Assembly (NCBI RefSeq): GCF_001542625.1
Contig: NZ_CP016279.1
Coordinates: forward strand, 2,170,001-2,234,000
Length of the DNA stretch: 64,000 nt
From: Streptomyces griseochromogenes
Lineage (GTDB): Bacteria; Actinomycetota; Actinomycetes; Streptomycetales; Streptomycetaceae
Direction of reading: 5' to 3'
In this document: piece after piece, positions 1 to 64,000 of the stretch
Numbering within the stretch: the stretch's first letter is position 1
How the letters are laid out: the number at the start of each line of letters is the position of its first letter
Notes under the pieces: generated by a model
What the model was told of the DNA's origin: nothing
Database searches by the model: none
The model's input: the letters and a program-made list of their open reading frames with translations, nothing else
Translations under genes and position numbers: made by a program

Positions 1-330
1 GACGGAGGTCAGATAGCGGCACACACGCTCCACGCGCTGCCCGCCGCAGCGCCCGACCGCGTCCAGGACGCGCAGCGCGTGACCGGTGTGCGGGGTCCGG
101 CTCACGGGGCCGCGCAGATCGGGCTCCAGCGCGTGGCCGTACCCGCCGTCCTCGTTGCGGTAGGCGTCCAGCGCCGCCTCCACCGGATCGGCGGCGCCGT
201 TCAGGAAGTGGTACGCGAACAGCCGCTGCTCCAGCACGCGTGCGGCGAGCCAGACGAAGTGTTCGGCGCGGAAGAGCGGGGAGCGCGCCGGGGGCGTGGA
301 GGGGAGCGGGCAAGCTCCTGTATCGGACAT
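1..330 (-). CDS. Hypothetical protein, terpene-cyclase/prenyltransferase-like repeat (C-terminus outside window)
   Basis: The gene starts at the ATG complementary to 328-330 and runs off the left edge, so only 110 N-terminal codons are visible. After a short Pro-rich start comes a helix-rich stretch (FRAEHFVWLAARVLEQRLF) and then DAYRNEDGGYGHALEPDLRG. A Q/N-x-D-G-G-Y-G/W turn of this kind is typical of alpha/alpha-toroid proteins such as squalene cyclases and prenyltransferases. Whether it is an enzyme cannot be judged from this fragment. It is divergent from the DUF3046 gene that starts at 411, leaving about 80 bp for two promoters. I am fairly sure it is a real gene (codon use, reading frame) and unsure of the family. 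Confidence 0.65.
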   Translation of the reverse strand, partial: MSDTGACPLPSTPPARSPLFRAEHFVWLAARVLEQRLFAYHFLNGAADPVEAALDAYRNEDGGYGHALEPDLRGPVSRTPHTGHALRVLDAVGRCGGQRVERVCRYLTSV

Positions 331-410
331 GCGACAGACCGTAGGACGGAAAGCGGTCTCGGCAAGCGGCCCCGGACGGGCCCCACCCCCACGGGCGGGA
401 TACTGGAGTC

Positions 411-605
411 ATGCGGTTGACGGTCTTCTGGCAGCGGATGGCGGAACACTTCGGTACGGGGTACTCCGACACCTTCGCGCGCGATCATGTGATGGCGGAG
501 CTCGGAGGGCGGACGGTGAACGAGGCACTGGACGCCGGCTGGGAGGCCAAGGACGTGTGGCGCGTGGTCTGCTCGGTCATGAACGTGCCAGGGGAGAGGC
601 GCTGA
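411..605 (+). CDS. DUF3046 family protein
   Basis: A 64-residue protein beginning MRLTVFWQRMAEHFG and containing the family-typical DHVMAELGGRTVNEALDAG segment and a C-terminal VWRVVCSVMNVP. DUF3046 proteins are short actinobacterial proteins of unknown function that are usually encoded just upstream of recA, as here. The length and the conserved F-W...HFG...LGGRTV...VWR..C pattern fit the whole family, so the gene looks complete. No catalytic motif, membrane segment or signal peptide is visible. Confidence 0.85.
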   Translation: MRLTVFWQRMAEHFGTGYSDTFARDHVMAELGGRTVNEALDAGWEAKDVWRVVCSVMNVPGERR

Positions 606-647
606 GCGGCCGCCAGGAACCCGGGCGGGCGACGGGCTGTCGGCGGC

Positions 648-1916
648 GTGGGCGACACTTGGCCCGTGGCACCCACTGACGACACCGAGCCGGCCGTCCG
701 GCACGCTGCAACCCCGACCGCTACGACGCCGCACGCCCGGCCCTCGGCCGACGGCGCCGCCGCGCCGGGTGCGCGCATGCCCCGCTGGCTGCCGCGCGCC
801 ATGGTGCTCGCACTCGCGCTCATCGCCGCGTTCCAGCTGGGCAGCTGGGCCTTCCACCAGCTGACCGGGCTGCTGATCAACATATTGATCGCGTGCTTCC
901 TGGCCCTCGCGATCGAGCCCGCGGTGAGCTGGATGGCCGCCCGCGGCATGCGCCGGGGACTCGCCACCTTCCTGGTCTTCCTCGGCCTGACGGTCGCCGT
1001 CGCGGGCTTCATCACGTTGCTCGGCTCGATGCTGGCCGGACAGATCATCAAGATGGTCGAGGGCTTCCCGGAGTATCTGGACTCGTTCATCCGCTGGATC
1101 AACGAGACGTTCCACACGGACCTCAGACGCGTGGACGTCCAGGAGGGCCTGCTGCACTCCGACTGGCTGCGCAAGTACGCGCAGAACAGCGCCGCCGGAG
1201 TGCTCGACGTGTCCGCCCAGGTGCTCGGCGGTCTCTTCCAGCTCCTGACGGTCTCGCTGTTCTCGTTCTACTTCGCCGCGGACGGCCCCCGGCTGCGGCG
1301 CGCCCTGTGCTCCGTCCTGCCGCCCGCGCGCCAGGCCGAGGTGCTCCGCGCCTGGGAGATCGCCGTCGACAAGACGGGCGGTTACCTCTACTCGCGCGGC
1401 CTGATGGCGCTCATCTCCGGGATAGCGCACTACATCCTGCTCCAGGCCCTGGGCGTGCCGTACGCGCCCGTGCTCGGTGTCTGGGTGGGCCTCGTCTCGC
1501 AGTTCATCCCTACCATCGGCACCTACCTGGCCGGTGCGCTGCCGATGCTGATCGCGTTCACCGTGAACCCCTGGTACGCGGTGTGGGTGCTGGTCTTCGT
1601 CGTGGTCTACCAGCAGTTCGAGAACTACATGCTGCAGCCCAAGCTGACCGCCAAGTCCGTCGACATCCACCCGGCGGTCGCCTTCGGCTCGGTGATCGCG
1701 GGCACCGCGCTGCTGGGCGCGGTCGGTGCGCTGATCGCGATCCCGGCGGTCGCCACGCTGCAGGCCTTCCTGGGGGCGTATGTGAAGCGGTACGACGTCA
1801 CGGACGATCCCCGGGTGCACGGCCACCGCTCCCGGGGGCCTGGCTCCCCCGGGCTGATCACGCGGATACGACGGCTGGCGGAGCGGCGGCCCGGTGCGGA
1901 GGAGACCTCCTCCTAG
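648..1916 (+). CDS. AI-2E family transporter (multi-pass membrane protein)
   Basis: A 422-residue protein read from GTG 648; GTG 666 (start VAPTDD) is an equally plausible start since neither has a strong ribosome-binding site. After a hydrophilic N-terminus of about 40 residues come paired membrane segments (about 45-100), a long middle domain with amphipathic helices (about 125-185), and four or five more membrane segments to about residue 380. The order is that of the AI-2E/PerM transporter family. The loop LGVPYAPVLGVWVGLVSQFIPTIG and the later NYMLQPKLTAKSVDIHP are characteristic. The family exports small molecules or ions, and the name does not prove autoinducer-2 transport. It lies 40 bp after the DUF3046 gene and may be cotranscribed with it. 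Confidence 0.85.
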   Translation: MGDTWPVAPTDDTEPAVRHAATPTATTPHARPSADGAAAPGARMPRWLPRAMVLALALIAAFQLGSWAFHQLTGLLINILIACFLALAIEPAVSWMAARGMRRGLATFLVFLGLTVAVAGFITLLGSMLAGQIIKMVEGFPEYLDSFIRWINETFHTDLRRVDVQEGLLHSDWLRKYAQNSAAGVLDVSAQVLGGLFQLLTVSLFSFYFAADGPRLRRALCSVLPPARQAEVLRAWEIAVDKTGGYLYSRGLMALISGIAHYILLQALGVPYAPVLGVWVGLVSQFIPTIGTYLAGALPMLIAFTVNPWYAVWVLVFVVVYQQFENYMLQPKLTAKSVDIHPAVAFGSVIAGTALLGAVGALIAIPAVATLQAFLGAYVKRYDVTDDPRVHGHRSRGPGSPGLITRIRRLAERRPGAEETSS

Positions 1917-1958
1917 GGCACCGGGAGACGGTCGCGAGCACGGCACCCGGGGCGGACC

Positions 1959-2702
1959 TCAGTACGTCAGTACCGCCCACACCCCGGCCGCGACGACGGC
2001 CGCCGCGTAACAGCCGGCCGCCGCGGCCACGATCCGTCGTCGCGTCCGCTCGCCGGCCGAGGTGCGGGACAGCAGCCAGGCAAGCAGCGGCAGGACCAGC
2101 ACGGCGTGCAGGCTCACCCCGTGCAGTGGCTTCAGCGGCGCCGTCGAGTGGTAGGCGGCGTCCTGGTGGCCGGTCCGGGTGAGGACGACTCCGCGCGCGA
2201 TCATCGCCGTGCCCGAGGCCAGCGCCACGAGCAGGAGCGCGAACCCGGTCCGCACGGCCGGCGCCATGCCGGCCGGGCCCGCCGGACGATGCCGGAACGA
2301 CGCGACGGCGAAGACGGTGAGCAGCGCCACCAGGACACCCCCGCCGACCGCGAGCGTCATGGACACAGCGGTGTCGAAGGGCGTCGCCATGTTCAGGTGC
2401 GAGGGCACCCGGCGCCACGCCTGAAGGGTGATGCCGCCGACCTCCACCACACAGTCCGCGGCGAAGACGACGAGCAGGACGGTGCGCAGCCGCGCACCGA
2501 CGCGCAGATACGACGTGACCCAGGTGACCGCGATCAGGGTCACGCCGAAGGAGAGCCCGAAGGTGACGGGCTTGCGCCAGGAGACGGGGCCGTCCCAGGG
2601 GCCGCCGTCGACGGCGAAGACCACCAGGTGGGCGAGGCCGGACAGGACGAGGAGCAGACCGGTCGCGTGGCACAGGCGCTCGGCGGGCCGCGGAATCTTC
2701 AT
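1959..2702 (-). CDS. Multi-pass membrane protein of unknown function
   Basis: A 247-residue protein starting at the ATG complementary to 2700-2702. I count about seven hydrophobic segments: residues 10-30, 43-65, 75-95, 112-140, 152-175, 195-215 and 225-245. Between them lie short charged loops such as GGPWDGPVSWRKPVTFGLSFG. That W-R-K-P-x-x-F loop recurs in actinobacterial membrane proteins without assigned function. No catalytic or ligand-binding motif was recognised. It is convergent with the AI-2E transporter gene, and the AhpD-like gene lies upstream on the same strand, separated by a hairpin at 2791-2823, so it probably has its own promoter. Confidence 0.75.
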   Translation of the reverse strand: MKIPRPAERLCHATGLLLVLSGLAHLVVFAVDGGPWDGPVSWRKPVTFGLSFGVTLIAVTWVTSYLRVGARLRTVLLVVFAADCVVEVGGITLQAWRRVPSHLNMATPFDTAVSMTLAVGGGVLVALLTVFAVASFRHRPAGPAGMAPAVRTGFALLLVALASGTAMIARGVVLTRTGHQDAAYHSTAPLKPLHGVSLHAVLVLPLLAWLLSRTSAGERTRRRIVAAAAGCYAAAVVAAGVWAVLTY

Positions 2703-2790
2703 GCGCCAAGGCTCCCGGGAGCCTCACCCGCGGTCGTCGTCCGGCCGCAGACATCCGTCGTACGCCGCAGGGAGTAGCGGCGCCGGACGA

Positions 2791-2823
2791 CACCCCGGGC
2801 TCGCCCGGGCGGTGCCCGGGGTG
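2791..2823 (-). terminator. Rho-independent-type hairpin after the AhpD-like gene
   Basis: The arms CACCCCGGGC (2791-2800) and GCCCGGGGTG (2814-2823) pair perfectly over 10 bp around a 13-nt loop. The hairpin lies 52 bp beyond the stop codon of the minus-strand gene at 2875-3348. There is no clear U-tract, as is common in Streptomyces. Confidence 0.6.
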
Positions 2824-2874
2824 TGCGATGCCGTCGGCCGCGGACGAGACCGTCGGCCACGGTGTTTCCGTCCG

Positions 2875-3348
2875 TCAGTGGACCTGGCCGGCCTGGTATT
2901 CGCCGGCGGGCTGCTGGGTGATGACGTTTCCACGGTTGAAGGCGTTGATGACGGCGATCTGGGTCACCAGGTCGGCGAGCTGGGCCTCGTCGTAGTACTT
3001 GGCGGCATTCGCCCAGGCCTCGTCCGTGACGCCGCCGGCCGCGTCGGCGATGCGGGTGCCCTGCTCGGCCAGCTCCAGAGCGGCGCGCTCGGCGTCGGTG
3101 AAGACCGTGGCCTCGCGCCAGGCGACGACCAGGTGGAGGCGCACCGCGCTCTCCCCGGCCGCGGCGGCTTCCTTGGTGTGCATGTCGATGCATCCGGCGC
3201 AGCCGTTGATCTGGCTGGCGCGGAGCATCACCAGTTCGCGCGTCGAGGCCGGCACGGTCGACTCCGCGAGAGCCCTGCCCGCGGCGATGATGTGCTTGAA
3301 GGCCTTGGCGGCGACCGGGCTGGCCATGACGTTCAACCGAGCTTCCAC
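2875..3348 (-). CDS. Carboxymuconolactone decarboxylase / AhpD-like protein
   Basis: A 157-residue protein starting VEARLNVMASPVAAKAFK. The GTG complementary to 3346-3348 is chosen because AGGAG lies about 7 nt upstream; the frame is open to 3381 but has no better site. The core motif NGCAGCIDMHTKEA contains the redox pair C-x-x-C and the downstream His of the AhpD/CMD alkylhydroperoxidase superfamily. The family acts as peroxidase partner or thiol-disulfide protein in oxidative stress defence. Nothing in the neighbourhood suggests aromatic ring degradation, so an AhpD-like redox role is likelier than true carboxymuconolactone decarboxylase. It is divergent from recA with about 310 bp between. 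Confidence 0.85.
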   Translation of the reverse strand: MEARLNVMASPVAAKAFKHIIAAGRALAESTVPASTRELVMLRASQINGCAGCIDMHTKEAAAAGESAVRLHLVVAWREATVFTDAERAALELAEQGTRIADAAGGVTDEAWANAAKYYDEAQLADLVTQIAVINAFNRGNVITQQPAGEYQAGQVH

Positions 3349-3472
3349 GGTGCACTCCTGTGTCGTTGTCGGTGGGTACACCTCTTAGACAGGACAGCCC
3401 CGCGAGCTGTGAGGCGGGAGAATGTGACCTGCATCACCATCCTCGGGAGGCTCCGGGCGGCGCGTGGTGCGC

Positions 3473-3502
3473 TTGACACAAAAATCGAACATCCATTCTT
3501 AT
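3473..3502 (+). promoter_or_regulatory. recA promoter with embedded SOS (LexA) box
   Basis: TTGACA at 3473-3478 and TCTTAT at 3497-3502 are separated by 18 bp. Between and overlapping the -10 is GAACATCCATTC (3487-3498), the LexA-binding form known from Streptomyces recA promoters and related to the Gram-positive consensus GAAC-N4-GTTC. LexA bound here would cover the -10 and block transcription until DNA damage. The rest of the 310-bp gap to the AhpD-like gene shows no other feature I could support. Confidence 0.85.
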
Positions 3503-3662
3503 GGAGTCTCGGGCGAGGCTCGCGGCGGGGATTTCGACACGGTTCGTGTGGTGATGTCCCCCCGTTGTCCACAGGCCGGGCCGACGTCGGGGCGCATTGT
3601 CAGTGGCAGGCGTTAGCGTCTTTGACGTGAAGCGATCGACTCAAGCAAACCGGGTGGAACCC

Positions 3663-4787
3663 ATGGCAGGAACCGACCGCGAGAAGGCGCTCGACGCCGC
3701 GCTCGCACAGATTGAACGGCAATTCGGCAAGGGCGCGGTCATGCGCATGGGCGAGCGGTCGAGGGAGCCCATCGAGGTCATCCCGACCGGGTCGACCGCG
3801 CTCGACGTCGCCCTCGGTGTCGGTGGCCTGCCGCGCGGCCGTGTCGTGGAGATCTACGGCCCGGAATCGTCCGGTAAGACGACCCTGACCCTGCACGCGG
3901 TGGCGAACGCGCAGAAGGCCGGCGGCCAGGTCGCCTTCGTGGACGCGGAGCACGCCCTCGACCCGGAGTACGCGCGCAAGCTCGGCGTCGACATCGACAA
4001 CCTGATCCTCTCCCAGCCGGACAACGGCGAGCAGGCGCTGGAGATCGTGGACATGCTGGTCCGCTCCGGCGCCCTCGACCTCATCGTCATCGACTCCGTC
4101 GCCGCGCTCGTCCCGCGCGCGGAGATCGAGGGCGAGATGGGCGACAGCCACGTGGGTCTGCAGGCACGGCTGATGAGCCAGGCCCTGCGGAAGATCACCA
4201 GCGCGCTCAACCAGTCCAAGACCACCGCGATCTTCATCAACCAGCTCCGCGAGAAGATCGGCGTGATGTTCGGCTCCCCGGAGACCACGACCGGTGGCCG
4301 GGCGCTGAAGTTCTACGCCTCGGTGCGCATCGACATCCGCCGCATCGAGACCCTGAAGGACGGCACGGAGGCGGTCGGCAACCGCACCCGCTGCAAGGTC
4401 GTCAAGAACAAGGTCGCGCCGCCCTTCAAGCAGGCCGAGTTCGACATCCTCTACGGCCAGGGCATCAGCCGTGAGGGCGGCCTGATCGACATGGGCGTGG
4501 AGCACGGCTTCGTCCGCAAGGCCGGCGCCTGGTACACGTACGAGGGCGACCAGCTCGGCCAGGGCAAGGAGAACGCGCGCAACTTCCTCAAGGACAACCC
4601 CGACCTGGCCAACGAGATCGAGAAGAAGATCAAGGAAAAGCTGGGCGTGGGTGTCCGGCCGGAGGAGCCCGCCGCCGAGCCCGGTGCCGACGCGGCGGTC
4701 ACCACCACGGCCGACGACGCCAAGACGGCGCCCGCCCCGGCGGCCACCAAGGCCACCAAGCCCAAGGCCGCCACAGCCAAGAGCTGA
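3663..4787 (+). CDS. recA: RecA recombinase
   Basis: A 374-residue protein starting [24 protein letters not shown]; the frame is open upstream to 3597 but this ATG gives the normal RecA N-terminus. Walker A is GPESSGKT (about residues 66-73) and Walker B is [12 protein letters not shown]. Loop L2 and the [20 protein letters not shown] segment are intact. The C-terminus is an Ala/Lys/Pro-rich tail typical of Streptomyces RecA. It forms filaments on single-stranded DNA, promotes strand exchange, and triggers LexA self-cleavage. An SOS box sits in its promoter. recX follows after 3 bp, so both are one transcription unit. Confidence 0.98.
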
Positions 4788-4790
4788 CCC

Positions 4791-5624
4791 GTGACACGAC
4801 GAACCGACTGGGCCGAGTACGAGTACGCCACCCCCGGTGTCCCACGGGGGAGGGGCACCGGAGGCGACACGAGCTCCGGCATGGCCGGTGACGACGGGTA
4901 CGGGGGCGAAGGGCACACCGGAGGCGGCGGGTACGAGGACGGCGGCACGCACCCGGACCGTGAGCCCCACGGGGGTGGCTCGTCCGGCCGGGATTCCCGT
5001 GGCACGGGACCGCGTGACGGGCGCGGGCGCGGCCGTGGCCGTCGGCGGGGCGGCTTCGGGGAGCCGCCCGGTGAGAGCGAAGGCGCCCCTTCCTCGTCGA
5101 GGGCCGAGCGGGGGGAGTCTTCGGGGGACCCGGCTGAGCAGGCGCGGGCGATCTGTCTGCGCCTGCTCACCGGGGCCCCACGCACCCGCAAACAGCTCGC
5201 GGACGCCCTGCGCAAGCGGGACATCCCCGAGGACGTGACCGAGGAGGTGCTGTCGCGGTTCGAGGAGGTCGGGCTCATCGACGACGGCGCGTTCGCGGAT
5301 GCCTGGGTGGAGTCCCGGCACCACGGCCGGGGACTCGCCCGCCGCGCGCTCGCCCGGGAACTGCGCACCAAGGGCGTCGACTCGGCGGTGATCGACGAGG
5401 CCGTCGCCCAGCTCGACTCCGAGCAGGAGGAGGTGACCGCGCGTGATCTGGTCGCCCGTAAGCTGCGGGCCACGCGGGGCCTGGACCGCGACAAGCGGCT
5501 CCGGCGCCTCGCCGGCATGCTCGCCCGCAAGGGCTACCCCGAGTCCATGGCCCTGCGTGTCGTGCGCCAGGCCCTGGAGGACGAGGGCGAGGACACGGAG
5601 TTCCTGGAGGACGAAGGGCTCTGA
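4791..5624 (+). CDS. recX: RecX regulatory protein with long Gly-rich N-terminal extension
   Basis: A 277-residue protein starting at GTG 4791, 3 bp after recA. Residues about 115-270 form the RecX fold of three tandem three-helix repeats (ICLRLLTGAPRTRKQLADAL; LIDDGAFADAWVESRHHGRG; LRRLAGMLARKGYPESMALRV). RecX binds in the groove of RecA filaments and inhibits their activity. Typical RecX proteins are about 150-200 residues. Here residues 20-110 are low-complexity Gly/Arg/Ser/Asp sequence of no known function. The N-terminal RTDWAEYEY segment and the tight spacing support the upstream start. Translational coupling to recA is likely. Confidence 0.92.
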   Translation: MTRRTDWAEYEYATPGVPRGRGTGGDTSSGMAGDDGYGGEGHTGGGGYEDGGTHPDREPHGGGSSGRDSRGTGPRDGRGRGRGRRRGGFGEPPGESEGAPSSSRAERGESSGDPAEQARAICLRLLTGAPRTRKQLADALRKRDIPEDVTEEVLSRFEEVGLIDDGAFADAWVESRHHGRGLARRALARELRTKGVDSAVIDEAVAQLDSEQEEVTARDLVARKLRATRGLDRDKRLRRLAGMLARKGYPESMALRVVRQALEDEGEDTEFLEDEGL

Positions 5625-5757
5625 CAGCAGGGCACCGGGCCGAGAGCGGCTGCCCGGCCGGCGCCCAGGGGGAACCCGAGCCCGTGCTTCGGTGAACTGG
5701 CCGGAGACCAGCGCCACTTGAGGGCGTGCGTCGGCTTCTCAGCCCCGCGTCCGCCTC

Positions 5758-6186
5758 TCAGTCCTGCGCCGGCTCCACCGGCAGATCCTCCACCGGCAGG
5801 CCCTCCTTGCGCCACGCCTGGAAGCCGCCCACCAGGTCCGTCGCACGGTGCAGGCCCAGCTGATGGAGGGAAGCGGCCGCGAGGCTGGAGGCGTAGCCCT
5901 CGTTGCAGATGACGACGACGCGCAGGTCGTGGCCGGTGGCCTCGGGGACGCGGTGGCTGCCCTGGGGGTCGAGGCGCCACTCCAGTTCGTTGCGCTCGAT
6001 GGCGAGGGCGCCGGGTATCACCCCGTCCCGCTCACGCAGAGCCGCGTACCGGATGTCGACCAGCAGGGCCTCGCCGGTCAGCGCAACCTCGTGCGCCTCC
6101 CGCGCCCCGATGCGCCGATAGCCCGCGCGAACCCGTTCCAGCAGGTCGTCGATGCCGACCGCCCGCACGTTCGTACCGCCGCTCAC
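5758..6186 (-). CDS. Rhodanese-like sulfurtransferase
   Basis: A 142-residue single rhodanese domain. The start GTG (complement of 6184-6186) overlaps the stop of the cysteine dioxygenase gene in a GTGA overlap, so the two are translationally coupled. The active-site loop is VVVICNEGYASS, with the Cys that carries the persulfide. LVDIRYAALRERDGVIPGAL and GGFQAWRKEGLPV are the usual flanking motifs. A rhodanese next to cysteine dioxygenase fits handling of sulfane or sulfite sulfur from cysteine oxidation. The pair lies downstream of a Cys-rich leader peptide (6795-6842). The gene is convergent with recX. Confidence 0.9.
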   Translation of the reverse strand: MSGGTNVRAVGIDDLLERVRAGYRRIGAREAHEVALTGEALLVDIRYAALRERDGVIPGALAIERNELEWRLDPQGSHRVPEATGHDLRVVVICNEGYASSLAAASLHQLGLHRATDLVGGFQAWRKEGLPVEDLPVEPAQD

Positions 6187-6731
6187 TGCCAGTCCTCCGG
6201 GCGCTCGACCTGCTCCAGGCGCAGCACCTGGCCCGTGCGACTGTAGCGCCGGATCCGCGGCAGCGGCGGGTAGTAGGCGTGGACCGAGATCGCATGCCGG
6301 TCGGGCGACTCGTTGAGCACCTCGTGCACATGGTGGTGGCCGAAGGTACGGCCCTGCCCGGCGGGCAGCCGGCGCTCGCGGTCCACGCCCTCGGTGAGTT
6401 CCAGCGTCTTCCAGCCGTCGGTGGGCAGCCTGGCGGCCAGCGAGCACTCCGTGAGTTCGCCCGAAGCGGTGAGGAAGGCGCCGACCGAGTCGGCGTGGTC
6501 GTGCCAGCCGGTGCCGGCGCCGGGCGGCCAGCCGATCAGCCAGGCCTCGCTGCCACCCGGGCCCTCCAGCCGCACCCAGGTGCGGCCCTGAGGGTCGAGC
6601 GGAAGCGAGGCGATCAACTCGGTGTCGGCGGCCGTGCGTCGTACGAAGTCGAGAAGGTCGGTCTGGGTCGGCGCCGAGCCGGCCGAGCGGGCGGCGGCAG
6701 GGGACGCGGTGGGGGAGACAGACACGTACAC
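6183..6731 (-). CDS. Cysteine dioxygenase family protein (thiol dioxygenase)
   Basis: A 182-residue cupin-fold protein. The motif GWHDHADSVGAFLTASGEL supplies two of the three iron-binding histidines, and GHHHVHEVLN supplies the third. This 3-His arrangement belongs to type I cysteine dioxygenases, which oxidise cysteine to cysteine sulfinate with O2 and Fe(II). The short N-terminal Ala/Ser-rich tail (residues 1-20) may be partly untranslated; other GTG codons lie nearby. It is the first gene of a two-gene unit with the rhodanese and follows the 15-residue leader peptide by 64 bp, which suggests cysteine-responsive control. 3-mercaptopropionate dioxygenase is a possible alternative activity. 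Confidence 0.88.
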   Translation of the reverse strand: MYVSVSPTASPAAARSAGSAPTQTDLLDFVRRTAADTELIASLPLDPQGRTWVRLEGPGGSEAWLIGWPPGAGTGWHDHADSVGAFLTASGELTECSLAARLPTDGWKTLELTEGVDRERRLPAGQGRTFGHHHVHEVLNESPDRHAISVHAYYPPLPRIRRYSRTGQVLRLEQVERPEDWQ

Positions 6732-6794
6732 CGTCCTGAAGAAGGTTCGCCGAACGGACGCACGAGGCGTCCGGGAAAGAAAGGGGGAGCGAAT

Positions 6795-6842
6795 TCAGCA
6801 GGACGGGCGACACACGCAGCCCGCATAGCGGACGAGGTCCAT
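6795..6842 (-). CDS. Cysteine-rich leader peptide (putative attenuator)
   Basis: A 15-codon reading frame, MDLVRYAGCVCRPSC, with Cys at positions 9, 11 and 15. It has a strong GGAGG ribosome-binding site 6 nt upstream of its ATG and its stop is 64 bp before the cysteine dioxygenase start. Short Cys-rich upstream frames are known in actinobacteria as cysteine-responsive attenuators: scarcity of charged tRNA-Cys stalls the ribosome and alters expression of sulfur genes behind it. This one precedes a cysteine-degrading enzyme, so it should favour expression when cysteine is abundant. Function is inferred; the frame, the site and the Cys content are seen directly. Confidence 0.72.
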   Translation of the reverse strand: MDLVRYAGCVCRPSC

Positions 6843-6958
6843 ATGGACCCTCCGCCACAGGCGCACACAGGTGTCGGTCACGATCCGGAGTACAGCACGC
6901 TGCCGCACTCCGGTCAACTCACTGTCACCATCCGGACAGAGGGTGACAGTGCTCACGG

Positions 6959-8581
6959 TCAGCGGGCGCCGGAGCCGGCCTCCGCCTCCTTCTTCTCCCG
7001 CTCCTCCTCCTTCACGGCGCCGCCCAGCGTCGCCTCCGCCGCCGCGTACAGGTCGGCCGGGCGGACCCCGCTCAACGCGGTGACCAGGTGGCCGTCGGGG
7101 CGCACGAGCAGCACGCTGTGCGCCGGCGCTCCCGGATAGGTCTCCGCCACCAGCAGCTCGGCCCGGTGCGGGAGCGCCGTCACCGCGGCCGCGAGGCGGG
7201 GCATGACCCCGGCGGACATCCAGTGCTTGCGGTCCCACACCCCCGTACCCGGCGCGATCAGTACGACGAGCAGGGCGCCACGGCCCATCCGGTCGCGCAG
7301 CTGTACGAAGGAACCGTCCTCCGCCGTGACCCGCACATCGGCGACCGGCGCACCGACGGGCGTCTCGACCGTGATCTCCCCCTCCAGCTGCCGGGGCGCG
7401 AGCGGCGAGTCGGCGTACGAGCCCGGCCTGCCGACCGGGCCGCGCCCCAGGTGACCGTCCGTCAGCAGCGCGTCGTGGCCGCGGGCCGCGCCGGGGACGT
7501 AGTGGCGCAGGCCGCCCGAGCCGCGCAGTACCGGCAGCACCTGGTCGGCAGCGCGCAGCCGGGCGGCGACCGCGGCGCGCCGCTCGGTCTGGTAGCTGTT
7601 CAGCAGGGCCTCGTGCGGGCCGTTGTGCCAGGCCGTGGCCAGCTTCCAGGCGAGGTTGTCGGCGTCCCTGAGGCCCTCGTCGAGCCCCTGGGTACCGAGC
7701 GCGCCGAGCAGGTGGGCCGCGTCCCCGGCGACGAAGACCCGGCCGGCACGCCACCGCCGGGCCAGCCGGTGGTGCACCGTGTGGACACCTGTGTCCAGCA
7801 GGTCGTACGCCGGTGTGGACTCGCCCGTCCAGCCCGTGAGGGTCTCGCGGATCCGGGCCACCACGATCTCGGGCGTGACCAGCTCCTTGCCCGGCGGCAG
7901 CAGCCAGTCCAGGCGCCACACGCCGTCCGGGAGGGGGCGGGCGGTCACCTCCCCGGCCGAGGGCCCGGACGACCGCCACGGCGGCATCCGATGGAGCAAC
8001 GCACGGCCCTCCAGGGGAAGTTCCACGCGCAGCGCGGCGACCGCGTGCCGCTCCACCGCCGTACGGCCCGGGAAGCGGATGTCCTGCAGCTTGCGGACGG
8101 TCGAGCGGGGCCCGTCGCAGCCGACCAGATAGCTGCCGCGCCACCAGATGCCCTGGGGACCACGGGTGTGCGCGGCGACGCCGGAACGCTCCTGCTCGAT
8201 CGAGTCGAGCCGGCTGTCCACGGCGATCTTGACGCGCGGCTCCTCGGCGATGGCCGCGCGCAGGGCGGTGGTGAGGACGTGCTGGGCGATGTGCAGCGGG
8301 GCGGCGGGGTCCCCCTCGTCGAAGGCGATCTCGCCGATCACCTGCTTGCGCCGCACCGACCGCCAACCGGCCCATCGCACACCATGGTCACCGAGGGCGA
8401 CTCCGGTCAGCCGCTCCAGCAGCGCGGCCGTGTCCTCGCGCAGGACGACGGTGCGCGCCGGGCGTACCTCGTCCTTGCCGGGGCCCTCGTCGAGGACGAC
8501 GGCCGGTACGTCCTGGCGGGCCAGCGCGAGGGCGAGCGTGAGCCCGACGGGCCCCGCGCCGACGACGATCACCGGGTCCAC
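6959..8581 (-). CDS. FAD-dependent aromatic-ring monooxygenase (PHBH family)
   Basis: A 540-residue protein read from the GTG complementary to 8579-8581 (start VDPVIVVGAGPVGL), preceded by a G-rich site. The frame stays open to a TTG at 8671, but TTGACG and -10-like sequence overlap that upstream part. The N-terminal GAGPVG is the FAD Rossmann motif; YLVGCDGPRSTVRK is the DG motif and GRVFVAGDAAHLLGALGTQGLDEGLRDADNLAWKL the second FAD-binding motif. The last 150 residues look like the thioredoxin-like C-terminal domain of phenol hydroxylase relatives. Such enzymes hydroxylate phenolic substrates with NAD(P)H and O2. The substrate is unknown and no aromatic catabolic genes surround it. Confidence 0.82.
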   Translation of the reverse strand: MDPVIVVGAGPVGLTLALALARQDVPAVVLDEGPGKDEVRPARTVVLREDTAALLERLTGVALGDHGVRWAGWRSVRRKQVIGEIAFDEGDPAAPLHIAQHVLTTALRAAIAEEPRVKIAVDSRLDSIEQERSGVAAHTRGPQGIWWRGSYLVGCDGPRSTVRKLQDIRFPGRTAVERHAVAALRVELPLEGRALLHRMPPWRSSGPSAGEVTARPLPDGVWRLDWLLPPGKELVTPEIVVARIRETLTGWTGESTPAYDLLDTGVHTVHHRLARRWRAGRVFVAGDAAHLLGALGTQGLDEGLRDADNLAWKLATAWHNGPHEALLNSYQTERRAAVAARLRAADQVLPVLRGSGGLRHYVPGAARGHDALLTDGHLGRGPVGRPGSYADSPLAPRQLEGEITVETPVGAPVADVRVTAEDGSFVQLRDRMGRGALLVVLIAPGTGVWDRKHWMSAGVMPRLAAAVTALPHRAELLVAETYPGAPAHSVLLVRPDGHLVTALSGVRPADLYAAAEATLGGAVKEEEREKKEAEAGSGAR

Positions 8582-8701
8582 GACGCGGCGCCCCCTGCCC
8601 GTAGCGGTGCCCTGACGGACATGGGTGAACAGGTAGGTGGAGCGGGGTGCACGATCACAGAACGTATGCAACCCATTGGCAGAGTTTGCGTCAAGTGACC
8701 A

Positions 8702-8729
8702 GAGGCAGTGGCGATCATGCCACTGCCTC
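8702..8729 (-). terminator. Terminator hairpin of the glu transporter operon
   Basis: GAGGCAGTGGC (8702-8712) and GCCACTGCCTC (8719-8729) form a perfect 11-bp stem with the hexaloop GATCAT. It lies 29 bp past the stop codon of the last transporter gene (8758) and before the monooxygenase promoter. Confidence 0.75.
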
Positions 8730-8757
8730 CAGATGGGTCAAGCCGCTTGAGTGATCG

Positions 8758-9651
8758 TCACCTTTCGGCGCCGGTCGCCGCCGTCCCCGCTATCGCCGCC
8801 GCGTCCTGGACCCCGATCACCGCGCCGGTCGACTTCTTGCGCCGCCGCAGCCGTCCCTCCAGCCAGCTCGCGAACGAGGTGAGCGAGAAGTTGATGGCCA
8901 CGAAGATGACGGCCACGACGGTGAAGGAGGCGATGGTGTTGGCGCCGTAGTAGCTGCTCATCGTGCTCGCCGAGGAGAGCAGTTCGGGGAAGGTGAGGAT
9001 GGCGCCGCCGATCGCGGTGTCCTTCACGATCACGACGAGCTGGCTGACGATCGCCGGCAGCATCGTGGTGACGGCCTGCGGCAGCAGGATGAGCCGCATG
9101 ACCTGCCCCTTGCGCAGGCCGATCGCCAGGGCCGCCTCGTTCTGCCCCTTCGGCAGGGCGAGGATGCCCGCGCGGACGATCTCCGCGAGCACGGAGGCGT
9201 TGTACAGCACCAGGCCGGTGACGACCGCGTACAGCGGACGGTCGTCAGAACTGACGTCCGTGTACTGGCTGTACAGCTCCATCCCGAAGATCATCAGGAC
9301 CAGTACCGGGATCGCCCGGAAGAACTCGACCACGGCGGTGGCCGGAACCCGCACCCACGCATGGTCCGAGAGCCGGGATATGCCGAGCACCGCGCCCAGC
9401 GGCAGCGCGATGATCATCGCCAGCGCCGCAGCCTTCAGCGTGTTCTGCAGGCCGGGCCATATGTAGGTCGAGTAGGCCTCGGTGCCGCTGAGGTACGGCT
9501 TCCACAGCGCCCATTCCAGCTGGCCCTTGTCGTCGAGGGACTTGTAGACCCACCACACGACGGCCGCGAGGACGACCAGGAAGGCCGCCGTGTACAGGAC
9601 GTTGCGCCGCTTGGCGCGGGGCCCTTGAGCGTCGTACAGGACCGAACTCAT
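8758..9651 (-). CDS. gluD: Amino-acid ABC transporter permease (GluD-type)
   Basis: A 297-residue inner-membrane protein and last gene of a four-gene operon. It has an N-terminal membrane segment (about residues 19-38) and the His/Glu/Gln permease core with five more segments. The EAA loop is EIVRAGILALPKGQNEAALAIGLRKGQVMRLILLPQA, which docks to the ATPase. The C-terminal tail (after about 265) is charged. Its start ATG overlaps the stop of gluC by 4 bp (9648-9651). It pairs with GluC as the heterodimeric channel. The order ATPase, binding protein, permease, permease matches the glutamate system GluABCD of actinobacteria. Glutamate is the likely but unproven substrate. Confidence 0.88.
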   Translation of the reverse strand: MSSVLYDAQGPRAKRRNVLYTAAFLVVLAAVVWWVYKSLDDKGQLEWALWKPYLSGTEAYSTYIWPGLQNTLKAAALAMIIALPLGAVLGISRLSDHAWVRVPATAVVEFFRAIPVLVLMIFGMELYSQYTDVSSDDRPLYAVVTGLVLYNASVLAEIVRAGILALPKGQNEAALAIGLRKGQVMRLILLPQAVTTMLPAIVSQLVVIVKDTAIGGAILTFPELLSSASTMSSYYGANTIASFTVVAVIFVAINFSLTSFASWLEGRLRRRKKSTGAVIGVQDAAAIAGTAATGAER

Positions 9652-10313
9652 CGCTTCACCGCCACCTTCTTGCTCACCCGGCCGAGAAGCAGACCGGTCG
9701 GCAGCGTCAGGCAGCAGAACCCGAAGGCGATGACCGCGGAGATCGCCAGCAGCTGCGCCTCGTTCTCCAGCATCGTCTTCATCAGGACCGCCGCTTCCGC
9801 CACGCCGATCGCGGCCGCCACCGTCGTGTTCTTCGTCAACGCGATCAGCACGTTGGTCAGCGGGAGGACGGCCGCGCGGAAGGCCTGCGGCAGCACGATC
9901 AGACCCAGCACCTGGGTGAAGTTCAGGCCGATGGCCCGGGCCGCCTCCGCCTGGCCGACCGGCACTGTGTTGATGCCGGCGCGGATCGCCTCGCAGACGA
10001 AGGCCGAGGTGTAGACGATCAGGCCGAGCACGGCCAGCCGGAAGCTCTGCGTGTCGACCTGGTCCGAGCCCAGGGTGACGCCCAGCGTGTCCTTCAGGCC
10101 GAGCGAGGCGAACAGGATGATCACCGTGAGCGGGATGTTCCGCACGATGTTCACGTAGGCGGTGGCGAAACCGCGCATGAGGGGCACCGGGCCCACCCGC
10201 ATGCCGGCCAGCAAGGTGCCCCAGATCAGGGAGCCCACGGCCGACAGCAGCGTGAGCTGTACCGTCGTCCAGAACGCGCCCAGCACGTCGTACTTGTCAA
10301 GAAAGTCGAACAC
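9648..10313 (-). CDS. gluC: Amino-acid ABC transporter permease (GluC-type)
   Basis: A 221-residue permease with about five membrane helices. The EAA loop is EAIRAGINTVPVGQAEAARAIGLNFTQVLGLIVLPQAFRAAVLPLTN, contacting the ATP-binding subunit. The start FDFLDKYDVLGAFWTTVQLTLLS is typical of the polar amino-acid permease family. It is coupled to gluD by a 4-bp overlap and separated from gluB by 74 bp containing a strong hairpin (10345-10376). It forms the membrane channel with GluD. Confidence 0.88.
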   Translation of the reverse strand: MFDFLDKYDVLGAFWTTVQLTLLSAVGSLIWGTLLAGMRVGPVPLMRGFATAYVNIVRNIPLTVIILFASLGLKDTLGVTLGSDQVDTQSFRLAVLGLIVYTSAFVCEAIRAGINTVPVGQAEAARAIGLNFTQVLGLIVLPQAFRAAVLPLTNVLIALTKNTTVAAAIGVAEAAVLMKTMLENEAQLLAISAVIAFGFCCLTLPTGLLLGRVSKKVAVKR

Positions 10314-10344
10314 GATCTCCCGCGCTTCCGCGTGTAGGGATGCC

Positions 10345-10376
10345 CCGGTGCGCCGCTCTCACGGACGGCGCACCGG
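10345..10376 (-). promoter_or_regulatory. Intercistronic hairpin between gluB and gluC
   Basis: CCGGTGCGCCG (10345-10355) and CGGCGCACCGG (10366-10376) make a perfect 11-bp stem with a 10-nt loop just after the gluB stop. Hairpins in this position in binding-protein-dependent operons commonly act as partial terminators or 3' mRNA stabilisers, so that the binding protein is made in excess over the permeases. That role is inferred from position. Confidence 0.6.
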
Positions 10377-10387
10377 CGGGCACTGCC

Positions 10388-11221
10388 TCAGCTCTTGATG
10401 TCGCCGATCTTCGGAGCGGGCTCGTTCTTGTAGTTGGCCGGGCCGAAGTTCTTCTCCACGGCCGTCTTCCAGGAACCGTCGGAGACCATCTCCTCCAGCG
10501 CCTTGTTGATCTTGGCCTTGAGGTCGCTGCCCTTCTTGACGCCGATGCCGTAGTTCTCGTTGGTCATCTTGAAGGCGCCGAGCTTGAACTTGCCCTTGAA
10601 CTGGGGCTGGGCGGCGTAACCGGCGAGGATCGAGTCGTCTGTGGTCAGGGCGTCGATGGCCTTGCTCTGCAGACCGGTCAGGCAGGCCGAGTACGTCGGG
10701 TACTGCTGCAGCTGCGCCTTCGGGGCCAGCTTGTCGTGCACGTTCTGAGCCGACGTCGACCCCGCCACCGAACACAGCTTCTTCTTGTTCAGGTCCGACG
10801 GCGACTTGATGGTGCTGTCGTCCGCGCGGATCAGCACGTCCTGGTGGGCCAGCAGATACGGACCGGCGAAGTCGACCTTCTTCTGACGCTCCGGCGTGAT
10901 CGAGTAGGAAGCGGCGATGAAGTCGACGTCACCGCGCTGCAGCATGGTCTCGCGGTCGGCGCTCTTCGACTGCTTCCACTCGATCTGCTTGGCGCTGTAA
11001 CCGAGCTTCTTGGCGACATAGGTGGCCACGTCGACGTCGAAGCCCGTGTAGCCCTGCGGGGTCTGCTGGCCGATGCCCGGCTGGTCGTACTTGATGCCGA
11101 TGGCGATCTTCTTGCCACCGCCGGAGGAGTCGTCGTTCTTCTTGCCGCCGCCGCACGCGGTGACGGACACGGCGAGGGCGAGGGTGACGGCCGAGGCGGC
11201 GGTGACCTTGCGGAGCTTCAT
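10388..11221 (-). CDS. gluB: Amino-acid ABC transporter substrate-binding lipoprotein (GluB-type)
   Basis: A 277-residue protein starting MKLRKVTAASAVTLALAVSVTACGGG. The ATG complementary to 11219-11221 has AAAGGA about 8 nt upstream; an ATG three codons earlier is less well placed. The signal peptide ends in the lipobox VTAC, so the mature protein should be lipid-anchored at the Cys and lie outside the membrane. The body is a family 3 periplasmic-binding fold (IGIKYDQPGIGQQTPQGYTGFDVDVATYVAKKLG; DRETMLQRGDVDFIAASYSIT). It captures polar amino acids, probably glutamate, and delivers them to GluC/GluD. Confidence 0.9.
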   Translation of the reverse strand: MKLRKVTAASAVTLALAVSVTACGGGKKNDDSSGGGKKIAIGIKYDQPGIGQQTPQGYTGFDVDVATYVAKKLGYSAKQIEWKQSKSADRETMLQRGDVDFIAASYSITPERQKKVDFAGPYLLAHQDVLIRADDSTIKSPSDLNKKKLCSVAGSTSAQNVHDKLAPKAQLQQYPTYSACLTGLQSKAIDALTTDDSILAGYAAQPQFKGKFKLGAFKMTNENYGIGVKKGSDLKAKINKALEEMVSDGSWKTAVEKNFGPANYKNEPAPKIGDIKS

Positions 11222-11301
11222 GGTGAACATCCTTTGAGTGGTGAAAGACGAGGTCCGTGACGGACGGGTGGCCTCAGGTCGTCGGCAGGGCCGGGTGCGC
11301 C

Positions 11302-12078
11302 TCAGTGGTGCAGGATCTTCGAGAGGAAGTCCTTGGCCCGGTCGCTGCGCGGATTGCTGAAGAACTGCTCCGGCGCGGCCTGTTCGACGATCCGGCCGTC
11401 CGCCATGAAGACCACCCGGTTCGCGGCCGAACGAGCGAAGCCCATCTCGTGGGTGACGACGATCATCGTCATGCCCTCACGGGCGAGCTGCTGCATGACC
11501 TCGAGAACCTCGTTGATCATCTCGGGGTCGAGGGCCGAGGTCGGCTCGTCGAAGAGCATCACCTTCGGGCCCATCGCCAGCGCCCGCGCGATGGCGACGC
11601 GCTGCTGCTGGCCGCCGGAGAGCTGCGCGGGGTACTTGTCGGCCTGGGTGCCCACACCGACCCGGTCGAGCAGGGCCCGGGCCTTCTCCTCGGCCTGCTT
11701 CTTGTCCGTCCTGCGGACCTTGACCTGCCCCAGCATCACGTTCTCGAGCACGGTCTTGTGCGCGAAGAGGTTGAAGGACTGGAAGACCATCCCCACGTCC
11801 GCCCGCAGCCGGGCCAGTTCCCTGCCCTCGTGCGGCAGGGCCTTGCCGTCGATGGTGATGGCGCCCGAGTCGATCGTCTCCAGGCGGTTGATGGTGCGGC
11901 ACAGGGTCGACTTTCCGGACCCAGAGGGCCCGATGACCACGACGACCTCGCCGCGGGCGATCGTCAGGTCGATGTCCTGGAGGACGTGCAACGCGCCGAA
12001 GTGCTTGTTGACGCTCTTCAGGACGACCAGTTCGTCGGTCGCGGCCGCGTTTTCCTTGGCCACCGATACTTCGGTCAT
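11302..12078 (-). CDS. gluA: Amino-acid ABC transporter ATP-binding protein (GluA-type)
   Basis: A 258-residue ATPase starting [28 protein letters not shown]; the first 17 residues precede the usual domain start. Walker A is GPSGSGKST, the signature is [15 protein letters not shown], Walker B is [12 protein letters not shown], and the H-loop is VTHEMGF. These place it in the polar amino-acid uptake class (GlnQ/HisP). It is the first gene of the operon gluA-gluB-gluC-gluD, which ends at the hairpin 8702-8729. The promoter must lie in 12079-12374, shared with the divergent response-regulator gene. Confidence 0.92.
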
Positions 12079-12296
12079 CGCTCTCGGGCTCCGTCCTCCT
12101 CGGGTTTTCGAGGACAGTAGTGAGAGGCTGTGACCTGCGTCATCACATCTGAGGGAGATCTGAGCATCACGATCCGATAGCAATCGGACACGTGTCGTAG
12201 CACTTGTGCCCGGTGTGCATATCGGCCGGATAACGGAAGCGATCGGCAACCGGAACCCTCTTGACGCCGTCCTTGTCCATCGGCGTGACTTCCTTG

Positions 12297-12314
12297 GTGC
12301 ACGCGCGCGTGCAC
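12297..12314. promoter_or_regulatory. 18-bp perfect palindrome upstream of the response-regulator gene
   Basis: GTGCACGCGCGCGTGCAC reads the same on both strands. It lies 61 bp upstream of the response-regulator start. It sits between TTGGTG (12294-12299) and GATACA (12319-12324), which could be a weak -35/-10 pair, so a protein bound here would block that promoter. The rest of the 296-bp gap to gluA holds one short uncertain reading frame (12167-12280, minus) and no other feature I could support. Confidence 0.45.
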
Positions 12315-12374
12315 ACGAGATACAAGCCGAGCGAGAACCATGACCGTATGACCGATGAACCGGAGGGGGCCGGG

Positions 12375-13061
12375 ATGAGGCTGCTGCTCGTCGAGGACGA
12401 CAACCACGTCGCCGCGGCTCTGTCCGCCGTCCTCACGCGGCACGGCTTCGAGGTCACCCACGCGCGCAGCGGTGAGGAGGCCCTGCAGGCTCTCGTCCCC
12501 GAGGGCGCCGGTTTCGGTGTGGTCCTGCTCGACCTGGGCCTGCCCGACCAGGACGGTTACGAGGTCTGCGGCAAGATCCGCAAGCGCACCGGCACCCCGG
12601 TGATCATGGTCACCGCGCGCTCCGACGTCCGCTCCCGCATCCACGGTCTGAACCTGGGAGCCGACGACTACGTGGTGAAGCCCTACGACACCGGGGAGCT
12701 GCTGGCCCGCATCCACGCCGTCAGCCGGCGCACCGCCCACGAGGAACCCGCGCCCGGCGGCGAGAGCGCCCTGAACCTCGGTCCGGTCCGCATCGAACTG
12801 CCCACCCGGCAGGTCAGCGTGGACGGTTCGGTCGTCCAGCTGACGCGCAAGGAGTTCGATCTGCTCGCGCTGCTCGCCCAGCGCCCGGGAGTGGTCTTCC
12901 GGCGGGAGCAGATCATCAGCGAGGTGTGGCGGACCAGCTGGGAGGGCACGGGCCGCACCCTGGAGGTGCATGTCGCCTCCCTGCGCGCCAAGCTGCGCAT
13001 GCCCGCGCTGATCGAGACCGTACGCGGCGTCGGCTACCGGCTCGTCGCCCCGGCCGCCTAG
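12375..13061 (+). CDS. OmpR/PhoB-family response regulator
   Basis: A 228-residue protein starting [19 protein letters not shown] 12375 is chosen because GGAGGGGG lies 5 nt upstream and it gives a standard receiver start. The receiver domain (residues 1-115) has the acidic pair EDD, the phosphorylatable Asp in [10 protein letters not shown], and the switch Lys in [10 protein letters not shown]. The C-terminal winged helix (about 135-225) ends with [14 protein letters not shown] and [10 protein letters not shown]. The kinase gene follows 9 bp downstream, so the two are one unit. It is divergent from the glu operon and might control it; no operator evidence beyond the palindrome is visible. Confidence 0.92.
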
Positions 13062-13070
13062 CGGGCACGG

Positions 13071-14501
13071 GTGCGCACACGGCTCCTGCCGCTGCTCATC
13101 GTCCTGATGGCGGCCGTACTCCTCGCCCTCGGCGTCCCGCTCGCCGTCAGTGTGGCCGCCGGCCAGCAGCAGACGGTGGTCGTCGACCGGATCGACGACA
13201 CGGCGCGCTTCGCCGCGCTCGCCCAGTTCGTCACCGACGGGCCGAGCGGACCCCGCCATGGGGCTCCGGACGAACGCCAGGAGACGCTGCGGCGGGAACT
13301 GGACAGCTACTACGGCGTCTACGGCATCCGCGCGGGCGTCTTCTTCCGCAACGGCTCGGCCATGGGCAACGCCCCCGGCGACTGGTTCGTACCCGCGACC
13401 GGGGAGGTGCGGGAGGCGTTCGACGAAGCGCTGCTGAGCCGCCGCAGCCACGATCCCCGGCAGGTGTGGCCCTGGCAGCGCAGCCGGCTGGTCGTCGCCT
13501 CCCCGGTGATCCGGGACGGGGACGTCGTGGCGGTGGTGGTCACCGACTCGCCCACCGGACAGATGCGTTCGCGGATCCTGCGCGGCTGGCTGTTCATCGG
13601 GGCCGGCGAGATCGCCGCCATGCTGCTCGCCGTCGGCGCCGCGCTGCGGCTGACCGGCTGGGTGCTCAGACCGGTACGGGTTCTGGACGCCACCACCCAC
13701 GACATCGCCACCGGGCGCCTCAAGTCCCGGGTCGCCGCCGCCGGCGGGCCGCCGGAACTCAGAAGGCTGGCCCGCTCGTTCAACGAGATGGCGGACAACG
13801 TCGAGGACGTGCTGGAGCAGCAGCGCGCCTTCGTCGCGGACGCCTCGCACCAGTTGCGCAACCCGCTCTCGGCGCTGCTGCTGCGCATCGAGCTGCTCGC
13901 CCTCGAACTCCCTGAGGGCAACGAGGAGATCGCCTCGGTCCGCACCGAGGGCAAGCGCCTCGCGCAGGTCCTGGACGACCTGCTCGACCTGGCGCTGGCC
14001 GAGCACGCCGAGGCCGACCTCGCCGTGTGCGACATCGGCGCGCTGGCCGAGGAGCGGGTGGCCGCCTGGTCACCGGCCGCCGCGGCCAAGGACGTCCGGC
14101 TGGCCGGCAACTGCCCGCCGACCACCGCCTGGGCCGACCCGATCGCCCTGTCCAGCGCGCTGGACGCGGTGATCGACAACGCCGTGAAGTTCGCCCCCGA
14201 GGGCGGCACGGTCGAGGTCGCCGTCACCTCCGACGGCGACACCTCTACGATCGTGGTCACCGACACCGGTCCCGGCCTCACCGATGAGGAACTCGCACGC
14301 GTGGGCGACCGTTTCTGGCGCAGCGGCCGCCATCAGAACGTGAAGGGCTCGGGCCTCGGCCTGTCCATCAGCCGCGCCCTGCTCGCCGCGGGCGGCGGCT
14401 CGATGACCTACGAGCACCACGAGCCGCGCGGGCTGCGGGTGACGGTGACGGTGCCGAGGCACGGGGAGCCGGGCCAGGCGCCGCCCGAGGAGCCTCGCTA
14501 G
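13071..14501 (+). CDS. Sensor histidine kinase
   Basis: A 476-residue membrane kinase starting at GTG 13071. Membrane segment 1 spans residues 5-27, an extracytoplasmic sensor domain runs to about 160, and segment 2 spans about 168-190. A HAMP linker follows. The phosphorylated His is in FVADASHQLRNPLSALLLRIE (about residues 252-272). The ATPase boxes are DNAVKFAPEGG, DTGPGLTDEEL and GSGLGLSISRALLAAGGG. It pairs with the response regulator upstream. The signal is unknown. Its last 4 bp overlap the convergent TAXI gene end (14498-14501). Confidence 0.92.
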   Translation: MRTRLLPLLIVLMAAVLLALGVPLAVSVAAGQQQTVVVDRIDDTARFAALAQFVTDGPSGPRHGAPDERQETLRRELDSYYGVYGIRAGVFFRNGSAMGNAPGDWFVPATGEVREAFDEALLSRRSHDPRQVWPWQRSRLVVASPVIRDGDVVAVVVTDSPTGQMRSRILRGWLFIGAGEIAAMLLAVGAALRLTGWVLRPVRVLDATTHDIATGRLKSRVAAAGGPPELRRLARSFNEMADNVEDVLEQQRAFVADASHQLRNPLSALLLRIELLALELPEGNEEIASVRTEGKRLAQVLDDLLDLALAEHAEADLAVCDIGALAEERVAAWSPAAAAKDVRLAGNCPPTTAWADPIALSSALDAVIDNAVKFAPEGGTVEVAVTSDGDTSTIVVTDTGPGLTDEELARVGDRFWRSGRHQNVKGSGLGLSISRALLAAGGGSMTYEHHEPRGLRVTVTVPRHGEPGQAPPEEPR

Positions 14502-15496
14502 GGCTTGACCGACCGGTAGTAGCGACGGGCGCCCTCCTGCAGGGGCAGCGGGTCGGTGTAGATCGCGGTGCGCAGGTCGACCAGCTGTGCGGAGTGGACA
14601 TGGGCCCCGATGCCGTCACGGCTCTTGATCACCGTGCGGGTGACCCACTCGGTCAGCCGGGGATCCATGTCCTTGCGGGTCATCAGCAGGTTGGACACCG
14701 CGATCGTCGGCACCGCGGAGCCGTGCTGTACGGACGGGTACGCCGACTCGGGCATGTTGGTGACCCGGTAGTAACGGGCCGCGTCCCCGGCGGCGTGCAG
14801 TTTGGTGACAAGGCCGCCGTCGATCGGCACGAACGTGAAGCCGGACCTCTTGGCCAGCTCGACCAGCCCCTTGGTGGGCAGCCCGCCCGACCAGAAGAAG
14901 GCGTCGATCCCGCCCCGCTCAAGACGGGCCGGCCCGGTGTCTATGCCGTCCGCGACCGCGGTGATGTCCTTGCGCGGGTCGATGCCCGCCGCCCTGAGCA
15001 CCCGGGTCGCGATCAGCCGCACCCCGGAGTCGGGCAGACCGATGGCGACCCGCTTGTGCCGCAGGTCGGCGACGCTGCGGACCTTCGAGCCGCGCGGCAC
15101 GACCAGCTGAAGGTAGTCGTCGTAGAGCCTGGCCACCCCGCGCAGCCGGCCGGCGCCGGCGCGGTCCTGCGTCTCGTACGCCTCCACGGCGTCGGCCGCC
15201 GCGATGGTGAAGTCGGCCTTTCCGGTCGCCACCCGCTGGACGTTCTCCTGCGAACCGGCGCTGTTCAGCAGCTTCACCGTCAGACCCGGCATGTCCCTGC
15301 TCAGCTCGGTGCGCAGCCGCTCGCCGTACTCCTGGTAGACCCCGCGCGGCGTGCCCGTGCTGAAGACGATCGTTCCGCTCGGCGGCTTCTCGCCCAGGGG
15401 CAGCAGCCACCACAGCAGCAGTCCGAGGGTCACGACACCGACGGCCGTGGCCTGCAGCGCGCGGCGGCCGCTGAGAGGGGGGAACACCTTGGGCAT
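14498..15496 (-). CDS. TAXI-family solute-binding protein (TRAP-associated type), membrane-anchored
   Basis: A 332-residue protein read from the ATG complementary to 15494-15496 (MPKVFPPLSGRRALQATAVGVVTLGLLLWWLLPLG). The frame is open to 15613 but only with Pro/Ala-rich sequence. A single membrane anchor or uncleaved signal lies at about residues 12-33. The rest is the TAXI fold: IVFSTGTPRGVYQEYGERL is the glycine-rich ligand-loop start, followed by VATGKADFTIAAADAVEAY and VAIGLPDSGVRLIATRVL. TAXI proteins bind small organic acids such as glutamate for TRAP transporters. No TRAP permease gene is nearby, so it may act as a sensor for the adjacent kinase. That link is inference. Confidence 0.82.
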   Translation of the reverse strand: MPKVFPPLSGRRALQATAVGVVTLGLLLWWLLPLGEKPPSGTIVFSTGTPRGVYQEYGERLRTELSRDMPGLTVKLLNSAGSQENVQRVATGKADFTIAAADAVEAYETQDRAGAGRLRGVARLYDDYLQLVVPRGSKVRSVADLRHKRVAIGLPDSGVRLIATRVLRAAGIDPRKDITAVADGIDTGPARLERGGIDAFFWSGGLPTKGLVELAKRSGFTFVPIDGGLVTKLHAAGDAARYYRVTNMPESAYPSVQHGSAVPTIAVSNLLMTRKDMDPRLTEWVTRTVIKSRDGIGAHVHSAQLVDLRTAIYTDPLPLQEGARRYYRSVKP

Positions 15497-15604
15497 GCGG
15501 GCGATCCTGCCAGGCCGTGCACGGGGCTGACCAGGGCCGGGGTCACGGCGGGGCGCCGGGGTGAGCGGGGCGGCGCTGTCAGTGGCGGCCGTTAGAGTCG
15601 CCGT

Positions 15605-16012
15605 ATGAGCCATTCACCCGCCCACCTCGTCCGTGAGTTCCACCGCACCTTCGGCCTCGACGCCCGCGCCACGCCGAGCGAGGTGAGCCCCGAACTGGCC
15701 GCGCAGCGCGGGGAACTGCTCGCCGAGGAGGCCGCGGAGGTCGCCGAGGTGTCGGTCGAGGGCCCGCTGGACCGGCTCGCGCACGAGCTGGCGGACGTGG
15801 TCTACGTGGCGTACGGCACGGCCCTGGTCCATGGCATCGACCTCGACGCGGTGATCGCCGAGATCCACCGCGCCAACATGAGCAAGCTCGGCCCCGACGG
15901 GGAAGTCGCCCGCCGTGCCGACGGCAAGGTCCTCAAGGGCGAGCACTACCGGGCGCCGGACGTCTCGGCCGTCCTGCGCCGCCAGGGCTGGATACCGGGC
16001 GGCGCGGCCTGA
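15605..16012 (+). CDS. MazG-like nucleotide pyrophosphohydrolase family protein
   Basis: A 135-residue all-helical protein. GELLAEEAAEVAE followed by LDRLAHELADVVYVAYGTALVHGIDLD is the E-x-x-E ... E-x-x-D metal-binding pattern of the MazG/all-alpha NTP pyrophosphohydrolase superfamily. The family hydrolyses (d)NTPs to monophosphates and removes damaged or excess nucleotides. IHRANMSKLGPDGEVARRADGKVLKGEHYRAPDV is the typical tail of this small subgroup, in which substrates are rarely known. ATG 15605 is the only good start. It is divergent from the TAXI gene. Confidence 0.82.
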   Translation: MSHSPAHLVREFHRTFGLDARATPSEVSPELAAQRGELLAEEAAEVAEVSVEGPLDRLAHELADVVYVAYGTALVHGIDLDAVIAEIHRANMSKLGPDGEVARRADGKVLKGEHYRAPDVSAVLRRQGWIPGGAA

Positions 16013-16027
16013 CGTCCGCGACGGCGC

Positions 16028-17491
16028 CTACGACGACAGGGAGCCGCCCGCCAGTTTCCACTCGCGGTGCAGCGAGCCCAGCGGAAGGCTCCGCTGCAGG
16101 ACCGGCGTGCCGAAGATGGACAACTGGAGCCGCAGGGTGCCGGACAGGTCGACACCGCCGTACAGCCCCCAGGTGCCCTTGGCCTGCACGCCGCCGGTGC
16201 CCGAGTCGGCGGTGACCGAGCCGGCGGCCTCGCCGCGCAGGTACGGTGCCAGGTCGGCGGTGACGCCGACGGCGCCGTAGAGGCCCACGGACGCCTCGGC
16301 ACCGAGGGCCGTCTTCACGCTTCCGTCGGTGGTCAGGGAGGCTCGTACGGGCGTGCTCTTCATGTCCGCCGAGCTGACCGGAGTCCACCCCTTGGCCAGG
16401 CCGAAGGTCCCGCCCGCCTTGAAGTCGCCCTTCAGGCTCTGCTGGACGTCGACGGAGACGTGACCCTCGGCGCTGATCTGGAAATAGCAGGTCAGGTCGA
16501 GGTTGACGACCACGGGTACGGGCCCGACCTGCAGGACGGGGTCGGCGTGCAGCTTGGCGAACGGGATCCGCAGCGGGGCGCCCGTGGTCGCGGCGGCCCG
16601 GCCCTTCACGGCCCACCCGGAGGTCCAGTCGCCGGAGACGCCGAGGTACGCCGAGCCCGGAGCCGCGGCGCTCCCCGTACCGCCGTAGGTGAAGTCGACC
16701 TGCGGGGCCACCTGGACGAATCCGGAGACCGAGGCGGTCGCCGACGCCGGGGCGTCCTTGGACGTCGGTACTTCGGCGCCGACGTCCAGCCGGAGGCTGC
16801 CCAGCGGCACGGTCGCGCCCTTGGGACCGACGTGCACGTCACCGGCCTTGGACCAGGAGACCTTGACGTCGGGCAGCAGCTTGTCGACGGCGAAGGAGGA
16901 CGGGTCGACCGGCACCGTGCCCTTCGCCGTGTCGTCGCCCAGCAGCGAGTTCAGGGCCGCCGGTTCGGTCTGCACCTCCGTGCCGCGGTCGGTCTCGCCG
17001 ATCACCTTGGTGACCCTGGCGAGCAGCCCGCGCGGCGCTCCGGGCGCCGGGGCGCTGGCGATGACGTCGCCCACGGCGGCGTCGTGCGGTGCCGCAGGGG
17101 AAGCCGCGGAGGGGGTGGGCGACGCGGGCGACGCGGGGGAAGCGGGGGAAGCCGAAGGGTGCTGCGAAGTCCCGCCGCGGGCCGGCCCCTTGGAGATGAC
17201 GGCACGCCGGGTCCGGCCGTCGTACGAGCTGATGCTGAGCTCGGTCTTGTGCGCCCGCCTGCCCGAGCCGGCCGGGCCGGCCGTGGCCGTCGCCGTGGCG
17301 GAGGGCTCGGGAGCGGCCGCGACGGTGAGCCGGTGGTCCGTGGGGCCGTCGGCGGCCCGGACGTCCCGGCCCTGGCCCGCCGCCGGACGTTCGGCGTGCG
17401 GCGCCGGCGAGGAACAGCCGGCGGCGAGGAGGAGGGCGGTCACGGCGAAAGCGGGCAGGAGGGCACGCCTGTGCCTCGTGCGTCTGCGCAA
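16028..17491 (-). CDS. Secreted lipoprotein-like protein of unknown function
   Basis: A 487-residue protein read from the TTG complementary to 17489-17491 (LRRRTRHRRALLPAFAVTALLLAAGCSS). AGGA lies about 6 nt upstream and the start gives a regular lipoprotein signal with lipobox LAAGC; ATG codons at 17590-17596 would place 36 residues before the signal, which is unlikely. Residues about 30-190 are low-complexity Pro/Ser/Ala/Thr sequence with repeated ASPASPASP units. The C-terminal half (about 190-485) is rich in beta-strand-like sequence and Gly (KVSWSKAGDVHVGPKGATVPLGSL) and may be an adhesive or cell-wall domain. I do not recognise the family. The gene is convergent with the MazG-like gene. 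Confidence 0.7.
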   Translation of the reverse strand: MRRRTRHRRALLPAFAVTALLLAAGCSSPAPHAERPAAGQGRDVRAADGPTDHRLTVAAAPEPSATATATAGPAGSGRRAHKTELSISSYDGRTRRAVISKGPARGGTSQHPSASPASPASPASPTPSAASPAAPHDAAVGDVIASAPAPGAPRGLLARVTKVIGETDRGTEVQTEPAALNSLLGDDTAKGTVPVDPSSFAVDKLLPDVKVSWSKAGDVHVGPKGATVPLGSLRLDVGAEVPTSKDAPASATASVSGFVQVAPQVDFTYGGTGSAAAPGSAYLGVSGDWTSGWAVKGRAAATTGAPLRIPFAKLHADPVLQVGPVPVVVNLDLTCYFQISAEGHVSVDVQQSLKGDFKAGGTFGLAKGWTPVSSADMKSTPVRASLTTDGSVKTALGAEASVGLYGAVGVTADLAPYLRGEAAGSVTADSGTGGVQAKGTWGLYGGVDLSGTLRLQLSIFGTPVLQRSLPLGSLHREWKLAGGSLSS

Positions 17492-17795
17492 GGTCGGTCC
17501 TGTGGAAGTGGGGGGTGACAGTGAAGAGGCACCGACAGCAGCCGGTTCTACCAATGGGTAAAACCGGCTGGTAACTCGGTGGTGAGCCATGAGCATGCCA
17601 TGGCTGCCCGCACTGATCCCTCACAATTCGGCCACATCGCAACGTGACCTGAACCACGGCGAGTTCAGGCCGTGTAATGGCTGGATTCCAGACAGGCTTG
17701 CGAGTGAGAGGCGGACGGGCCCCGGCTGTCGTGGCCCGCACCCCGAAAGAGGCCGGCGAGCCCCGGCCGCCGTGTCCCCCGGTCGCCGGGGCGGG
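17492..17795. other. Intergenic stretch, no gene seen
   Basis: About 300 bp between the start of the secreted-protein gene and the end of the MarR gene. A 6-bp GC hairpin, CCCCGG-TCG-CCGGGG at 17777-17791, lies just past the MarR stop codon and may terminate it weakly. The promoter of the secreted-protein gene should lie here but no convincing hexamers were found. Confidence 0.5.
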
Positions 17796-18254
17796 TCAGC
17801 GCGGCGCGCCCCCGTGGCCGGGGAGGCCGGTGCCGCCGAGTCTGGTCAGCAGGGCGGACAGCAGGCCGAGCTCCTCCTCGCTCCACGCCCGACCGGCGAA
17901 GATCTCGGCGGCGGTCTCCTCGGCCGTGGCCAGCATCTCCTTCAGGCGCAGCCTGCCGGTCCCGGTCAGCGACGCATAGGCCACCCGCGCGTCACGGGCG
18001 TCCGACTCGCGGGTCACCAGCCCGATCCGCTCCAGGGGTGCAAGCCCGCGGGTCACCCCGGACGCGGTCAGTCCCAGGGCCTCGGCAAGGTCGACCCGGC
18101 GCATCCGGCCGCCCGGCGCCTGCCCGAGGCGCAGCAGCATGGTGAAGTCGGCCAGGCTCACGCCGTGCAGCCCGCCGAGCCGGGCGTCGAAGCGCCGCAC
18201 GAGTGCCGCCTGTGCCCGAATCAGCCGCAGCGAGGCGTCGAGGGCGTCACTCAC
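17796..18254 (-). CDS. MarR-family transcriptional regulator
   Basis: A 152-residue winged-helix protein. The helix-turn-helix lies at about residues 50-75 (RRVDLAEALGLTASGVTRGLAPLERIGLV) followed by the wing TRESDARDARVAYASLTGTGR, the D-x-R-D-x-R signature of MarR proteins. The flanking helices form the dimer interface. MarR regulators are usually repressors released by small phenolic or oxidising ligands. The neighbouring DUF6204 gene lies upstream on the same strand, 79 bp away. No target can be named. Confidence 0.88.
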   Translation of the reverse strand: MSDALDASLRLIRAQAALVRRFDARLGGLHGVSLADFTMLLRLGQAPGGRMRRVDLAEALGLTASGVTRGLAPLERIGLVTRESDARDARVAYASLTGTGRLRLKEMLATAEETAAEIFAGRAWSEEELGLLSALLTRLGGTGLPGHGGAPR

Positions 18255-18333
18255 GTCCGTCTCCGCTCATGGCCACTCCCTCTCGCCCGCCGGCCGGTGG
18301 CCCATTCATTGTCATATCCTTGAGTGCTCAAGT

Positions 18334-18693
18334 TTATGACCCGCTCGAACGCACGGCTCGTCGCTGTCGCTTCCCCAGAGGCGCCTGGGAGAGGTCCTCC
18401 GCGCCGGACCTGAGGTTCTTGAAGCCGTAGCCGCGCCCGGTCAGCCACGCCCTCGCCGTCTCCTCGGCCCGTTCGGTCGCCTCCAGGATGTCCTCCTCTT
18501 CCTCCCCGGTGTCGGAGAAGCGGAAGACGAAGGCGGTGCGGGCGGCGATGTCGTAACTGAGGTGCCCCTCGGGGGTGTAGGCGGCGTGCAGCACGTCGTG
18601 TTCGGCGGCGTCGGCCAGCAGGTCGGCCCGCTGTGCGGCGCTGAGGCCGTCGAAGACGCCGCGGACGGTGATACGAAAGGTGCGGGTACTCAT
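18334..18693 (-). CDS. DUF6204 family protein
   Basis: A 119-residue protein starting MSTRTFRITVRGVFDGLSAAQRADLLADAAEHDVLHAAYTPEGHLSYD. The combination of a short beta-strand start, FDGL, and the EHDVL...A.YTPEGHLSYD segment resembles DUF6204, a small actinobacterial family of unknown function. An acidic loop (GEEEEDILEAT) precedes a basic tail. No membrane or export signal is present. It may be cotranscribed with the MarR gene downstream. Confidence 0.75.
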   Translation of the reverse strand: MSTRTFRITVRGVFDGLSAAQRADLLADAAEHDVLHAAYTPEGHLSYDIAARTAFVFRFSDTGEEEEDILEATERAEETARAWLTGRGYGFKNLRSGAEDLSQAPLGKRQRRAVRSSGS

Positions 18694-18777
18694 TGCGCGA
18701 CCCTAGGCACATCGGGCGGCGGGCCTCCACCGGGTTTACCGCTCGCCTCCGGTGCGCGCGCCGGTGGAGGGGGCGCT

Positions 18778-19749
18778 GTGATCAGTCGACCGGAGCGGGT
18801 GAAAGTGATCGATCTGCCGTCGGCGTTCGTGCGGACCACCGTCGAGCGCGAAGGAGAGCCCGGAGCCGCGTGGCTCGCGGAACTGCCCGGGATCGTGGAC
18901 GAACTGCTGACCCGCTGGGGATGCGTGCCCGACGGCGCGGTCCTGCACGGCGGCGTCGGCGTGATCGTCCCGGTGCGCCGGCCGGCGGACGGGGAGGCCG
19001 CCGTGCTGAAGGTGTCGTTCCCGCACCCCGGCAATGTGCACGAGCCGGACGCGTTCGCCGTCTGGGGCGGGCGCGGGGCCGTGCTGCTGCACCAGCGCGG
19101 CGACGACCGGTTCGCGATGCTGCTGGAGAGGGCCGGCACGTCGACCCTGGAGCAACTGGCGGACGGCGACGAACTGGCCGCGGTCGCGGGCCGGATCAAC
19201 CGCCGGCTCGCCGTCCCCGCGCCGCCCGGTCTGCCCCGGCTGCGCGAGCAGGCCGACGCCTGGGAGGAGCGGCTGCGTGTGGACGCCGAGGAACTGTCCC
19301 ACGCGCTGCCTCCGCACGTGGTGGGCGAGGCCCTGGCGACGGTCCGGGAGCTGGCCCGTGCCCAGCCCGACACCCTCGTCCACGGCGATCTGCACGCCCG
19401 CAACATCCTGCGCGCCCGCCGTGAGCCGTGGCTGGCCGTGGACCCCAAGGGGTACGCGGGCGACCCCGCCTACGACGGCGGCACCCTGCTCAAGGCGCAC
19501 GCGGTGACGCTCGTCGAGGCCGACGACCTGCCGAAGGCCGTCCAGCGTGCCCTGGACGTCTTCGCCGAGAGCGCGGAGCTCGACCGCGAGCGCGTGCGCC
19601 GCTGGGCACAGCTGCATGTGGTCCGGGCCGCCTTCCGGGGCCGCCGCCACGGCTTCCGCCGGGCCCGCCGGGGACCCCAGCTGGACCGGATCCTCGAATT
19701 CGCCGATTTCCTCGCGGAGTTGCTCACGCGCCCGCCGGCCGGGGCATGA
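18778..19749 (+). CDS. Aminoglycoside/hydroxyurea phosphotransferase (APH(6)-like kinase)
   Basis: A 323-residue kinase-fold protein starting at GTG 18778, with GGAGGGGG about 6 nt upstream. GVGVIVPVRRPADGEAAVLKVSFP is the nucleotide-binding strand with the conserved Lys. LVHGDLHARNIL carries the catalytic Asp, and WLAVDPKGYAGDPAYDGG the metal-binding Asp, matching the APH_6_hur family (streptomycin 6-kinases and hydroxyurea kinases). Close relatives are common in Streptomyces and need not confer resistance. There is no aminoglycoside biosynthetic gene nearby, so a resistance role is unproven. Confidence 0.85.
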   Translation: MISRPERVKVIDLPSAFVRTTVEREGEPGAAWLAELPGIVDELLTRWGCVPDGAVLHGGVGVIVPVRRPADGEAAVLKVSFPHPGNVHEPDAFAVWGGRGAVLLHQRGDDRFAMLLERAGTSTLEQLADGDELAAVAGRINRRLAVPAPPGLPRLREQADAWEERLRVDAEELSHALPPHVVGEALATVRELARAQPDTLVHGDLHARNILRARREPWLAVDPKGYAGDPAYDGGTLLKAHAVTLVEADDLPKAVQRALDVFAESAELDRERVRRWAQLHVVRAAFRGRRHGFRRARRGPQLDRILEFADFLAELLTRPPAGA

Positions 19750-19887
19750 CCCCGAGGAGGGCGGGGAGCGACGGCTGCCGGCCCCGCTCCTCCTGCGGTC
19801 CTCCGGCGGCACCGGGGCCGGGCGACTCACCGGCGGCGACGGCGCACCGCTACTAGACTTCTGAGGGAAGCCCGGCCTTCCGGTGGT

Positions 19888-20667
19888 GTGGCCGGTGCGG
19901 GAAGGCGGTGGCGTTCCGTGCCGTATGTGGCTGTGAGCGCGCTGAGCCATCCAGGGCTGCTGCGCGAACGGAACGAGGACAGCCTCGTCGTCGGGCCCTG
20001 GACGCTGTGCTCCACGGTGACCGAGAGCGCGCAGACCCTGTTCTTCCCGGTCGGAACGCCCCTGGTCGTCGCCGTCGCCGACGGACTCGGCGGCCACCCC
20101 GGCGGCAACGTGGCCAGCGCGCTGGTCGCCCGCCGCATCGCGTCGGCGGGAGCCGCCCTGAGCAGCGAGGACGCCGTCCGTGACACCTTGCAGGACTGCA
20201 ACCGTGCCGTGTACCGGGCCGCGGGCGGCGACACGGGAAGCGACCTGGCCGCCATGGGGACGACCGTCGCCGGCATCGTCGTACGGTCCGGCTCGCTGCT
20301 GGTGTTCAACGTGGGCGACAGCCGGGTCTACGCGGTCTCGCCGGACGGACTGCGCCAGCTGAGCGTCGACGACAGCCCTCCGCTCGCACCCGGGCAGCGC
20401 ACCACGTCCATCGTCACCCAATGCCTCGGCGGCAGCCCCACCTACCGCCCCGTCCGCCCCCATGTGGCAGCCGTGCCGTCGTCGCCCGGTGACCGCTACC
20501 TCGTCTGCACGGACGGTCTGACCGATCCCGTGCCGCCGGAGGCGCTCGACGACGTGCTGCGCAAGCACGACGACGGCCGGGCCGCCTTCGAGCTGTGGAA
20601 AGCCGCCATCGAGGCAGGCGGCCCGGACAACATCACGCTGGCCGTCGCACGCGTCGCGGACGAGTGA
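19888..20667 (+). CDS. PP2C-family protein serine/threonine phosphatase
   Basis: A 259-residue protein. The metal-binding motifs of the PPM/PP2C family are in order: [44 protein letters not shown] and [10 protein letters not shown]. It should dephosphorylate Ser/Thr residues with Mn2+ or Mg2+ in the cytoplasm. The start is uncertain: GTG 19888 has no good binding site, while GTG 19918 ([11 protein letters not shown]) follows GGCGGTGG by 7 nt and leaves the whole domain intact. No dedicated kinase gene is adjacent. Confidence 0.88.
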
Positions 20668-20744
20668 GCAAGGCCCCGTACGTCCGTTCCCCGGCGAAGA
20701 GCACCGGGTCAGGGGCTCCCTGGGGAGCGCCTACCCTGGAGGGC

Positions 20745-22271
20745 ATGACCAGCAGCAGCGACCGGAGCCCCGCAGTGGACGTTCACGCACCCAAGAGCTA
20801 CGAGATCCGCACCTACGGGTGCCAGATGAACGTCCACGATTCCGAGCGATTGGCCGGGCTGCTCGAAGACGCCGGGTACGTGCGCGCCCCCGAGGGCACG
20901 GACGGCGACGCGGACGTCGTCGTCTTCAACACCTGCGCCGTGCGCGAGAACGCCGACAACCGGCTGTACGGCAACCTCGGCCGGCTCGCGCCGAAGAAGG
21001 CCTCGCGGCCCGGGATGCAGATCGCGGTCGGCGGCTGCCTCGCGCAGAAGGACCGCGACACCATCGTGAAGAAGGCGCCCTGGGTGGACGTCGTCTTCGG
21101 TACGCACAACATCGGCAAGCTGCCCGTCCTGCTGGAGCGCGCCCGCGTGCAGGAGGAGGCCCAGGTCGAGATCGCCGAGTCCCTGGAGGCCTTCCCCTCC
21201 ACGCTGCCGACGCGGCGCGAGAGCGCGTACGCGGCCTGGGTGTCGATCTCCGTGGGCTGCAACAACACGTGCACGTTCTGCATCGTCCCGGCCCTGCGCG
21301 GCAAGGAGAAGGACCGCCGCCCCGGCGACATCCTCGCCGAGGTCGAGGCGCTGGTCGCCGAGGGCGTCTCCGAGATCACGCTGCTCGGCCAGAACGTCAA
21401 CGCGTACGGCTCCGACATCGGCGACCGCGAGGCCTTCAGCAAGCTGCTGCGCGCCTGCGGCAACGTCGAGGGCCTGGAGCGCGTCCGCTTCACCTCCCCG
21501 CACCCGCGCGACTTCACCGACGACGTCATCGCCGCCATGGCCGAGACGCCGAACGTCATGCCGCAGCTGCACATGCCGCTGCAGTCCGGCTCCGACACGG
21601 TCCTGAAGGCGATGCGCCGCTCCTACCGGCAGGACCGTTACCTCGGGATCATCGAGAAGGTCCGCGCCGCCATCCCGCACGCCGCGATCACCACCGACAT
21701 CATCGTCGGCTTCCCCGGGGAGACCGAGGAGGACTTCGAGCAGACGTTGCACGTCGTCCGCGAGGCCCGGTTCGCGCAGGCCTTCACCTTCCAGTACTCC
21801 AAGCGGCCCGGCACCCCGGCCGCGACCATGGAGAACCAGATCCCCAAGGAGGTCGTCCAGGCGCGCTACGAGCGTCTCGTCGCCCTCCAGGAGGAGATCT
21901 CCTGGGAGGAGAACAAGAAGCAGGTCGGCCGGACCCTGGACCTGATGGTCGCCGAGGGCGAGGGGCGCAAGGACGGCGCCACCCACCGTCTGTCCGGCCG
22001 CGCCGCCGACAACCGCCTGGTCCACTTCACCAAGCCGGAGCAGGAGGTCCGCCCCGGCGACGTGGTCACCGTCGAGATCACCTACGCCGCACCGCACCAC
22101 CTCCTGGCCGAGGGCGCCGTCCTCGACGTCCGCCGCACCCGCGCGGGCGACGCGTGGGAGAAGCGCAACGCGGCCGAGGCCGCGAAGCCGGCCGGTGTGC
22201 TGCTCGGCCTTCCGAAGATCGGCGTTCCGGAGCCGCTGCCCGCCGCCACCGGCGGCTGCGGCTGCGACTGA
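20745..22271 (+). CDS. miaB: tRNA-2-methylthio-N6-dimethylallyladenosine synthase MiaB
   Basis: A 508-residue radical-SAM methylthiotransferase starting [29 protein letters not shown]. The N-terminal domain has the three auxiliary-cluster cysteines in [23 protein letters not shown] and GGCLAQKD. The radical-SAM motif C-x3-C-x2-C is [16 protein letters not shown]-terminal TRAM domain follows (about 370-440), then an actinobacterial tail ending GGCGCD. It adds the 2-methylthio group to i6A37 of tRNAs reading UNN codons, acting after MiaA, which is encoded 1.7 kb downstream. The tRNA target set would include the bldA-type Leu tRNA. Confidence 0.96.
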
Positions 22272-22368
22272 GGGCCGAACTCGTCGTCCTCGTCCTCGCG
22301 GCCACCGGCGTCACCGACGTGCCGGACGAGGACTGACGCGCGGCCGTGCTGCGGTTACGCTGCCGATC

Positions 22369-23082
22369 ATGCTTGTCGCCGCAGCCGTCTGCCCCTGCCC
22401 GCCGCTGCTCGTGCCCGAGGTCGCCGCGGGTGCCGCCCCCGAACTGGACGCCGCGCGCTCGGCGTGCGCCGACGCGCTCGGCGTGCTCGCCGCCGCCCGC
22501 CCCGACCTGCTGGTGGTCGTCGGGCCCGCCGAGCGGAGCGGGCGCGGCACCCACCCGCAGGGCACCCCGGGCTCCTTCCGCGGCTTCGGCGTAGACGTCG
22601 GGGTACGGCTGGGTCCCGCCACCGGCGCAGTCACCGAGGGGGAGCTGCCGCCCTCGCTGTCCGTCGCCGCCTGGCTGCTGGAGCGGACCGGCTGGGCGGA
22701 CGCCCCCATCGAGGGGCTCGGCGTCGGGGAACCGCTCGCACCCGAGCGGTGCGCCGGCGTCGGCAGGGACCTCGGCACCCGGGCCGGACGGGTCGCCATG
22801 CTGGTGATGGGGGACGCCAGCGCGTGCCGCACGCTCAAGGCGCCTGGATACCTCGACGAGCGGGCGGCGCCCTTCGACGCCGAGGTCGCGCGCGCCCTGG
22901 GCGCGGCGGACGTGGCGGGCCTCCAGGCGCTGGACGCCGAGCTGGCGTACGAGCTGAAGGCCTCCGGCCGCGCGCCCTGGCAGGTCCTCGCCGGGGCGGC
23001 CGAGGGCGCGGATCTGGCGGGCGCGCTGCTGTACGACGACGCGCCCTACGGCGTGGGGTACCTGGTCGCCACCTGGTCGTAG
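22369..23082 (+). CDS. Class III extradiol dioxygenase subunit B-like protein
   Basis: A 237-residue protein starting MLVAAAVCPCPPLLVPEVAAG. The N-terminal PCPPLLVPE and the segment RPDLLVVVGPAERSG resemble LigB-type extradiol dioxygenase folds, but the usual His pair for iron is not evident, so it is probably not an active ring-cleavage enzyme. Its place between miaB and miaA is conserved in Streptomyces, which hints at a housekeeping role that is not known. It starts 97 bp after miaB and ends at a shared hairpin (23125-23167). Confidence 0.75.
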   Translation: MLVAAAVCPCPPLLVPEVAAGAAPELDAARSACADALGVLAAARPDLLVVVGPAERSGRGTHPQGTPGSFRGFGVDVGVRLGPATGAVTEGELPPSLSVAAWLLERTGWADAPIEGLGVGEPLAPERCAGVGRDLGTRAGRVAMLVMGDASACRTLKAPGYLDERAAPFDAEVARALGAADVAGLQALDAELAYELKASGRAPWQVLAGAAEGADLAGALLYDDAPYGVGYLVATWS

Positions 23083-23124
23083 AAAGACCCGCGGGACCCG
23101 GCCGGAGCGGGCCGGGCGCGGACA

Positions 23125-23167
23125 CGGCGGACGGCCGGGAGCGGTGGTGCTCCGCGGCCGTCCGCCG
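23125..23167. terminator. Bidirectional terminator hairpin
   Basis: CGGCGGACGGCC (23125-23136) and GGCCGTCCGCCG (23156-23167) pair perfectly over 12 bp. The hairpin lies between the convergent LigB-like gene (ends 23082) and the antitoxin-like gene (ends 23181), so it can serve both. Confidence 0.7.
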
Positions 23168-23180
23168 ATCCGCGTGCCGT

Positions 23181-23453
23181 TCAGGAAGCCGGGGGCGGGC
23201 CCTCGGGCCGGGTCGGCGTCGCGGCGTCGCCGGTCTCCGGACCCTCCCTGTGCGCGAGCCGGTCCATCGCCCCCTTCGCCTTGTCCGTACCGGCGTGGAT
23301 CTTCTCGCTGTACTTGCCCTTGGTCCGCTCGTCCACGGCCTTGGCGGCCTTGTCGATGCCGTGCTGGACCTTGTCGCCGTGCTGGCGCGCGAGGTCCGAC
23401 ACCTTGTCCTCGGCCTGGGCGAGCTTGGCCTTCACACTGTCCTTGAGACCCAT
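23181..23453 (-). CDS. Antitoxin-like protein (MT0933/Rv0909 family)
   Basis: A 90-residue protein starting MGLKDSVKAKLAQAEDKV and continuing with DKVQHGIDKAAKAVDERTKGKYSEKIHAGTDKAKGAMDRL. This Lys/Ala/Asp-rich helical repeat is the hallmark of the Rv0909-type family, annotated as antitoxins from the mycobacterial pair. No toxin gene sits beside it here, and Streptomyces members mostly occur alone, so a toxin-antitoxin role is doubtful. A Pro/Thr-rich tail ends the protein. Confidence 0.78.
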   Translation of the reverse strand: MGLKDSVKAKLAQAEDKVSDLARQHGDKVQHGIDKAAKAVDERTKGKYSEKIHAGTDKAKGAMDRLAHREGPETGDAATPTRPEGPPPAS

Positions 23454-23478
23454 GGTCCACCTTCCCTCACGGGGACAG

Positions 23479-23748
23479 TCAGGTGCGGGCGCCCTCGCCG
23501 GCCTCACGGTCGGCGGCCTCGTCCGCGGACTGCTGCTTGGGGATCTCGGCACCTTCGGCCGCTTCGGTCTCGGTGGACCCGGCCGTCGCCACGCCCTCCT
23601 GACCGCCCTCGGCCTGACCCTTCGCCTCGGCAGCCTCAGCCGCTTCCTCCGCCTCGGCCCCGTCCGGCTCGGCACCGGCCTGCGCCTCGGCGGCCGACGC
23701 CTCCGTTGCCGCCTTCGACCTGCCGAGGAGTCGTGCAAAAACGCCCAT
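23479..23748 (-). CDS. Small Ala/Glu-rich hypothetical protein
   Basis: An 89-residue protein read from the ATG complementary to 23746-23748, with GGAG 5 nt upstream; a GTG two codons earlier overlaps that site. It starts MGVFARLLGRSKAATEAS, a short amphipathic basic helix. The remainder is low-complexity Ala/Glu/Gly sequence and probably disordered. It lies 25 bp upstream of the antitoxin-like gene and is likely cotranscribed with it. No function can be proposed. Confidence 0.6.
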   Translation of the reverse strand: MGVFARLLGRSKAATEASAAEAQAGAEPDGAEAEEAAEAAEAKGQAEGGQEGVATAGSTETEAAEGAEIPKQQSADEAADREAGEGART

Positions 23749-23925
23749 GTTCACTCCATACGTTACTCGTGCGGGCGAAATCCCGCGTCAAACGGTGCGT
23801 CCGTTTGCGCCACCCGGGTCTCCGCGTCCGGAACCGGCGGGCGGCACCTCGGTGCAACGACCCGGGATCCCTCCCGTCACGTAACTCGTTCGAGGCATGT
23901 CCCCGAGGTTTGCGAGACTGGTGCG

Positions 23926-24864
23926 GTGAGCAGTGCACCCTCCTCCCCCCGCGTCATCGCCGTCGTCGGACCCACCGCGGCCGGAAAGTCCGATCTCGGC
24001 GTCTTCCTGGCCCAGCAACTCGGCGGGGAGGTCGTCAACGCCGACTCCATGCAGCTCTACCGAGGGATGGACATCGGCACCGCCAAGCTGACGCCCGAGG
24101 AACGTTCCGGCATCCCGCACCATCTGCTGGACATCTGGGACGTGACGGTCACCGCCTCCGTCGCCGAGTACCAGAAACTGGCCCGCGCCCGCATCGACGC
24201 ACTGCTCGCCGAGGGCCGCTGGCCGATCCTGGTCGGCGGCTCCGGCCTCTACGTCCGCGGGGCCGTCGACAATCTGGAGTTCCCCGGCACCGACCCCGAG
24301 GTCAGGGCCCGCCTGGAGGAGGAGCTGTCGCTGCGCGGCCCGGGTGCGCTGCACGCGCGCCTGGCCGCCGCCGACCCCGAGGCGGCCCGGGCGATCCTGC
24401 CCAGCAACGGCCGGCGTATCGTCCGCGCGCTGGAAGTGATCGAGATCACCGGCCAGCCCTTCACCGCCAACCTCCCCGGCCATGACTCGGTCTACGACAC
24501 CGTCCAGATCGGTGTCGACGTCGCCCGCCCCGAACTCGACGAGCGCATCGCACGCCGGGTCGACCGGATGTGGGAGGCGGGGCTCGTGGACGAGGTGCGC
24601 GCCCTGGAGGCGCGCGGACTGCGCGAGGGGCGCACGGCGTCGCGTGCGCTGGGGTACCAGCAGGTGCTCGCGGCGCTCGCCGGGGAGTGCAGCGAAGCGG
24701 AGGCGAGGGACGAGACCGTGCGCGCCACCAAGCGCTTCGCCCGGCGCCAGGATTCCTGGTTCAGAAGGGATCCCCGGGTGCACTGGCTGAGCGGTGCCGT
24801 GACGGACCGCGGGGAACTTCCACGGCAGGCCCTGGCGTTGGTCGAACGACCGGTCACAGCCTGA
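23926..24864 (+). CDS. miaA: tRNA dimethylallyltransferase MiaA
   Basis: A 312-residue enzyme starting at GTG 23926 (VSSAPSSPRVIAVVGPTAAGKSDLG). VVGPTAAGKS is the P-loop, and VVNADSMQLYRGMDIGTAKL holds the catalytic Asp and the DSxQxY motif. RRDPRVHWL ends the conserved domain. It transfers the dimethylallyl group from DMAPP to A37 of tRNAs reading UNN codons, the substrate for MiaB. In S. coelicolor loss of miaA is known to affect development and secondary metabolism through TTA decoding, which is relevant to the TTA-containing regulator in this window. Confidence 0.96.
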   Translation: MSSAPSSPRVIAVVGPTAAGKSDLGVFLAQQLGGEVVNADSMQLYRGMDIGTAKLTPEERSGIPHHLLDIWDVTVTASVAEYQKLARARIDALLAEGRWPILVGGSGLYVRGAVDNLEFPGTDPEVRARLEEELSLRGPGALHARLAAADPEAARAILPSNGRRIVRALEVIEITGQPFTANLPGHDSVYDTVQIGVDVARPELDERIARRVDRMWEAGLVDEVRALEARGLREGRTASRALGYQQVLAALAGECSEAEARDETVRATKRFARRQDSWFRRDPRVHWLSGAVTDRGELPRQALALVERPVTA

Positions 24865-24966
24865 TCACGTCATGGCATCGGGATGCGCCGCCGGTCAACT
24901 CGGCCCGCGGCGCCGTGCCATCATCGAGCTGCGATCGACCAAGTGGAGTCCTAGTTGGGAGGGCGC

Positions 24967-25473
24967 GTGGCGATGGAGGCCGGCCCTCGCGACACCGCAC
25001 CAAGCGCCGAGCACGTCGGCGGCGGCGGCGAACCGGAACAGGCCGAGGTCCGTCTGACCGACGACGGCCCGGACGACACCCCGGTCGGCGTGACCGACGA
25101 CGGGCCGACGCCCGAGGAGATGTACGCGGGCGGCCCCGAGGTCGAGGTAGAGCTGCGCCCGCAGCGGCGGCTGCGCATCTGGCAGCTCGCGCCCATCGTG
25201 GCCCTGGCCGCGGGCGGCTCCCTGATGTTCGCCTTCCCGCTCGCCTTCGACTTCGGCGACAGCGGCGCGGTGATCGCCATGCTGGGCCTGCTGATCTGCT
25301 CCTGCGCGGCGGGCTGGGGCATGATGGCCGCCCGCCGGGTGGGCTACACCTGGCCGGGACTGCCCGCGCGCGGCTCGGGCCGCCGCCCGGACTGGCGCGT
25401 CGTGATCGGATACGTGCTGCTGGTGGCGGTGGTCGCGATCCTCGCCGTCTGGCGCGTGGCAAGGCTCCGCTGA
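24967..25473 (+). CDS. Integral membrane protein of unknown function
   Basis: A 168-residue protein read from GTG 24967, with GGGAGGG 3-4 nt upstream. Residues 1-65 are acidic and hydrophilic (VRLTDDGPDDTPVGVTDDGPTPEEMYAGG). Three hydrophobic segments follow at about 75-95, 100-122 and 142-162, the last ending in a basic tail that should face the cytoplasm. It lies between miaA and dapF on the same strand, a position kept in Streptomyces. No functional motif was recognised. Confidence 0.75.
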   Translation: MAMEAGPRDTAPSAEHVGGGGEPEQAEVRLTDDGPDDTPVGVTDDGPTPEEMYAGGPEVEVELRPQRRLRIWQLAPIVALAAGGSLMFAFPLAFDFGDSGAVIAMLGLLICSCAAGWGMMAARRVGYTWPGLPARGSGRRPDWRVVIGYVLLVAVVAILAVWRVARLR

Positions 25474-25613
25474 GGCGTGCCCCGGAGGGGCCTCGGGGCC
25501 GTGTTCGATGTGCGGCCGCCGCCGCGTGGGCGCGATCAACCCCCAGCGGCCCGCACCGTCTCACCGACCGGCACCTCCCATCGGCCCTCCCCGGCGACGC
25601 GTACGATCGAGGA

Positions 25614-26489
25614 ATGAGCACGCGCACGCGGATCCCCTTCCTCAAGGGCCACGGCACCGAGAACGACTTCGTGATCGTCCCGGACCCCGAGAACGCCCTC
25701 GACCTCACCCCGGCCGCCGTCGCCGCCCTGTGCGACCGCCGCGCCGGGATCGGCGCCGACGGGGTGCTGCATGTCGTGCGGTCCGCCGCGCACCCGGAGG
25801 CCCGGAAGATGGCCGCCGAGGCGGAGTGGTTCATGGACTACCGCAACGGCGACGGCTCGGTCGCGGAGATGTGCGGCAACGGCACCCGTGTGTTCGCCCG
25901 CTACCTCCAGCAGGCCGGACATGTGGGCGAAGGCGACCTTGCGATCGCCACGCGCGCGGGTGTGAAGACCATCCACATCGCCAAGGACGGTGATGTCACC
26001 GTCGGCATGGGCCGTGCACGCCTGCCCGAGGGGGACGTCACGGTCGGCGTCGGCGAGCGCGGCTGGCCCGCGCGCAACGTGAACATGGGCAACCCGCACG
26101 CCGTCGCCTTCGTCGAGGACCTCGCGCACGCCGGCAACCTGTTCGCCCCGCCGTCGGTCGGCCCGGCCGGCGCCTACCCGGACGGCGTGAACGTCGAGTT
26201 CGTCGTGGACCGCGGCCCCGGCCACGTCGCGATGCGCGTGCACGAGCGCGGCTCCGGCGAGACCCGCTCGTGCGGCACGGGCGCGTGCGCGGTCGCCGTG
26301 GCCGCGGCCCGGCGCGACGGCGCCGACCCGGCCGTCACCGGCACCCCGGCGACATACACCGTGGATCTGCCCGGCGGGCGCCTGGTCATCACCGAGCGGC
26401 CCGACGGCGAGATCGAGATGACCGGTCCCGCCGTGATCGTCGCCGAGGGCGAGATCGACGCCGAGTGGCTTGAAAACGCCCTTCGCTGA
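25614..26489 (+). CDS. dapF: Diaminopimelate epimerase
   Basis: A 291-residue enzyme starting MSTRTRIPFLKGHGTENDFVIV. The two catalytic cysteines lie in AEMCGNGTR (Cys87) and ETRSCGTGACA, related by the pseudo-twofold symmetry of the fold. FLKGHGTENDF and VNMGNPHAV are also family motifs. It interconverts LL- and meso-diaminopimelate, needed for lysine and, in Streptomyces, for the LL-DAP peptidoglycan balance. The 15-residue ELEWLENALR-type tail is ordinary. Confidence 0.96.
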   Translation: MSTRTRIPFLKGHGTENDFVIVPDPENALDLTPAAVAALCDRRAGIGADGVLHVVRSAAHPEARKMAAEAEWFMDYRNGDGSVAEMCGNGTRVFARYLQQAGHVGEGDLAIATRAGVKTIHIAKDGDVTVGMGRARLPEGDVTVGVGERGWPARNVNMGNPHAVAFVEDLAHAGNLFAPPSVGPAGAYPDGVNVEFVVDRGPGHVAMRVHERGSGETRSCGTGACAVAVAAARRDGADPAVTGTPATYTVDLPGGRLVITERPDGEIEMTGPAVIVAEGEIDAEWLENALR

Positions 26490-26779
26490 CCTGGTGAAAC
26501 ATCGGCCGCGGCGGCCCGGTACGCTCTGATCGGCGGTTCCGGGCGGCCGGGTCCGTTCGAAACCGCGGCCGACTGCAGGGCAGTTGGCGCAAACTCTAAA
26601 CCTCTTTCTCGTCGCTCGATTGGGTGATCCGTTTCACGGTCGGCGAGAGGCGGTCGGCCGCGCGTGCTGGGCTCGATAGCATCAAGCACCGGCACGGACG
26701 GGGGAACGTTGCCATCCCTGAGCCGCGCACGCCCTGGGCTCCTGGGCTCCGTCCGCCGGTCGACGAGCCGGAGGTGCCC
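26490..26779. other. Intergenic stretch upstream of rshA
   Basis: About 290 bp between dapF and rshA with no gene. The frame of rshA is open through its last 155 bp but lacks a good start there. It must hold the rshA promoter; no hexamer pair stood out. Confidence 0.5.
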
Positions 26780-29026
26780 ATGAGTGCGGAGGCCACGAAC
26801 CCTGCGACCCCTGGCCCGGTAGCGCCCACAGCGCCCGCAGTGGCCCGCAGGAAGTCCCGGGCCCGGATCGACCTGCGCCGGCTCGGCCGGGCCGCGCTGC
26901 TCGGCCCCACCGCCCGCGGCAAGCTGCCCGACGCGATCGGCCACGTCGTCGAGGCGCACCGCGCCCACCACCCCGACGCGGACCTCGAACCCCTGCGCCG
27001 TGCCTACGTCCTGGCCGAGTCCTCGCACCGCGGCCAGATGCGCAAGAGCGGCGAGCCGTACATCACCCACCCGCTCGCCGTGACCCTGATCCTCGCCGAA
27101 CTCGGCGCGGAGACCACCACCTTGACGGCCTCTCTGCTCCACGACACCGTGGAGGACACCGATGTGACGCTCGATCAGGTGCGGGAACAGTTCGGCGAGG
27201 AGGTCCGTTATCTGGTCGACGGTGTCACCAAGCTGGAGAAGGTCGACTACGGGGCGGCGGCCGAGCCCGAGACCTTCCGCAAGATGCTCGTCGCCACGGG
27301 CAGCGACGTGCGGGTGATGTCGATCAAACTCGCCGACCGCCTGCACAACATGCGCACCCTCGGCGTGATGCGCCCCGAGAAACAGGCGCGGATCGCCAAG
27401 GTCACCCGCGACGTTCTCATCCCGCTCGCCGAACGGCTCGGTGTGCAGGCCCTGAAGACAGAGCTGGAAGACCTCGTCTTCGCCATCCTCCACCCCGAGG
27501 AACACGAGCACACCAGGGGCCTGATCGCCGCGAACGCGGCCCGCCCGGACGACACCCTCGCCGAGATCGCCGACGAGGTCCGCGGGGTGCTGCGCGAGGC
27601 CGACATCCCGGCCGAAGTCCTCATCCGCCCCCGGCACTTCGTCTCCGTCCACCGCGTGGCCCGCAAGCGCGGAGAACTGCGCGGCGCCGACTTCGGCCGC
27701 CTCCTGGTGCTGGTGAACGAGGACGCGGACTGTTACGGCGTCCTCGGCGAACTGCACACCTGCATGACGCCCGTCGTCTCCGAGTTCAAGGACTTCATCG
27801 CCGTACCGAAGTTCAACCTCTACCAGTCGCTGCACACCGCCGTGGCCCGTGCGGACGGCCAGGTCGTCGAAGTCCTCATCCGCACCCACCAGATGCACAA
27901 GGTCGCCGAGGCCGGAGTCGTCGCGCTCGGGAACCCGTACGCCCCCGGGGCCGACGACCCGGCCGACGGCGAGCGCGCCGACCCCACCCGCCCCGGCTGG
28001 CTCTCCCGTCTGCTCGACTGGCAGCAGGCCGCACCCGACCCCGACACCTTCTGGTCCACCCTGCGCGAGGACCTCGCCCAGGACCGCGAGATCACCGTCT
28101 TCCGGCCCGACGGCGGCACCCTGGGCCTGCCCGAGGGCGCCACGTGCGTCGACGCCGCCTACGCGCAGTACGGCGAGGACGCCCACGCCTGCATCGGCGC
28201 CCGCGTCAACGGCCGTCTGGCGACCCTCAGCACCGTCCTGAAGGACGGCGACAGCGTCCAGCTCCTGATGGGCCAGGACCCGGCCTCCGAGCCCTCCCGC
28301 GAGTGGCTGGAGCACGCCCACACCCCGGCCGCCCGCATCGCCATCCAGCGGTGGCTGGCGACGCATCCGGGCGGGGGAGCGGAGGGCGAGACGGACGGGA
28401 CGCCCGGGACGGCCGGGGGCGCGGGAAGGGACGCCGCCGCGACGAGCGGCCGGGGCACGGCGAACGCGGCCGCTCCGGCGAGCGGCGCGGCCGCCCGGTC
28501 CACCGGATCCGCCCGCTCCTCCCGCCCCGCCCGGTCCGCCGGGCCCGCCGGCGCCCACGCCGTCCGCCCGCGCGGTGCCGCCGTCCTCGCGGACCGGCCC
28601 GGAGCCGCCGTGCGCCTCGCCGGGTGCTGTACGCCCGTACCGCCCGACGAGATCACCGGCTTCACCGTGCGTGGGGGCGTGGTGACCGTGCACCGGGCGG
28701 GATGCGCGGCGGTGACGCACATGAAGAGCCGTGGGCGTGCGGAGACCGGCGTGCGCTGGGGAGAGGCCGCCGGGTGCCGGGTGACGCTGGTCGCTGAATC
28801 GTTCGGCCGCCCGCACCTGCTCGCCGACCTCACCGAGGCGATCGCCCAGGAAGGCGCCGAGATCGTCTCCGCGACCGTGGAACCCCCCAGCCAGCAGCGG
28901 GTGCGCCACACCTACACCCTCGAACTTCCCGACGCCGCCCACCTCCCGGCGCTCATGCGCGCCATGCGCGACGTGCCCGGGGTGTACGACGTGACCCGGG
29001 CCCAGCACCAGGCGCCGACTTCCTGA
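26780..29026 (+). CDS. rshA: RelA/SpoT-homologue RshA, (p)ppGpp hydrolase with divergent synthetase
   Basis: A 748-residue protein read from ATG 26780, with GGAGG 5 nt upstream. The HD hydrolase domain (about 65-210) is intact: RGQMRKSGEPYITHPLAV, LLHDTVEDTDV and IKLADRLHNMRTL. The synthetase domain (about 255-390) keeps KDFIAVPKFNLYQSLHTAV but the part matching E-x-x-D-L-x-A-x-R reads GADFGRLLVLV, and the usual AEFGxAAHWxYK reads AEAGVVALGNPY. A TGS domain (about 440-500) is followed by a long Ala/Gly/Ser-rich linker and a C-terminal ACT-like domain. S. coelicolor has a second RelA homologue of this name at this locus beside its ribosome-linked RelA. Confidence 0.9.
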   Translation: MSAEATNPATPGPVAPTAPAVARRKSRARIDLRRLGRAALLGPTARGKLPDAIGHVVEAHRAHHPDADLEPLRRAYVLAESSHRGQMRKSGEPYITHPLAVTLILAELGAETTTLTASLLHDTVEDTDVTLDQVREQFGEEVRYLVDGVTKLEKVDYGAAAEPETFRKMLVATGSDVRVMSIKLADRLHNMRTLGVMRPEKQARIAKVTRDVLIPLAERLGVQALKTELEDLVFAILHPEEHEHTRGLIAANAARPDDTLAEIADEVRGVLREADIPAEVLIRPRHFVSVHRVARKRGELRGADFGRLLVLVNEDADCYGVLGELHTCMTPVVSEFKDFIAVPKFNLYQSLHTAVARADGQVVEVLIRTHQMHKVAEAGVVALGNPYAPGADDPADGERADPTRPGWLSRLLDWQQAAPDPDTFWSTLREDLAQDREITVFRPDGGTLGLPEGATCVDAAYAQYGEDAHACIGARVNGRLATLSTVLKDGDSVQLLMGQDPASEPSREWLEHAHTPAARIAIQRWLATHPGGGAEGETDGTPGTAGGAGRDAAATSGRGTANAAAPASGAAARSTGSARSSRPARSAGPAGAHAVRPRGAAVLADRPGAAVRLAGCCTPVPPDEITGFTVRGGVVTVHRAGCAAVTHMKSRGRAETGVRWGEAAGCRVTLVAESFGRPHLLADLTEAIAQEGAEIVSATVEPPSQQRVRHTYTLELPDAAHLPALMRAMRDVPGVYDVTRAQHQAPTS

Positions 29027-29110
29027 AAAGGACGCCGCGGACCAACCCGTTCGAGTGGGCCGGGAGCGCGTCGTCGCCGCCGCGCACGCGCGCGCTGGTA
29101 GCCGTGATGC

Positions 29111-30622
29111 ATGCTGCTCAACCCCCGCCCGTGCCCGCGACGCCGGCCCGCCCGGCGCTGGAGGGCCGCCCTCCTCGCCTCCGCCGTCTCCGTCTGCCTC
29201 CTCGCCGCCACCGCCCCGGCCCAGCCCCTGGGCGTCGGAGACCGGCTCTTCCCGTACCTGGGCAACCCGGGATACGACGTGGCGTCGTACGACCTCTCCC
29301 TCACCTATGGCGGCACCAACGACAAGCCGCTGGAGGCCGTCACCACCATCGACGCCTGGACCACCGCGGACCTGGACCGCATCAACCTCGACTTCGCCCA
29401 CGGCACCGTCAAGTCCGTGCAGGTCGACGGCCGCCCCGCCACCTTCACCAGCGCGGGCGAGGACCTGGTCGTCACGCCGGACAGACCCCTGCACGAGGAC
29501 AGCTGGACGCGGATCACCGTGAAGCACACCAGCGAACCCGTCGCCGCCAAGGACCAGGACGGCGGCTGGGTGCAGACCTCCGACGGCCTCGCCATGGCGA
29601 ACCAGGCCGACGCCGCCCACCTGGTCTTCCCGTCCAACGACCACCCCTCCGACAAGGCGATGTTCACCTTCCGGGTCACCGCCCCGAACGGCTACACCGT
29701 CGTCGCCAACGGCGTCCCGGCCGGCAAGGACCGGGTCGGCGACTCCACGACCTGGACCTACCGCACCCAGCACCCCATGGCCACCGAACTCGCCCAGGTG
29801 TCCATCGGCCGCTCCGCCGTCGTGCGCCGCGAGGGACCGCACGGGCTTGTGCTGAGGGACGTCGTGCCCAGCGCCGACCGCAAGGCGCTCGAACCCTGGC
29901 TCGCGAAGACACCCGACCAGATCGCCTGGCTGGAGAGCAAGGTCGGCAGGTTCCCGTTCGAGACGTACGGCGTGCTCATGGCGCAGGCCTCCACCGGCTT
30001 CGAACTGGAGACACAGACCCTCTCGCTCTTCGAGAAACATGTGTTCACCGAGCCCGCCTACCCGCAGTGGTACATCGAGTCGATCATGGTGCACGAGCTG
30101 TCCCACCAGTGGTTCGGCGACAGCGTCAGCCCGCGCACCTGGTCCGACGTGTGGCTGAACGAGGGGCACGCCACCTGGTACGAGGCCCTCTACGCGCAGG
30201 AGAAGGCGCACAAGTCCCTGGACGACCGGATGAAGGCCGCCTACGGCTCCTCCGACCGCTGGCGTGAGGCCGGAGGCCCGCCCGCGATGCCCAAGGGGCC
30301 CGCGCCCGGCCAGAAGATCAGCATCTTCCGCCCCAACATCTACGACGGCGCGGCGCTGGTGCTGTACGCCCTGCGCCAGGAGATCGGCGGGCCGGCCTTC
30401 GAGCGCCTGGAGCGGACGTGGGTCCAGGAGCACCGGGACTCCACCGCGTCCACCGCCGACTTCGTCCGTCTCGCCTCGACCGTCGCCGGCCGTGATCTGA
30501 ACGGCTTCTTCAAGGCCTGGCTCTACGGCGACAAGACCCCGCCGATGCCCGGCCACCCGGACTGGAAGCCCACGGAACCGGCCAAGGAGGCCAAGGCGGG
30601 CAAGGGCCGGGCCCGGAAATAA
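29111..30622 (+). CDS. Secreted M1-family metallopeptidase
   Basis: A 503-residue protein with a basic N-terminus and a hydrophobic signal sequence (about residues 18-38, ending TAPAQP), so exported. Residues about 50-240 form the beta-sandwich N-domain. The zinc motif is HELSHQWFGDSVSPRTWSDVWLNEGHATW, giving H-E-x2-H-x18-E. FPFETYGVLMAQASTGFELETQT is the substrate-binding segment in place of GAMEN. The C-terminal helical domain is short, so the protein is smaller than classic aminopeptidase N. It ends in a Lys/Ala-rich tail. It should trim N-terminal residues from peptides outside the cell. Confidence 0.9.
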   Translation: MLLNPRPCPRRRPARRWRAALLASAVSVCLLAATAPAQPLGVGDRLFPYLGNPGYDVASYDLSLTYGGTNDKPLEAVTTIDAWTTADLDRINLDFAHGTVKSVQVDGRPATFTSAGEDLVVTPDRPLHEDSWTRITVKHTSEPVAAKDQDGGWVQTSDGLAMANQADAAHLVFPSNDHPSDKAMFTFRVTAPNGYTVVANGVPAGKDRVGDSTTWTYRTQHPMATELAQVSIGRSAVVRREGPHGLVLRDVVPSADRKALEPWLAKTPDQIAWLESKVGRFPFETYGVLMAQASTGFELETQTLSLFEKHVFTEPAYPQWYIESIMVHELSHQWFGDSVSPRTWSDVWLNEGHATWYEALYAQEKAHKSLDDRMKAAYGSSDRWREAGGPPAMPKGPAPGQKISIFRPNIYDGAALVLYALRQEIGGPAFERLERTWVQEHRDSTASTADFVRLASTVAGRDLNGFFKAWLYGDKTPPMPGHPDWKPTEPAKEAKAGKGRARK

Positions 30623-30756
30623 GGCGGTGACGAGACGGGCCGTGCCGTGCGACCATCGTCAGGTCGGCGCGGCACGGAGCACGGGAATCCCCCGGGGTGC
30701 TCGCGCGTTCTACCCTATGACCGCCTGAGCGGCATTCCCATCGACGTAAGGATCCA

Positions 30757-32250
30757 ATGACCTCCTCTTCTTCCCCTTCCCAGGACACCAAGCGCCTCGC
30801 GCACGACTATCCCGAAGGTCTTCGGGCCGATGCCCTGATGGAAGAGGACGTCGCCTGGAGCCACGAGATCGACGGCGAGCGGGACGGCGACCAGTTCGAC
30901 CGCTCCGAGCGCGCGGCCCTGCGCCGTGTGGCGGGCCTTTCCACCGAGCTGGAGGACGTCACCGAGGTCGAGTACCGACAGCTCCGCCTGGAGCGGGTCG
31001 TGCTCGTCGGGGTGTGGACCACCGGTACCGCGCAGGACGCGGACAACTCCCTCGCGGAGCTGGCCGCCCTCGCGGAGACGGCGGGCGCGGTCGTGCTCGA
31101 CGGCGTGATCCAGCGCCGTGACAAGCCCGACGCGGCCACCTACATCGGCTCCGGCAAGGCGCTGGAGCTGCGCGACATCGTCATCGAGACGGGCGCCGAC
31201 ACGGTCGTCTGCGACGGTGAGCTGAGCCCGGGCCAGCTGATCCAGCTGGAGGACGTCGTCAAGGTCAAGGTCATCGACCGTACGGCCCTGATCCTCGACA
31301 TCTTCGCCCAGCACGCCAAGTCCCGAGAGGGCAAGGCGCAGGTCTCGCTCGCGCAGATGCAGTACATGCTGCCCAGACTGCGCGGCTGGGGCCAGTCCCT
31401 GTCCCGCCAGATGGGCGGCGGCAAGGGCGGCGGCCTCGCCACCCGTGGTCCCGGTGAGACCAAGATCGAGACGGACCGGCGACGGATCCGCGAGAAGATG
31501 GCGAAGATGCGCCGGGAGATCGCGGAGATGAAGACCGGCCGCGAGATCAAGCGCCAGGAGCGCAGGCGCAACAAGGTGCCGTCCGTCGCCATCGCGGGCT
31601 ACACCAACGCCGGCAAGTCCTCCCTGCTCAACCGCCTCACGGGCGCCGGCGTCCTGGTCGAGAACGCCCTGTTCGCGACCCTGGACCCGACCGTGCGCCG
31701 CGCGGAGACCCCGAGCGGCCGGCTGTACACCCTGGCCGACACGGTCGGCTTCGTCCGGCATCTGCCGCACCACCTGGTCGAGGCGTTCCGCTCCACCATG
31801 GAGGAGGTCGGCGACGCCGACCTGATCCTGCACGTGGTGGACGGCTCGCATCCGGTGCCGGAGGAGCAGCTGGCCGCCGTCCGCGAGGTGATCAGGGACG
31901 TCGGCGCCACCCACGTACCCGAGATCGTCGTGATCAACAAGGCGGACGCGGCCGACCCGCTGGTCCTCCAGCGGCTGCTGCGGGTCGAGAAGCGCTCCAT
32001 CGCGGTGTCGGCCCGTACCGGCCTGGGCATCGAGGAGCTGCTCGCCCTGATCGACAGCGACCTGCCCCGCCCCTCGGTCGAGATCGAGGCGCTCGTACCG
32101 TACACGCACGGCAAGCTGGTCGCCCGCGCCCACACCGAGGGCGAGGTGATCTCCGAGGAGCACACCGCGGAGGGCACCCTGCTCAAGGTCCGGGTGCACG
32201 AGGAACTGGCGGCGGACCTGGCGCCCTACGCGCCCGCGTCCGCGGCCTGA
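30757..32250 (+). CDS. hflX: GTPase HflX
   Basis: A 497-residue protein starting MTSSSSPSQDTKRLAHDYPEG, with AAGGA 5 nt upstream. The N-terminal HflX domain (about 80-200) includes ATYIGSGKALEL and is followed by a coiled linker (GETKIETDRRRIREKMAKMRREI). The GTPase domain has G1 GYTNAGKSSLLNRLTG, G3 DTVGFVRHLPHHLVEAF and G4 NKADA. HflX binds the 50S subunit and splits stalled or stress-inactivated ribosomes. The gene ends at a strong hairpin (32263-32300). Confidence 0.95.
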   Translation: MTSSSSPSQDTKRLAHDYPEGLRADALMEEDVAWSHEIDGERDGDQFDRSERAALRRVAGLSTELEDVTEVEYRQLRLERVVLVGVWTTGTAQDADNSLAELAALAETAGAVVLDGVIQRRDKPDAATYIGSGKALELRDIVIETGADTVVCDGELSPGQLIQLEDVVKVKVIDRTALILDIFAQHAKSREGKAQVSLAQMQYMLPRLRGWGQSLSRQMGGGKGGGLATRGPGETKIETDRRRIREKMAKMRREIAEMKTGREIKRQERRRNKVPSVAIAGYTNAGKSSLLNRLTGAGVLVENALFATLDPTVRRAETPSGRLYTLADTVGFVRHLPHHLVEAFRSTMEEVGDADLILHVVDGSHPVPEEQLAAVREVIRDVGATHVPEIVVINKADAADPLVLQRLLRVEKRSIAVSARTGLGIEELLALIDSDLPRPSVEIEALVPYTHGKLVARAHTEGEVISEEHTAEGTLLKVRVHEELAADLAPYAPASAA

Positions 32251-32262
32251 CCCCGCACGGCA

Positions 32263-32300
32263 CGAAGGCCCGCCACCCTCTCCCGGGTGGCGGGCCTTCG
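32263..32300 (+). terminator. Terminator hairpin after hflX
   Basis: A perfect 16-bp stem (32263-32278 with 32285-32300) and a 6-nt loop, 12 bp past the hflX stop codon. It also lies 48 bp beyond the end of the convergent protease gene and may serve both strands. Confidence 0.85.
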
Positions 32301-32347
32301 TCATGCGGGTCGTACCCGAGGTGCGGGCCGTACCGGCACCGGTGCGG

Positions 32348-33544
32348 TCACCGGCCGCCGTACGTCCTGCTCATGTTCTGGTAGAGCGCCTCGGCCGTCC
32401 GCCCCAGCTGCGGGCCCGCCAGCCAGGTGTTGTCCGACGGACCGATGGAGGTGTTGGACACCAGCTCGGTCTTGCCGTTCACCACGCGGAACCAGCCGCC
32501 GCCGGAGGAGCCGCCGGTCATCGTGCAGCCGATCCGGTACATCGTCGGCAGCGTCGGGCTCAGCGAGAGCCGGCCCGGCCGGTCGATGCACTTGAACATC
32601 TTCAGCCCGTTGTACGGCGGAGCCGCCGGGTAGCCCCAGGCGCCCATGCTCGCCGCCGCGGCCGCGGACGGCGCCGAGAAGTCGACGTCGAGGGCAGCCC
32701 CGACCGTCTCCTCCAGCGACTTCGACCCGGCCTCGGGCTTCACATGCAGCACCGCGTAGTCGTACGCCGCGCCCGCGCCGCCCGTCTCCGAGCCGCCCTG
32801 GATCCACTGGTTCGACGTCGACGCCCAGTCCGCCCACCAGGTGCCGTAGGGGGCGACCTGCGAGGCGTTCGCGTTCGCCAGGTCCGCCTCGGACTTGCCG
32901 AGGTCGTTGTACGACGGCACGAAGGCGATGTTGCGGTACCAGCCACCGTCCTTTCCGGCGTGCACGCAGTGGCCCGCCGTCCACACCAGGTTGGACTTGC
33001 CCGGGTGGTTGACGTCCTTGATCACCGTGCCGGAGCAGACCATGTGGCCCTCGGGCGAGTCGAAGAAGACCTTGCCCACGGGTGCCGCGTTGTCGTGGTA
33101 CGGCGTCTTCTCCGGCCGGGCCTGCACGGGCCGCGGCTCCGGGTCGCTGACGCCCTGGTCGGCGGCGGCGTCCTTGGCGGTGACCGTCTTGTTGGCCTCC
33201 TTCGCGGACTTCATCCGCTCCGGCTTCCACAGACCGGCGATCACCGGGTTGACGAAGTCCTTGGCCTCACTGAGCCACTTGTTCTTGTCCCAGTCCTTCC
33301 AGCCGCCGTGCTGCCACTTGTCGACATCGATCCCGTGCTGCTTCAGCTTGTTCGCGATGTCGGCGGGAATGCGGACCTTGCCGCCGTCGTCGGCCTGCGA
33401 GGCCGAAGCGCCCGGCCGGCCGCTCGCCTTGTCGTCGCCGGAGCCGTTGCAGGCGGTGGCGGTGAGTGCCAGGACCGCGACGAGACCGGTCGCGGCGAGG
33501 ACGGTACGGCGCGGACGCGCCGAGGACCCAGGTGTGGAACGCAT
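32348..33544 (-). CDS. Secreted trypsin-fold serine protease (paralogue 1)
   Basis: A 398-residue protein starting MRSTPGSSARPRRTVLAATGLVAVLALTATACNG. The signal ends in the lipobox TATAC, so it is probably a lipoprotein. A charged domain rich in Lys, Asp and Trp (about 50-130: KLKQHGIDVDKWQHGGWKDWDKNKW) precedes the protease domain. The catalytic triad is visible: His in VWTAGHCVHAG, Asp in YDYAVLHV and Ser in GCTMTGGSSGGGW. Glu-specific or V8-like endopeptidases have this form. A second copy lies immediately upstream on the same strand with the same layout (33689-34927). Confidence 0.87.
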   Translation of the reverse strand: MRSTPGSSARPRRTVLAATGLVAVLALTATACNGSGDDKASGRPGASASQADDGGKVRIPADIANKLKQHGIDVDKWQHGGWKDWDKNKWLSEAKDFVNPVIAGLWKPERMKSAKEANKTVTAKDAAADQGVSDPEPRPVQARPEKTPYHDNAAPVGKVFFDSPEGHMVCSGTVIKDVNHPGKSNLVWTAGHCVHAGKDGGWYRNIAFVPSYNDLGKSEADLANANASQVAPYGTWWADWASTSNQWIQGGSETGGAGAAYDYAVLHVKPEAGSKSLEETVGAALDVDFSAPSAAAAASMGAWGYPAAPPYNGLKMFKCIDRPGRLSLSPTLPTMYRIGCTMTGGSSGGGWFRVVNGKTELVSNTSIGPSDNTWLAGPQLGRTAEALYQNMSRTYGGR

Positions 33545-33688
33545 GGTGCGATGACCCCCGATGAAATGTTGCTGACACCCCACTATGCCCGTGGAGTTGG
33601 GGACGGACGGCGGCGAGGCGGTGAAGGTTTCCGTGAGGCGCCGCGCCGCCGCCCATCCCCCCGATGTGCGGGTGAACCGCTCAGGCGC

Positions 33689-34927
33689 CTACTGCCCGGC
33701 GAACTTCTTGCTCACCGACTGGTACACGTTCTTGGCCACATCACCCAGCCGGGGACCGGCCAGCCAGCCCGAGGACACCGGGCCGATGGACGTGTTGGAC
33801 ACCAGCGCGGGCTTGCCGTCCGCGCCCGCCTCCACCCAGCCGCCGCCGGAGGAGCCGCCGGTCATCGTGCAGCCGATCCGGTACATCGTCGGGTCGTTCT
33901 TGGCGATCGACAGCCGGCCCGGCTTGTCCTGGCACTGGTACGCCAGCTGACCGTCGTACGGGGGCGCCGCCGGGTAGCCGGTGGCCGTGATGCTCTTCAC
34001 CTTCGGCACGGCCGGGGCGTTGAAGTTCACCGGAAGCGCGCCGCCGACCGTCTCCTCCAGCGACTTGCCGGCGTTGCCCTGCTCCGGCGTCACATGGATG
34101 ACGGCGAAGTCGTACGAGGCGCCCTTGCCGCCGGTCTCGCCGCCCTGGTCGATCCACTGCTGCGAGGTCTTGGCCGCGTCGGCCCACCAGACGCCGTACG
34201 GGGCGACCTCGGACCGGGAGGCGTGCTGCAGCTCGGCGGCCGGCTTGCCCTGGTTGTTGTACGACGGCACGAAGGCGATGTTGCGGTACCAGCCGCCCTT
34301 CTGGCCGGCGTGCACACAGTGGCCCGCCGTCCAGATGAGGTTGGACTTGCCCGGGTGCGCCGGGTCCTCGACGACCGTCGCCGAGCAGACCATGGTGCCC
34401 TCGGGGGAATCGAAGAACACCTTGCCCGACGTGGCAGCATTGGTGTGGTACGGCGGCTGGACCGCCCGCGCCTTCACCGGCTGCGGCGTCGGATCCGTCA
34501 CCCCCTGGTCACCGGAGATGTCGTTGTCGTCGACACCCTTGTCCTTGTCCGGGTCGTTGGCGCCCCGCATCCGGTCCGGGTCCCACAGACCCTTGATGAT
34601 CGGGTTGATGAAGTCGTTGGCCTCGCGCAGCCAGTCGTCCCGGTTCCAGTTCTTCCAGGCGCCGTGCTTCCACTTGTCGATGTCGATCCCGTGCTCTTTG
34701 AGCTTGTTCTTGATGTCGTCCGGGATCTTGATCTTTCCGTCGCCGGACCCGCCGGCGGTCGCGCTCGCGGTCGGCTGACCGTTGGCGTTGTCGTCACCGT
34801 CGCCGTTGCACGCGGTGGCCGTCAGCGCGAGCGTGGAGACGAGAGCGACCGTCGCCAGCACGGGGGAGGTCCGGCGCGGCGCGCCCCTCCCTCGGCGAAC
34901 GGTGAACGACGGCCGTATGGATCGCAT
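33689..34927 (-). CDS. Secreted trypsin-fold serine protease (paralogue 2)
   Basis: A 412-residue paralogue of the preceding gene, starting MRSIRPSFTVRRGRGAPRR with lipobox TATACNG. The N-terminal domain again has KLKEHGIDIDKWKHGAWKNWNRDDW, and the triad is His in IWTAGHCVHAG, Asp in YDFAVIHV and Ser in GCTMTGGSSGGGW. The two proteins share most motifs but differ through the linker, so the duplication is not recent. Only about 145 bp separate them. The Trp-rich N-terminal domain may be a prodomain or a cell-wall binding region; this is not known. Confidence 0.87.
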   Translation of the reverse strand: MRSIRPSFTVRRGRGAPRRTSPVLATVALVSTLALTATACNGDGDDNANGQPTASATAGGSGDGKIKIPDDIKNKLKEHGIDIDKWKHGAWKNWNRDDWLREANDFINPIIKGLWDPDRMRGANDPDKDKGVDDNDISGDQGVTDPTPQPVKARAVQPPYHTNAATSGKVFFDSPEGTMVCSATVVEDPAHPGKSNLIWTAGHCVHAGQKGGWYRNIAFVPSYNNQGKPAAELQHASRSEVAPYGVWWADAAKTSQQWIDQGGETGGKGASYDFAVIHVTPEQGNAGKSLEETVGGALPVNFNAPAVPKVKSITATGYPAAPPYDGQLAYQCQDKPGRLSIAKNDPTMYRIGCTMTGGSSGGGWVEAGADGKPALVSNTSIGPVSSGWLAGPRLGDVAKNVYQSVSKKFAGQ

Positions 34928-35176
34928 GGTGGTGACTCCCCCTGCTGTAAAGGAACTCGGCGCTTCGGCCCTGACAACGGGACCACACACTATGTGGTCG
35001 CTGTGGGGGAGTTCCGACGGTACGGCAACGGTTCGGCTACAAGCCGTCTGACCAGCCCGTCATCCCGGGACTGTCCTCGTCGTCGGCCACCCGATACCAT
35101 CGGCGGCGCGCGCCGGGGGCGCGCACAACGGGGTCAAGCTCGTGTAGTGGTGTCCAAGTTCTGTGGAAGTGTGGAA

Positions 35177-35602
35177 GTGGCTGTGGTTGCGGGTCGAGTG
35201 GTGCGTTTCGACAATGTGCGGGGTTATGGATTCATCGCCCCGGCGCACGGCGGAGAAGATGTTTTCCTCCATGTGAACGACTTGATGATTCCAGAGGAAT
35301 ACCTCCGTTCCGGTCTCCAGGTCGAATTCGAGATCGAAGAGGGTGACCGGGGTCTGCGGGCCACGTCGGTCCGGCTCCCCGAGGGTGTGGACCACAAGTC
35401 CCTGAAATCCGTGCCGGTGCAGCACGGCACCGTGGGAGACGACGGAGAACCGTTGTGTGATGTGTTCTCCCAGGAGGAACTCAGCCGGGAGATCACGGAA
35501 CTGCTGCTGGCCGCGGCACCCACGCTCACCGCCGAGCAGATCCTGCTCATCCGGCGCCGTGTCGTGGAATTCGGGCGCGGCCACGGATGGGTCGAGGGCT
35601 GA
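35177..35602 (+). CDS. Cold-shock-domain protein with C-terminal extension (copy 1)
   Basis: A 141-residue protein read from GTG 35177 (VAVVAGRVVRFDNVRGYGFIAPAHGGEDVFLHVND), chosen by comparison with the second copy. Residues 5-70 are a cold-shock domain: RGYGFI matches RNP1 and DVFLHV matches RNP2, so it should bind single-stranded RNA or DNA. Unlike the roughly 67-residue CspA proteins, it has a C-terminal domain (about 90-141: CDVFSQEELSREITELLLAAAPTLTAEQILLIRRRVVEFGRGHGWVEG). That domain is predicted to be helical and is of unknown function. It is repeated in the copy downstream. Confidence 0.85.
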   Translation: MAVVAGRVVRFDNVRGYGFIAPAHGGEDVFLHVNDLMIPEEYLRSGLQVEFEIEEGDRGLRATSVRLPEGVDHKSLKSVPVQHGTVGDDGEPLCDVFSQEELSREITELLLAAAPTLTAEQILLIRRRVVEFGRGHGWVEG

Positions 35603-35811
35603 ACCGGCCCGCGGCCACCCCGAAGCACCCCCTCTTGAGAGCGTGTTCAACCTCGTCGGGATCGCACTGCGCCGTGAATGCGGACAACGTTGCCGTGTCA
35701 CCCGGCCGTGGTGAATGAGGTGTTCAACTGGCGCAAGAACCGTGGTGATGTGCGTTGTTACGATCCAGCGCAAGGTGTTGGGCAAGGTGCCCGGAGTTAG
35801 GGGTTTTGGGG

Positions 35812-36264
35812 ATGGCTGTCGGTCGAGTGATCCGGTTCGACGGGATGCGTGGGTATGGATTCATCGCGCCGGAGCAGGGCGGGGAAGACGTCTTCTTGCA
35901 TGTGAACGATCTGCTCATTCCCGAGGCGACGGTGCGCTCGGGACTCACGGTGGAGTTCGAGGTCGAGGACGGTGACCGAGGGCTGAAGGCCTCTTCGGTC
36001 CGGCTCGCGGAGACGCAGAGTCCGTCGGTGCAGGCAGTGGTGCCCGGCCTGCGGACCCCCGCGCCGTCCGTGGGCACGGCGGGCGAATCGTCGTCCGCGG
36101 AGGGCCAGGAAACGATGTGCGACGTGCTCGGCTCGGCCGAGTACACACGAGAGGTGACCGAGCTTCTGCTGACCTCCGTCCCGGAACTGACGGGGCAGCA
36201 GATCCTCGCCATGCGCAAGCACCTCGTCCTGTTCGGCAAGCGCCACGGCTGGGTCGAGGACTGA
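35812..36264 (+). CDS. Cold-shock-domain protein with C-terminal extension (copy 2)
   Basis: A 150-residue paralogue starting MAVGRVIRFDGMRGYGFIAPEQGGEDVFLHVNDLLIP. The cold-shock domain covers residues 3-70; a variable Ser/Ala/Pro linker follows, then a helical tail (CDVLGSAEYTREVTELLLTSVPELTGQQILAMRKHLVLFGKRHGWVED) matching that of copy 1. The 209 bp between the copies hold no gene; GTTCAACTG at 35720-35728 resembles one StrR-type half-site but has no partner. A strong terminator (36304-36335) follows 39 bp past the stop. Confidence 0.85.
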   Translation: MAVGRVIRFDGMRGYGFIAPEQGGEDVFLHVNDLLIPEATVRSGLTVEFEVEDGDRGLKASSVRLAETQSPSVQAVVPGLRTPAPSVGTAGESSSAEGQETMCDVLGSAEYTREVTELLLTSVPELTGQQILAMRKHLVLFGKRHGWVED

Positions 36265-36303
36265 CAGGACGAACGGACGGCCCAGGCGTCCGCATGCAGA
36301 CCA

Positions 36304-36335
36304 GGGCCGGGTGCACCCCCCGTTGCACCCGGCCC
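36304..36335 (+). terminator. Terminator at the core/gene-cluster boundary
   Basis: GGGCCGGGTGCA (36304-36315) and TGCACCCGGCCC (36324-36335) form a perfect 12-bp stem followed by a pyrimidine tract (TTCCCTTTT). It ends transcription of the second cold-shock gene and insulates the carboxylase operon that starts at 36383. Confidence 0.85.
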
Positions 36336-36382
36336 TTCCCTTTTCGGTGCGAGCGAATCAACCCATGGAGAGGGGAAATGCC

Positions 36383-37879
36383 ATGACGGAGCTGCCCACA
36401 GCCGCCCCGCCGGGGCCGGCGGGCACCGGGGGCGGGCCGAGCGGTCGCCAGGCCCTCGCCGAGGAGAACCCGCGCGACCCGCTGATCCGGCTCGCGCGGC
36501 TGCTGGACGAGGGATCCCTCACGGTCGTCCACGACAGTGACGCGATCAGCACGGCGGTGGCCTCCGGCCGGGTCCACGGCGTGGACGTCATCGCGTTCTG
36601 CACGGACGCCCGCGTGATGGGCGGAGCCGTCGGGTTCGACGAGTGCCGCCGCATCGCGGACGCCATCGATCTCGCTCTGCGGGAGAGCCGCCCGGTCATC
36701 GGCCTGTGGCACTCCGGCGGAGCCAAACTCGCCGACGGCATCGAGGCGATGGACGGAATCGGCCGGATCTTCGCGGCGACCGTCCGTGCCTCGGGCCGGA
36801 TCCCCCAGATCTCCGTGGTGCTCGGCGCGGCCGCCGGCGGCGCCGCATACGGGCCCGCACTCACGGACGTGGTCGTCATGGCACCCGCCGGCCGGATCTT
36901 CGTGACCGGCCCGGACGTGGTGCGCAGCGTGACCGGCGAGCAGATCGACATGGAAGGTCTGGGCGGAACGGAGGCGCACGGCCGCAAGTCCGGAGTCACA
37001 CACATCGTGGCCGACTCCGAGGAGGACGCCTACGCGCGCACCCGGCATGTGACCTCCCTGCTCGCCGTCCCCGGAAAAGTCGACCTGGAAGCGGTGGGCC
37101 CGGACCGTGACCTGCGGGCGCTGCTGCCCTCCTCACCCCGGCGGGCCTACGACGTACGGCCGCTGGTGACCGGCATCCTCGACACCGACCCCGGGTATCC
37201 GGGCGGCGGCACGAGCGAGCGGGGCTCCTTCGAGGAGTTCCATGCCAAGTGGGCGCCGAACGTCGTGACCGGCCTCGGCCGGCTCGCCGGCCAGACCGTG
37301 GGAGTCGTCGCCAACAACCCGTTGCGCAAGGGCGGTTGCCTGGACTCGCTGAGCGCGGAGAAGGCCGCGCGCTTCGTACGGCTGTGTGACTCCATGGGGG
37401 TCCCGCTGCTCAGCCTGATCGACGTGCCCGGCTATCTGCCCGGTGTGGCCCAGGAGTGGGGCGGAGTCGTCAGGCGCGGGGCGAAACTGCTGTACGCCTT
37501 CGCCGAAGCGGTCGTACCCCGTGTCTCGGTGGTCACCCGCAAGTCCTACGGCGGTGCCTACATCGCCATGAACTCCCGTTCCCTCGGCGCCACCAAGGTG
37601 TTCGCCTGGCCCGATGCCGAAGTCGCCGTGATGGGCGCCGAGTCGGCCGTGGGCATCCTGCACCGCAAGGCCCTCGCCGCCGCGCCCGAAGCGGAGCGCG
37701 AGGAGCTGCGCGCGCGGCTCGTCGAGGAACAGAAACGACTCGCCGGCGGTGTCGACCGGGGACTCGCGCTCGGGGTGATCGACGAGGTCATCGCCCCGGC
37801 ACGGACCCGGGCCGCGGTGGCGGAGGTCTTCGCCGCCGAGCCCTGCCGACGCGGTACGCACGGGAACATCCCGCTGTGA
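36383..37879 (+). CDS. Acyl-CoA carboxylase carboxyltransferase (beta) subunit
   Basis: A 498-residue protein starting MTELPTAAPPGPAGTGGG with GGAGAGGGG upstream. It has the two crotonase-like halves of AccD/PccB proteins: GAAAGGAAYGPALTDVVVM in the N-half and VVTRKSYGGAYIAMNSRSLGATKVFAWPDAEVAVMG in the C-half. At the position where propionyl-specific PccB has Asp, this protein has Ile394 (GGAYIAM), the residue linked to acetyl-CoA acceptance in actinobacterial AccB/AccD6. Malonyl-CoA supply for the polyketide synthase is the likely role. It is first of a three-gene unit with a DUF5988-like protein and a biotin carrier. No biotin carboxylase gene is in the window, so the housekeeping one must be shared. 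Confidence 0.88.
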   Translation: MTELPTAAPPGPAGTGGGPSGRQALAEENPRDPLIRLARLLDEGSLTVVHDSDAISTAVASGRVHGVDVIAFCTDARVMGGAVGFDECRRIADAIDLALRESRPVIGLWHSGGAKLADGIEAMDGIGRIFAATVRASGRIPQISVVLGAAAGGAAYGPALTDVVVMAPAGRIFVTGPDVVRSVTGEQIDMEGLGGTEAHGRKSGVTHIVADSEEDAYARTRHVTSLLAVPGKVDLEAVGPDRDLRALLPSSPRRAYDVRPLVTGILDTDPGYPGGGTSERGSFEEFHAKWAPNVVTGLGRLAGQTVGVVANNPLRKGGCLDSLSAEKAARFVRLCDSMGVPLLSLIDVPGYLPGVAQEWGGVVRRGAKLLYAFAEAVVPRVSVVTRKSYGGAYIAMNSRSLGATKVFAWPDAEVAVMGAESAVGILHRKALAAAPEAEREELRARLVEEQKRLAGGVDRGLALGVIDEVIAPARTRAAVAEVFAAEPCRRGTHGNIPL

Positions 37880-37928
37880 GAGTCCGGACGAAAGCTGGAA
37901 CCCGCAAGTCCAGAGAGTGAGGATGATC

Positions 37929-38153
37929 ATGGACGACAACGGTGCACCCAACGTGTTCCTCACCGGCGCCCCCGCCGCGGCGGTCGCCGGCGAGGAGCGG
38001 CTGCACTACCTCCCGGATCTCGACGTGAGCAAGGTCAAGATTCCGCGCGGCAACCGCTACGAGCACTTCGAGGCCAGTTCCGAGATCACTCGCGTCGACG
38101 ACCGCGAACTGCGGGTCTTCGTGTGGACCCACAGCACCTACGTGGCCGAGTGA
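37929..38153 (+). CDS. Small DUF5988-like protein
   Basis: A 74-residue protein read from ATG 37929 (MDDNGAPNVFLTGAPAAAV), with GAGG 6 nt upstream; an in-frame ATG at 37923 is possible. The segment KVKIPRGNRYEHFEASSEITRVDDRELRVFVWTHSTYVAE resembles DUF5988, small proteins found in actinobacterial secondary-metabolite regions. Between a carboxyltransferase and a biotin carrier it could act like the small epsilon subunits that stabilise actinobacterial acyl-CoA carboxylases. That is inference from position and size only. Confidence 0.68.
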   Translation: MDDNGAPNVFLTGAPAAAVAGEERLHYLPDLDVSKVKIPRGNRYEHFEASSEITRVDDRELRVFVWTHSTYVAE

Positions 38154-38189
38154 CGCGCCGCACAGGCAATCGCGCACCCCAGGGAGCCG

Positions 38190-38408
38190 GTGGTGGAAGA
38201 GGTACGAGCTGAGATCGTCGCCGTCGTGAGCGAGGTGCTCACCGCGGCCGGAGACGCCATCGCGGAGGGCGAGGCGCTGGTCATTCTCGAATCGATGAAG
38301 ATGGAGATCCCCGTTCTCGCCGAGAACGGCGGCCGGATCATGAAGGTTCAGGTCGCCCCCGGCGACACTGTGCAGGAGGGCGACCTCCTCGCGGTGATCG
38401 GCCAGTAG
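38190..38408 (+). CDS. Biotin carboxyl carrier protein
   Basis: A 72-residue biotinyl domain. The biotinylation site is ILESMKMEIPV with Lys37, and PGDTVQEGDLLAVIG closes the domain. It is read from GTG 38190; the adjacent GTG at 38193 has better spacing (6 nt) to GGGAG and may be used. It carries carboxybiotin between a biotin carboxylase and the carboxyltransferase encoded at 36383. A stand-alone carrier differs from the usual Streptomyces arrangement, in which carrier and carboxylase are fused in the alpha subunit. A terminator follows at 38453-38497. Confidence 0.88.
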   Translation: MVEEVRAEIVAVVSEVLTAAGDAIAEGEALVILESMKMEIPVLAENGGRIMKVQVAPGDTVQEGDLLAVIGQ

Positions 38409-38452
38409 ACGGGACGACCGGGGCACGGCCCCGCAGGAGCACGACCCTCACG

Positions 38453-38497
38453 CCGAAGCCGTGCACCGTCCGAGCCCTGGGCGGTGCACGGCTTCGG
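38453..38497 (+). terminator. Terminator of the carboxylase operon
   Basis: CCGAAGCCGTGCACCG (38453-38468) and its exact complement (38482-38497) form a 16-bp stem with a 13-nt loop. It separates the carboxylase unit from htpG, which therefore needs its own promoter in 38498-38617. Confidence 0.82.
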
Positions 38498-38617
38498 TGT
38501 GGGGCCTCAAGGACGCGGGGCCCTTTTCCGAGGGCCGGTTGTCCGGACCATTGCCGGTGTGTCAGATTTCGAAGGGGCGCGCGTGCTCGCACCCCTCACT
38601 CGACCAGAAAGGAACCC

Positions 38618-40483
38618 ATGAGCACCGAGACGCTGGAGTTTCAGGCCGAAGCGCGGCAGCTGCTGCAGTTGATGGTCCATTCGATCTACTCGAACAAGGA
38701 CATCTTCCTGCGCGAACTCATCTCCAATGCCTCCGACGCCCTGGACAAACGGCGCCTCGCCGGTCTCAAGGACGAGAGTCTCAGGGCCGACGACCTCCAC
38801 ATCGCCATCGAGACGGACAAGGACGCCCGCACGCTGACCGTGCGGGACAACGGCATCGGCATGTCGCGCGACGACGTCGTGGGGCTCATCGGCACGATCG
38901 CCCGGTCCGGTACCGCGGAGACCCTGCGCAAGCTGCGGGAAAGCCGGGAGAGCCGCGAGAACGGCCAGAACGGCGAGAACAGGGAATCGGCCGAGCTCAT
39001 CGGCCAGTTCGGCGTCGGCTTCTACTCGACCTTCATGGTCGCCGACAACGTCACCCTGCTCACCCGCAAGGCCGGCGAAGAGGCGGGTACGCGCTGGGAG
39101 TCGGACGGCAGCGGCACATACACCATCGAGACCGTCGAGGACGCGCCGGAAGGCACGTCGGTCACCGTCCACCTGCGTCCCAAGGACGAGGAGGACGCGC
39201 TCTACGACTACACCGAGGACTGGAAGATCCGGGAGATCGTCAAGCGGTACTCGGACTTCATCTCCTTCCCCATCAGGATGGGGGACGACACCCTCAACTC
39301 GATGAAGGCCCTGTGGGCGCGGCCGCGTTCCGAGGTCGAGGACGAGGAGTACCGGGAGTTCTACCGCCACGTCACCCACGACTGGACCGACCCGCTGGAG
39401 ATCATCCAGATGCGGGCCGAGGGCACCTTCGAGTACGAGGCCCTGCTCTTCATTCCCTCGCGCGCCCCGCACGACCTCTTCCAGCGTGACGGCAGCCACG
39501 GTGTCCAGCTGTACGTCAAGCGCGTGTTCATCATGGAGGACAGCCGCGAGCTGCTGCCCGACCACCTCCGCTTCGTCAAGGGAGTCGTGGACGCGGCCGA
39601 CCTGTCGCTGAACATCTCCCGCGAGATCCTCCAGCAGGACCGGCACATCCAGCTGATCCGCCGCCGCCTCGCGAAGAAGGTCCTGTCGACCATCAAGGAC
39701 CTCATGAAGAACGACGCGGAGAAGTACCGCACGTTCTGGCGCGAGTTCGGTCCCGCCGTCAAGGAGGGCCTGCTCAGCGGCACCGAGGACCACAAGGCGA
39801 TCCTGGACATCGCGTCGTTCGCCTCCACCGCCTCCGACGAGCCGACCAGCCTGGCCGACTACGTGGCCCGGATGAAGGACGGCCAGGACAAGATCTACTT
39901 CATGACCGGCGAAAGCCGCGCACAGATCGAGAACTCCCCGCACATGGAGGCGTTCCGGGCCAAGGAGTACGAGGTCCTGCTGCTCACCGACCCGGTGGAC
40001 GAGATCTGGGTCGAGGCGGTGCAGGCTTACGAGGGCAAGGAGTTCCAGTCGGTCGCGCGCGGCGCGGTCGACCTGCCCTCGGACGAGGAGCTGTCCGAGG
40101 AGAAGTCCGGTGCGTACGCCGCGCTGCTGACGTGGCTGAGCGAGGCGCTCGACGAAGTGAAGGACGTCCGGTTGACGACCCGGCTCACCAACTCGCCGGC
40201 GTGCCTGGTCAGTGATGTCGACGGCATGACGCCGACCCTGGAGAAGATGTACAGGGCGATGGGCCAGCAGGTCCCGCCGGTCAAGCGCATCCTCGAGCTG
40301 AACCCCGAGCACCCGCTGGTCAGCGGGCTGAGGTCCGCGCACGAGGAGCGCGCCGACGACCCGGCGCTCACCGAGACGGCCGAGCTGCTGTACGGCACCG
40401 CGCTGCTCGCGGAAGGCGGCGACCTGGCCGACCCGGCACGCTTCGCCAAGCTGCTGGCCGACCGCCTCGCCAGGACCGTGTGA
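38618..40483 (+). CDS. htpG: HtpG, Hsp90-family molecular chaperone
   Basis: A 621-residue chaperone starting MSTETLEFQAEARQLLQLMVHSIYSNKDIF, with AAAGGA 4 nt upstream. The ATP pocket (Bergerat fold) is intact: Glu33 and Asn37 in LRELISNASDALDK, Asp77 in DNGIGM, and GQFGVGFYS. An extra charged segment (about 107-123, RESRESRENGQNGENRES) lies in the ATP-lid region compared with E. coli HtpG. The middle domain has the catalytic Arg in LNISREILQ. The C-terminal dimerisation domain is complete. It lies between the malonyl-CoA supply genes and the thioesterase of a polyketide cluster. It may be a self-resistance or folding factor, or merely a resident stress gene. Confidence 0.95.
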   Translation: MSTETLEFQAEARQLLQLMVHSIYSNKDIFLRELISNASDALDKRRLAGLKDESLRADDLHIAIETDKDARTLTVRDNGIGMSRDDVVGLIGTIARSGTAETLRKLRESRESRENGQNGENRESAELIGQFGVGFYSTFMVADNVTLLTRKAGEEAGTRWESDGSGTYTIETVEDAPEGTSVTVHLRPKDEEDALYDYTEDWKIREIVKRYSDFISFPIRMGDDTLNSMKALWARPRSEVEDEEYREFYRHVTHDWTDPLEIIQMRAEGTFEYEALLFIPSRAPHDLFQRDGSHGVQLYVKRVFIMEDSRELLPDHLRFVKGVVDAADLSLNISREILQQDRHIQLIRRRLAKKVLSTIKDLMKNDAEKYRTFWREFGPAVKEGLLSGTEDHKAILDIASFASTASDEPTSLADYVARMKDGQDKIYFMTGESRAQIENSPHMEAFRAKEYEVLLLTDPVDEIWVEAVQAYEGKEFQSVARGAVDLPSDEELSEEKSGAYAALLTWLSEALDEVKDVRLTTRLTNSPACLVSDVDGMTPTLEKMYRAMGQQVPPVKRILELNPEHPLVSGLRSAHEERADDPALTETAELLYGTALLAEGGDLADPARFAKLLADRLARTV

Positions 40484-40514
40484 CGTCCTGACCGCCCGCG
40501 GTCCCGATATGCGG

Positions 40515-40559
40515 ATGGCCCCGCAACCACCCGGAACGACCGGGTGGTTGCGGGGCCAT
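40515..40559. terminator. Bidirectional terminator between htpG and thioesterase gene
   Basis: A perfect 20-bp stem (40515-40534 with 40540-40559) closed by the 5-nt loop AACGA. It lies between the convergent ends of htpG (40483) and the thioesterase gene (40594). Confidence 0.9.
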
Positions 40560-40593
40560 GAAACGTGAAGGCGGCAGCGGCGGCCGCCGTCCG

Positions 40594-41361
40594 TCAGCCG
40601 ACGGTGCGAGCGCGTTCGGCCTGGAAGTGCTGCTCCAGAACCTGGAGGACCTCTTTGCTCCGGTCGCTGATGAAGAAGTGCCCACCGGTGAACACACGCA
40701 GATCGAGTGATCCCGTCGTGTGCTGGGCCCAGGCCTTCGCCTCGTCCAGGGTCGTCTTGGGATCGCTGTCGCCGGTCAGCACGGTGATCGGGCAGTCCAC
40801 GGTGACCCCGGGCTCACAACGGTAGGTCTCCACCGCCTTGTAGTCCGCGCGGAGCGCGGGCAGCGCGGCCCGCATCATCTCCTCGTCACCGAGCAGCGCC
40901 GACGCGGTGCCGCTCAGCCGGCGCACCTCGGCCAGGATCGTCTCGTCACTGCGATGCGTGTTCTCCTCCCGGTACGTCGAAGGCGCCCGGCGCCCGGAGG
41001 CGAACAGCCGCACCGGACCGTGCCCGTCGGCCTCCAGACGGCGGGTCAGCTCGAAGCCGAGAACGGCCCCCATGCTGTGACCGAGGAAGGTGAGCGGGAG
41101 CTCCGGCTGGCGGCGGAGCACCTCGTATATGCGGTCGGCGAGTATCGCGAGGTCCTCGACGGGCTGTTCCGTACGGCGGTCCTGCCGGCCGGGGTACTGG
41201 ATGGCGACGACATCGACATCAGGGCTCAGCGCCGCCGCCACCGGGAGGTAGAAAGGAGCCGACCCGCCCGCGTGCGGGAGGCATACCAGCCGAGCAGCCG
41301 GGTTTTTGGCCGGGTGAAAACGGCGACACCACAGTTCATCTCCGGGCGAAGGCTGAGACAT
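40594..41361 (-). CDS. Type II thioesterase
   Basis: A 255-residue alpha/beta-hydrolase starting MSQPSPGDELWCRRFHPAKNP; the ATG complementary to 41359-41361 has GGAG 5 nt upstream. CLPHAGGSAPFY forms the oxyanion region, LTFLGHSMGAVLGFEL holds the nucleophile Ser, and the catalytic His is in FTGGHFFISD. Stand-alone thioesterases of this family remove aberrant acyl groups from polyketide synthase carrier proteins. It is transcribed divergently from the small gene at 41618. A 9-11-9 StrR-type inverted repeat (41468-41496) sits in the shared promoter region. Confidence 0.92.
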   Translation of the reverse strand: MSQPSPGDELWCRRFHPAKNPAARLVCLPHAGGSAPFYLPVAAALSPDVDVVAIQYPGRQDRRTEQPVEDLAILADRIYEVLRRQPELPLTFLGHSMGAVLGFELTRRLEADGHGPVRLFASGRRAPSTYREENTHRSDETILAEVRRLSGTASALLGDEEMMRAALPALRADYKAVETYRCEPGVTVDCPITVLTGDSDPKTTLDEAKAWAQHTTGSLDLRVFTGGHFFISDRSKEVLQVLEQHFQAERARTVG

Positions 41362-41467
41362 GCCACTCCAGAAAGTAGTCACACCGGATCATTAAGTGGT
41401 ACCAGAACATAGCGAATTGCCGGAACGCCTGCAAGGACGACGGATCCCGCCCTATCTGCGGTTACGC

Positions 41468-41496
41468 GCTCAACTGCCAGAATGGCGCAGTTGAAC
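41468..41496. promoter_or_regulatory. StrR/NovG-type operator, site 1
   Basis: GCTCAACTG (41468-41476), 11 bp, CAGTTGAAC (41488-41496). The right half fits the published NovG form CRGTYGAAC and the spacing is exactly 11. The left half has one change from GTTCRACTG. It lies 106 bp upstream of the thioesterase gene and 121 bp upstream of the 41618 gene, so it could control both. A StrR-family regulator is encoded 2.7 kb away. Confidence 0.75.
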
Positions 41497-41617
41497 GGAG
41501 ACCGGACTGCGGCCTTGATGATAGTTATCTCATCGAGGGCATGTGGCCGCCTGTTGCGTCGTCCCATGAGCCTGGTTACTGTTCCGAATTACGTGGCGAC
41601 ATTGAGAGGTGACGTAC

Positions 41618-42007
41618 GTGGGGCACAAATTCTCCCTGGTTCTCAGCCGGCAGATCACCGACGACGAGTCGGCAGTCCTGCAGGAGGCTGGATTCTCCGA
41701 CGCGACTTTCGTGACTGACTCACTCCCGACCAATGCGGACGTCGCCGTCACGAAGATTGATTTCGATGACGCGGCCGCGCCCTCCCTGGCCGAGGCGATC
41801 GAATCGGCCCTCGAGACGGTGAAGAAGGTTCCGGACCTCACCGTGCCCGGCCTCACCGTCCCGGCCGTGCCGCAGGCTCCGGCCGACGACTCCCGTGTCG
41901 TGGTCGGCGAGGTGGTCGAGGGATCGGCCGTCGAGAAGGCGTCCGAGAGGAAGGCGCCCGCCAAGAAGCGCGGCACCAAGAAGGCCGCCGCAGCGGACGA
42001 GGCATAG
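41618..42007 (+). CDS. Small hypothetical protein with Ala/Lys-rich tail
   Basis: A 129-residue protein read from GTG 41618 (VGHKFSLVLSRQITDDESAVLQEAGF), with AGAGG 8 nt upstream; GTG 41609 is an alternative. The first 65 residues look folded (DVAVTKIDFDDAAAPSLAEAIESALETVKKVPDL). The middle is Pro/Val-rich and the last 25 residues are basic (ERKAPAKKRGTKKAAAADEA), which could bind nucleic acid or be disordered. I do not recognise the family. It has its own terminator (42051-42123) and a StrR-type operator upstream, so it is probably regulated with the cluster. Confidence 0.72.
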   Translation: MGHKFSLVLSRQITDDESAVLQEAGFSDATFVTDSLPTNADVAVTKIDFDDAAAPSLAEAIESALETVKKVPDLTVPGLTVPAVPQAPADDSRVVVGEVVEGSAVEKASERKAPAKKRGTKKAAAADEA

Positions 42008-42050
42008 CCCGCCGCCATCAGGTGACGGACCGCCAAGAGCGGTCGCCACG

Positions 42051-42123
42051 AACACAGCGAAGCTCCGGTTGCCGGGGCGACTGTCCGAAGTCGCCCGGAA
42101 CAACCGGAGCTTCGCTGCGTTGT
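42051..42123 (+). terminator. Long imperfect terminator hairpin
   Basis: AGCGAAGCTCCGGTTG (42056-42071) pairs perfectly with 42103-42118. The stem extends imperfectly inward to GGCGAC/GTCGCC around the loop TGTCCGAA. It follows the 41618 gene by 43 bp. Confidence 0.78.
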
Positions 42124-42161
42124 CATACATCTGTCATGATCTGCCCGGTTCGGCAGTGGCC

Positions 42162-42190
42162 GTTCAACCGATGTGGCACGACGGTTGAAC
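42162..42190. promoter_or_regulatory. StrR/NovG-type operator, site 2
   Basis: GTTCAACCG (42162-42170), 11 bp, CGGTTGAAC (42182-42190): a perfect 9-11-9 inverted repeat. The right half fits CRGTYGAAC exactly. Two further copies of GGTTGAAC in the same orientation follow at 42224-42231 and 42241-42248 without inverted partners. It lies 289 bp upstream of the O-methyltransferase start, in a gene-free stretch (42124-42478) that also holds its leader. Confidence 0.8.
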
Positions 42191-42478
42191 GCGCATCGGC
42201 GCAGCCCGCGCTTTCCATCTCGGGGTTGAACAGCGGGCCCGGTTGAACGCTGCGTTCCGATCACCCCGTTTCCCATAGCATATGCGATGCGAGTTGCGCC
42301 CCTTGGTCATCGTCGGCCCCCTGCCCGCTTATCGCGAACGACACCCCCCACCACCCCCCGCTCAGTCGTTCCAGGGCCGTGTCGGCCCCTCGGCAACTTC
42401 CCCAGTTCAAAGAATCCGCACGAATTAGCAAACCTGTCAGCACTTTTTCTGTCATGCAGTCGGGAGAGGAACGAGGCA

Positions 42479-43495
42479 ATGGACGTTTCATTGGTGGACC
42501 TGGCCTTGGGGTCCTGGATCTCGGCGGCAATCGGCGTCGCGGCCCGGCTCGGTGTCGCGGATGTCCTTGAAGAGGGGCCGGCCACGAGCGCCGAACTGGC
42601 CAAGGCCGTCGGCGTGCAGCCCGACTCGATCACGCCCGTCATGAAGGCGCTGGTCATGGTGGGAGTCTTCGCGCAGGACGAGGAGGGCCGCTACACCAAC
42701 TCTCCCCTCTCCGAGCAGCTGCGAACCCGCCATCCCCAGTCCATGCGGCACATGTGCATGCTGCTCACCGGCCTGTACGCACAGGGCTGCGGCGCGCTGC
42801 TGGAAGCGGTGCAGACGGGGCAGGGGGCGCTCAACGCCCGGTTCGGTGTCGGTCTTTACGAGTATCTGGAACAGGACCCCGAGACCGCTCGCATCTTCGA
42901 CCGCGCCATGCAGGAGGCGGCCCGTCCGGTCGCGGCGATGGTGGCCGAGCACTACCCGTTCGAGAACGTGCGCACGGTGATCGACGTCGGTGGCGGCAAC
43001 GGCGAACTGCTCAAGGGAATTCTCGCGGCTCACCCGCATCTCAAGGGCATCTGCGTGGACCGCGAGGACACCTGCCGGCGGGCGGAGGCCGCGCTGCGCG
43101 AGTCCGGCGACGAGGATCTCGTCGAGCGGCTGACGTTCCGGCCCGCGGACATCTTCGAGGAGTGTCCCGGCGGCGGCGACCTCTACATCCTGAAGAACGT
43201 GCTGCACGACTGGAGTTCGGAGAGCGCCGTACGCATCCTGAGCAGCATCAGCGCGGCCATGCGGGCCGGCGACGGGGAGCGCACACCGACCCTGGTGGTG
43301 ATGGACCCGGTGCGTGAACACGACCCGGGCGCCCCGCTGCGTCCCCTGATCAAGATGGTGATCGGCGAGAAGAACACGCGCGAGCGCAGCGAGGCCGACA
43401 TCCGCCGGGAGGCGGCGGAGGCGGGCCTCCAGGTCGTGTCCATCACCCCGCTGCCGCCGGACCTGAGCGCGGTCGCCTGCACTCTGGCCCCCTAG
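42479..43495 (+). CDS. SAM-dependent O-methyltransferase
   Basis: A 338-residue protein starting MDVSLVDLALGSWISAAIGVAARLGVADVL, with AGAGGA upstream. Residues 10-95 form the winged-helix dimerisation domain of acetylserotonin/caffeate-type O-methyltransferases. The SAM-binding motif is TVIDVGGGNGELLKGIL (about 175-190), with ICVDRE as motif II. LKNVLHDWSSESAVRIL carries the catalytic His in N-V-x-H-D-W. Members methylate phenolic or enolic hydroxyls in polyketides. It is the first tailoring gene of the cluster and follows StrR-type operator site 2. Confidence 0.9.
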   Translation: MDVSLVDLALGSWISAAIGVAARLGVADVLEEGPATSAELAKAVGVQPDSITPVMKALVMVGVFAQDEEGRYTNSPLSEQLRTRHPQSMRHMCMLLTGLYAQGCGALLEAVQTGQGALNARFGVGLYEYLEQDPETARIFDRAMQEAARPVAAMVAEHYPFENVRTVIDVGGGNGELLKGILAAHPHLKGICVDREDTCRRAEAALRESGDEDLVERLTFRPADIFEECPGGGDLYILKNVLHDWSSESAVRILSSISAAMRAGDGERTPTLVVMDPVREHDPGAPLRPLIKMVIGEKNTRERSEADIRREAAEAGLQVVSITPLPPDLSAVACTLAP

Positions 43496-44243
43496 GGCCG
43501 CGGCGACCCGGTACGCGTGAACGCGCGCGGGGGGCGGCGAGTTCAACGGTCGTTGACCGCCGCCTGCGCCGCCCGCGGCCCGCTTCCGGTTCCTCCCCGG
43601 ATCGGAATGCACAGAAGCCTCCTGAGCACAGAACTGGCTGAAAGTGCTCGTTCATCGAGTCTCCACAGTTTCTCCATCTCGGAAAACTCGGGCCCCTCTG
43701 TCCGCATGACCAGAGGACATGGCCAGGATTCGATGGGGGACCCCGCCGGTTTGCCTCTCTTTGGCGTGACACACCGGCCGGGCGCACCCCGTCGTGTGGG
43801 TTGAACGGGTTAGACTCGAAGCGTCCGGATGAGCCCGCAGGTGATATCGCCAACGCGCAGATGATATATGCCCTGCGGAGTTCACGGTAATGCCACGGAT
43901 CTGTTCCCTGCAGTTCCGCTCTGTTCCACCGGACATGAGCTGAGAGAAATAAGAATAGCGTCAGGACTCAGTACTACCGAGCGTAGTGCCGGACGGGCTC
44001 AATGTAAGTCATTAAAGAAGTCGCAAATCCGTAGGCATAGCTTCCGTGTCGGTAGAGCGGACTGCTAACCTGTAGATGGCATCTAACAATCTGATAATAG
44101 CCTGACCAGCTATTGACTTACGGGGGTTTCGCGCGACGTTTCACATGTGCCTTGCGGGTTCCAGGCATACGAGATGAGTCGGATGAAGCAGCCGCTGCTT
44201 CTTTGCTGCAAATAACTCGTCGTAGTTGTCATGGGGGTGCAGT
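43496..44243. promoter_or_regulatory. Gene-free, AT-richer region upstream of the StrR-like regulator
   Basis: About 750 bp without a convincing gene. From about 43,870 the base composition becomes clearly AT-richer than the neighbours. TAGATG-G-CATCTA (44073-44085) is a perfect short palindrome directly before TGATAAT (44092-44098), a good -10 candidate for the regulator gene. Two unpaired StrR-type half-sites lie at 43541-43549 (GTTCAACGG) and 43798-43806 (GGGTTGAAC). Confidence 0.5.
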
Positions 44244-45245
44244 ATGGGCCTTGTTGGCCGCAGTACTATTTCGACTGGCGCGGAGGAATGCCAGGATGTC
44301 GGGCCGGGGATCGTCTCGGTTCCGATTATCCAGGTGTTACCGGGTGACTCTCCGCGCTTGAAGGGTGAGGACAAGGTCCATGTATTACGGCTGGCGGCGA
44401 TAGAGACCGCGCTGCCGCCCATACTGGTCGATCGAAGAACTATGCGGGTGATCGATGGGATCCACCGCTTGATGGCAGCCTCTCTCAAGGGGCACAAAGT
44501 GATTGACGTCGAGTTCTTCGACGGCAGTCGCGAGGAAGCGTTTCTGAAAGCGGTCGAGGCGAACGTCGAGCACGGTCTCCCGCTGTCGCAGGCCGATCGC
44601 ACCGCGGCGGCGCTGCGCATCCTCAAGTCGCACCCCACCATGTCGGATCGTGCCATAGCCAAGTCGACCGGTCTCGGAGCCCGGGCGGTGGCGGAACTGA
44701 GGCGCTCGTCCGACTCCGTGCCGCATTCGAATTTCCGGGTGGGCCGGGACGGCAAGGTCCGTCCGTTGAACGGCGCGAAGGGGCGGCTGCGGGTCGCGGA
44801 GCTGATCAGGGAGAACCCGCAGGCTTCACTGCGTCAGGTGGCCCGGACGGCGGGGGTTTCGCCCGCGACGGCGCTCGATGTGCGGCGGCGGCTGGAGCGC
44901 GGTGAAGAACCTGTCCCCAGCCAAGGGGGAACCGCAAGTGCCGAGACGGAAACCCCGAGGGATCCCATGCCGGTTCCGAACGCGTCGATGATGGGGCCTC
45001 CGTCGACCGCCACACTCGAAAAGCTCATGCGTGATCCCTCGCTGCGGCAGAGCGAGTTGGGCCGGCGTCTGCTGCGGATGTTCAAGGAGAACGTGCTCGG
45101 CGCCAAGGAGATGACGGATATCTGTGCCTCGGTGCCCTCGCACTGTCTTGAAATGATCATACAGCTCTCCCGCGCCAACTCTCAGATCTGGGAAGATTTC
45201 GCCCAGGAGTTGAACAGACGAGCACGGATCGTCAACCCCGAATAG
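44244..45245 (+). CDS. StrR/NovG-family pathway-specific regulator (ParB-like) with two TTA codons
   Basis: A 333-residue protein read from ATG 44244, with GGGGG 8 nt upstream. Residues about 22-115 are the ParB-like domain (VLPGDSPRLKGEDKVHVLRLAAIETALPPILVDRRTMRVIDGIHRLMAA). Two helix-turn-helix segments follow, at about 130-158 (TMSDRAIAKSTGLGARAVAELRR) and about 190-217. This is the layout of StrR and NovG, activators of antibiotic clusters that bind GTTCRACTG-N11-CRGTYGAAC. Codons 32 (44337-44339) and 48 (44385-44387) are TTA, requiring the bldA tRNA. It ends at a hairpin (45291-45339). Confidence 0.9.
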   Translation: MGLVGRSTISTGAEECQDVGPGIVSVPIIQVLPGDSPRLKGEDKVHVLRLAAIETALPPILVDRRTMRVIDGIHRLMAASLKGHKVIDVEFFDGSREEAFLKAVEANVEHGLPLSQADRTAAALRILKSHPTMSDRAIAKSTGLGARAVAELRRSSDSVPHSNFRVGRDGKVRPLNGAKGRLRVAELIRENPQASLRQVARTAGVSPATALDVRRRLERGEEPVPSQGGTASAETETPRDPMPVPNASMMGPPSTATLEKLMRDPSLRQSELGRRLLRMFKENVLGAKEMTDICASVPSHCLEMIIQLSRANSQIWEDFAQELNRRARIVNPE

Positions 45246-45290
45246 TGTGCTGCCCGGGTCAGTTGGGCGGTGACCGGCTGAACGGGGGAG

Positions 45291-45339
45291 GAACGAGGCC
45301 AGAGTCCACACCTCGACCATGCGGACTCCGGCCTCGTTC
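45291..45339 (+). terminator. Terminator after the StrR-like gene
   Basis: A 17-bp stem with one mismatch (45291-45307 with 45323-45339), loop 15 nt, starting 45 bp past the regulator stop codon. The remaining 240 bp to the DUF1707 gene show nothing else I could support. Confidence 0.78.
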
Positions 45340-45578
45340 TTGCCCGTTGCCCGGTGGTCGACGACCATGCGCGGGCTCGGCATCGAACAGTGGCTGGATT
45401 TGTATCCGTCAACGGCACGGTGACACATCGGTCTTGGCGATCGCTTGACGATTGGCCGATATCGGTGGGGATTTGTGTCCGGTGTGATCGTCGTTTCGCG
45501 TTACGGTGCCGTGCTTCATCAGCTAACGTGAGGATCGGTACCGCGATATCCCCCCGCACGTCATCAGGATGTGAACAC

Positions 45579-46217
45579 ATGACAGACGAGCAGTCTTTGT
45601 CAGGCGACGCCACCGGCCACCCCGGTTCCACACCGGACATGAGGGTTTCGCACGCGGACCGGGACCAGGTCGTGGACATCCTGCGCGACGCCGCGGGCGA
45701 CGGCCGGATCACCGCCGAAGAGCTCGATGAGCGCGTGGAGGCGGCCCTGACCGCGCGCACCGTCAAGGACCTGGCCGCGCTGACCGCCGATCTGCCGGCT
45801 CCTCCCGCCGAGCCGAGCACCCAGTCCAAGGACCTGATCAAGATCGACCAGCGCCTTGGCACCGTCGAGCGCACGGGACCCTGGGTGGTCCCGCGCCGGA
45901 TGGAGATCCGGATCACCGCCGGTGACGTGAAGCTCGACTTCACCGAAGCCGTGATCAACCACGACCAGCTGACGATCGATGTCGACCTGGGTATCGGCGC
46001 CGACCTGCTGCTGGTGACCAAGCCCGGCATCCTGGTGAACGCGGACGATCTGACCGTACGCCTGGGCGACTTCAAGATCCGCCAGTTCCGCGACGAAAGC
46101 AATGCGCCGGTCGTCCTGCGCGTGGAGGTGACCGGCCGGATCCGCGGCGGCGACATCGCGGTCAGGCCCCCGCGGCGGACACTCGGCCAGTGGATGCGCG
46201 GCGAAAGCGCCATCTGA
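45579..46217 (+). CDS. DUF1707 domain protein
   Basis: A 212-residue protein starting MTDEQSLSGDATGHPGSTPDMRVSHADRDQVVDILRDAAGDGRITAEELDERVEAALTARTVKDLAALTADLP. The underlying R-x-S-x-x-D-R-x-x-x-x-x-x-L-x-x-A-x-x-x-G-R-I/L-x-x-x-E-x-x-x-R pattern is DUF1707, a small helical domain common in actinobacteria. The C-terminal half (about 90-205) is predicted beta-strand-rich. There is no membrane segment, unlike many DUF1707 proteins. Function unknown; it is the only non-obvious gene between the regulator and the PKS and has its own terminator. Confidence 0.82.
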   Translation: MTDEQSLSGDATGHPGSTPDMRVSHADRDQVVDILRDAAGDGRITAEELDERVEAALTARTVKDLAALTADLPAPPAEPSTQSKDLIKIDQRLGTVERTGPWVVPRRMEIRITAGDVKLDFTEAVINHDQLTIDVDLGIGADLLLVTKPGILVNADDLTVRLGDFKIRQFRDESNAPVVLRVEVTGRIRGGDIAVRPPRRTLGQWMRGESAI

Positions 46218-46256
46218 ATCCGTCCGGCCGGCATCGGCCGGCACCCGAAAACATTT

Positions 46257-46317
46257 GAGCGCGGCTCCGCCCCGACCAACCGGTCTCAGTGACCGAGGTC
46301 ACGGCGGAGCCGCGCTC
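46257..46317 (+). terminator. Terminator after the DUF1707 gene
   Basis: GAGCGCGGCTCCGCC (46257-46271) pairs exactly with 46303-46317 over 15 bp, followed by GTTCTTTA. It isolates the polyketide synthase promoter from upstream transcription. Confidence 0.82.
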
Positions 46318-46712
46318 GTTCTTTACGTTCTGCCTGTTCCCTGCAATGCTGGGCTGCCGTATTCCATTCCAGCCCGCCGATCAGGTGTTCAACTGCTACG
46401 TTGCGGCCCCTGCGGAGATGAAGCTACGGTTCTGTTATTGGTGATCATTGGGAACGTAGCTTATGGCAATGTGAGGCGACGACTTATTACGGTTCTCGTG
46501 AAGTCGAACATCGTTGACGAGATTCCCCGTCGCCGGTCGCGGCGATCGAATCGGTCCTTGCCGCGATAGGAAAGTACTGGATCTCGTGTCGGTCCTGGGC
46601 GCTCCGCTTCGGTGCGCCCACGTGCCAGTCTGCGAATCTTTCTGCGGTAATACACCTCGTGGCGTGCGTGTCAATTTGGCATATCCTCGGCAATCTGGGA
46701 TGGCGGAAATAA
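46318..46712 (+). promoter_or_regulatory. Leader region of the polyketide synthase operon
   Basis: About 395 bp without a gene between a terminator and the first PKS start. It must contain the PKS promoter. GTTCAACTG at 46387-46395 is one perfect StrR/NovG half-site, but the expected second half at 46407-46415 is absent. GGCGGA at 46702-46707 is the ribosome-binding site for ATG 46713. Confidence 0.5.
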
Positions 46713-49700
46713 ATGGCCAACGAAGATAAGCTCCGCGATTACCTCAAGCTGGTGACGGCTAATCTTCGCCAGACCCGCCGCCGTCTGGCTGAGGTCGAGG
46801 AACGGAGCCAGGAGCCCCTCGCGATCGTGGGGATGAGCTGCCGGTTCCCCGGCGGGGCTCAGAGCCCGGAGAAGCTGTGGGAGCTGTTGGCCACGGGGAC
46901 GGACGCCATCGGAGCGTTCCCGCAGGACCGCGGCTGGGACATCGAGACCCTCTATGACCCCGACCCCGATCACCCGGGCACTTCGTACGCGCGCCACGGC
47001 GGATTCCTCTACGACGCCGCCGAGTTCGACGCCGGCTTCTTCGGAATCAGCCCGCGCGAGGCACTGATGATGGACCCGCAGCAGCGGCTGCTGCTGGAGG
47101 TGTCCTGGGAGGCGCTGGAGAAGGCGGGCATCGACGCCGCCTCACTGCGCGGCACCCAGACCGGTGTCTTCGCGGGCGGCTACACCTCCGGCTACGGCAC
47201 GAACCCCTCGGCGGAGGCGGGCGGTTCCGAAGGCCATCTGCTGACCGGCATCGCGACCAGCGTCCTGTCGGGGCGCCTGGCGTTCACCTTCGGCCTGGAG
47301 GGCCCGGCGGTGACGGTGGACACCGCCTGTTCGTCGTCGCTGGTGGCCCTCCACCTGGCCTGCCAGGCGCTGCGCGCCGGGGAGTGCTCGCTGGCCCTGG
47401 TCGGCGGAGTCACCGTGATCGCCACCCCGGCCGTGTTCGTCGGGTTCTCCCGGCAGCGCGGTATGTCGGTGGACGGGCGGTGCAAGTCCTTCAGCGCCGA
47501 GGCCGAAGGGTCCGGCTGGGCCGAGGGCGCCGGCGTCCTGGTCGTGGAGCGGTTGTCCGACGCCCGCCGCAACGGCCACCGGGTGCTGGCCGTGGTCCGC
47601 GGATCCGCGATGAACCAGGACGGCGCGTCCAACGGCCTGACCGCCCCCAACGGCCCCTCGCAGCAGCGGGTCATCCGCGCGGCCCTCGCCAACGCCCAAC
47701 TGTCGCCCGCGGACGTCGACGTGGTGGAGGCGCACGGCTCGGCGACCAAGCTCGGCGACCCGATCGAGGCCGAGGCGCTCATCGCCACCTACGGCCAGGA
47801 CCGTCCGGAAGACCGCCCGCTGTGGCTGGGCTCGGTGAAGTCCAACATCGGACACGCCCAGGCCGCCGCAGGTGTCGCCGGTGTCATCAAGATGGTGCTG
47901 TCGCTGCAGAACGAGCGGCTGCCCCAGACCCTCCACGCGGAAGAGCCCACGCCGCATGTCGACTGGTCGGCCGGCGAGGTGCGCCTGCTGACCGAGTCGA
48001 AGCCGTGGGAGACGGACAGCCGAGTGCGCCGCGCCGGTGTGTCGGCGTTCGGCATGAGCGGCACCAACGTGCACATCATCCTGGAGGAAGCCCCCACCGA
48101 CAGCGGTGTGCCGGCGCAGGACCCCGCCGAGGACGGCGAGGTGGCCGAGGCCGCAGCCCTGGACGAGCCGGCCGACGAGGTCGAGCGGACCGCCGTGCCC
48201 GCGGTGGTGGAGGCCGACGGGACCGGCGCGTGGCTGGTGTCGGCGCGTACGGCCGAGGGGCTGGTGGCGCAGGCGGGCCGGTTGCGGGAGTGGGTCGCTG
48301 CCCGGCCCGAACTGAACATCCCCGATGTGAGTTGGTCGCTGGCGGTGTCCCGCTCGGTGTTCGAGCACCGCGGCGTGGTGGTCGGCTCCGACCGCGAGGA
48401 ACTGCTGACCGGCTTGGAGAAGCTGGCTGCCGGTACGTCCGCGGGTTCGGTGGCATCGGGTGTGGCTCGGCCGGGTTCCCGGACGGTGTTCGTCTTCGCG
48501 GGTCAGGGGGCTCAGTGGGTGGGGATGGGTCGTGAACTGGCTGTTTCCTCGCCGGTGTTCGGGGCTCGGTTGGCGGAGTGTGAGCGGGCGTTGTCGCCGT
48601 ATGTGGAGTGGTCGCTGAGTGATGTGCTCGCGGGTGCTCCGGGGGTTCCTGGGCTGGACCGTGCGGATGTGGTGCAGCCGGTGTTGTGGGCGGTGATGGT
48701 TTCGCTGGCCGCGGTGTGGGAGGCGGCGGGTGTGTCGCCCGATGCGGTGGTGGGTCATTCGCAGGGTGAGATTGCTGCGGCGACGGTGGCGGGGATGTTG
48801 AGTGTGGAGGATGGCGCCCGGGTGGTGGCGGTGCGGTCGCGGGCGTTGTCGGGTCTGTCGGTGCAGGGCTCGATGGTGTCGGTGGTGATGCCGTCGCAGG
48901 CGGTGCGGGAGTTGGTGGGGCAGTGGGGTGAGCGTCTGTCGGTGGCGGCGGTGAACGGTCCGGCGGCGGTGGTGGTTTCTGGTGAGCCGGGGGCGTTGTC
49001 GGAGTTCGAGCGGGAGTTGTCGGCTCGGCATGTGTTGCGGTGGCGGATTCCGGAGACGGATTTTGTGGCGCATTCGCCGGCGGTGGAGCCGTTGGCGGTG
49101 GTGTTGGAGGGGGAGTTGGCGGGGATTGCGCCGCGGGCTGGTCGGGTGCCGATGGTGTCCACGGTGACTGGTGAGTGGGTGTCGGGTCCTGAGGTGGATG
49201 CCGGGTATTGGTATGCGAATCTGCGGCAGATGGTCCGTTTCGAGGAAGCGGTCCGTGTCCTGATCACTGGTGGGTACGGCGCGTTTGTGGAGGTCTCCCC
49301 GCACCCGGTGCTGACCGCCGCCGTGGCGGAAACCGCGGAGGACGCGGGCAACACCGATGTGGTGGTCGTAGGAACTCTGGAGCGTGACAACGGTGGTGCG
49401 GCGCGGCTGTTGTCCGTGTTCGGGCAGGCGTATGTCGGCGGGCTGAGCGTGGACTGGAAGGCTGTTCTGCCCGCCGCGGAACAGGTCGAGCTGCCCACCT
49501 ACGCCTTCCAGCACCAGCGGTACTGGCTGCGGTCGGCGGCCGCGACCGTGGCTCTGGCCGGCGCGGACGGTGCGAGCACGGCGGCCGAGGCGCAGTTCTG
49601 GGCCGCTGTCGAGGGCGGTGACCTGGCCTCGATCGCGGACACGCTGGCGATCGAGGACCAGCGGTACCTGAGCGAGCTGCTGCCGGCGCTGGCGTCGTGG

Positions 49701-52700
49701 CGGCGCCAGGAGCGGGACCGGTCCGCGACAACGAGCTGGCGTTACCGGGTGACCTGGGCGCCGGTCGCCGAGCCCGACGCCCGGGCGCTGTCAGGGACTT
49801 GGCTGGTCGTGGCCGAGCGGTCCGGCGACGACCTGACGCAGTGGTGTGTGGAGGCGCTCGCCGCCCGGGGCGCCGAGGTGGTGGTCGCCGAGGTGCCGGC
49901 CGGGACGGTGGACCGTACCGAGGTGGCGAAGGTCCTCGGTCAGGTGTTGCGGGACGTCGAGCCCGGCGCGGTGGCCGGTGTGGTGTCGCTGCTCGCGCTG
50001 GACGAGACGCCCGTGCCCGCGCACCCGGTGGTGGCCCAGGGCGTGGCCGCGACCGTGGGCCTCGTGCAGGCGCTCGGCGACGCCGGAGTGGGCGCACCGC
50101 TGTGGGTGTCCACGCGCGGGGCGATCGCCACCGGCTCCGACGAGGCACTGGCCAGTGCCGTGCAGGCGCAGGTGTGGGGCCTGGGCCGGGTCGCAGCACT
50201 GGAACACCCCGACCGGTGGGGCGGGTTGATCGACCTGCCCGCCGTACTCGACGACCGCGCCGGAGTCCGGCTGACGGCCGTGCTCGCCCGGGGCGACGAG
50301 GACCAGGTGGCGATCCGCGCCTCCGGGATCCTGGCCAGGCGGCTGACCCGCGCCCCGCAGACCCGCGGCTCCGCGCGGCGCTGGGAGCCGCGCGGAAGCG
50401 CGCTGATCACCGACGGCACCTCCGCGATCGGCGGACACGTCGCCCGCTGGATGGCCGGCCGGGGTGCTCGCCGGCTCGTGCTGACCAGCCGGACCGGCCC
50501 CTGCGCCCCCGGTGTCGCCGCACTGGTGGCCGAGCTGGCCGCCCTCGGCACCCGGGTCGACGTGGTGGCCTGCGACGTGAGCGAGCGAGCTGACCTGGCC
50601 GGGACGATCGCCTGGACCGGAACGGACGGTCCGGCCCTGTCCGCGGTGGTGCACAACGCGGAGGCGATCGACGACGGCCCCCTCGACGGCCTCGATATCG
50701 CCGAACTCGCCGCGGTACTGGCGGCCAAGGCGGCCTCGGCGGCCTGGCTGGACGAACTCACCGCAGAACTGGACGCGTTCATCCTGTTCTCCTCGGTCGC
50801 CGCCATCTGGGGCGGCGGCCAGCAGCCGGCCTTCTCCGCGGCGAACGCCTTCCTGGACGCGCTGGCGGAGAGCCGCCTGGCCCGCGGCGAGACCGCGACC
50901 TCGGTGGCCTGGGGCCCCTGGAGCGGCGGCGCGATGAGCACCGGGGACGACGGAGCCCAGCTGGAGCGGCGCGGACTGCGGCTGCTCGCTCCCGACCTGG
51001 CCGTACAGACGCTGGCCCAGATCCTGGACGGCGGCGAGGGACCGGTGACGGTCGCGGACGTCGACTGGGCCCGGTTCGCCCCGCCGTTCACGCTGCGCCG
51101 GCCCAGCCCCCTGATCGAGGGCCTGCCCGAGGTCCGGCAGGCCCTGGACGACGCCGGATCGGACGCGGCCCAGGGCGGCGCGGACGTCGACCCGGACGCG
51201 GGCTCCACGCTGAAGCAGCAGCTGGCGGGGCTGCCGACCGCCGATCAGGACCGGACCCTGGTCAACCTGATCAGGGCCGAGGCCGCCGCCGTACTCGACT
51301 ATTCCTCCCCGGAGGCCATCGGCAGCAGCCGGGCCTTCAGCGAACTGGGCTTCGACTCCCTGACCGCCGTCGAACTGCGCAACCGGCTCGGCGCGCGCAC
51401 CGGGCTCAAGCTGCCCGCGACGCTGCTCTTCGACTATCCGAGCCCCGCCGTACTGGCCGGATACCTGCGCGACGAACTGCTCGGCGTCCAGGCCACGAGC
51501 GGGACCGTGCCGATGACCACGGCGGCCCCGACGGACGACGATCCGGTGGCGATCGTGGGCATGAGCTGCCGCTTCCCCGGCGGGGTCAGGACCCCGGAAG
51601 AGCTGTGGGAGCTGCTGGACTCGGGCACGGACGCGATCGGGGCCTTCCCGCAGGACCGGGGCTGGGACCTGGACAACCTGTACGACCCGGATCCCGATCA
51701 GACCGGGACGTCGTACGTGCGCCAGGGCGGGTTCGTCTACGACGCGACCGAGTTCGACGCCGGGTTCTTCGGGATCAGCCCGCGCGAGGCGGTGGCGATG
51801 GACCCGCAGCAGCGGCTGCTGCTGGAGGTGTCCTGGGAGGCGCTGGAACGGGCGGGCATCGTCCAGTCCGCGCTGCGCGGCAGCCAGACCGGGGTGTTCG
51901 CCGGCGCGAGCTTCGCCGGATACGGCGTCACCGGAGCCACCGAGAGCCTCGAAGCACACCTGCTGACGGGCACCACGACCAGCGTGCTCTCCGGCCGGGT
52001 GGCCTACACCTTCGGCCTGGAGGGCCCGGCGGTGACGGTCGACACGGCCTGCTCCTCGGCGCTGGTCGCGGTGTACCTGGCCGCGCAGGCGCTGCGGTCG
52101 GGCGAGTGCTCGCTGGCACTGGCCGGCGGCGCCTTCGTGGCGGCCACTCCCGATCTGTTCGTCTGGACCAGCAGGCAGCGGGGGCTCGCCCCCGACGGCC
52201 GGTCGAAGTCGTTCGGCGCCGCCGCCGACGGCATGGGCATCGCCGAAGGCGCGGGCATGGTGGTGCTGGAGCGCCTGTCGGACGCCCGGCGCAACGGACA
52301 CCCGGTGCTCGCCGTGATACGCGGCTCCGCGGTGAACCAGGACGGCGCGTCCAACGGACTGACCGCCCCGAACGGCCCCTCGCAGCAGCGGGTCATCCGG
52401 GCGGCCCTGGCCAGCGGACGACTGTCCACCGCCGACGTCGACGTGGTGGAAGCCCACGGCTCCGGCACGGTGCTCGGCGACCCGATCGAGGCACAGGCGG
52501 TGATCGCCACCTACGGCCAGAACCGGCCGGAGGGACAGCCGTTGTGGCTGGGTTCGGTGAAGTCCAACATCGGACACGCCCAGGCCGCGGCCGGCATCGG
52601 CGGACTCATCAAGATGGTGCTGGCGCTGCGGAACAAGCGGCTGCCCGCCACCTTGCACTCGCAGGAGCCCTCGCCGCACGTGGACTGGTCGGCCGGTGAG

Positions 52701-55700
52701 GTACGACTGCTGACCGAGTCGCGGCCGTGGGAGACGGACGGCCGGCCGCGCCGCGCCGGTGTCTCCTCGTTCGGCGTCAGCGGCACCAACGCCCACATCA
52801 TCCTCGAAGAGGCCCCCGAGCCGGACGACGAGGAGACCCCCGCGGCCGTCGAGGGAGCCGGTGCCCCGGACGCCCCCGCGGTCATCGACGCCTCTGAGGC
52901 CTCCGCCTGGACCGTGTCCGGGCGGACCGCCGAAGGCATGCGGCTGCAGGCTGCCCGGCTCGCCGAGTACGTGACCGCGCGACCGGAACTGGACCCCGCG
53001 GACGTGGCCCGCTCCCTGGCACGGACCCGTTCCGTGTTCGAGTACCGGGCCGTGGTGACCGGCAGCGACCGCGAGGACCTCACGGCGGGCCTGGCCGCGG
53101 TGGTGGCCGCGGAACCCCGGCCCGGGGTCGTCATCGGGACGACCGCGGCGGCCGAGGAGGGCCAGGCGGTCTTCGTCTTCCCCGGCCAGGGCGCCCAATG
53201 GGCCGGAATGGGCCGGGAGATGGCGGTCTCCTCGCCGGTGTTCGCGGCCCGGCTGGCCGAGTGCGAGCGGGCCCTGGCCCCGTACGTCGACTGGTCGCTC
53301 ACCGACGTGCTGGCCGGCGCGGACGGCGCGCCCGAACTGGAGCGCGCCGACGTCGTCCAGCCGGCCCTGTGGGCGGTCATGGTCTCGCTGGCCGCGGTGT
53401 GGGAGGCGGCGGGCGTGACACCCGGCGCCGTGGTGGGCCACTCCCAGGGCGAGATCGCGGCGGCCACCGTGGCCGGGATCCTGTCGCTGCAGGACGCCGC
53501 CAAGGTCGTCGCGGTGCGCAGCCGGGCGCTGTCCGGGCTCGGCACCGGCGGCGGCATGCTCTCCGTCGTGATGCCCGTCGCGGCGGTGCGCGAACTGCTG
53601 GCCCCGTGGGGAGAGCGGCTCTCGGTGGCGGCGATCAACGGACCCGCGGCCACCGTGGTCTCCGGCGAGACGGACGCCCTGGCCGAGTTCGGGGCCGAAC
53701 TCTCCGCCCGGCACGTCATGCGCTGGCCGATCCCCGTCACCGACTTCGTGGCGCACTCCGCCGGTATCGAGGACCTGGCCGGCGAACTCACCGCGAGCCT
53801 GGCCGGAATCCAGCCGGGAGCGGGACGCGTCCCGCTGTTCTCCACCGTCGAATGCCGCTGGATGAACGGCCCGGAGCTCGACCCCGAGTACTGGTTCGCC
53901 AACGTCCGCCGCACCGTCCGCTTCGACGAGGCGATCCGCGAACTGGCCACGGCCGGGAACCGGACCTTCATCGAGGTCTCCCCGCAGCCGGTGCTCACCA
54001 CCGGCATCGCCGAGACGATCGAGGACCTGGGGACGGCCGCCCTCCCGGTGATCACCGGAACCCTGGACCGCGAGGACAGCGGCCCCCGCCGGCTGCTGAC
54101 CGCGCTCGCCCAGGTGCACGTGGGCGGCACCACCGTCGACTGGCAGAAGGTACTGCCCGACGCCGCGCACACGGATCTGCCCACCTACGCCTTCCAGCAC
54201 CAGCGGTACTGGATCGCGGCCGCCGACCCGGCCACCCCGGCCGTCGCCGGCGGGGACGGCGCGGGAACCGAGGCCGAGGCCCGGTTCTGGGCCGCCGTCG
54301 AAGGCGGAGACCTGCGACAGCTGGCCGACACCCTCGCGGTGGACGGACAGCGGTCCTTCAACGAGGTGCTCCCGTCGCTGGCGTCCTGGCGCCGCCGCGA
54401 ACGGGAACGGGACGTCACCGGGAACTGGCGCTACCGCGTCACCTGGGCCCCGGTCACCGACCCGGCACCGGCCACTTTGGCCGGGACCTGGCTGGTCGCG
54501 ATCCCGGCCCACCGGACCGGTGCCACCGCGGACCTCGCCCAGGCCTGCGTACGTGCCCTCACCAAGCGGGGCACCCGGATCGAGGTCGTCGAGGTCGAGG
54601 CGGGCACGGCACAGCGCGAACAGCTGGCCGCCCACCTCACCCGGGCCCTGCGCAACGGCGCCGACGAGGACACCCCCGCCCACGCGGCCGGGGTGGTCTC
54701 CCTGCTGGCGCTGGACGAGACGCCGGCCCCGGCCTGGCCCGTGGTGCCCGAGGGACTGACCGGCACACTGACCCTGCTGCAGGCGATGACCGACGCCGGG
54801 ATCGTCGCACCCCTGTGGATGCTCACCCGCGGGGCGATAGCCACCGGACCCGGCGAGGTGCTCACCAGCCCCGTACAGGGACAGACCTGGGGACTCGGCC
54901 GCGTCGTGGCCCTGGAACAGCCGGACCGCTGGGGCGGCCTCATCGACCTGCCCGCCGTGTTCGACGACCGGGCCGCCGGCCGCCTGTGCGCCGTACTCGC
55001 CGGCTGCGACGAGGACCAGGTGGCGATCAGGCCCGCCGGAATCCTCGGCCGCAGGCTGACCCGGGCCCCGCAGCCCAGGGCCGGACGGGACTTCACGCCG
55101 CGCGGCACCGTCCTGATCACCGGCGGTACGGGTGCCATCGGCGGACACGTCGCCCGCTGGCTCGCCGGCCGCGATGCCGAACGGCTCGTCCTGGCCAGCC
55201 GGTCCGGACCCGGTGCGGCGGGTGCGGCCGCGCTGGCGGCCGAGCTGGCGACGGCCGGGACCCACGTCGAGATCAGCACCTGCGACAGCGGCCTGCGCGC
55301 CGACCTGTCCGGACTCATCGACCGCATCGCTGCGAGCGGACCGCCGCTGACCGCCGTCATGCACACCGCGGGCGTGCTCGACGACGGCGTGCTCGACCGG
55401 CTCGACGCCGAACGACTGACCACCGCGCTCTCGGCCAAGGCCGCCGGCGCCGCCTACCTCGACGAACTGACCGCGGACCTCGACCTCGACGCGTTCGTCC
55501 TGTTCTCCTCCGGCGCCGCCACCTTCGGCGGCGCGGGCCAGGCCAACTACGCCGCCGCGAACGCCTTCCTGGACGGACTCGCCGAGAACCGCCGCTCGCG
55601 CGGCCTGACCGCGATGTCGGTGGCCTGGGGCCCCTGGGCCGGCGAAGGCGTGTCCCAGGCCAGCGAGGCGGCCCGGCAGCGGCTGCGCCGCAACCGCTGG

Positions 55701-58700
55701 GAGGTCCTGATGGACCCGAAGCTGGCGGTCAAGGCACTGGGCGAGGCACTGGCAGGCCCGGACACCGTGCTGACCGTGATGGACCTCGACTGGCCCAAGC
55801 TCGCGGCCGCCCCCGGCGCCGCCGAGATCCTCGGCGTGCCGTTCCTGCGCGACCTGCCGGACGCCCAGCAGCTGAAGGCGGCGGCACAGGCCGACGGCAA
55901 CGCGCCCCAGGCCGAAGGCGAACTGGCCCAGCGGCTGACCGGCCTGTCCCGCACCGAACAGGACCGGATGCTCGTCGACACGATCCGGGGCGAAGCCGCC
56001 GCGGTACTCGGCTACTCCGGCCCCGACGACGTGGAACCCAGCCGGGCCTTCAGCGAACTGGGCTTCGACTCCCTCACCGCCGTCGAGCTGCGCAACCGGA
56101 TCGCCACGGTCACCGGACTCCGACTGCCCGCCACCCTGCTGTTCGACTACCCCTCCCCGACGGTGCTGGCCGATCACCTGCGCGTGACACTGCTCGGCGC
56201 CCTGGCCCAGAACACGGCCGCCCCGGAGGCCCCGGCCACCGCGCCCGTCGACGGCGAACCGATCGCCGTCGTGGCGATGAGCTGCCGCTTCCCCGGCGGC
56301 GTGAACAGCCCCGAAGAACTCTGGGAGCTGCTGGCCGCACGCGGCGAAGGCATCTCGGGCTTCCCGCAGGACCGCGGATGGGACACCGCCGCCCTGTTCG
56401 ACCCCGACCCCGCCAACGCCGGGACCACCTACGCACGCGAAGGCGGATTCCTCCACCAGGCCGCCGAGTTCGACGCGGGATTCTTCGGCATCAGCCCGCG
56501 CGAAGCGGTGGCGATGGACCCGCAGCAGCGGCTGCTGCTCGAACTCTCCTGGGAGGCGCTGGAGTCCACCGGAGTGGACCCGGCCTCGCTGCGCGGCTCG
56601 CGCACCGGCGTGTTCATCGGCGGATACTCGTCCGGCTACGCGGCGGCCAGCATGCAGCTGGGCGCGCGGGACGGCGCCGCGCAGCTGGAAGGCCACCTGG
56701 TCACCGGCAACGCGACCAGCATCATCTCCGGTCGGGTGTCGTACGTGCTCGGCCTGGAGGGCCCGGCGGTGACCGTCGACACGGCCTGCTCGTCGTCCCT
56801 GGTGGCACTGCACATGGCCGCCCAGGCGGTGCGCTCGGGCGAATGCTCGCTGGCGCTGGTCGGCGGCGTCTCGGTCATGGCGACACCGTGGGAGATGGTG
56901 GGCTTCGCCCGCCAGCGCGGGCTGGCGGCGGACGGACGGTCCAAGGCCTTCTCCGCGACGGCCGACGGCATGGGCATGGGCGAAGGCGCCGGAATGATCG
57001 TGCTGGAGCGGCTCTCCGAAGCCCAGCGCAAGGGCCACCGGGTGCTGGCGGTGGTGCGTGGCTCCGCGGTGAACCAGGACGGCGCGTCCAACGGCCTGAC
57101 CGCCCCCAACGGCCCCTCCCAGCAGCGGGTGATCCGCGCGGCCCTCGCCAACGCCCGGCTGTCGGCCGCCGACGTGGACGTGGTGGAGGCGCACGGTACG
57201 GGCACCCCGCTGGGCGACCCGATCGAGGCACAGGCCCTGCTCGCCACCTACGGCCAGGAACGCGCCGACGAACGGCCGCTGTGGCTCGGCTCGGTCAAGT
57301 CCAACCTCGGACACACCCAGGCAGCCGCGGGCATGGCCGGCGTCATCAAGATGGTGCTGGCCATGCGGCACGGAGAGCTGCCCGCGACCCTGCACGCGGA
57401 CGAACCGTCGCCGCACGTGGACTGGTCCGCGGGCGAGGTACGGCTCCTGACGGAACCGGTGCCGTGGCCGGCCGGGGAGCGCGCCCGCCGGGCCGGTGTC
57501 TCGGCGTTCGGCATCAGCGGCACCAACGCGCACGTCATCGTCGAGGAAGCACCGGCCACCGAGGCCGGTGAGCTTGACGCCGATGAGTTTGAGAACGGCG
57601 CCGGTACGGCGTCCGTGGTGGCGGGCGCCGGCGCGTGGGTGGTGTCCGGCCGGTCGGCCGAAGGCCTGACCGCGCAGGCAGGACGTCTGCGGGACTGGGT
57701 CACCGCACGGCCTGACCTGGACGCGGCGGACCTGGGCTGGTCGCTCGCCTCGACGCGGTCGGTGTTCGAGCACCGGGCCGTGGTGGTGGGCGCCGACCGC
57801 GAGCAGTTGATGACCGGGCTGGAGAACCTGGCTGCCGGGGTGTCCGCGGGTTCGGTGGTGGCCGGGGTCGCGCGTTCGGGTGCGCGGGTGGGTTTGGTGT
57901 TCGCGGGTCAGGGCTCGCAGTGGGTGGGGATGGGGCGCGGCCTGTATGAGGGCAGTCCTGTCTTCGCCGAGGCCTTCGATCAGGCGTGCGGCCTGGTCGA
58001 GTTGGAGTTGGGGGTGTCGGTTCGGGATGTCGTCCTGGGTGCGGACGGTGTCGACGAAGGCTTGGTGGATCAGACGCTGTATGCGCAGGCTGGTCTGTTC
58101 GCGTTCGAGGTGGCGTTGGCGGCTGTGCTGAAGGCGGCCGGTGTCGTGGCGGACGCGGTCGTGGGTCACTCGGTGGGCGAGGTCGCGGCAGCCTACGTGG
58201 CAGGCGTGTTGTCGCTTGCGGATGCCAGCCGTCTGGTGGCGGCGCGTGCTCGTTTGATGCAGGCGTTGCCTGCGGGTGGTGCGATGGCGGCGATCGGTGC
58301 CTCGGAGGCCGAGGTGGAGCCCGGGCTGACGGAGGGTGTGTCGGTCGCGGCGGTCAACGGGCCGGAGTCTGTGGTGATCTCCGGTGAGACGGCAGCGGTT
58401 GAACAGCTGGTGGAGCACTGGCGGGAGAAGGGCCGTCGGGTTCGGCGGTTGCGCGTGAGCCATGCCTTCCATTCGGCGGCGATGGACCTGGTGCTGGACG
58501 AGCTGGGTGAGGTTGCGGCGGGGCTGGAGTACCACCGGCCGCAGTTGGTGTGGGCGGGTGCTCTCACCGGTGAGCTGGTGACCGAGTGCGAGGGTGGGTA
58601 CTGGCCGGCGCAGACGCGTCGGGCGGTGCGGTTCGCGGACGCGCTGGGTGCGTTGGCGGCCGAGGGTGTGTCGGTGTTCATCGAGGTCGGTCCGGATGGT

Positions 58701-61115
58701 TCGCTGTCCGCGCTGGGCCCGGATGCCGTTGCCGGTATCGGCGGCGACGAGGGCGTGTTCGTCCCGCTCCAGCGGCGTAACGAGCAGGGTGTGACGGGCC
58801 TGGTTGCGGGTCTGGCGCGGGCGTTCGTCCAGGGTGCGGTGGTGGACTGGGCCGCGGTGCTGCCGACCGGGCAGCGGGTGGACCTGCCCACGTACGCGTT
58901 CCGGCACGAGCGGTACTGGCCCCAGGGAGTGCTGGCACTGCCGACCGCGGGGACGGTCGCGGGTGGCGATGGCGCTAGCACGGTGGCCGAGGCCCAGTTC
59001 TGGGCCGCGGTCGAGGGCGGAGACCTCGCGCACATCGCCGACACCCTGGCCATCGAGGACCAGCAGCATCTGAGCCAGGTGCTGCCGGCGCTGGCATCCT
59101 GGCGGCGGCAGGAGCGGGACCGGTCGGTGACCGCGAACTGGCGCTACCGAGTGACCTGGGCGCCGGTCGCCGAGCCCGACACCGCCGAACTGACCGGCGT
59201 CTGGCTGCTGGTGACCGCGGCCGGACAGGCCGACGACGACCTGACGCGGGAATGCGTCCAGGCGCTCACCGCCCGAGGCGCTGACGTGGCGGTCGTGGAG
59301 ACCACGGAAACAGCCGACCAGGAACAGATGGCCGCGCAGATCGGCAAGGTGATTCCGGAGACCGGGGTCGCCGGCGTCGTATCGCTGCTGGCACTGGACG
59401 AGACTCCGCTGCCCGCTCACCCGACGCTGGCGAACGGCCTGGCCGGGACCCAGACGCTGGTCCAGGCCCTGATCGCCCTGGCGGTCCACGCGCCGCTGTG
59501 GATTCTCACCCGCGGCGCCGTCGCGGCCGCGCCGGGCGAGGTGCTGGCCAGCCCGGTACAGGCGCAGGCGTGGGGACTCGGCCGGGTCTCCGCCCTGGAG
59601 CACCCCGACCACGGCGGTGGCCTGATCGACCTGCCGTCCGAGTTCGACGAGCGGACCGCGACCCGGCTGTGCGCGGTGCTCACCGGATGCGGTGAGGACC
59701 AGGTGGCGATCCGCCAGGCCGGGATCCTGGGCCGCAGGCTGACCCGGGCCTCGCAGCCCGGCGGCTCGGCCGAGCCCTTTGTTCCGCGCGGGAGTGTGCT
59801 GATCACGGGTGGTACCGGTGCGATCGGTGGGCATGTGGCCCGCTGGCTGGCCGGCCGCGGTGCTCAGAGGCTCGTGCTGACCAGCCGGTCCGGAGCCGGT
59901 GCGGCGGGTGCGGCGGCGCTGGCGGCCGAACTGGCCACGGCCGGGGCGCGGGTCGAGGTGATCGCGTCCGACACGGCGGACGACGCTGCGCTGACCGCCC
60001 TGATCACCAGGATCGGGGCCGATGGCCCGCCGCTGACCGCGGTGATGCACGCCGCGGGCGTGGCCCAGGCCACCGCGCTGGACGAGACCTCGGTGGAGGA
60101 ACTCGCCACGGTCCTGACGGCCAAGGCCGCGGGCGCCGTCACCCTCGACCGCGTGACCGCGGACCTGGATCTGGACCTGGACGCGTTCGTCCTGTTCTCC
60201 TCCATCTCGGCCACCTGGGGCAGCGGCCTGCAGGCCGGGTACGCGGCGGCCAACACCTTCCTGGACGCCCTGGCGGAGAACCGTCTGGCGCGAGGGCTGA
60301 CGGCGACCTCGGTGGCCTGGGGCCCGTGGGGCGGCGGCGGCATGACCGACCAGGAGGACGCGGCCCAGATGCAGCGGCGAGGCCTGCACCTGCTCGAACC
60401 GGAGCAGGCCGTCCAGGCCCTGGCACAGGTGCTCGACGGCCGGGACGGTCTGGTGACGGTCGCGGATGTGGACTGGGCGCGGTTCGCGCCGCCGTTCACC
60501 GTGCGGCGGCCCAGCCCGCTGATCGAGAGCCTGCCGGAGGTCATCGAGGCCCTGGCCGCCACAGCCGACGACAGCGGCCCGGCGGACCCGGAGGCGGGCA
60601 GCGCGCTGGCCCAGCAACTGGCGGGCCTGTCGCGGGCGGAACAGGACCGGCTGCTGACCGACCTGGTCCGCGCCGAGGCCGCCGTCGTACTGGGCCACGC
60701 CGGTATCGAGGCGGTCGAGGCCGACCGGGCCTTCAGCGACCTCGGAGCCGACTCGCTGACCGCGGTGGAACTGCGCGACCGGCTGAGCGCCGTCACCGGC
60801 CTGCGCCTGCCCAGCACGCTCCTGTTCGACTACCCCACTCCCGCCGCACTGGCCGGCTACCTGAGGGCCGGCCAGATCGAGGAGACCAGCCCGGCCCAGC
60901 CCGTGCTCGCGGAGCTGGAAAAGCTGGAAGGCATGCTCGCCGCGATTACCGGCGACGAGGACTCCGCCCAGATCACGAACCGACTCGAAGTCGTCCTTTC
61001 TAAGTGGAAAGAGGCTCGCGAGCGGAACGGAGAGGTCGGAGTTGCGGAGAAGCTCGAATCGTCAACCGACGACGAAGTCTTCGATTTTATCGGAAAAGAA
61101 CTTGGAATCTACTGA
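46713..61115 (+). CDS. Type I modular polyketide synthase, three modules (KS-AT-KR-ACP x3)
   Basis: A 4,800-residue synthase. An N-terminal docking helix (about 1-32) leads straight into KS1, so there is no loading module. Module 1: KS1 Cys206; AT1 Ser683 with FVAHS at 784-788; KR1 with DGTSAIG (Asp1234) for GGTGAIG and Phe1374 for the catalytic Tyr, so probably inactive; ACP1 Ser1549. Module 2: KS2 Cys1780; AT2 Ser2244, FVAHS near 2344; KR2 intact, Tyr2946, LDD motif (B-type); ACP2 Ser3120. Module 3: KS3 Cys3359; AT3 Ser3820 in GHSVGE with HAFH at 3917, malonyl-type; KR3 intact, Tyr4510, no LDD but Trp4502 (A-type); ACP3 Ser4681. Each KR is preceded by a dimerisation element. A C-terminal docking domain follows. 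No DH or ER is present. Confidence 0.97.
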   Translation: MANEDKLRDYLKLVTANLRQTRRRLAEVEERSQEPLAIVGMSCRFPGGAQSPEKLWELLATGTDAIGAFPQDRGWDIETLYDPDPDHPGTSYARHGGFLYDAAEFDAGFFGISPREALMMDPQQRLLLEVSWEALEKAGIDAASLRGTQTGVFAGGYTSGYGTNPSAEAGGSEGHLLTGIATSVLSGRLAFTFGLEGPAVTVDTACSSSLVALHLACQALRAGECSLALVGGVTVIATPAVFVGFSRQRGMSVDGRCKSFSAEAEGSGWAEGAGVLVVERLSDARRNGHRVLAVVRGSAMNQDGASNGLTAPNGPSQQRVIRAALANAQLSPADVDVVEAHGSATKLGDPIEAEALIATYGQDRPEDRPLWLGSVKSNIGHAQAAAGVAGVIKMVLSLQNERLPQTLHAEEPTPHVDWSAGEVRLLTESKPWETDSRVRRAGVSAFGMSGTNVHIILEEAPTDSGVPAQDPAEDGEVAEAAALDEPADEVERTAVPAVVEADGTGAWLVSARTAEGLVAQAGRLREWVAARPELNIPDVSWSLAVSRSVFEHRGVVVGSDREELLTGLEKLAAGTSAGSVASGVARPGSRTVFVFAGQGAQWVGMGRELAVSSPVFGARLAECERALSPYVEWSLSDVLAGAPGVPGLDRADVVQPVLWAVMVSLAAVWEAAGVSPDAVVGHSQGEIAAATVAGMLSVEDGARVVAVRSRALSGLSVQGSMVSVVMPSQAVRELVGQWGERLSVAAVNGPAAVVVSGEPGALSEFERELSARHVLRWRIPETDFVAHSPAVEPLAVVLEGELAGIAPRAGRVPMVSTVTGEWVSGPEVDAGYWYANLRQMVRFEEAVRVLITGGYGAFVEVSPHPVLTAAVAETAEDAGNTDVVVVGTLERDNGGAARLLSVFGQAYVGGLSVDWKAVLPAAEQVELPTYAFQHQRYWLRSAAATVALAGADGASTAAEAQFWAAVEGGDLASIADTLAIEDQRYLSELLPALASWRRQERDRSATTSWRYRVTWAPVAEPDARALSGTWLVVAERSGDDLTQWCVEALAARGAEVVVAEVPAGTVDRTEVAKVLGQVLRDVEPGAVAGVVSLLALDETPVPAHPVVAQGVAATVGLVQALGDAGVGAPLWVSTRGAIATGSDEALASAVQAQVWGLGRVAALEHPDRWGGLIDLPAVLDDRAGVRLTAVLARGDEDQVAIRASGILARRLTRAPQTRGSARRWEPRGSALITDGTSAIGGHVARWMAGRGARRLVLTSRTGPCAPGVAALVAELAALGTRVDVVACDVSERADLAGTIAWTGTDGPALSAVVHNAEAIDDGPLDGLDIAELAAVLAAKAASAAWLDELTAELDAFILFSSVAAIWGGGQQPAFSAANAFLDALAESRLARGETATSVAWGPWSGGAMSTGDDGAQLERRGLRLLAPDLAVQTLAQILDGGEGPVTVADVDWARFAPPFTLRRPSPLIEGLPEVRQALDDAGSDAAQGGADVDPDAGSTLKQQLAGLPTADQDRTLVNLIRAEAAAVLDYSSPEAIGSSRAFSELGFDSLTAVELRNRLGARTGLKLPATLLFDYPSPAVLAGYLRDELLGVQATSGTVPMTTAAPTDDDPVAIVGMSCRFPGGVRTPEELWELLDSGTDAIGAFPQDRGWDLDNLYDPDPDQTGTSYVRQGGFVYDATEFDAGFFGISPREAVAMDPQQRLLLEVSWEALERAGIVQSALRGSQTGVFAGASFAGYGVTGATESLEAHLLTGTTTSVLSGRVAYTFGLEGPAVTVDTACSSALVAVYLAAQALRSGECSLALAGGAFVAATPDLFVWTSRQRGLAPDGRSKSFGAAADGMGIAEGAGMVVLERLSDARRNGHPVLAVIRGSAVNQDGASNGLTAPNGPSQQRVIRAALASGRLSTADVDVVEAHGSGTVLGDPIEAQAVIATYGQNRPEGQPLWLGSVKSNIGHAQAAAGIGGLIKMVLALRNKRLPATLHSQEPSPHVDWSAGEVRLLTESRPWETDGRPRRAGVSSFGVSGTNAHIILEEAPEPDDEETPAAVEGAGAPDAPAVIDASEASAWTVSGRTAEGMRLQAARLAEYVTARPELDPADVARSLARTRSVFEYRAVVTGSDREDLTAGLAAVVAAEPRPGVVIGTTAAAEEGQAVFVFPGQGAQWAGMGREMAVSSPVFAARLAECERALAPYVDWSLTDVLAGADGAPELERADVVQPALWAVMVSLAAVWEAAGVTPGAVVGHSQGEIAAATVAGILSLQDAAKVVAVRSRALSGLGTGGGMLSVVMPVAAVRELLAPWGERLSVAAINGPAATVVSGETDALAEFGAELSARHVMRWPIPVTDFVAHSAGIEDLAGELTASLAGIQPGAGRVPLFSTVECRWMNGPELDPEYWFANVRRTVRFDEAIRELATAGNRTFIEVSPQPVLTTGIAETIEDLGTAALPVITGTLDREDSGPRRLLTALAQVHVGGTTVDWQKVLPDAAHTDLPTYAFQHQRYWIAAADPATPAVAGGDGAGTEAEARFWAAVEGGDLRQLADTLAVDGQRSFNEVLPSLASWRRRERERDVTGNWRYRVTWAPVTDPAPATLAGTWLVAIPAHRTGATADLAQACVRALTKRGTRIEVVEVEAGTAQREQLAAHLTRALRNGADEDTPAHAAGVVSLLALDETPAPAWPVVPEGLTGTLTLLQAMTDAGIVAPLWMLTRGAIATGPGEVLTSPVQGQTWGLGRVVALEQPDRWGGLIDLPAVFDDRAAGRLCAVLAGCDEDQVAIRPAGILGRRLTRAPQPRAGRDFTPRGTVLITGGTGAIGGHVARWLAGRDAERLVLASRSGPGAAGAAALAAELATAGTHVEISTCDSGLRADLSGLIDRIAASGPPLTAVMHTAGVLDDGVLDRLDAERLTTALSAKAAGAAYLDELTADLDLDAFVLFSSGAATFGGAGQANYAAANAFLDGLAENRRSRGLTAMSVAWGPWAGEGVSQASEAARQRLRRNRWEVLMDPKLAVKALGEALAGPDTVLTVMDLDWPKLAAAPGAAEILGVPFLRDLPDAQQLKAAAQADGNAPQAEGELAQRLTGLSRTEQDRMLVDTIRGEAAAVLGYSGPDDVEPSRAFSELGFDSLTAVELRNRIATVTGLRLPATLLFDYPSPTVLADHLRVTLLGALAQNTAAPEAPATAPVDGEPIAVVAMSCRFPGGVNSPEELWELLAARGEGISGFPQDRGWDTAALFDPDPANAGTTYAREGGFLHQAAEFDAGFFGISPREAVAMDPQQRLLLELSWEALESTGVDPASLRGSRTGVFIGGYSSGYAAASMQLGARDGAAQLEGHLVTGNATSIISGRVSYVLGLEGPAVTVDTACSSSLVALHMAAQAVRSGECSLALVGGVSVMATPWEMVGFARQRGLAADGRSKAFSATADGMGMGEGAGMIVLERLSEAQRKGHRVLAVVRGSAVNQDGASNGLTAPNGPSQQRVIRAALANARLSAADVDVVEAHGTGTPLGDPIEAQALLATYGQERADERPLWLGSVKSNLGHTQAAAGMAGVIKMVLAMRHGELPATLHADEPSPHVDWSAGEVRLLTEPVPWPAGERARRAGVSAFGISGTNAHVIVEEAPATEAGELDADEFENGAGTASVVAGAGAWVVSGRSAEGLTAQAGRLRDWVTARPDLDAADLGWSLASTRSVFEHRAVVVGADREQLMTGLENLAAGVSAGSVVAGVARSGARVGLVFAGQGSQWVGMGRGLYEGSPVFAEAFDQACGLVELELGVSVRDVVLGADGVDEGLVDQTLYAQAGLFAFEVALAAVLKAAGVVADAVVGHSVGEVAAAYVAGVLSLADASRLVAARARLMQALPAGGAMAAIGASEAEVEPGLTEGVSVAAVNGPESVVISGETAAVEQLVEHWREKGRRVRRLRVSHAFHSAAMDLVLDELGEVAAGLEYHRPQLVWAGALTGELVTECEGGYWPAQTRRAVRFADALGALAAEGVSVFIEVGPDGSLSALGPDAVAGIGGDEGVFVPLQRRNEQGVTGLVAGLARAFVQGAVVDWAAVLPTGQRVDLPTYAFRHERYWPQGVLALPTAGTVAGGDGASTVAEAQFWAAVEGGDLAHIADTLAIEDQQHLSQVLPALASWRRQERDRSVTANWRYRVTWAPVAEPDTAELTGVWLLVTAAGQADDDLTRECVQALTARGADVAVVETTETADQEQMAAQIGKVIPETGVAGVVSLLALDETPLPAHPTLANGLAGTQTLVQALIALAVHAPLWILTRGAVAAAPGEVLASPVQAQAWGLGRVSALEHPDHGGGLIDLPSEFDERTATRLCAVLTGCGEDQVAIRQAGILGRRLTRASQPGGSAEPFVPRGSVLITGGTGAIGGHVARWLAGRGAQRLVLTSRSGAGAAGAAALAAELATAGARVEVIASDTADDAALTALITRIGADGPPLTAVMHAAGVAQATALDETSVEELATVLTAKAAGAVTLDRVTADLDLDLDAFVLFSSISATWGSGLQAGYAAANTFLDALAENRLARGLTATSVAWGPWGGGGMTDQEDAAQMQRRGLHLLEPEQAVQALAQVLDGRDGLVTVADVDWARFAPPFTVRRPSPLIESLPEVIEALAATADDSGPADPEAGSALAQQLAGLSRAEQDRLLTDLVRAEAAVVLGHAGIEAVEADRAFSDLGADSLTAVELRDRLSAVTGLRLPSTLLFDYPTPAALAGYLRAGQIEETSPAQPVLAELEKLEGMLAAITGDEDSAQITNRLEVVLSKWKEARERNGEVGVAEKLESSTDDEVFDFIGKELGIY
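48390..49529 (+). repeat. AT1 segment, near-identical copy of 62817-63956
   Basis: 1,140 bp spanning the KS-AT linker to the end of AT1 align without a gap with 62817-63956 (constant offset 14,427). Over the central part (48480-49295) only about a dozen differences are seen by eye; differences increase near the ends. Codon use here (many TTG, GTG, CGG, GGT) is unlike the flanking KS1 and KR1 DNA. Confidence 0.92.
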
Positions 61116-61154
61116 CGAGGCGAACGCCGCGACTTCCTCGACGAGGTGACGTAA

Positions 61155-64000
61155 GTGAGCGAAGACAAGCTCCGCTACTTTCTCAAGCGGGTGACCGCTA
61201 ATCTGCACGAGACCCGCCAGCGTCTGCAGGAAATGGAAGCGGCAAGCGACGAGCCGATTGCGATCGTGGGCATGAGCTGCCGGTTCCCCGGCGGTGTGCG
61301 CAGCCCCGAACAACTGTGGGACCTGGTGGCCACACGGACCGACGCGGTCGCCGGACTCCCGCGGGACCGGGGCTGGGACCTCGGCGATCCGGACGATCCC
61401 GGGTCCGGTGCGAAGGTGCAGGCGGGCGGCTTCATCTACGAGGCGCCCGAGTTCGACGCGGGATTCTTCGGGATCAGCCCGCGCGAGGCCGTCTCGATGG
61501 ACCCGCAGCAGCGGCTGCTGCTGGAGGTGTCCTGGGAGGCGCTGGAGCGTGCGGGTATCGACCCCGTGTCGCTGCGGGGCTCTGCGACGGGCGTGTTCGC
61601 GGGTGCGTCCGCGTCAGGCTACGGCTGGGTCTCGGGTCGGCAGGGCGAGCTGGACGGTCATGTGATGACCGGCAACGCGACGAGCATCCTGTCCGGCCGG
61701 GTGTCCTACACGTTCGGTCTGGAAGGCCCGGCCGTCACGGTGGACACGGCGTGTTCGTCGTCGCTGGTCTCCCTGCACCTGGCCTGCCAGGCACTGCGAT
61801 CCGGCGAGTGTGAACTCGCCCTGGTCGGCGGCGCGTTCGTGGCGGCCACCCCGGTCCTGTTCACCGACTTCAACCGCACGCTCGGGCTGTCCCCCGACGG
61901 ACGGTGCAAGACCTTCGCCGCCTCCGCCGACGGCATGGGCGTGGCCGAAGGCGCCGGAGCCATCGTCGTGGAGCGGTTGTCCGACGCCCGCCGCAACGGC
62001 CACCGGGTGCTGGCGGTCGTGCGCGGCTCCGCGATCAACCAGGACGGCGCGTCCAACGGCCTGACCGCGCCTAACGGCCCCTCGCAGCAGCGGGTGATCC
62101 GCGCGGCCCTCGCCAACGCCCGGCTCTCGGCCAACGACGTGGATGTGGTCGAGGCGCACGGCACGGGCACCCCGCTGGGTGACCCGATCGAGGCCCAGGC
62201 GGTGATCGCCACCTACGGCCAGGACCGTCCGGAAGACCGCCCGCTGTGGCTGGGCTCGGTGAAGTCCAACATCGGACACACCCAGCAGGCCGCGGGCATG
62301 GCCGGTGTGATCAAGATGGTGCTGGCGCTGCAGAACCAGCAGCTGCCGGCGACCCTGCACGCGGAAGAGCCCACGCCGCACGTGGACTGGTCCGCCGGTG
62401 ACGTGCGGCTGCTGACCGAGTCGAGGCCGTGGGAGGCGGACGACCGGGTACGTCGTGGCGGCGTCTCCGCGTTCGGGATGAGCGGCACCAACGTGCACAT
62501 CATCCTGGAGGAAGCCCCGTCCGAGGACGACGAGAAGCCGGACACCGCTGCCGAGGACGACGGCGAGCTGGCCGAGGCCGTCGCCCTGGACGAACCGGCC
62601 GATGAGGTCGAGCCGGTCGTCGTGCCCGCGGTCCTGGAGCCCTACGGCGCTGGTGCCTGGCTGGTGTCGGGCCGGTCCGCCGAGGGGTTGGCGGCGCAGG
62701 CGGGCCGGTTGCGTGAGTGGGTGGCTGCTCGGCCGGAGTTGGAGCCGGCGGATGTGGGGTGGTCGTTGGCGGTGTCGCGGTCGGTGTTCGAGCACCGGTC
62801 CGTGGTTGTGGGCGGTGACCGCGAGGAACTGCTGACCGGTTTGGAGAAGCTGGCTGCCGGTACGTCCGCGGGTTCGGTGGTGTCGGGTGTGGCTCGGCCG
62901 GGTTCCCGGACGGTGTTCGTCTTCGCGGGTCAGGGGTCTCAGTGGGTGGGGATGGGTCGTGAACTGGCTGTTTCCTCGCCGGTGTTCGCGGCTCGGTTGG
63001 CGGAGTGTGAGCGGGCGTTGTCGCCGTATGTGGAGTGGTCGCTGAGTGATGTGCTCGCGGGTGCTCCGGGGGTTCCTGGGCTGGACCGTGCGGATGTGGT
63101 GCAGCCGGTGTTGTGGGCGGTGATGGTCTCGCTGGCCGCGGTGTGGGAGGCGGCGGGTGTGTCGCCCGATGCGGTTGTGGGTCATTCGCAGGGTGAGATT
63201 GCTGCGGCGACGGTGGCGGGGATGTTGAGTGTGGAGGATGGCGCCCGGGTGGTGGCGGTGCGGTCGCGGGCGTTGTCGGGTCTGTCGGTGCAGGGCTCGA
63301 TGGTGTCGGTGGTGATGCCGTCGCAGGCGGTGCGGGAGTTGGTGGGGCAGTGGGGTGAGCGTCTGTCGGTGGCTGCGATCAACGGTCCGGCGGCGGTGGT
63401 GGTCTCCGGTGAGCCGGAGGCGTTGTCGGAGTTCGAGCGGGAGTTGTCGGCTCGGCATGTGTTGCGGTGGCGGATTCCGGAGACGGATTTTGTGGCGCAT
63501 TCGCCGGCGGTGGAGCCGTTGGCGGTGGTGTTGGAGGGGGAGTTGGCGGGGATTGCGCCGCGGGCTGGTCGGGTGCCGATGGTGTCCACGGTGACTGGTG
63601 AGTGGGTGTCGGGTCCTGAGGTGGATGCCGGGTATTGGTATGCGAATCTGCGGCAGATGGTCCGTTTCGAGGAGGCGGTCCGTGTCCTGATCACTGGTGG
63701 GTACGGCGCGTTTGTGGAGGTGTCGCCGCATCCGGTGTTGACGGGTCCGGTGTCCGAGACGGCCGAGGACGTGGGCAACGCGGATGTGGTGGTCGTAGGG
63801 ACGTTGGAGCGTGACAACGGTGGTGCGGCGCGGCTGATCACGTCGTTGGCGCAGGCGTATGTCAGTGGGCTGAGCGTGGACTGGAAGATGGTTCTGCCTG
63901 CCGCGGAGCAGGTCGAGCTGCCCACCTACGCCTTCCAGCACCAGCGGTACTGGCTGGAGACACCGGCCGTGGCCGCGATCCCGGCGGGCGGTGACGGTGC
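61155..64000 (+). CDS. Type I modular polyketide synthase, 5' part (docking-KS-AT...)
   Basis: Starts at GTG 61155 with GAGGTGA 5 nt upstream, 39 bp after the first PKS, and runs off the right edge (948 codons seen). A docking helix ([23 protein letters not shown]) resembling that of PKS1 is followed by KS4 with Cys200 in TACSSS, and both His motifs ([23 protein letters not shown]). AT4 has Ser678 in GHSQGE and FVAHS at 779-783, and is almost identical in DNA to AT1. The sequence ends in the post-AT linker, so the reductive domains are unknown. It should receive the chain from ACP3 of PKS1 by docking-domain pairing. Confidence 0.96.
62817..63956 (+). repeat. AT4 segment, near-identical copy of 48390-49529
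   Basis: The partner of the AT1 repeat. The copy covers the KS-AT linker, the whole acyltransferase and the post-AT motif [13 protein letters not shown]. It differs from AT1 mostly by synonymous or conservative changes. Confidence 0.92.

What the first reader, a model, noticed from the sequence alone, without database searches (positions are those of the whole stretch)
41468..42190. Two StrR/NovG-type operators (9-N11-9) in the cluster
GCTCAACTG-N11-CAGTTGAAC (41468-41496) and GTTCAACCG-N11-CGGTTGAAC (42162-42190) both match the known StrR/NovG binding form GTTCRACTG-N11-CRGTYGAAC in spacing and almost all bases. The first lies in the divergent promoter region of the type II thioesterase and an unknown small gene; the second lies upstream of the O-methyltransferase. 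A StrR-family regulator is encoded at 44244-45245. StrR-type control is best known from aminoglycoside and aminocoumarin clusters, so its use in a modular polyketide cluster is notable.
Basis: partly seen in the sequence, partly recalled or inferred. Interest (0 to 1): 0.82.

Follow-up and report, generated by a model that had tools for sequence, protein, structure and literature searches.

The report
StrR operators controlling a polyketide cluster
Two matching DNA switches in a large antibiotic-type gene cluster are very probably binding sites for the activator protein encoded beside them, and the same kind of switch also sits in front of the first assembly-line gene and of a small fatty-acid gene set far away on the chromosome.

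Summary
GCTCAACTG-N11-CAGTTGAAC (41468-41496) and GTTCAACCG-N11-CGGTTGAAC (42162-42190) are where stated. In the 10.76 Mb genome, GTTCAACNG-N11-CNGTTGAAC with at most one mismatch occurs three times: these two and one exact copy 862 kb away. One StrR-type gene was detected, at 44244-45245. Relatives support function. Site 1 keeps its arms, not its spacer, at the same promoter in six clusters. A further operator, missed by the fixed-spacer pattern, precedes the loading PKS gene here (outside the window) and in five of six related genomes. The distant copy lies 119 bp before an intact KASIII-ACP-KS cassette; 5 of 6 full-length close KASIII relatives have an exact site upstream, a partial seventh has none, and 0 of 23 more distant loci have one. 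StrR-type control of this modular PKS cluster is well supported, but no binding was measured. StrR-like regulators in polyketide clusters are already on record. Less expected are a probable out-of-cluster target and spacers that drift between 11 and 12 at one promoter and 12 to 14 at another, whereas the published sites I saw span 29 bp.

The parts
41468..41496 (.). Operator 1, GCTCAACTG-N11-CAGTTGAAC, in the divergent thioesterase/small-gene promoter
   Evidence: a site at the same place in six clusters, this one included
42162..42190 (.). Operator 2, GTTCAACCG-N11-CGGTTGAAC, a perfect 9+9 palindrome upstream of the O-methyltransferase
   Evidence: present in S. cellostaticus; a 12-base-spacer counterpart precedes StrR in L141
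42225..42248 (+). Two direct GTTGAAC half-sites (42225-42231, 42242-42248) just downstream of operator 2; possible accessory half-sites
   Evidence: both present in S. cellostaticus. Function inferred only
40594..41361 (-). Type II thioesterase gene
   Evidence: PF00975, 9.1e-56
41618..42007 (+). Small gene (129 aa), unknown function, kept next to this regulator clade
   Evidence: no Pfam or NCBIfam match at E 0.001; 531 homologues; present in all six loci that have the thioesterase beside StrR
42479..43495 (+). O-methyltransferase gene, present here and in S. cellostaticus, not found in the stretches read around StrR in the four g57 (Kitasatospora-like) loci
   Evidence: PF00891 and PF08100; tblastn
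44244..45245 (+). StrR-family regulator gene, the only one detected in the genome
   Evidence: HTH_24; single genome match at E 0.001; ParB/Noc-like predicted fold
46713..61115 (+). First PKS gene downstream of the regulator, three modules (the cluster continues far beyond the window)
   Evidence: KS, AT, KR, ACP and docking domains; cluster survey

Best explanation
The two sites are operators of the cluster's own StrR-family activator. The regulator would bind both 9-bp arms and recruit RNA polymerase to (1) the divergent thioesterase/small-gene promoter, (2) the promoter of the O-methyltransferase, probably ancestrally that of the regulator itself, and (3) the loading-PKS gene 102 kb downstream of operator 2, which has a related site with a 14-base spacer. 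It probably also acts in trans on a KASIII-ACP-KS cassette 862 kb away, which resembles the FabH4/FabF3 set that supplies a hexanoyl-ACP for the calcium-dependent antibiotic. Shown: the sites, their conservation, a single detected StrR gene, the cassette. Inferred: binding, activation, trans control, acyl supply.
For: Published StrR form GTTCGActG(N)11CagTcGAAc (PMC8306873, passage). Sites present and above chance. One StrR gene found in the genome, all 79 first-look candidates scored. Operator 1: 15 of 18 arm columns invariant in six clusters, spacer 1 of 11. Operator 2 present in S. cellostaticus. A site with both arms before the loading PKS gene in six genomes, this one included. Of 24 operator-bearing genomes 23 have a StrR-type gene, against 27 of 67 without the operator, p = 7.6e-7. 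Distant KASIII cassette: exact operator upstream in 5 of 6 full-length close relatives (4 within about 330 bp, 1 at about 1.4 kb), and in 0 of the next 23 loci fetched.
Against: No binding or expression data. Genomes are related, so the p-value overstates. For operator 1, 19 of 226 equally spaced placements in the same intergenic region, its own included, reach as many invariant columns. Operator 2 lies in an intergenic region that is 87% identical between the two species, so its conservation says less; its spacer too is 8 of 11 identical by count. L139, L140 and L142 show no second operator near StrR. The loading-PKS site has spacers of 12, 13 or 14 and its left arm overlaps a hairpin-like repeat after fkbH; the seventh genome scanned (G527) shows no such site, though its loading gene was not located. 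A partial seventh close KASIII relative (G373, internal stop) has no exact operator upstream. S. cellostaticus has the cluster and all three in-cluster sites but no close KASIII cassette (best 55%), so the cassette is not essential to the pathway.
Confidence: 0.78

Rival explanations
1. Only the in-cluster sites are functional; the exact site before the distant KASIII cassette is a relic carried in with genes that were once controlled by another cluster's StrR regulator.
For: The cassette's close relatives lie, by eye, mostly in peptide-synthetase clusters; two of six have a StrR-type gene on the same contig (G011, G341) and five of six somewhere in the genome. S. cellostaticus has the PKS cluster but not the cassette. 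Around it only an IucA/IucC gene was recognised as biosynthetic.
Against: Site and all three genes look intact, catalytic residues in place by inspection, and the only StrR-type gene detected in the genome is the PKS one.
Confidence: 0.4
2. The palindromes are sites of some other widespread regulator, and the nearby StrR gene is incidental.
For: Binding is untested; half-sites GTTGAAC occur elsewhere in the window; 27 of 50 genomes with a StrR-type gene show no near-exact site.
Against: 23 of 24 operator-bearing genomes have a StrR-type gene; the form fits the published StrR consensus; sites lie near the regulator gene in seven clusters.
Confidence: 0.07
3. Chance palindromes.
For: The 2-mismatch place 3000837 and some R/Y-pattern places look like chance.
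Against: 0.03 expected against 3 observed at up to 1 mismatch; 0 of 100 shuffles reach the window count; arms kept in relatives.
Confidence: 0.03

Closest known systems
StrR sites of the streptomycin clusters, GTTCGActG(N)11CagTcGAAc (PMC8306873, passage)
   Same: 9-bp arms, 11-base spacer, 29 bp in all, in a cluster that encodes the regulator
   Different: A at the fifth arm position instead of G; modular PKS cluster; a probable target outside the cluster; orthologous sites with 12 to 14 base spacers
Bbr/Dbv4 and AoStrR1 sites of glycopeptide clusters, GTCCAR(N)17TTGGAC and GTCCAN18TTGGAC (PMC7852140 and PMC6022936, passages)
   Same: StrR-family regulator, dyad of the same 29 bp total length, several promoters per cluster
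   Different: Different arm sequence; no fatty-acid cassette target in the passages seen
FabH4/FabF3 genes of the calcium-dependent antibiotic cluster, reported to make a hexanoyl-ACP (PMC9136287, passage)
   Same: A KASIII and a KS of the FabF type, here with an ACP gene between them
   Different: Not inside a recognised peptide cluster in this genome; product unknown; preceded by a StrR-type operator. Direct sequence comparison with FabH4/FabF3 was not made
Cluster regulators with targets outside their cluster, such as LmbU (PMC10763038, passages)
   Same: A cluster-situated regulator acting on genes outside its cluster
   Different: LmbU is another family and its targets were shown by gel shift; here the target is predicted

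Membership tests
StrR-type operator | Inverted 9-bp arms matching GTTCRACNG/CNGTYGAAC | tested here: met
   1 and 0 mismatches for operators 1 and 2
StrR-type operator | 11-base spacer, 29 bp in all | tested here: met
   Met by both window sites and the distant site. Not met by the loading-PKS site here (14) nor by several orthologues (12, 13)
StrR-type operator | Lies in promoter regions of the regulator's cluster | tested here: met
   Intergenic, upstream of genes; transcription starts not mapped
StrR-type operator | Bound by a StrR-family protein | not testable with these tools
   Needs a binding assay
StrR-family regulator | ParB-like N-terminal domain | tested here: met
   Best Foldseek matches are Noc and ParB, E 5.4e-06, but model pTM is 0.39 and the TM-scores of the 23 matches with E up to 0.001 are 0.19-0.34 by query; no sequence match in PDB
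StrR-family regulator | Central helix-turn-helix | tested here: met
   HTH_24 at 186-219, 28.6 bits over a cut-off of 21.9
StrR-family regulator | Helical C-terminal domain | tested here: met
   Helices between 254 and 330 in the model
StrR-family regulator | Direct sequence similarity to StrR, NovG or KasT | not tested
   Those sequences were not fetched; the 120 listed homologues carry no such name in the text shown
StrR-family regulator | Activates the cluster in vivo | not testable with these tools
   Needs a mutant
CDA-type FabH4/FabF3 acyl cassette | KASIII and FabF-type KS side by side | tested here: met
   PF08541/PF08545 and PF00109/PF02801; ACP between them read by eye with a VDSLSLAEL motif, no family search run on it
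CDA-type FabH4/FabF3 acyl cassette | Situated in a lipopeptide synthetase cluster | tested here: not met
   No peptide synthetase recognised in the 45 kb listed around it; only 10 ORFs of the middle 18 kb were searched against Pfam, the rest judged by eye

The most novel reading that the evidence does not exclude
A polyketide cluster's StrR activator has an out-of-cluster regulon member: it switches on an orphan KASIII-ACP-KS cassette 862 kb away, captured from lipopeptide-type clusters together with its operator, to feed a short acyl chain into the pathway. At the same time the family's 29-bp operator rule is not strict: orthologous promoters work with spacers of 11 or 12 at one place and 12, 13 or 14 at another, which would fit a flexible, ParB-like (possibly nucleotide-gated) clamp rather than a rigid dimer.
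Probability: 0.3. Interest if true: 0.68.

Novelty: new variant of a known kind. Interest (0 to 1): 0.5.

Why it matters
If the regulon is right, one overexpressed gene should switch on a very large uncharacterised PKS-NRPS cluster, a practical route to its product. The distant cassette would be a clear test case of a cluster regulator acquiring a supply gene elsewhere on the chromosome through its operator. The spacer drift at orthologous promoters makes the geometry of StrR-family binding directly testable with natural variants.

Tried and rejected
Considered and rejected. (1) A fixed 11-base spacer as a complete description: it missed the loading-PKS site in this genome, found only after the relatives' 12-base sites were seen. 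(2) Half-sites 43541 and 43800 upstream of StrR as operators: not kept in S. cellostaticus. The half-site at 46387 is kept there, but in an intergenic region that is 89% identical throughout, so it says little. (3) The 2-mismatch place 3000837, and the 1-mismatch places 3799464, 7667835 and 8085203 of the R/Y pattern: treated as chance; their contexts were not studied beyond an ORF list for the first. (4) Supply of the PKS starter by the distant cassette: the protein taken as the loading one begins with a KS whose active-site motif reads VDTSASSS and has its own AT and ACP, so a trans-fed starter is not required. The AT motifs read are of three kinds, HAFH, YASH and VAHS; no extender was assigned to the last. 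(5) The product was not identified; paper searches on S. cellostaticus and on StrR with methoxymalonyl gave nothing that names it in the listings. (6) A nucleotide switch was considered from the ParB/Noc-like fold and the invariant D71, G72, H74, R75 and N107; one search of the held library for StrR, CTP and ParB-like together gave no paper. Recalled, not from a call: the GRINS comparison, the roles of the ParB GxxR and ENxxR motifs, KASIII and KS catalytic residues.

Dropped or limited rows. The partial G373 KASIII match (66%, one internal stop) is not among the six full-length relatives; it has no exact operator upstream. One search matched 167 of 384 genomes, but only 30 loci (own, 6 close, 23 more distant) were fetched and scanned. 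In one search only 5 candidates per genome were scored, so absences there are soft. One search scored 7992 candidates and listed 120 of 2091.

Full report
What was claimed and whether it is there. Both are present as written. Each differs at one place from GTTCRACTG-N11-CRGTYGAAC; no other site in the window has 3 or fewer mismatches, and 0 of 100 shuffles give as many matches. The next best has 4 mismatches. The flanking genes are a type II thioesterase (leftwards), a 129-aa gene without a Pfam match, an O-methyltransferase, and a regulator with a helix-turn-helix. Sites 1 and 2 lie 106, 121 and 288 bp from the thioesterase, small-gene and methyltransferase starts.

Whole genome. The window lies at 2170001-2234000 of a single 10.76 Mb contig. 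The pattern GTTCAACNG-N11-CNGTTGAAC with up to 2 mismatches occurs at four places: the two sites, an exact copy at 3077585-3077613, and a 2-mismatch copy at 3000837; the backwards control gives one. With R/Y in the arms and up to 1 mismatch there are 7 places, control 0. Base composition predicts 0.0005 exact and 0.03 sites with up to 1 mismatch per genome for the first pattern. One StrR-type gene was found in the genome at E 0.001.

Conservation in relatives. Streptomyces cellostaticus has both operators at the same places. A sample of 394 genomes of the family yielded five more close relatives of the regulator besides the own one, 78 to 85% identical by tblastn. In four of these five, and in S. 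cellostaticus and the window, the order thioesterase(-), small gene(+), regulator(+) is kept: six clusters, with the FH025 record counted once. Operator 1 is present in all six, with an 11-base spacer in three (window, S. cellostaticus, L139) and a 12-base spacer in three (L140, L141, L142). In the alignment 15 of 18 arm columns and 1 of 11 spacer columns are invariant; 19 of 226 placements in the same intergenic region, the operator's own included, do as well, and by eye the invariant blocks lie near the two gene starts. The left arm reads GCTCAAC in all six, so the C that looked like a mismatch is itself kept. In the fifth relative (L143) the thioesterase and small gene were not found, and an exact N11 site lies upstream of the regulator gene.

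Operator 2. In S. cellostaticus it is upstream of the same methyltransferase, in an intergenic region that is 87% identical, so its conservation is weak evidence by itself. In L141 an operator with a 12-base spacer lies between the small gene and the regulator, with no methyltransferase there. I infer that operator 2 originally served the regulator's own promoter and that the methyltransferase came to lie in between. L139, L140 and L142 show no such second site.

A further element outside the window. Scanning the relatives with a spacer of 11 or 12 revealed one recurring site in four genomes, between an fkbH-type gene and the loading PKS gene. In our genome the same place (2314194-2314225) holds GCTCAACCG-N14-CGGTTGAAC, and S. 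cellostaticus has a 13-base spacer there. So six genomes have both arms at this place, with spacers 12 (four), 13 (one) and 14 (one). In four of the six this gene is on another contig than the regulator; in this genome and in G556 it is on the same one. The seventh genome scanned, G527, shows no such site, and its loading gene was not located. The left arm overlaps a hairpin-like repeat after fkbH, so whether the dyad or only the right half-site works is open.

Spacer lengths. Published forms are GTTCGActG(N)11CagTcGAAc for StrR (passage), GTCCAR(N)17TTGGAC for Bbr/Dbv4 (passage) and GTCCAN18TTGGAC for AoStrR1 (passage); all total 29 bp. In 266 genus genomes exact arms with spacers 12 to 16 occur at 10 places: seven N12, one N13, one N14, one N15; the reversed control hits 1 genome. 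By my reading, 9 of these 10 genomes have a StrR-type gene (not G154), and 6 of 10 sites (5 of 7 N12, and the N13) lie within 60 kb of one on the same contig; for G104 the gene's place was not listed. For comparison, the 91 genus genomes hold 20 exact N11 sites in 13 genomes. N12 therefore looks like a real minority class; N13 and N14 rest mainly on the loading-PKS promoter.

Association with StrR genes. Of 91 genus genomes seen in both scans, 24 have an operator with up to 1 mismatch and 23 of these have a StrR-type gene; of the 67 without, 27 do (Fisher p = 7.6e-7, not corrected for kinship). Over 150 relatives, 30 genomes have the operator and 1 has the reversed control.

The distant site. 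It lies 119 bp upstream of a KASIII gene, followed by an ACP and a FabF-type KS. Catalytic residues are in place by inspection. Of 384 genus genomes searched, 167 had a KASIII match; 30 loci were fetched. Six are full-length close relatives (66-74% identical). In their neighbourhoods the same ACP is listed in four and the FabF-type KS in five; the surroundings look, by eye, mostly like peptide-synthetase clusters and were not family-searched. Five of the six have an exact operator upstream, four within about 330 bp of the match and one at about 1.4 kb; 0 of the other 23 loci (55-61%) have one within the 1.5 kb flanks at up to 3 mismatches. The sixth (G116) is in a genome without a StrR match. 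A seventh, partial copy with an internal stop (G373, 66%) has only 2-mismatch sites nearby. Outside the genus, an exact site also lies about 1 kb upstream of a KASIII gene of the same type in G577 (L154). The cassette resembles FabH4 and FabF3 of the calcium-dependent antibiotic cluster, reported to make a hexanoyl-ACP (PMC9136287, passage). The simplest reading is that this orphan set answers to the PKS cluster's regulator. Against it, S. cellostaticus has the PKS cluster without a close cassette (best 55%), so it may instead be a relic.

The regulator. A model from 36 homologues (mean pLDDT 74.7, pTM 0.39) matches Noc and ParB structures best, with low whole-chain TM-scores (E 5.4e-06). Residues D71, G72, H74, R75 and N107 are invariant in the 36. 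From recalled ParB work these correspond to the nucleotide-binding region, so a nucleotide switch is possible but untested.

Novelty. StrR-like regulators in polyketide clusters are on record: 52 StrR-like regulators in MIBiG clusters of several kinds including polyketides (PMC10886168, section 5), SaqI (PMC8910723, passage), and sfb2 in the butyrolactone gene cluster of the filipin producer (PMC7480387, passages). What I did not find in the held papers is a StrR-type target outside a cluster or spacer variation; the searches were made, seen as listings with passages from a few papers, and subscription papers are mostly not held (one tried by id).

Verdict. Binding is not shown.

Noticed in passing
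L005:11494-11517 (G000:C1:3080493-3080516): GTTCAACTG-N6-CAGTTGAAC, a perfect dyad with a 6-base spacer, about 255 bp after the KS gene of the distant cassette. It could be a terminator or an unusual operator; no other locus held shows N6.
   Followed up: partly
window 38618-40483: An htpG (Hsp90) gene and an acyl-CoA carboxylase gene (36311-37879) flank the cluster here and in S. cellostaticus, but were not found in the stretches read around StrR in the g57 loci. Self-protection or extender supply is possible; chromosomal border genes are as likely.
   Followed up: no
L044:6000-20000 and L130 (window coordinates about 150000-179000): PKS genes with strong GC and AT skew on the coding strand (GC skew up to 0.47, AT skew to -0.56), reminiscent of the recalled GRINS elements.
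   Followed up: no
L044:7062-7347 (G000:C1:2321062-2321347): Two overlapping PKS reading frames meet here, the first ending just after a dehydratase region; a frame change or an assembly error.
   Followed up: no
window 41618-42007: The small gene belongs to an unnamed family (531 homologues, many from metagenomes, some with a lysine-rich tail), rare in the genus (this genome and one other of 384) and kept beside this regulator clade.
   Followed up: partly
L126, L128, L124 (S. cellostaticus contigs 15 and 1): S. cellostaticus has three further exact R/Y-pattern sites on other contigs, suggesting additional StrR-controlled genes.
   Followed up: no
window 46387-46395: A single conserved half-site GTTCAACTG lies between the DUF1707 gene and the first downstream PKS gene.
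   Followed up: partly
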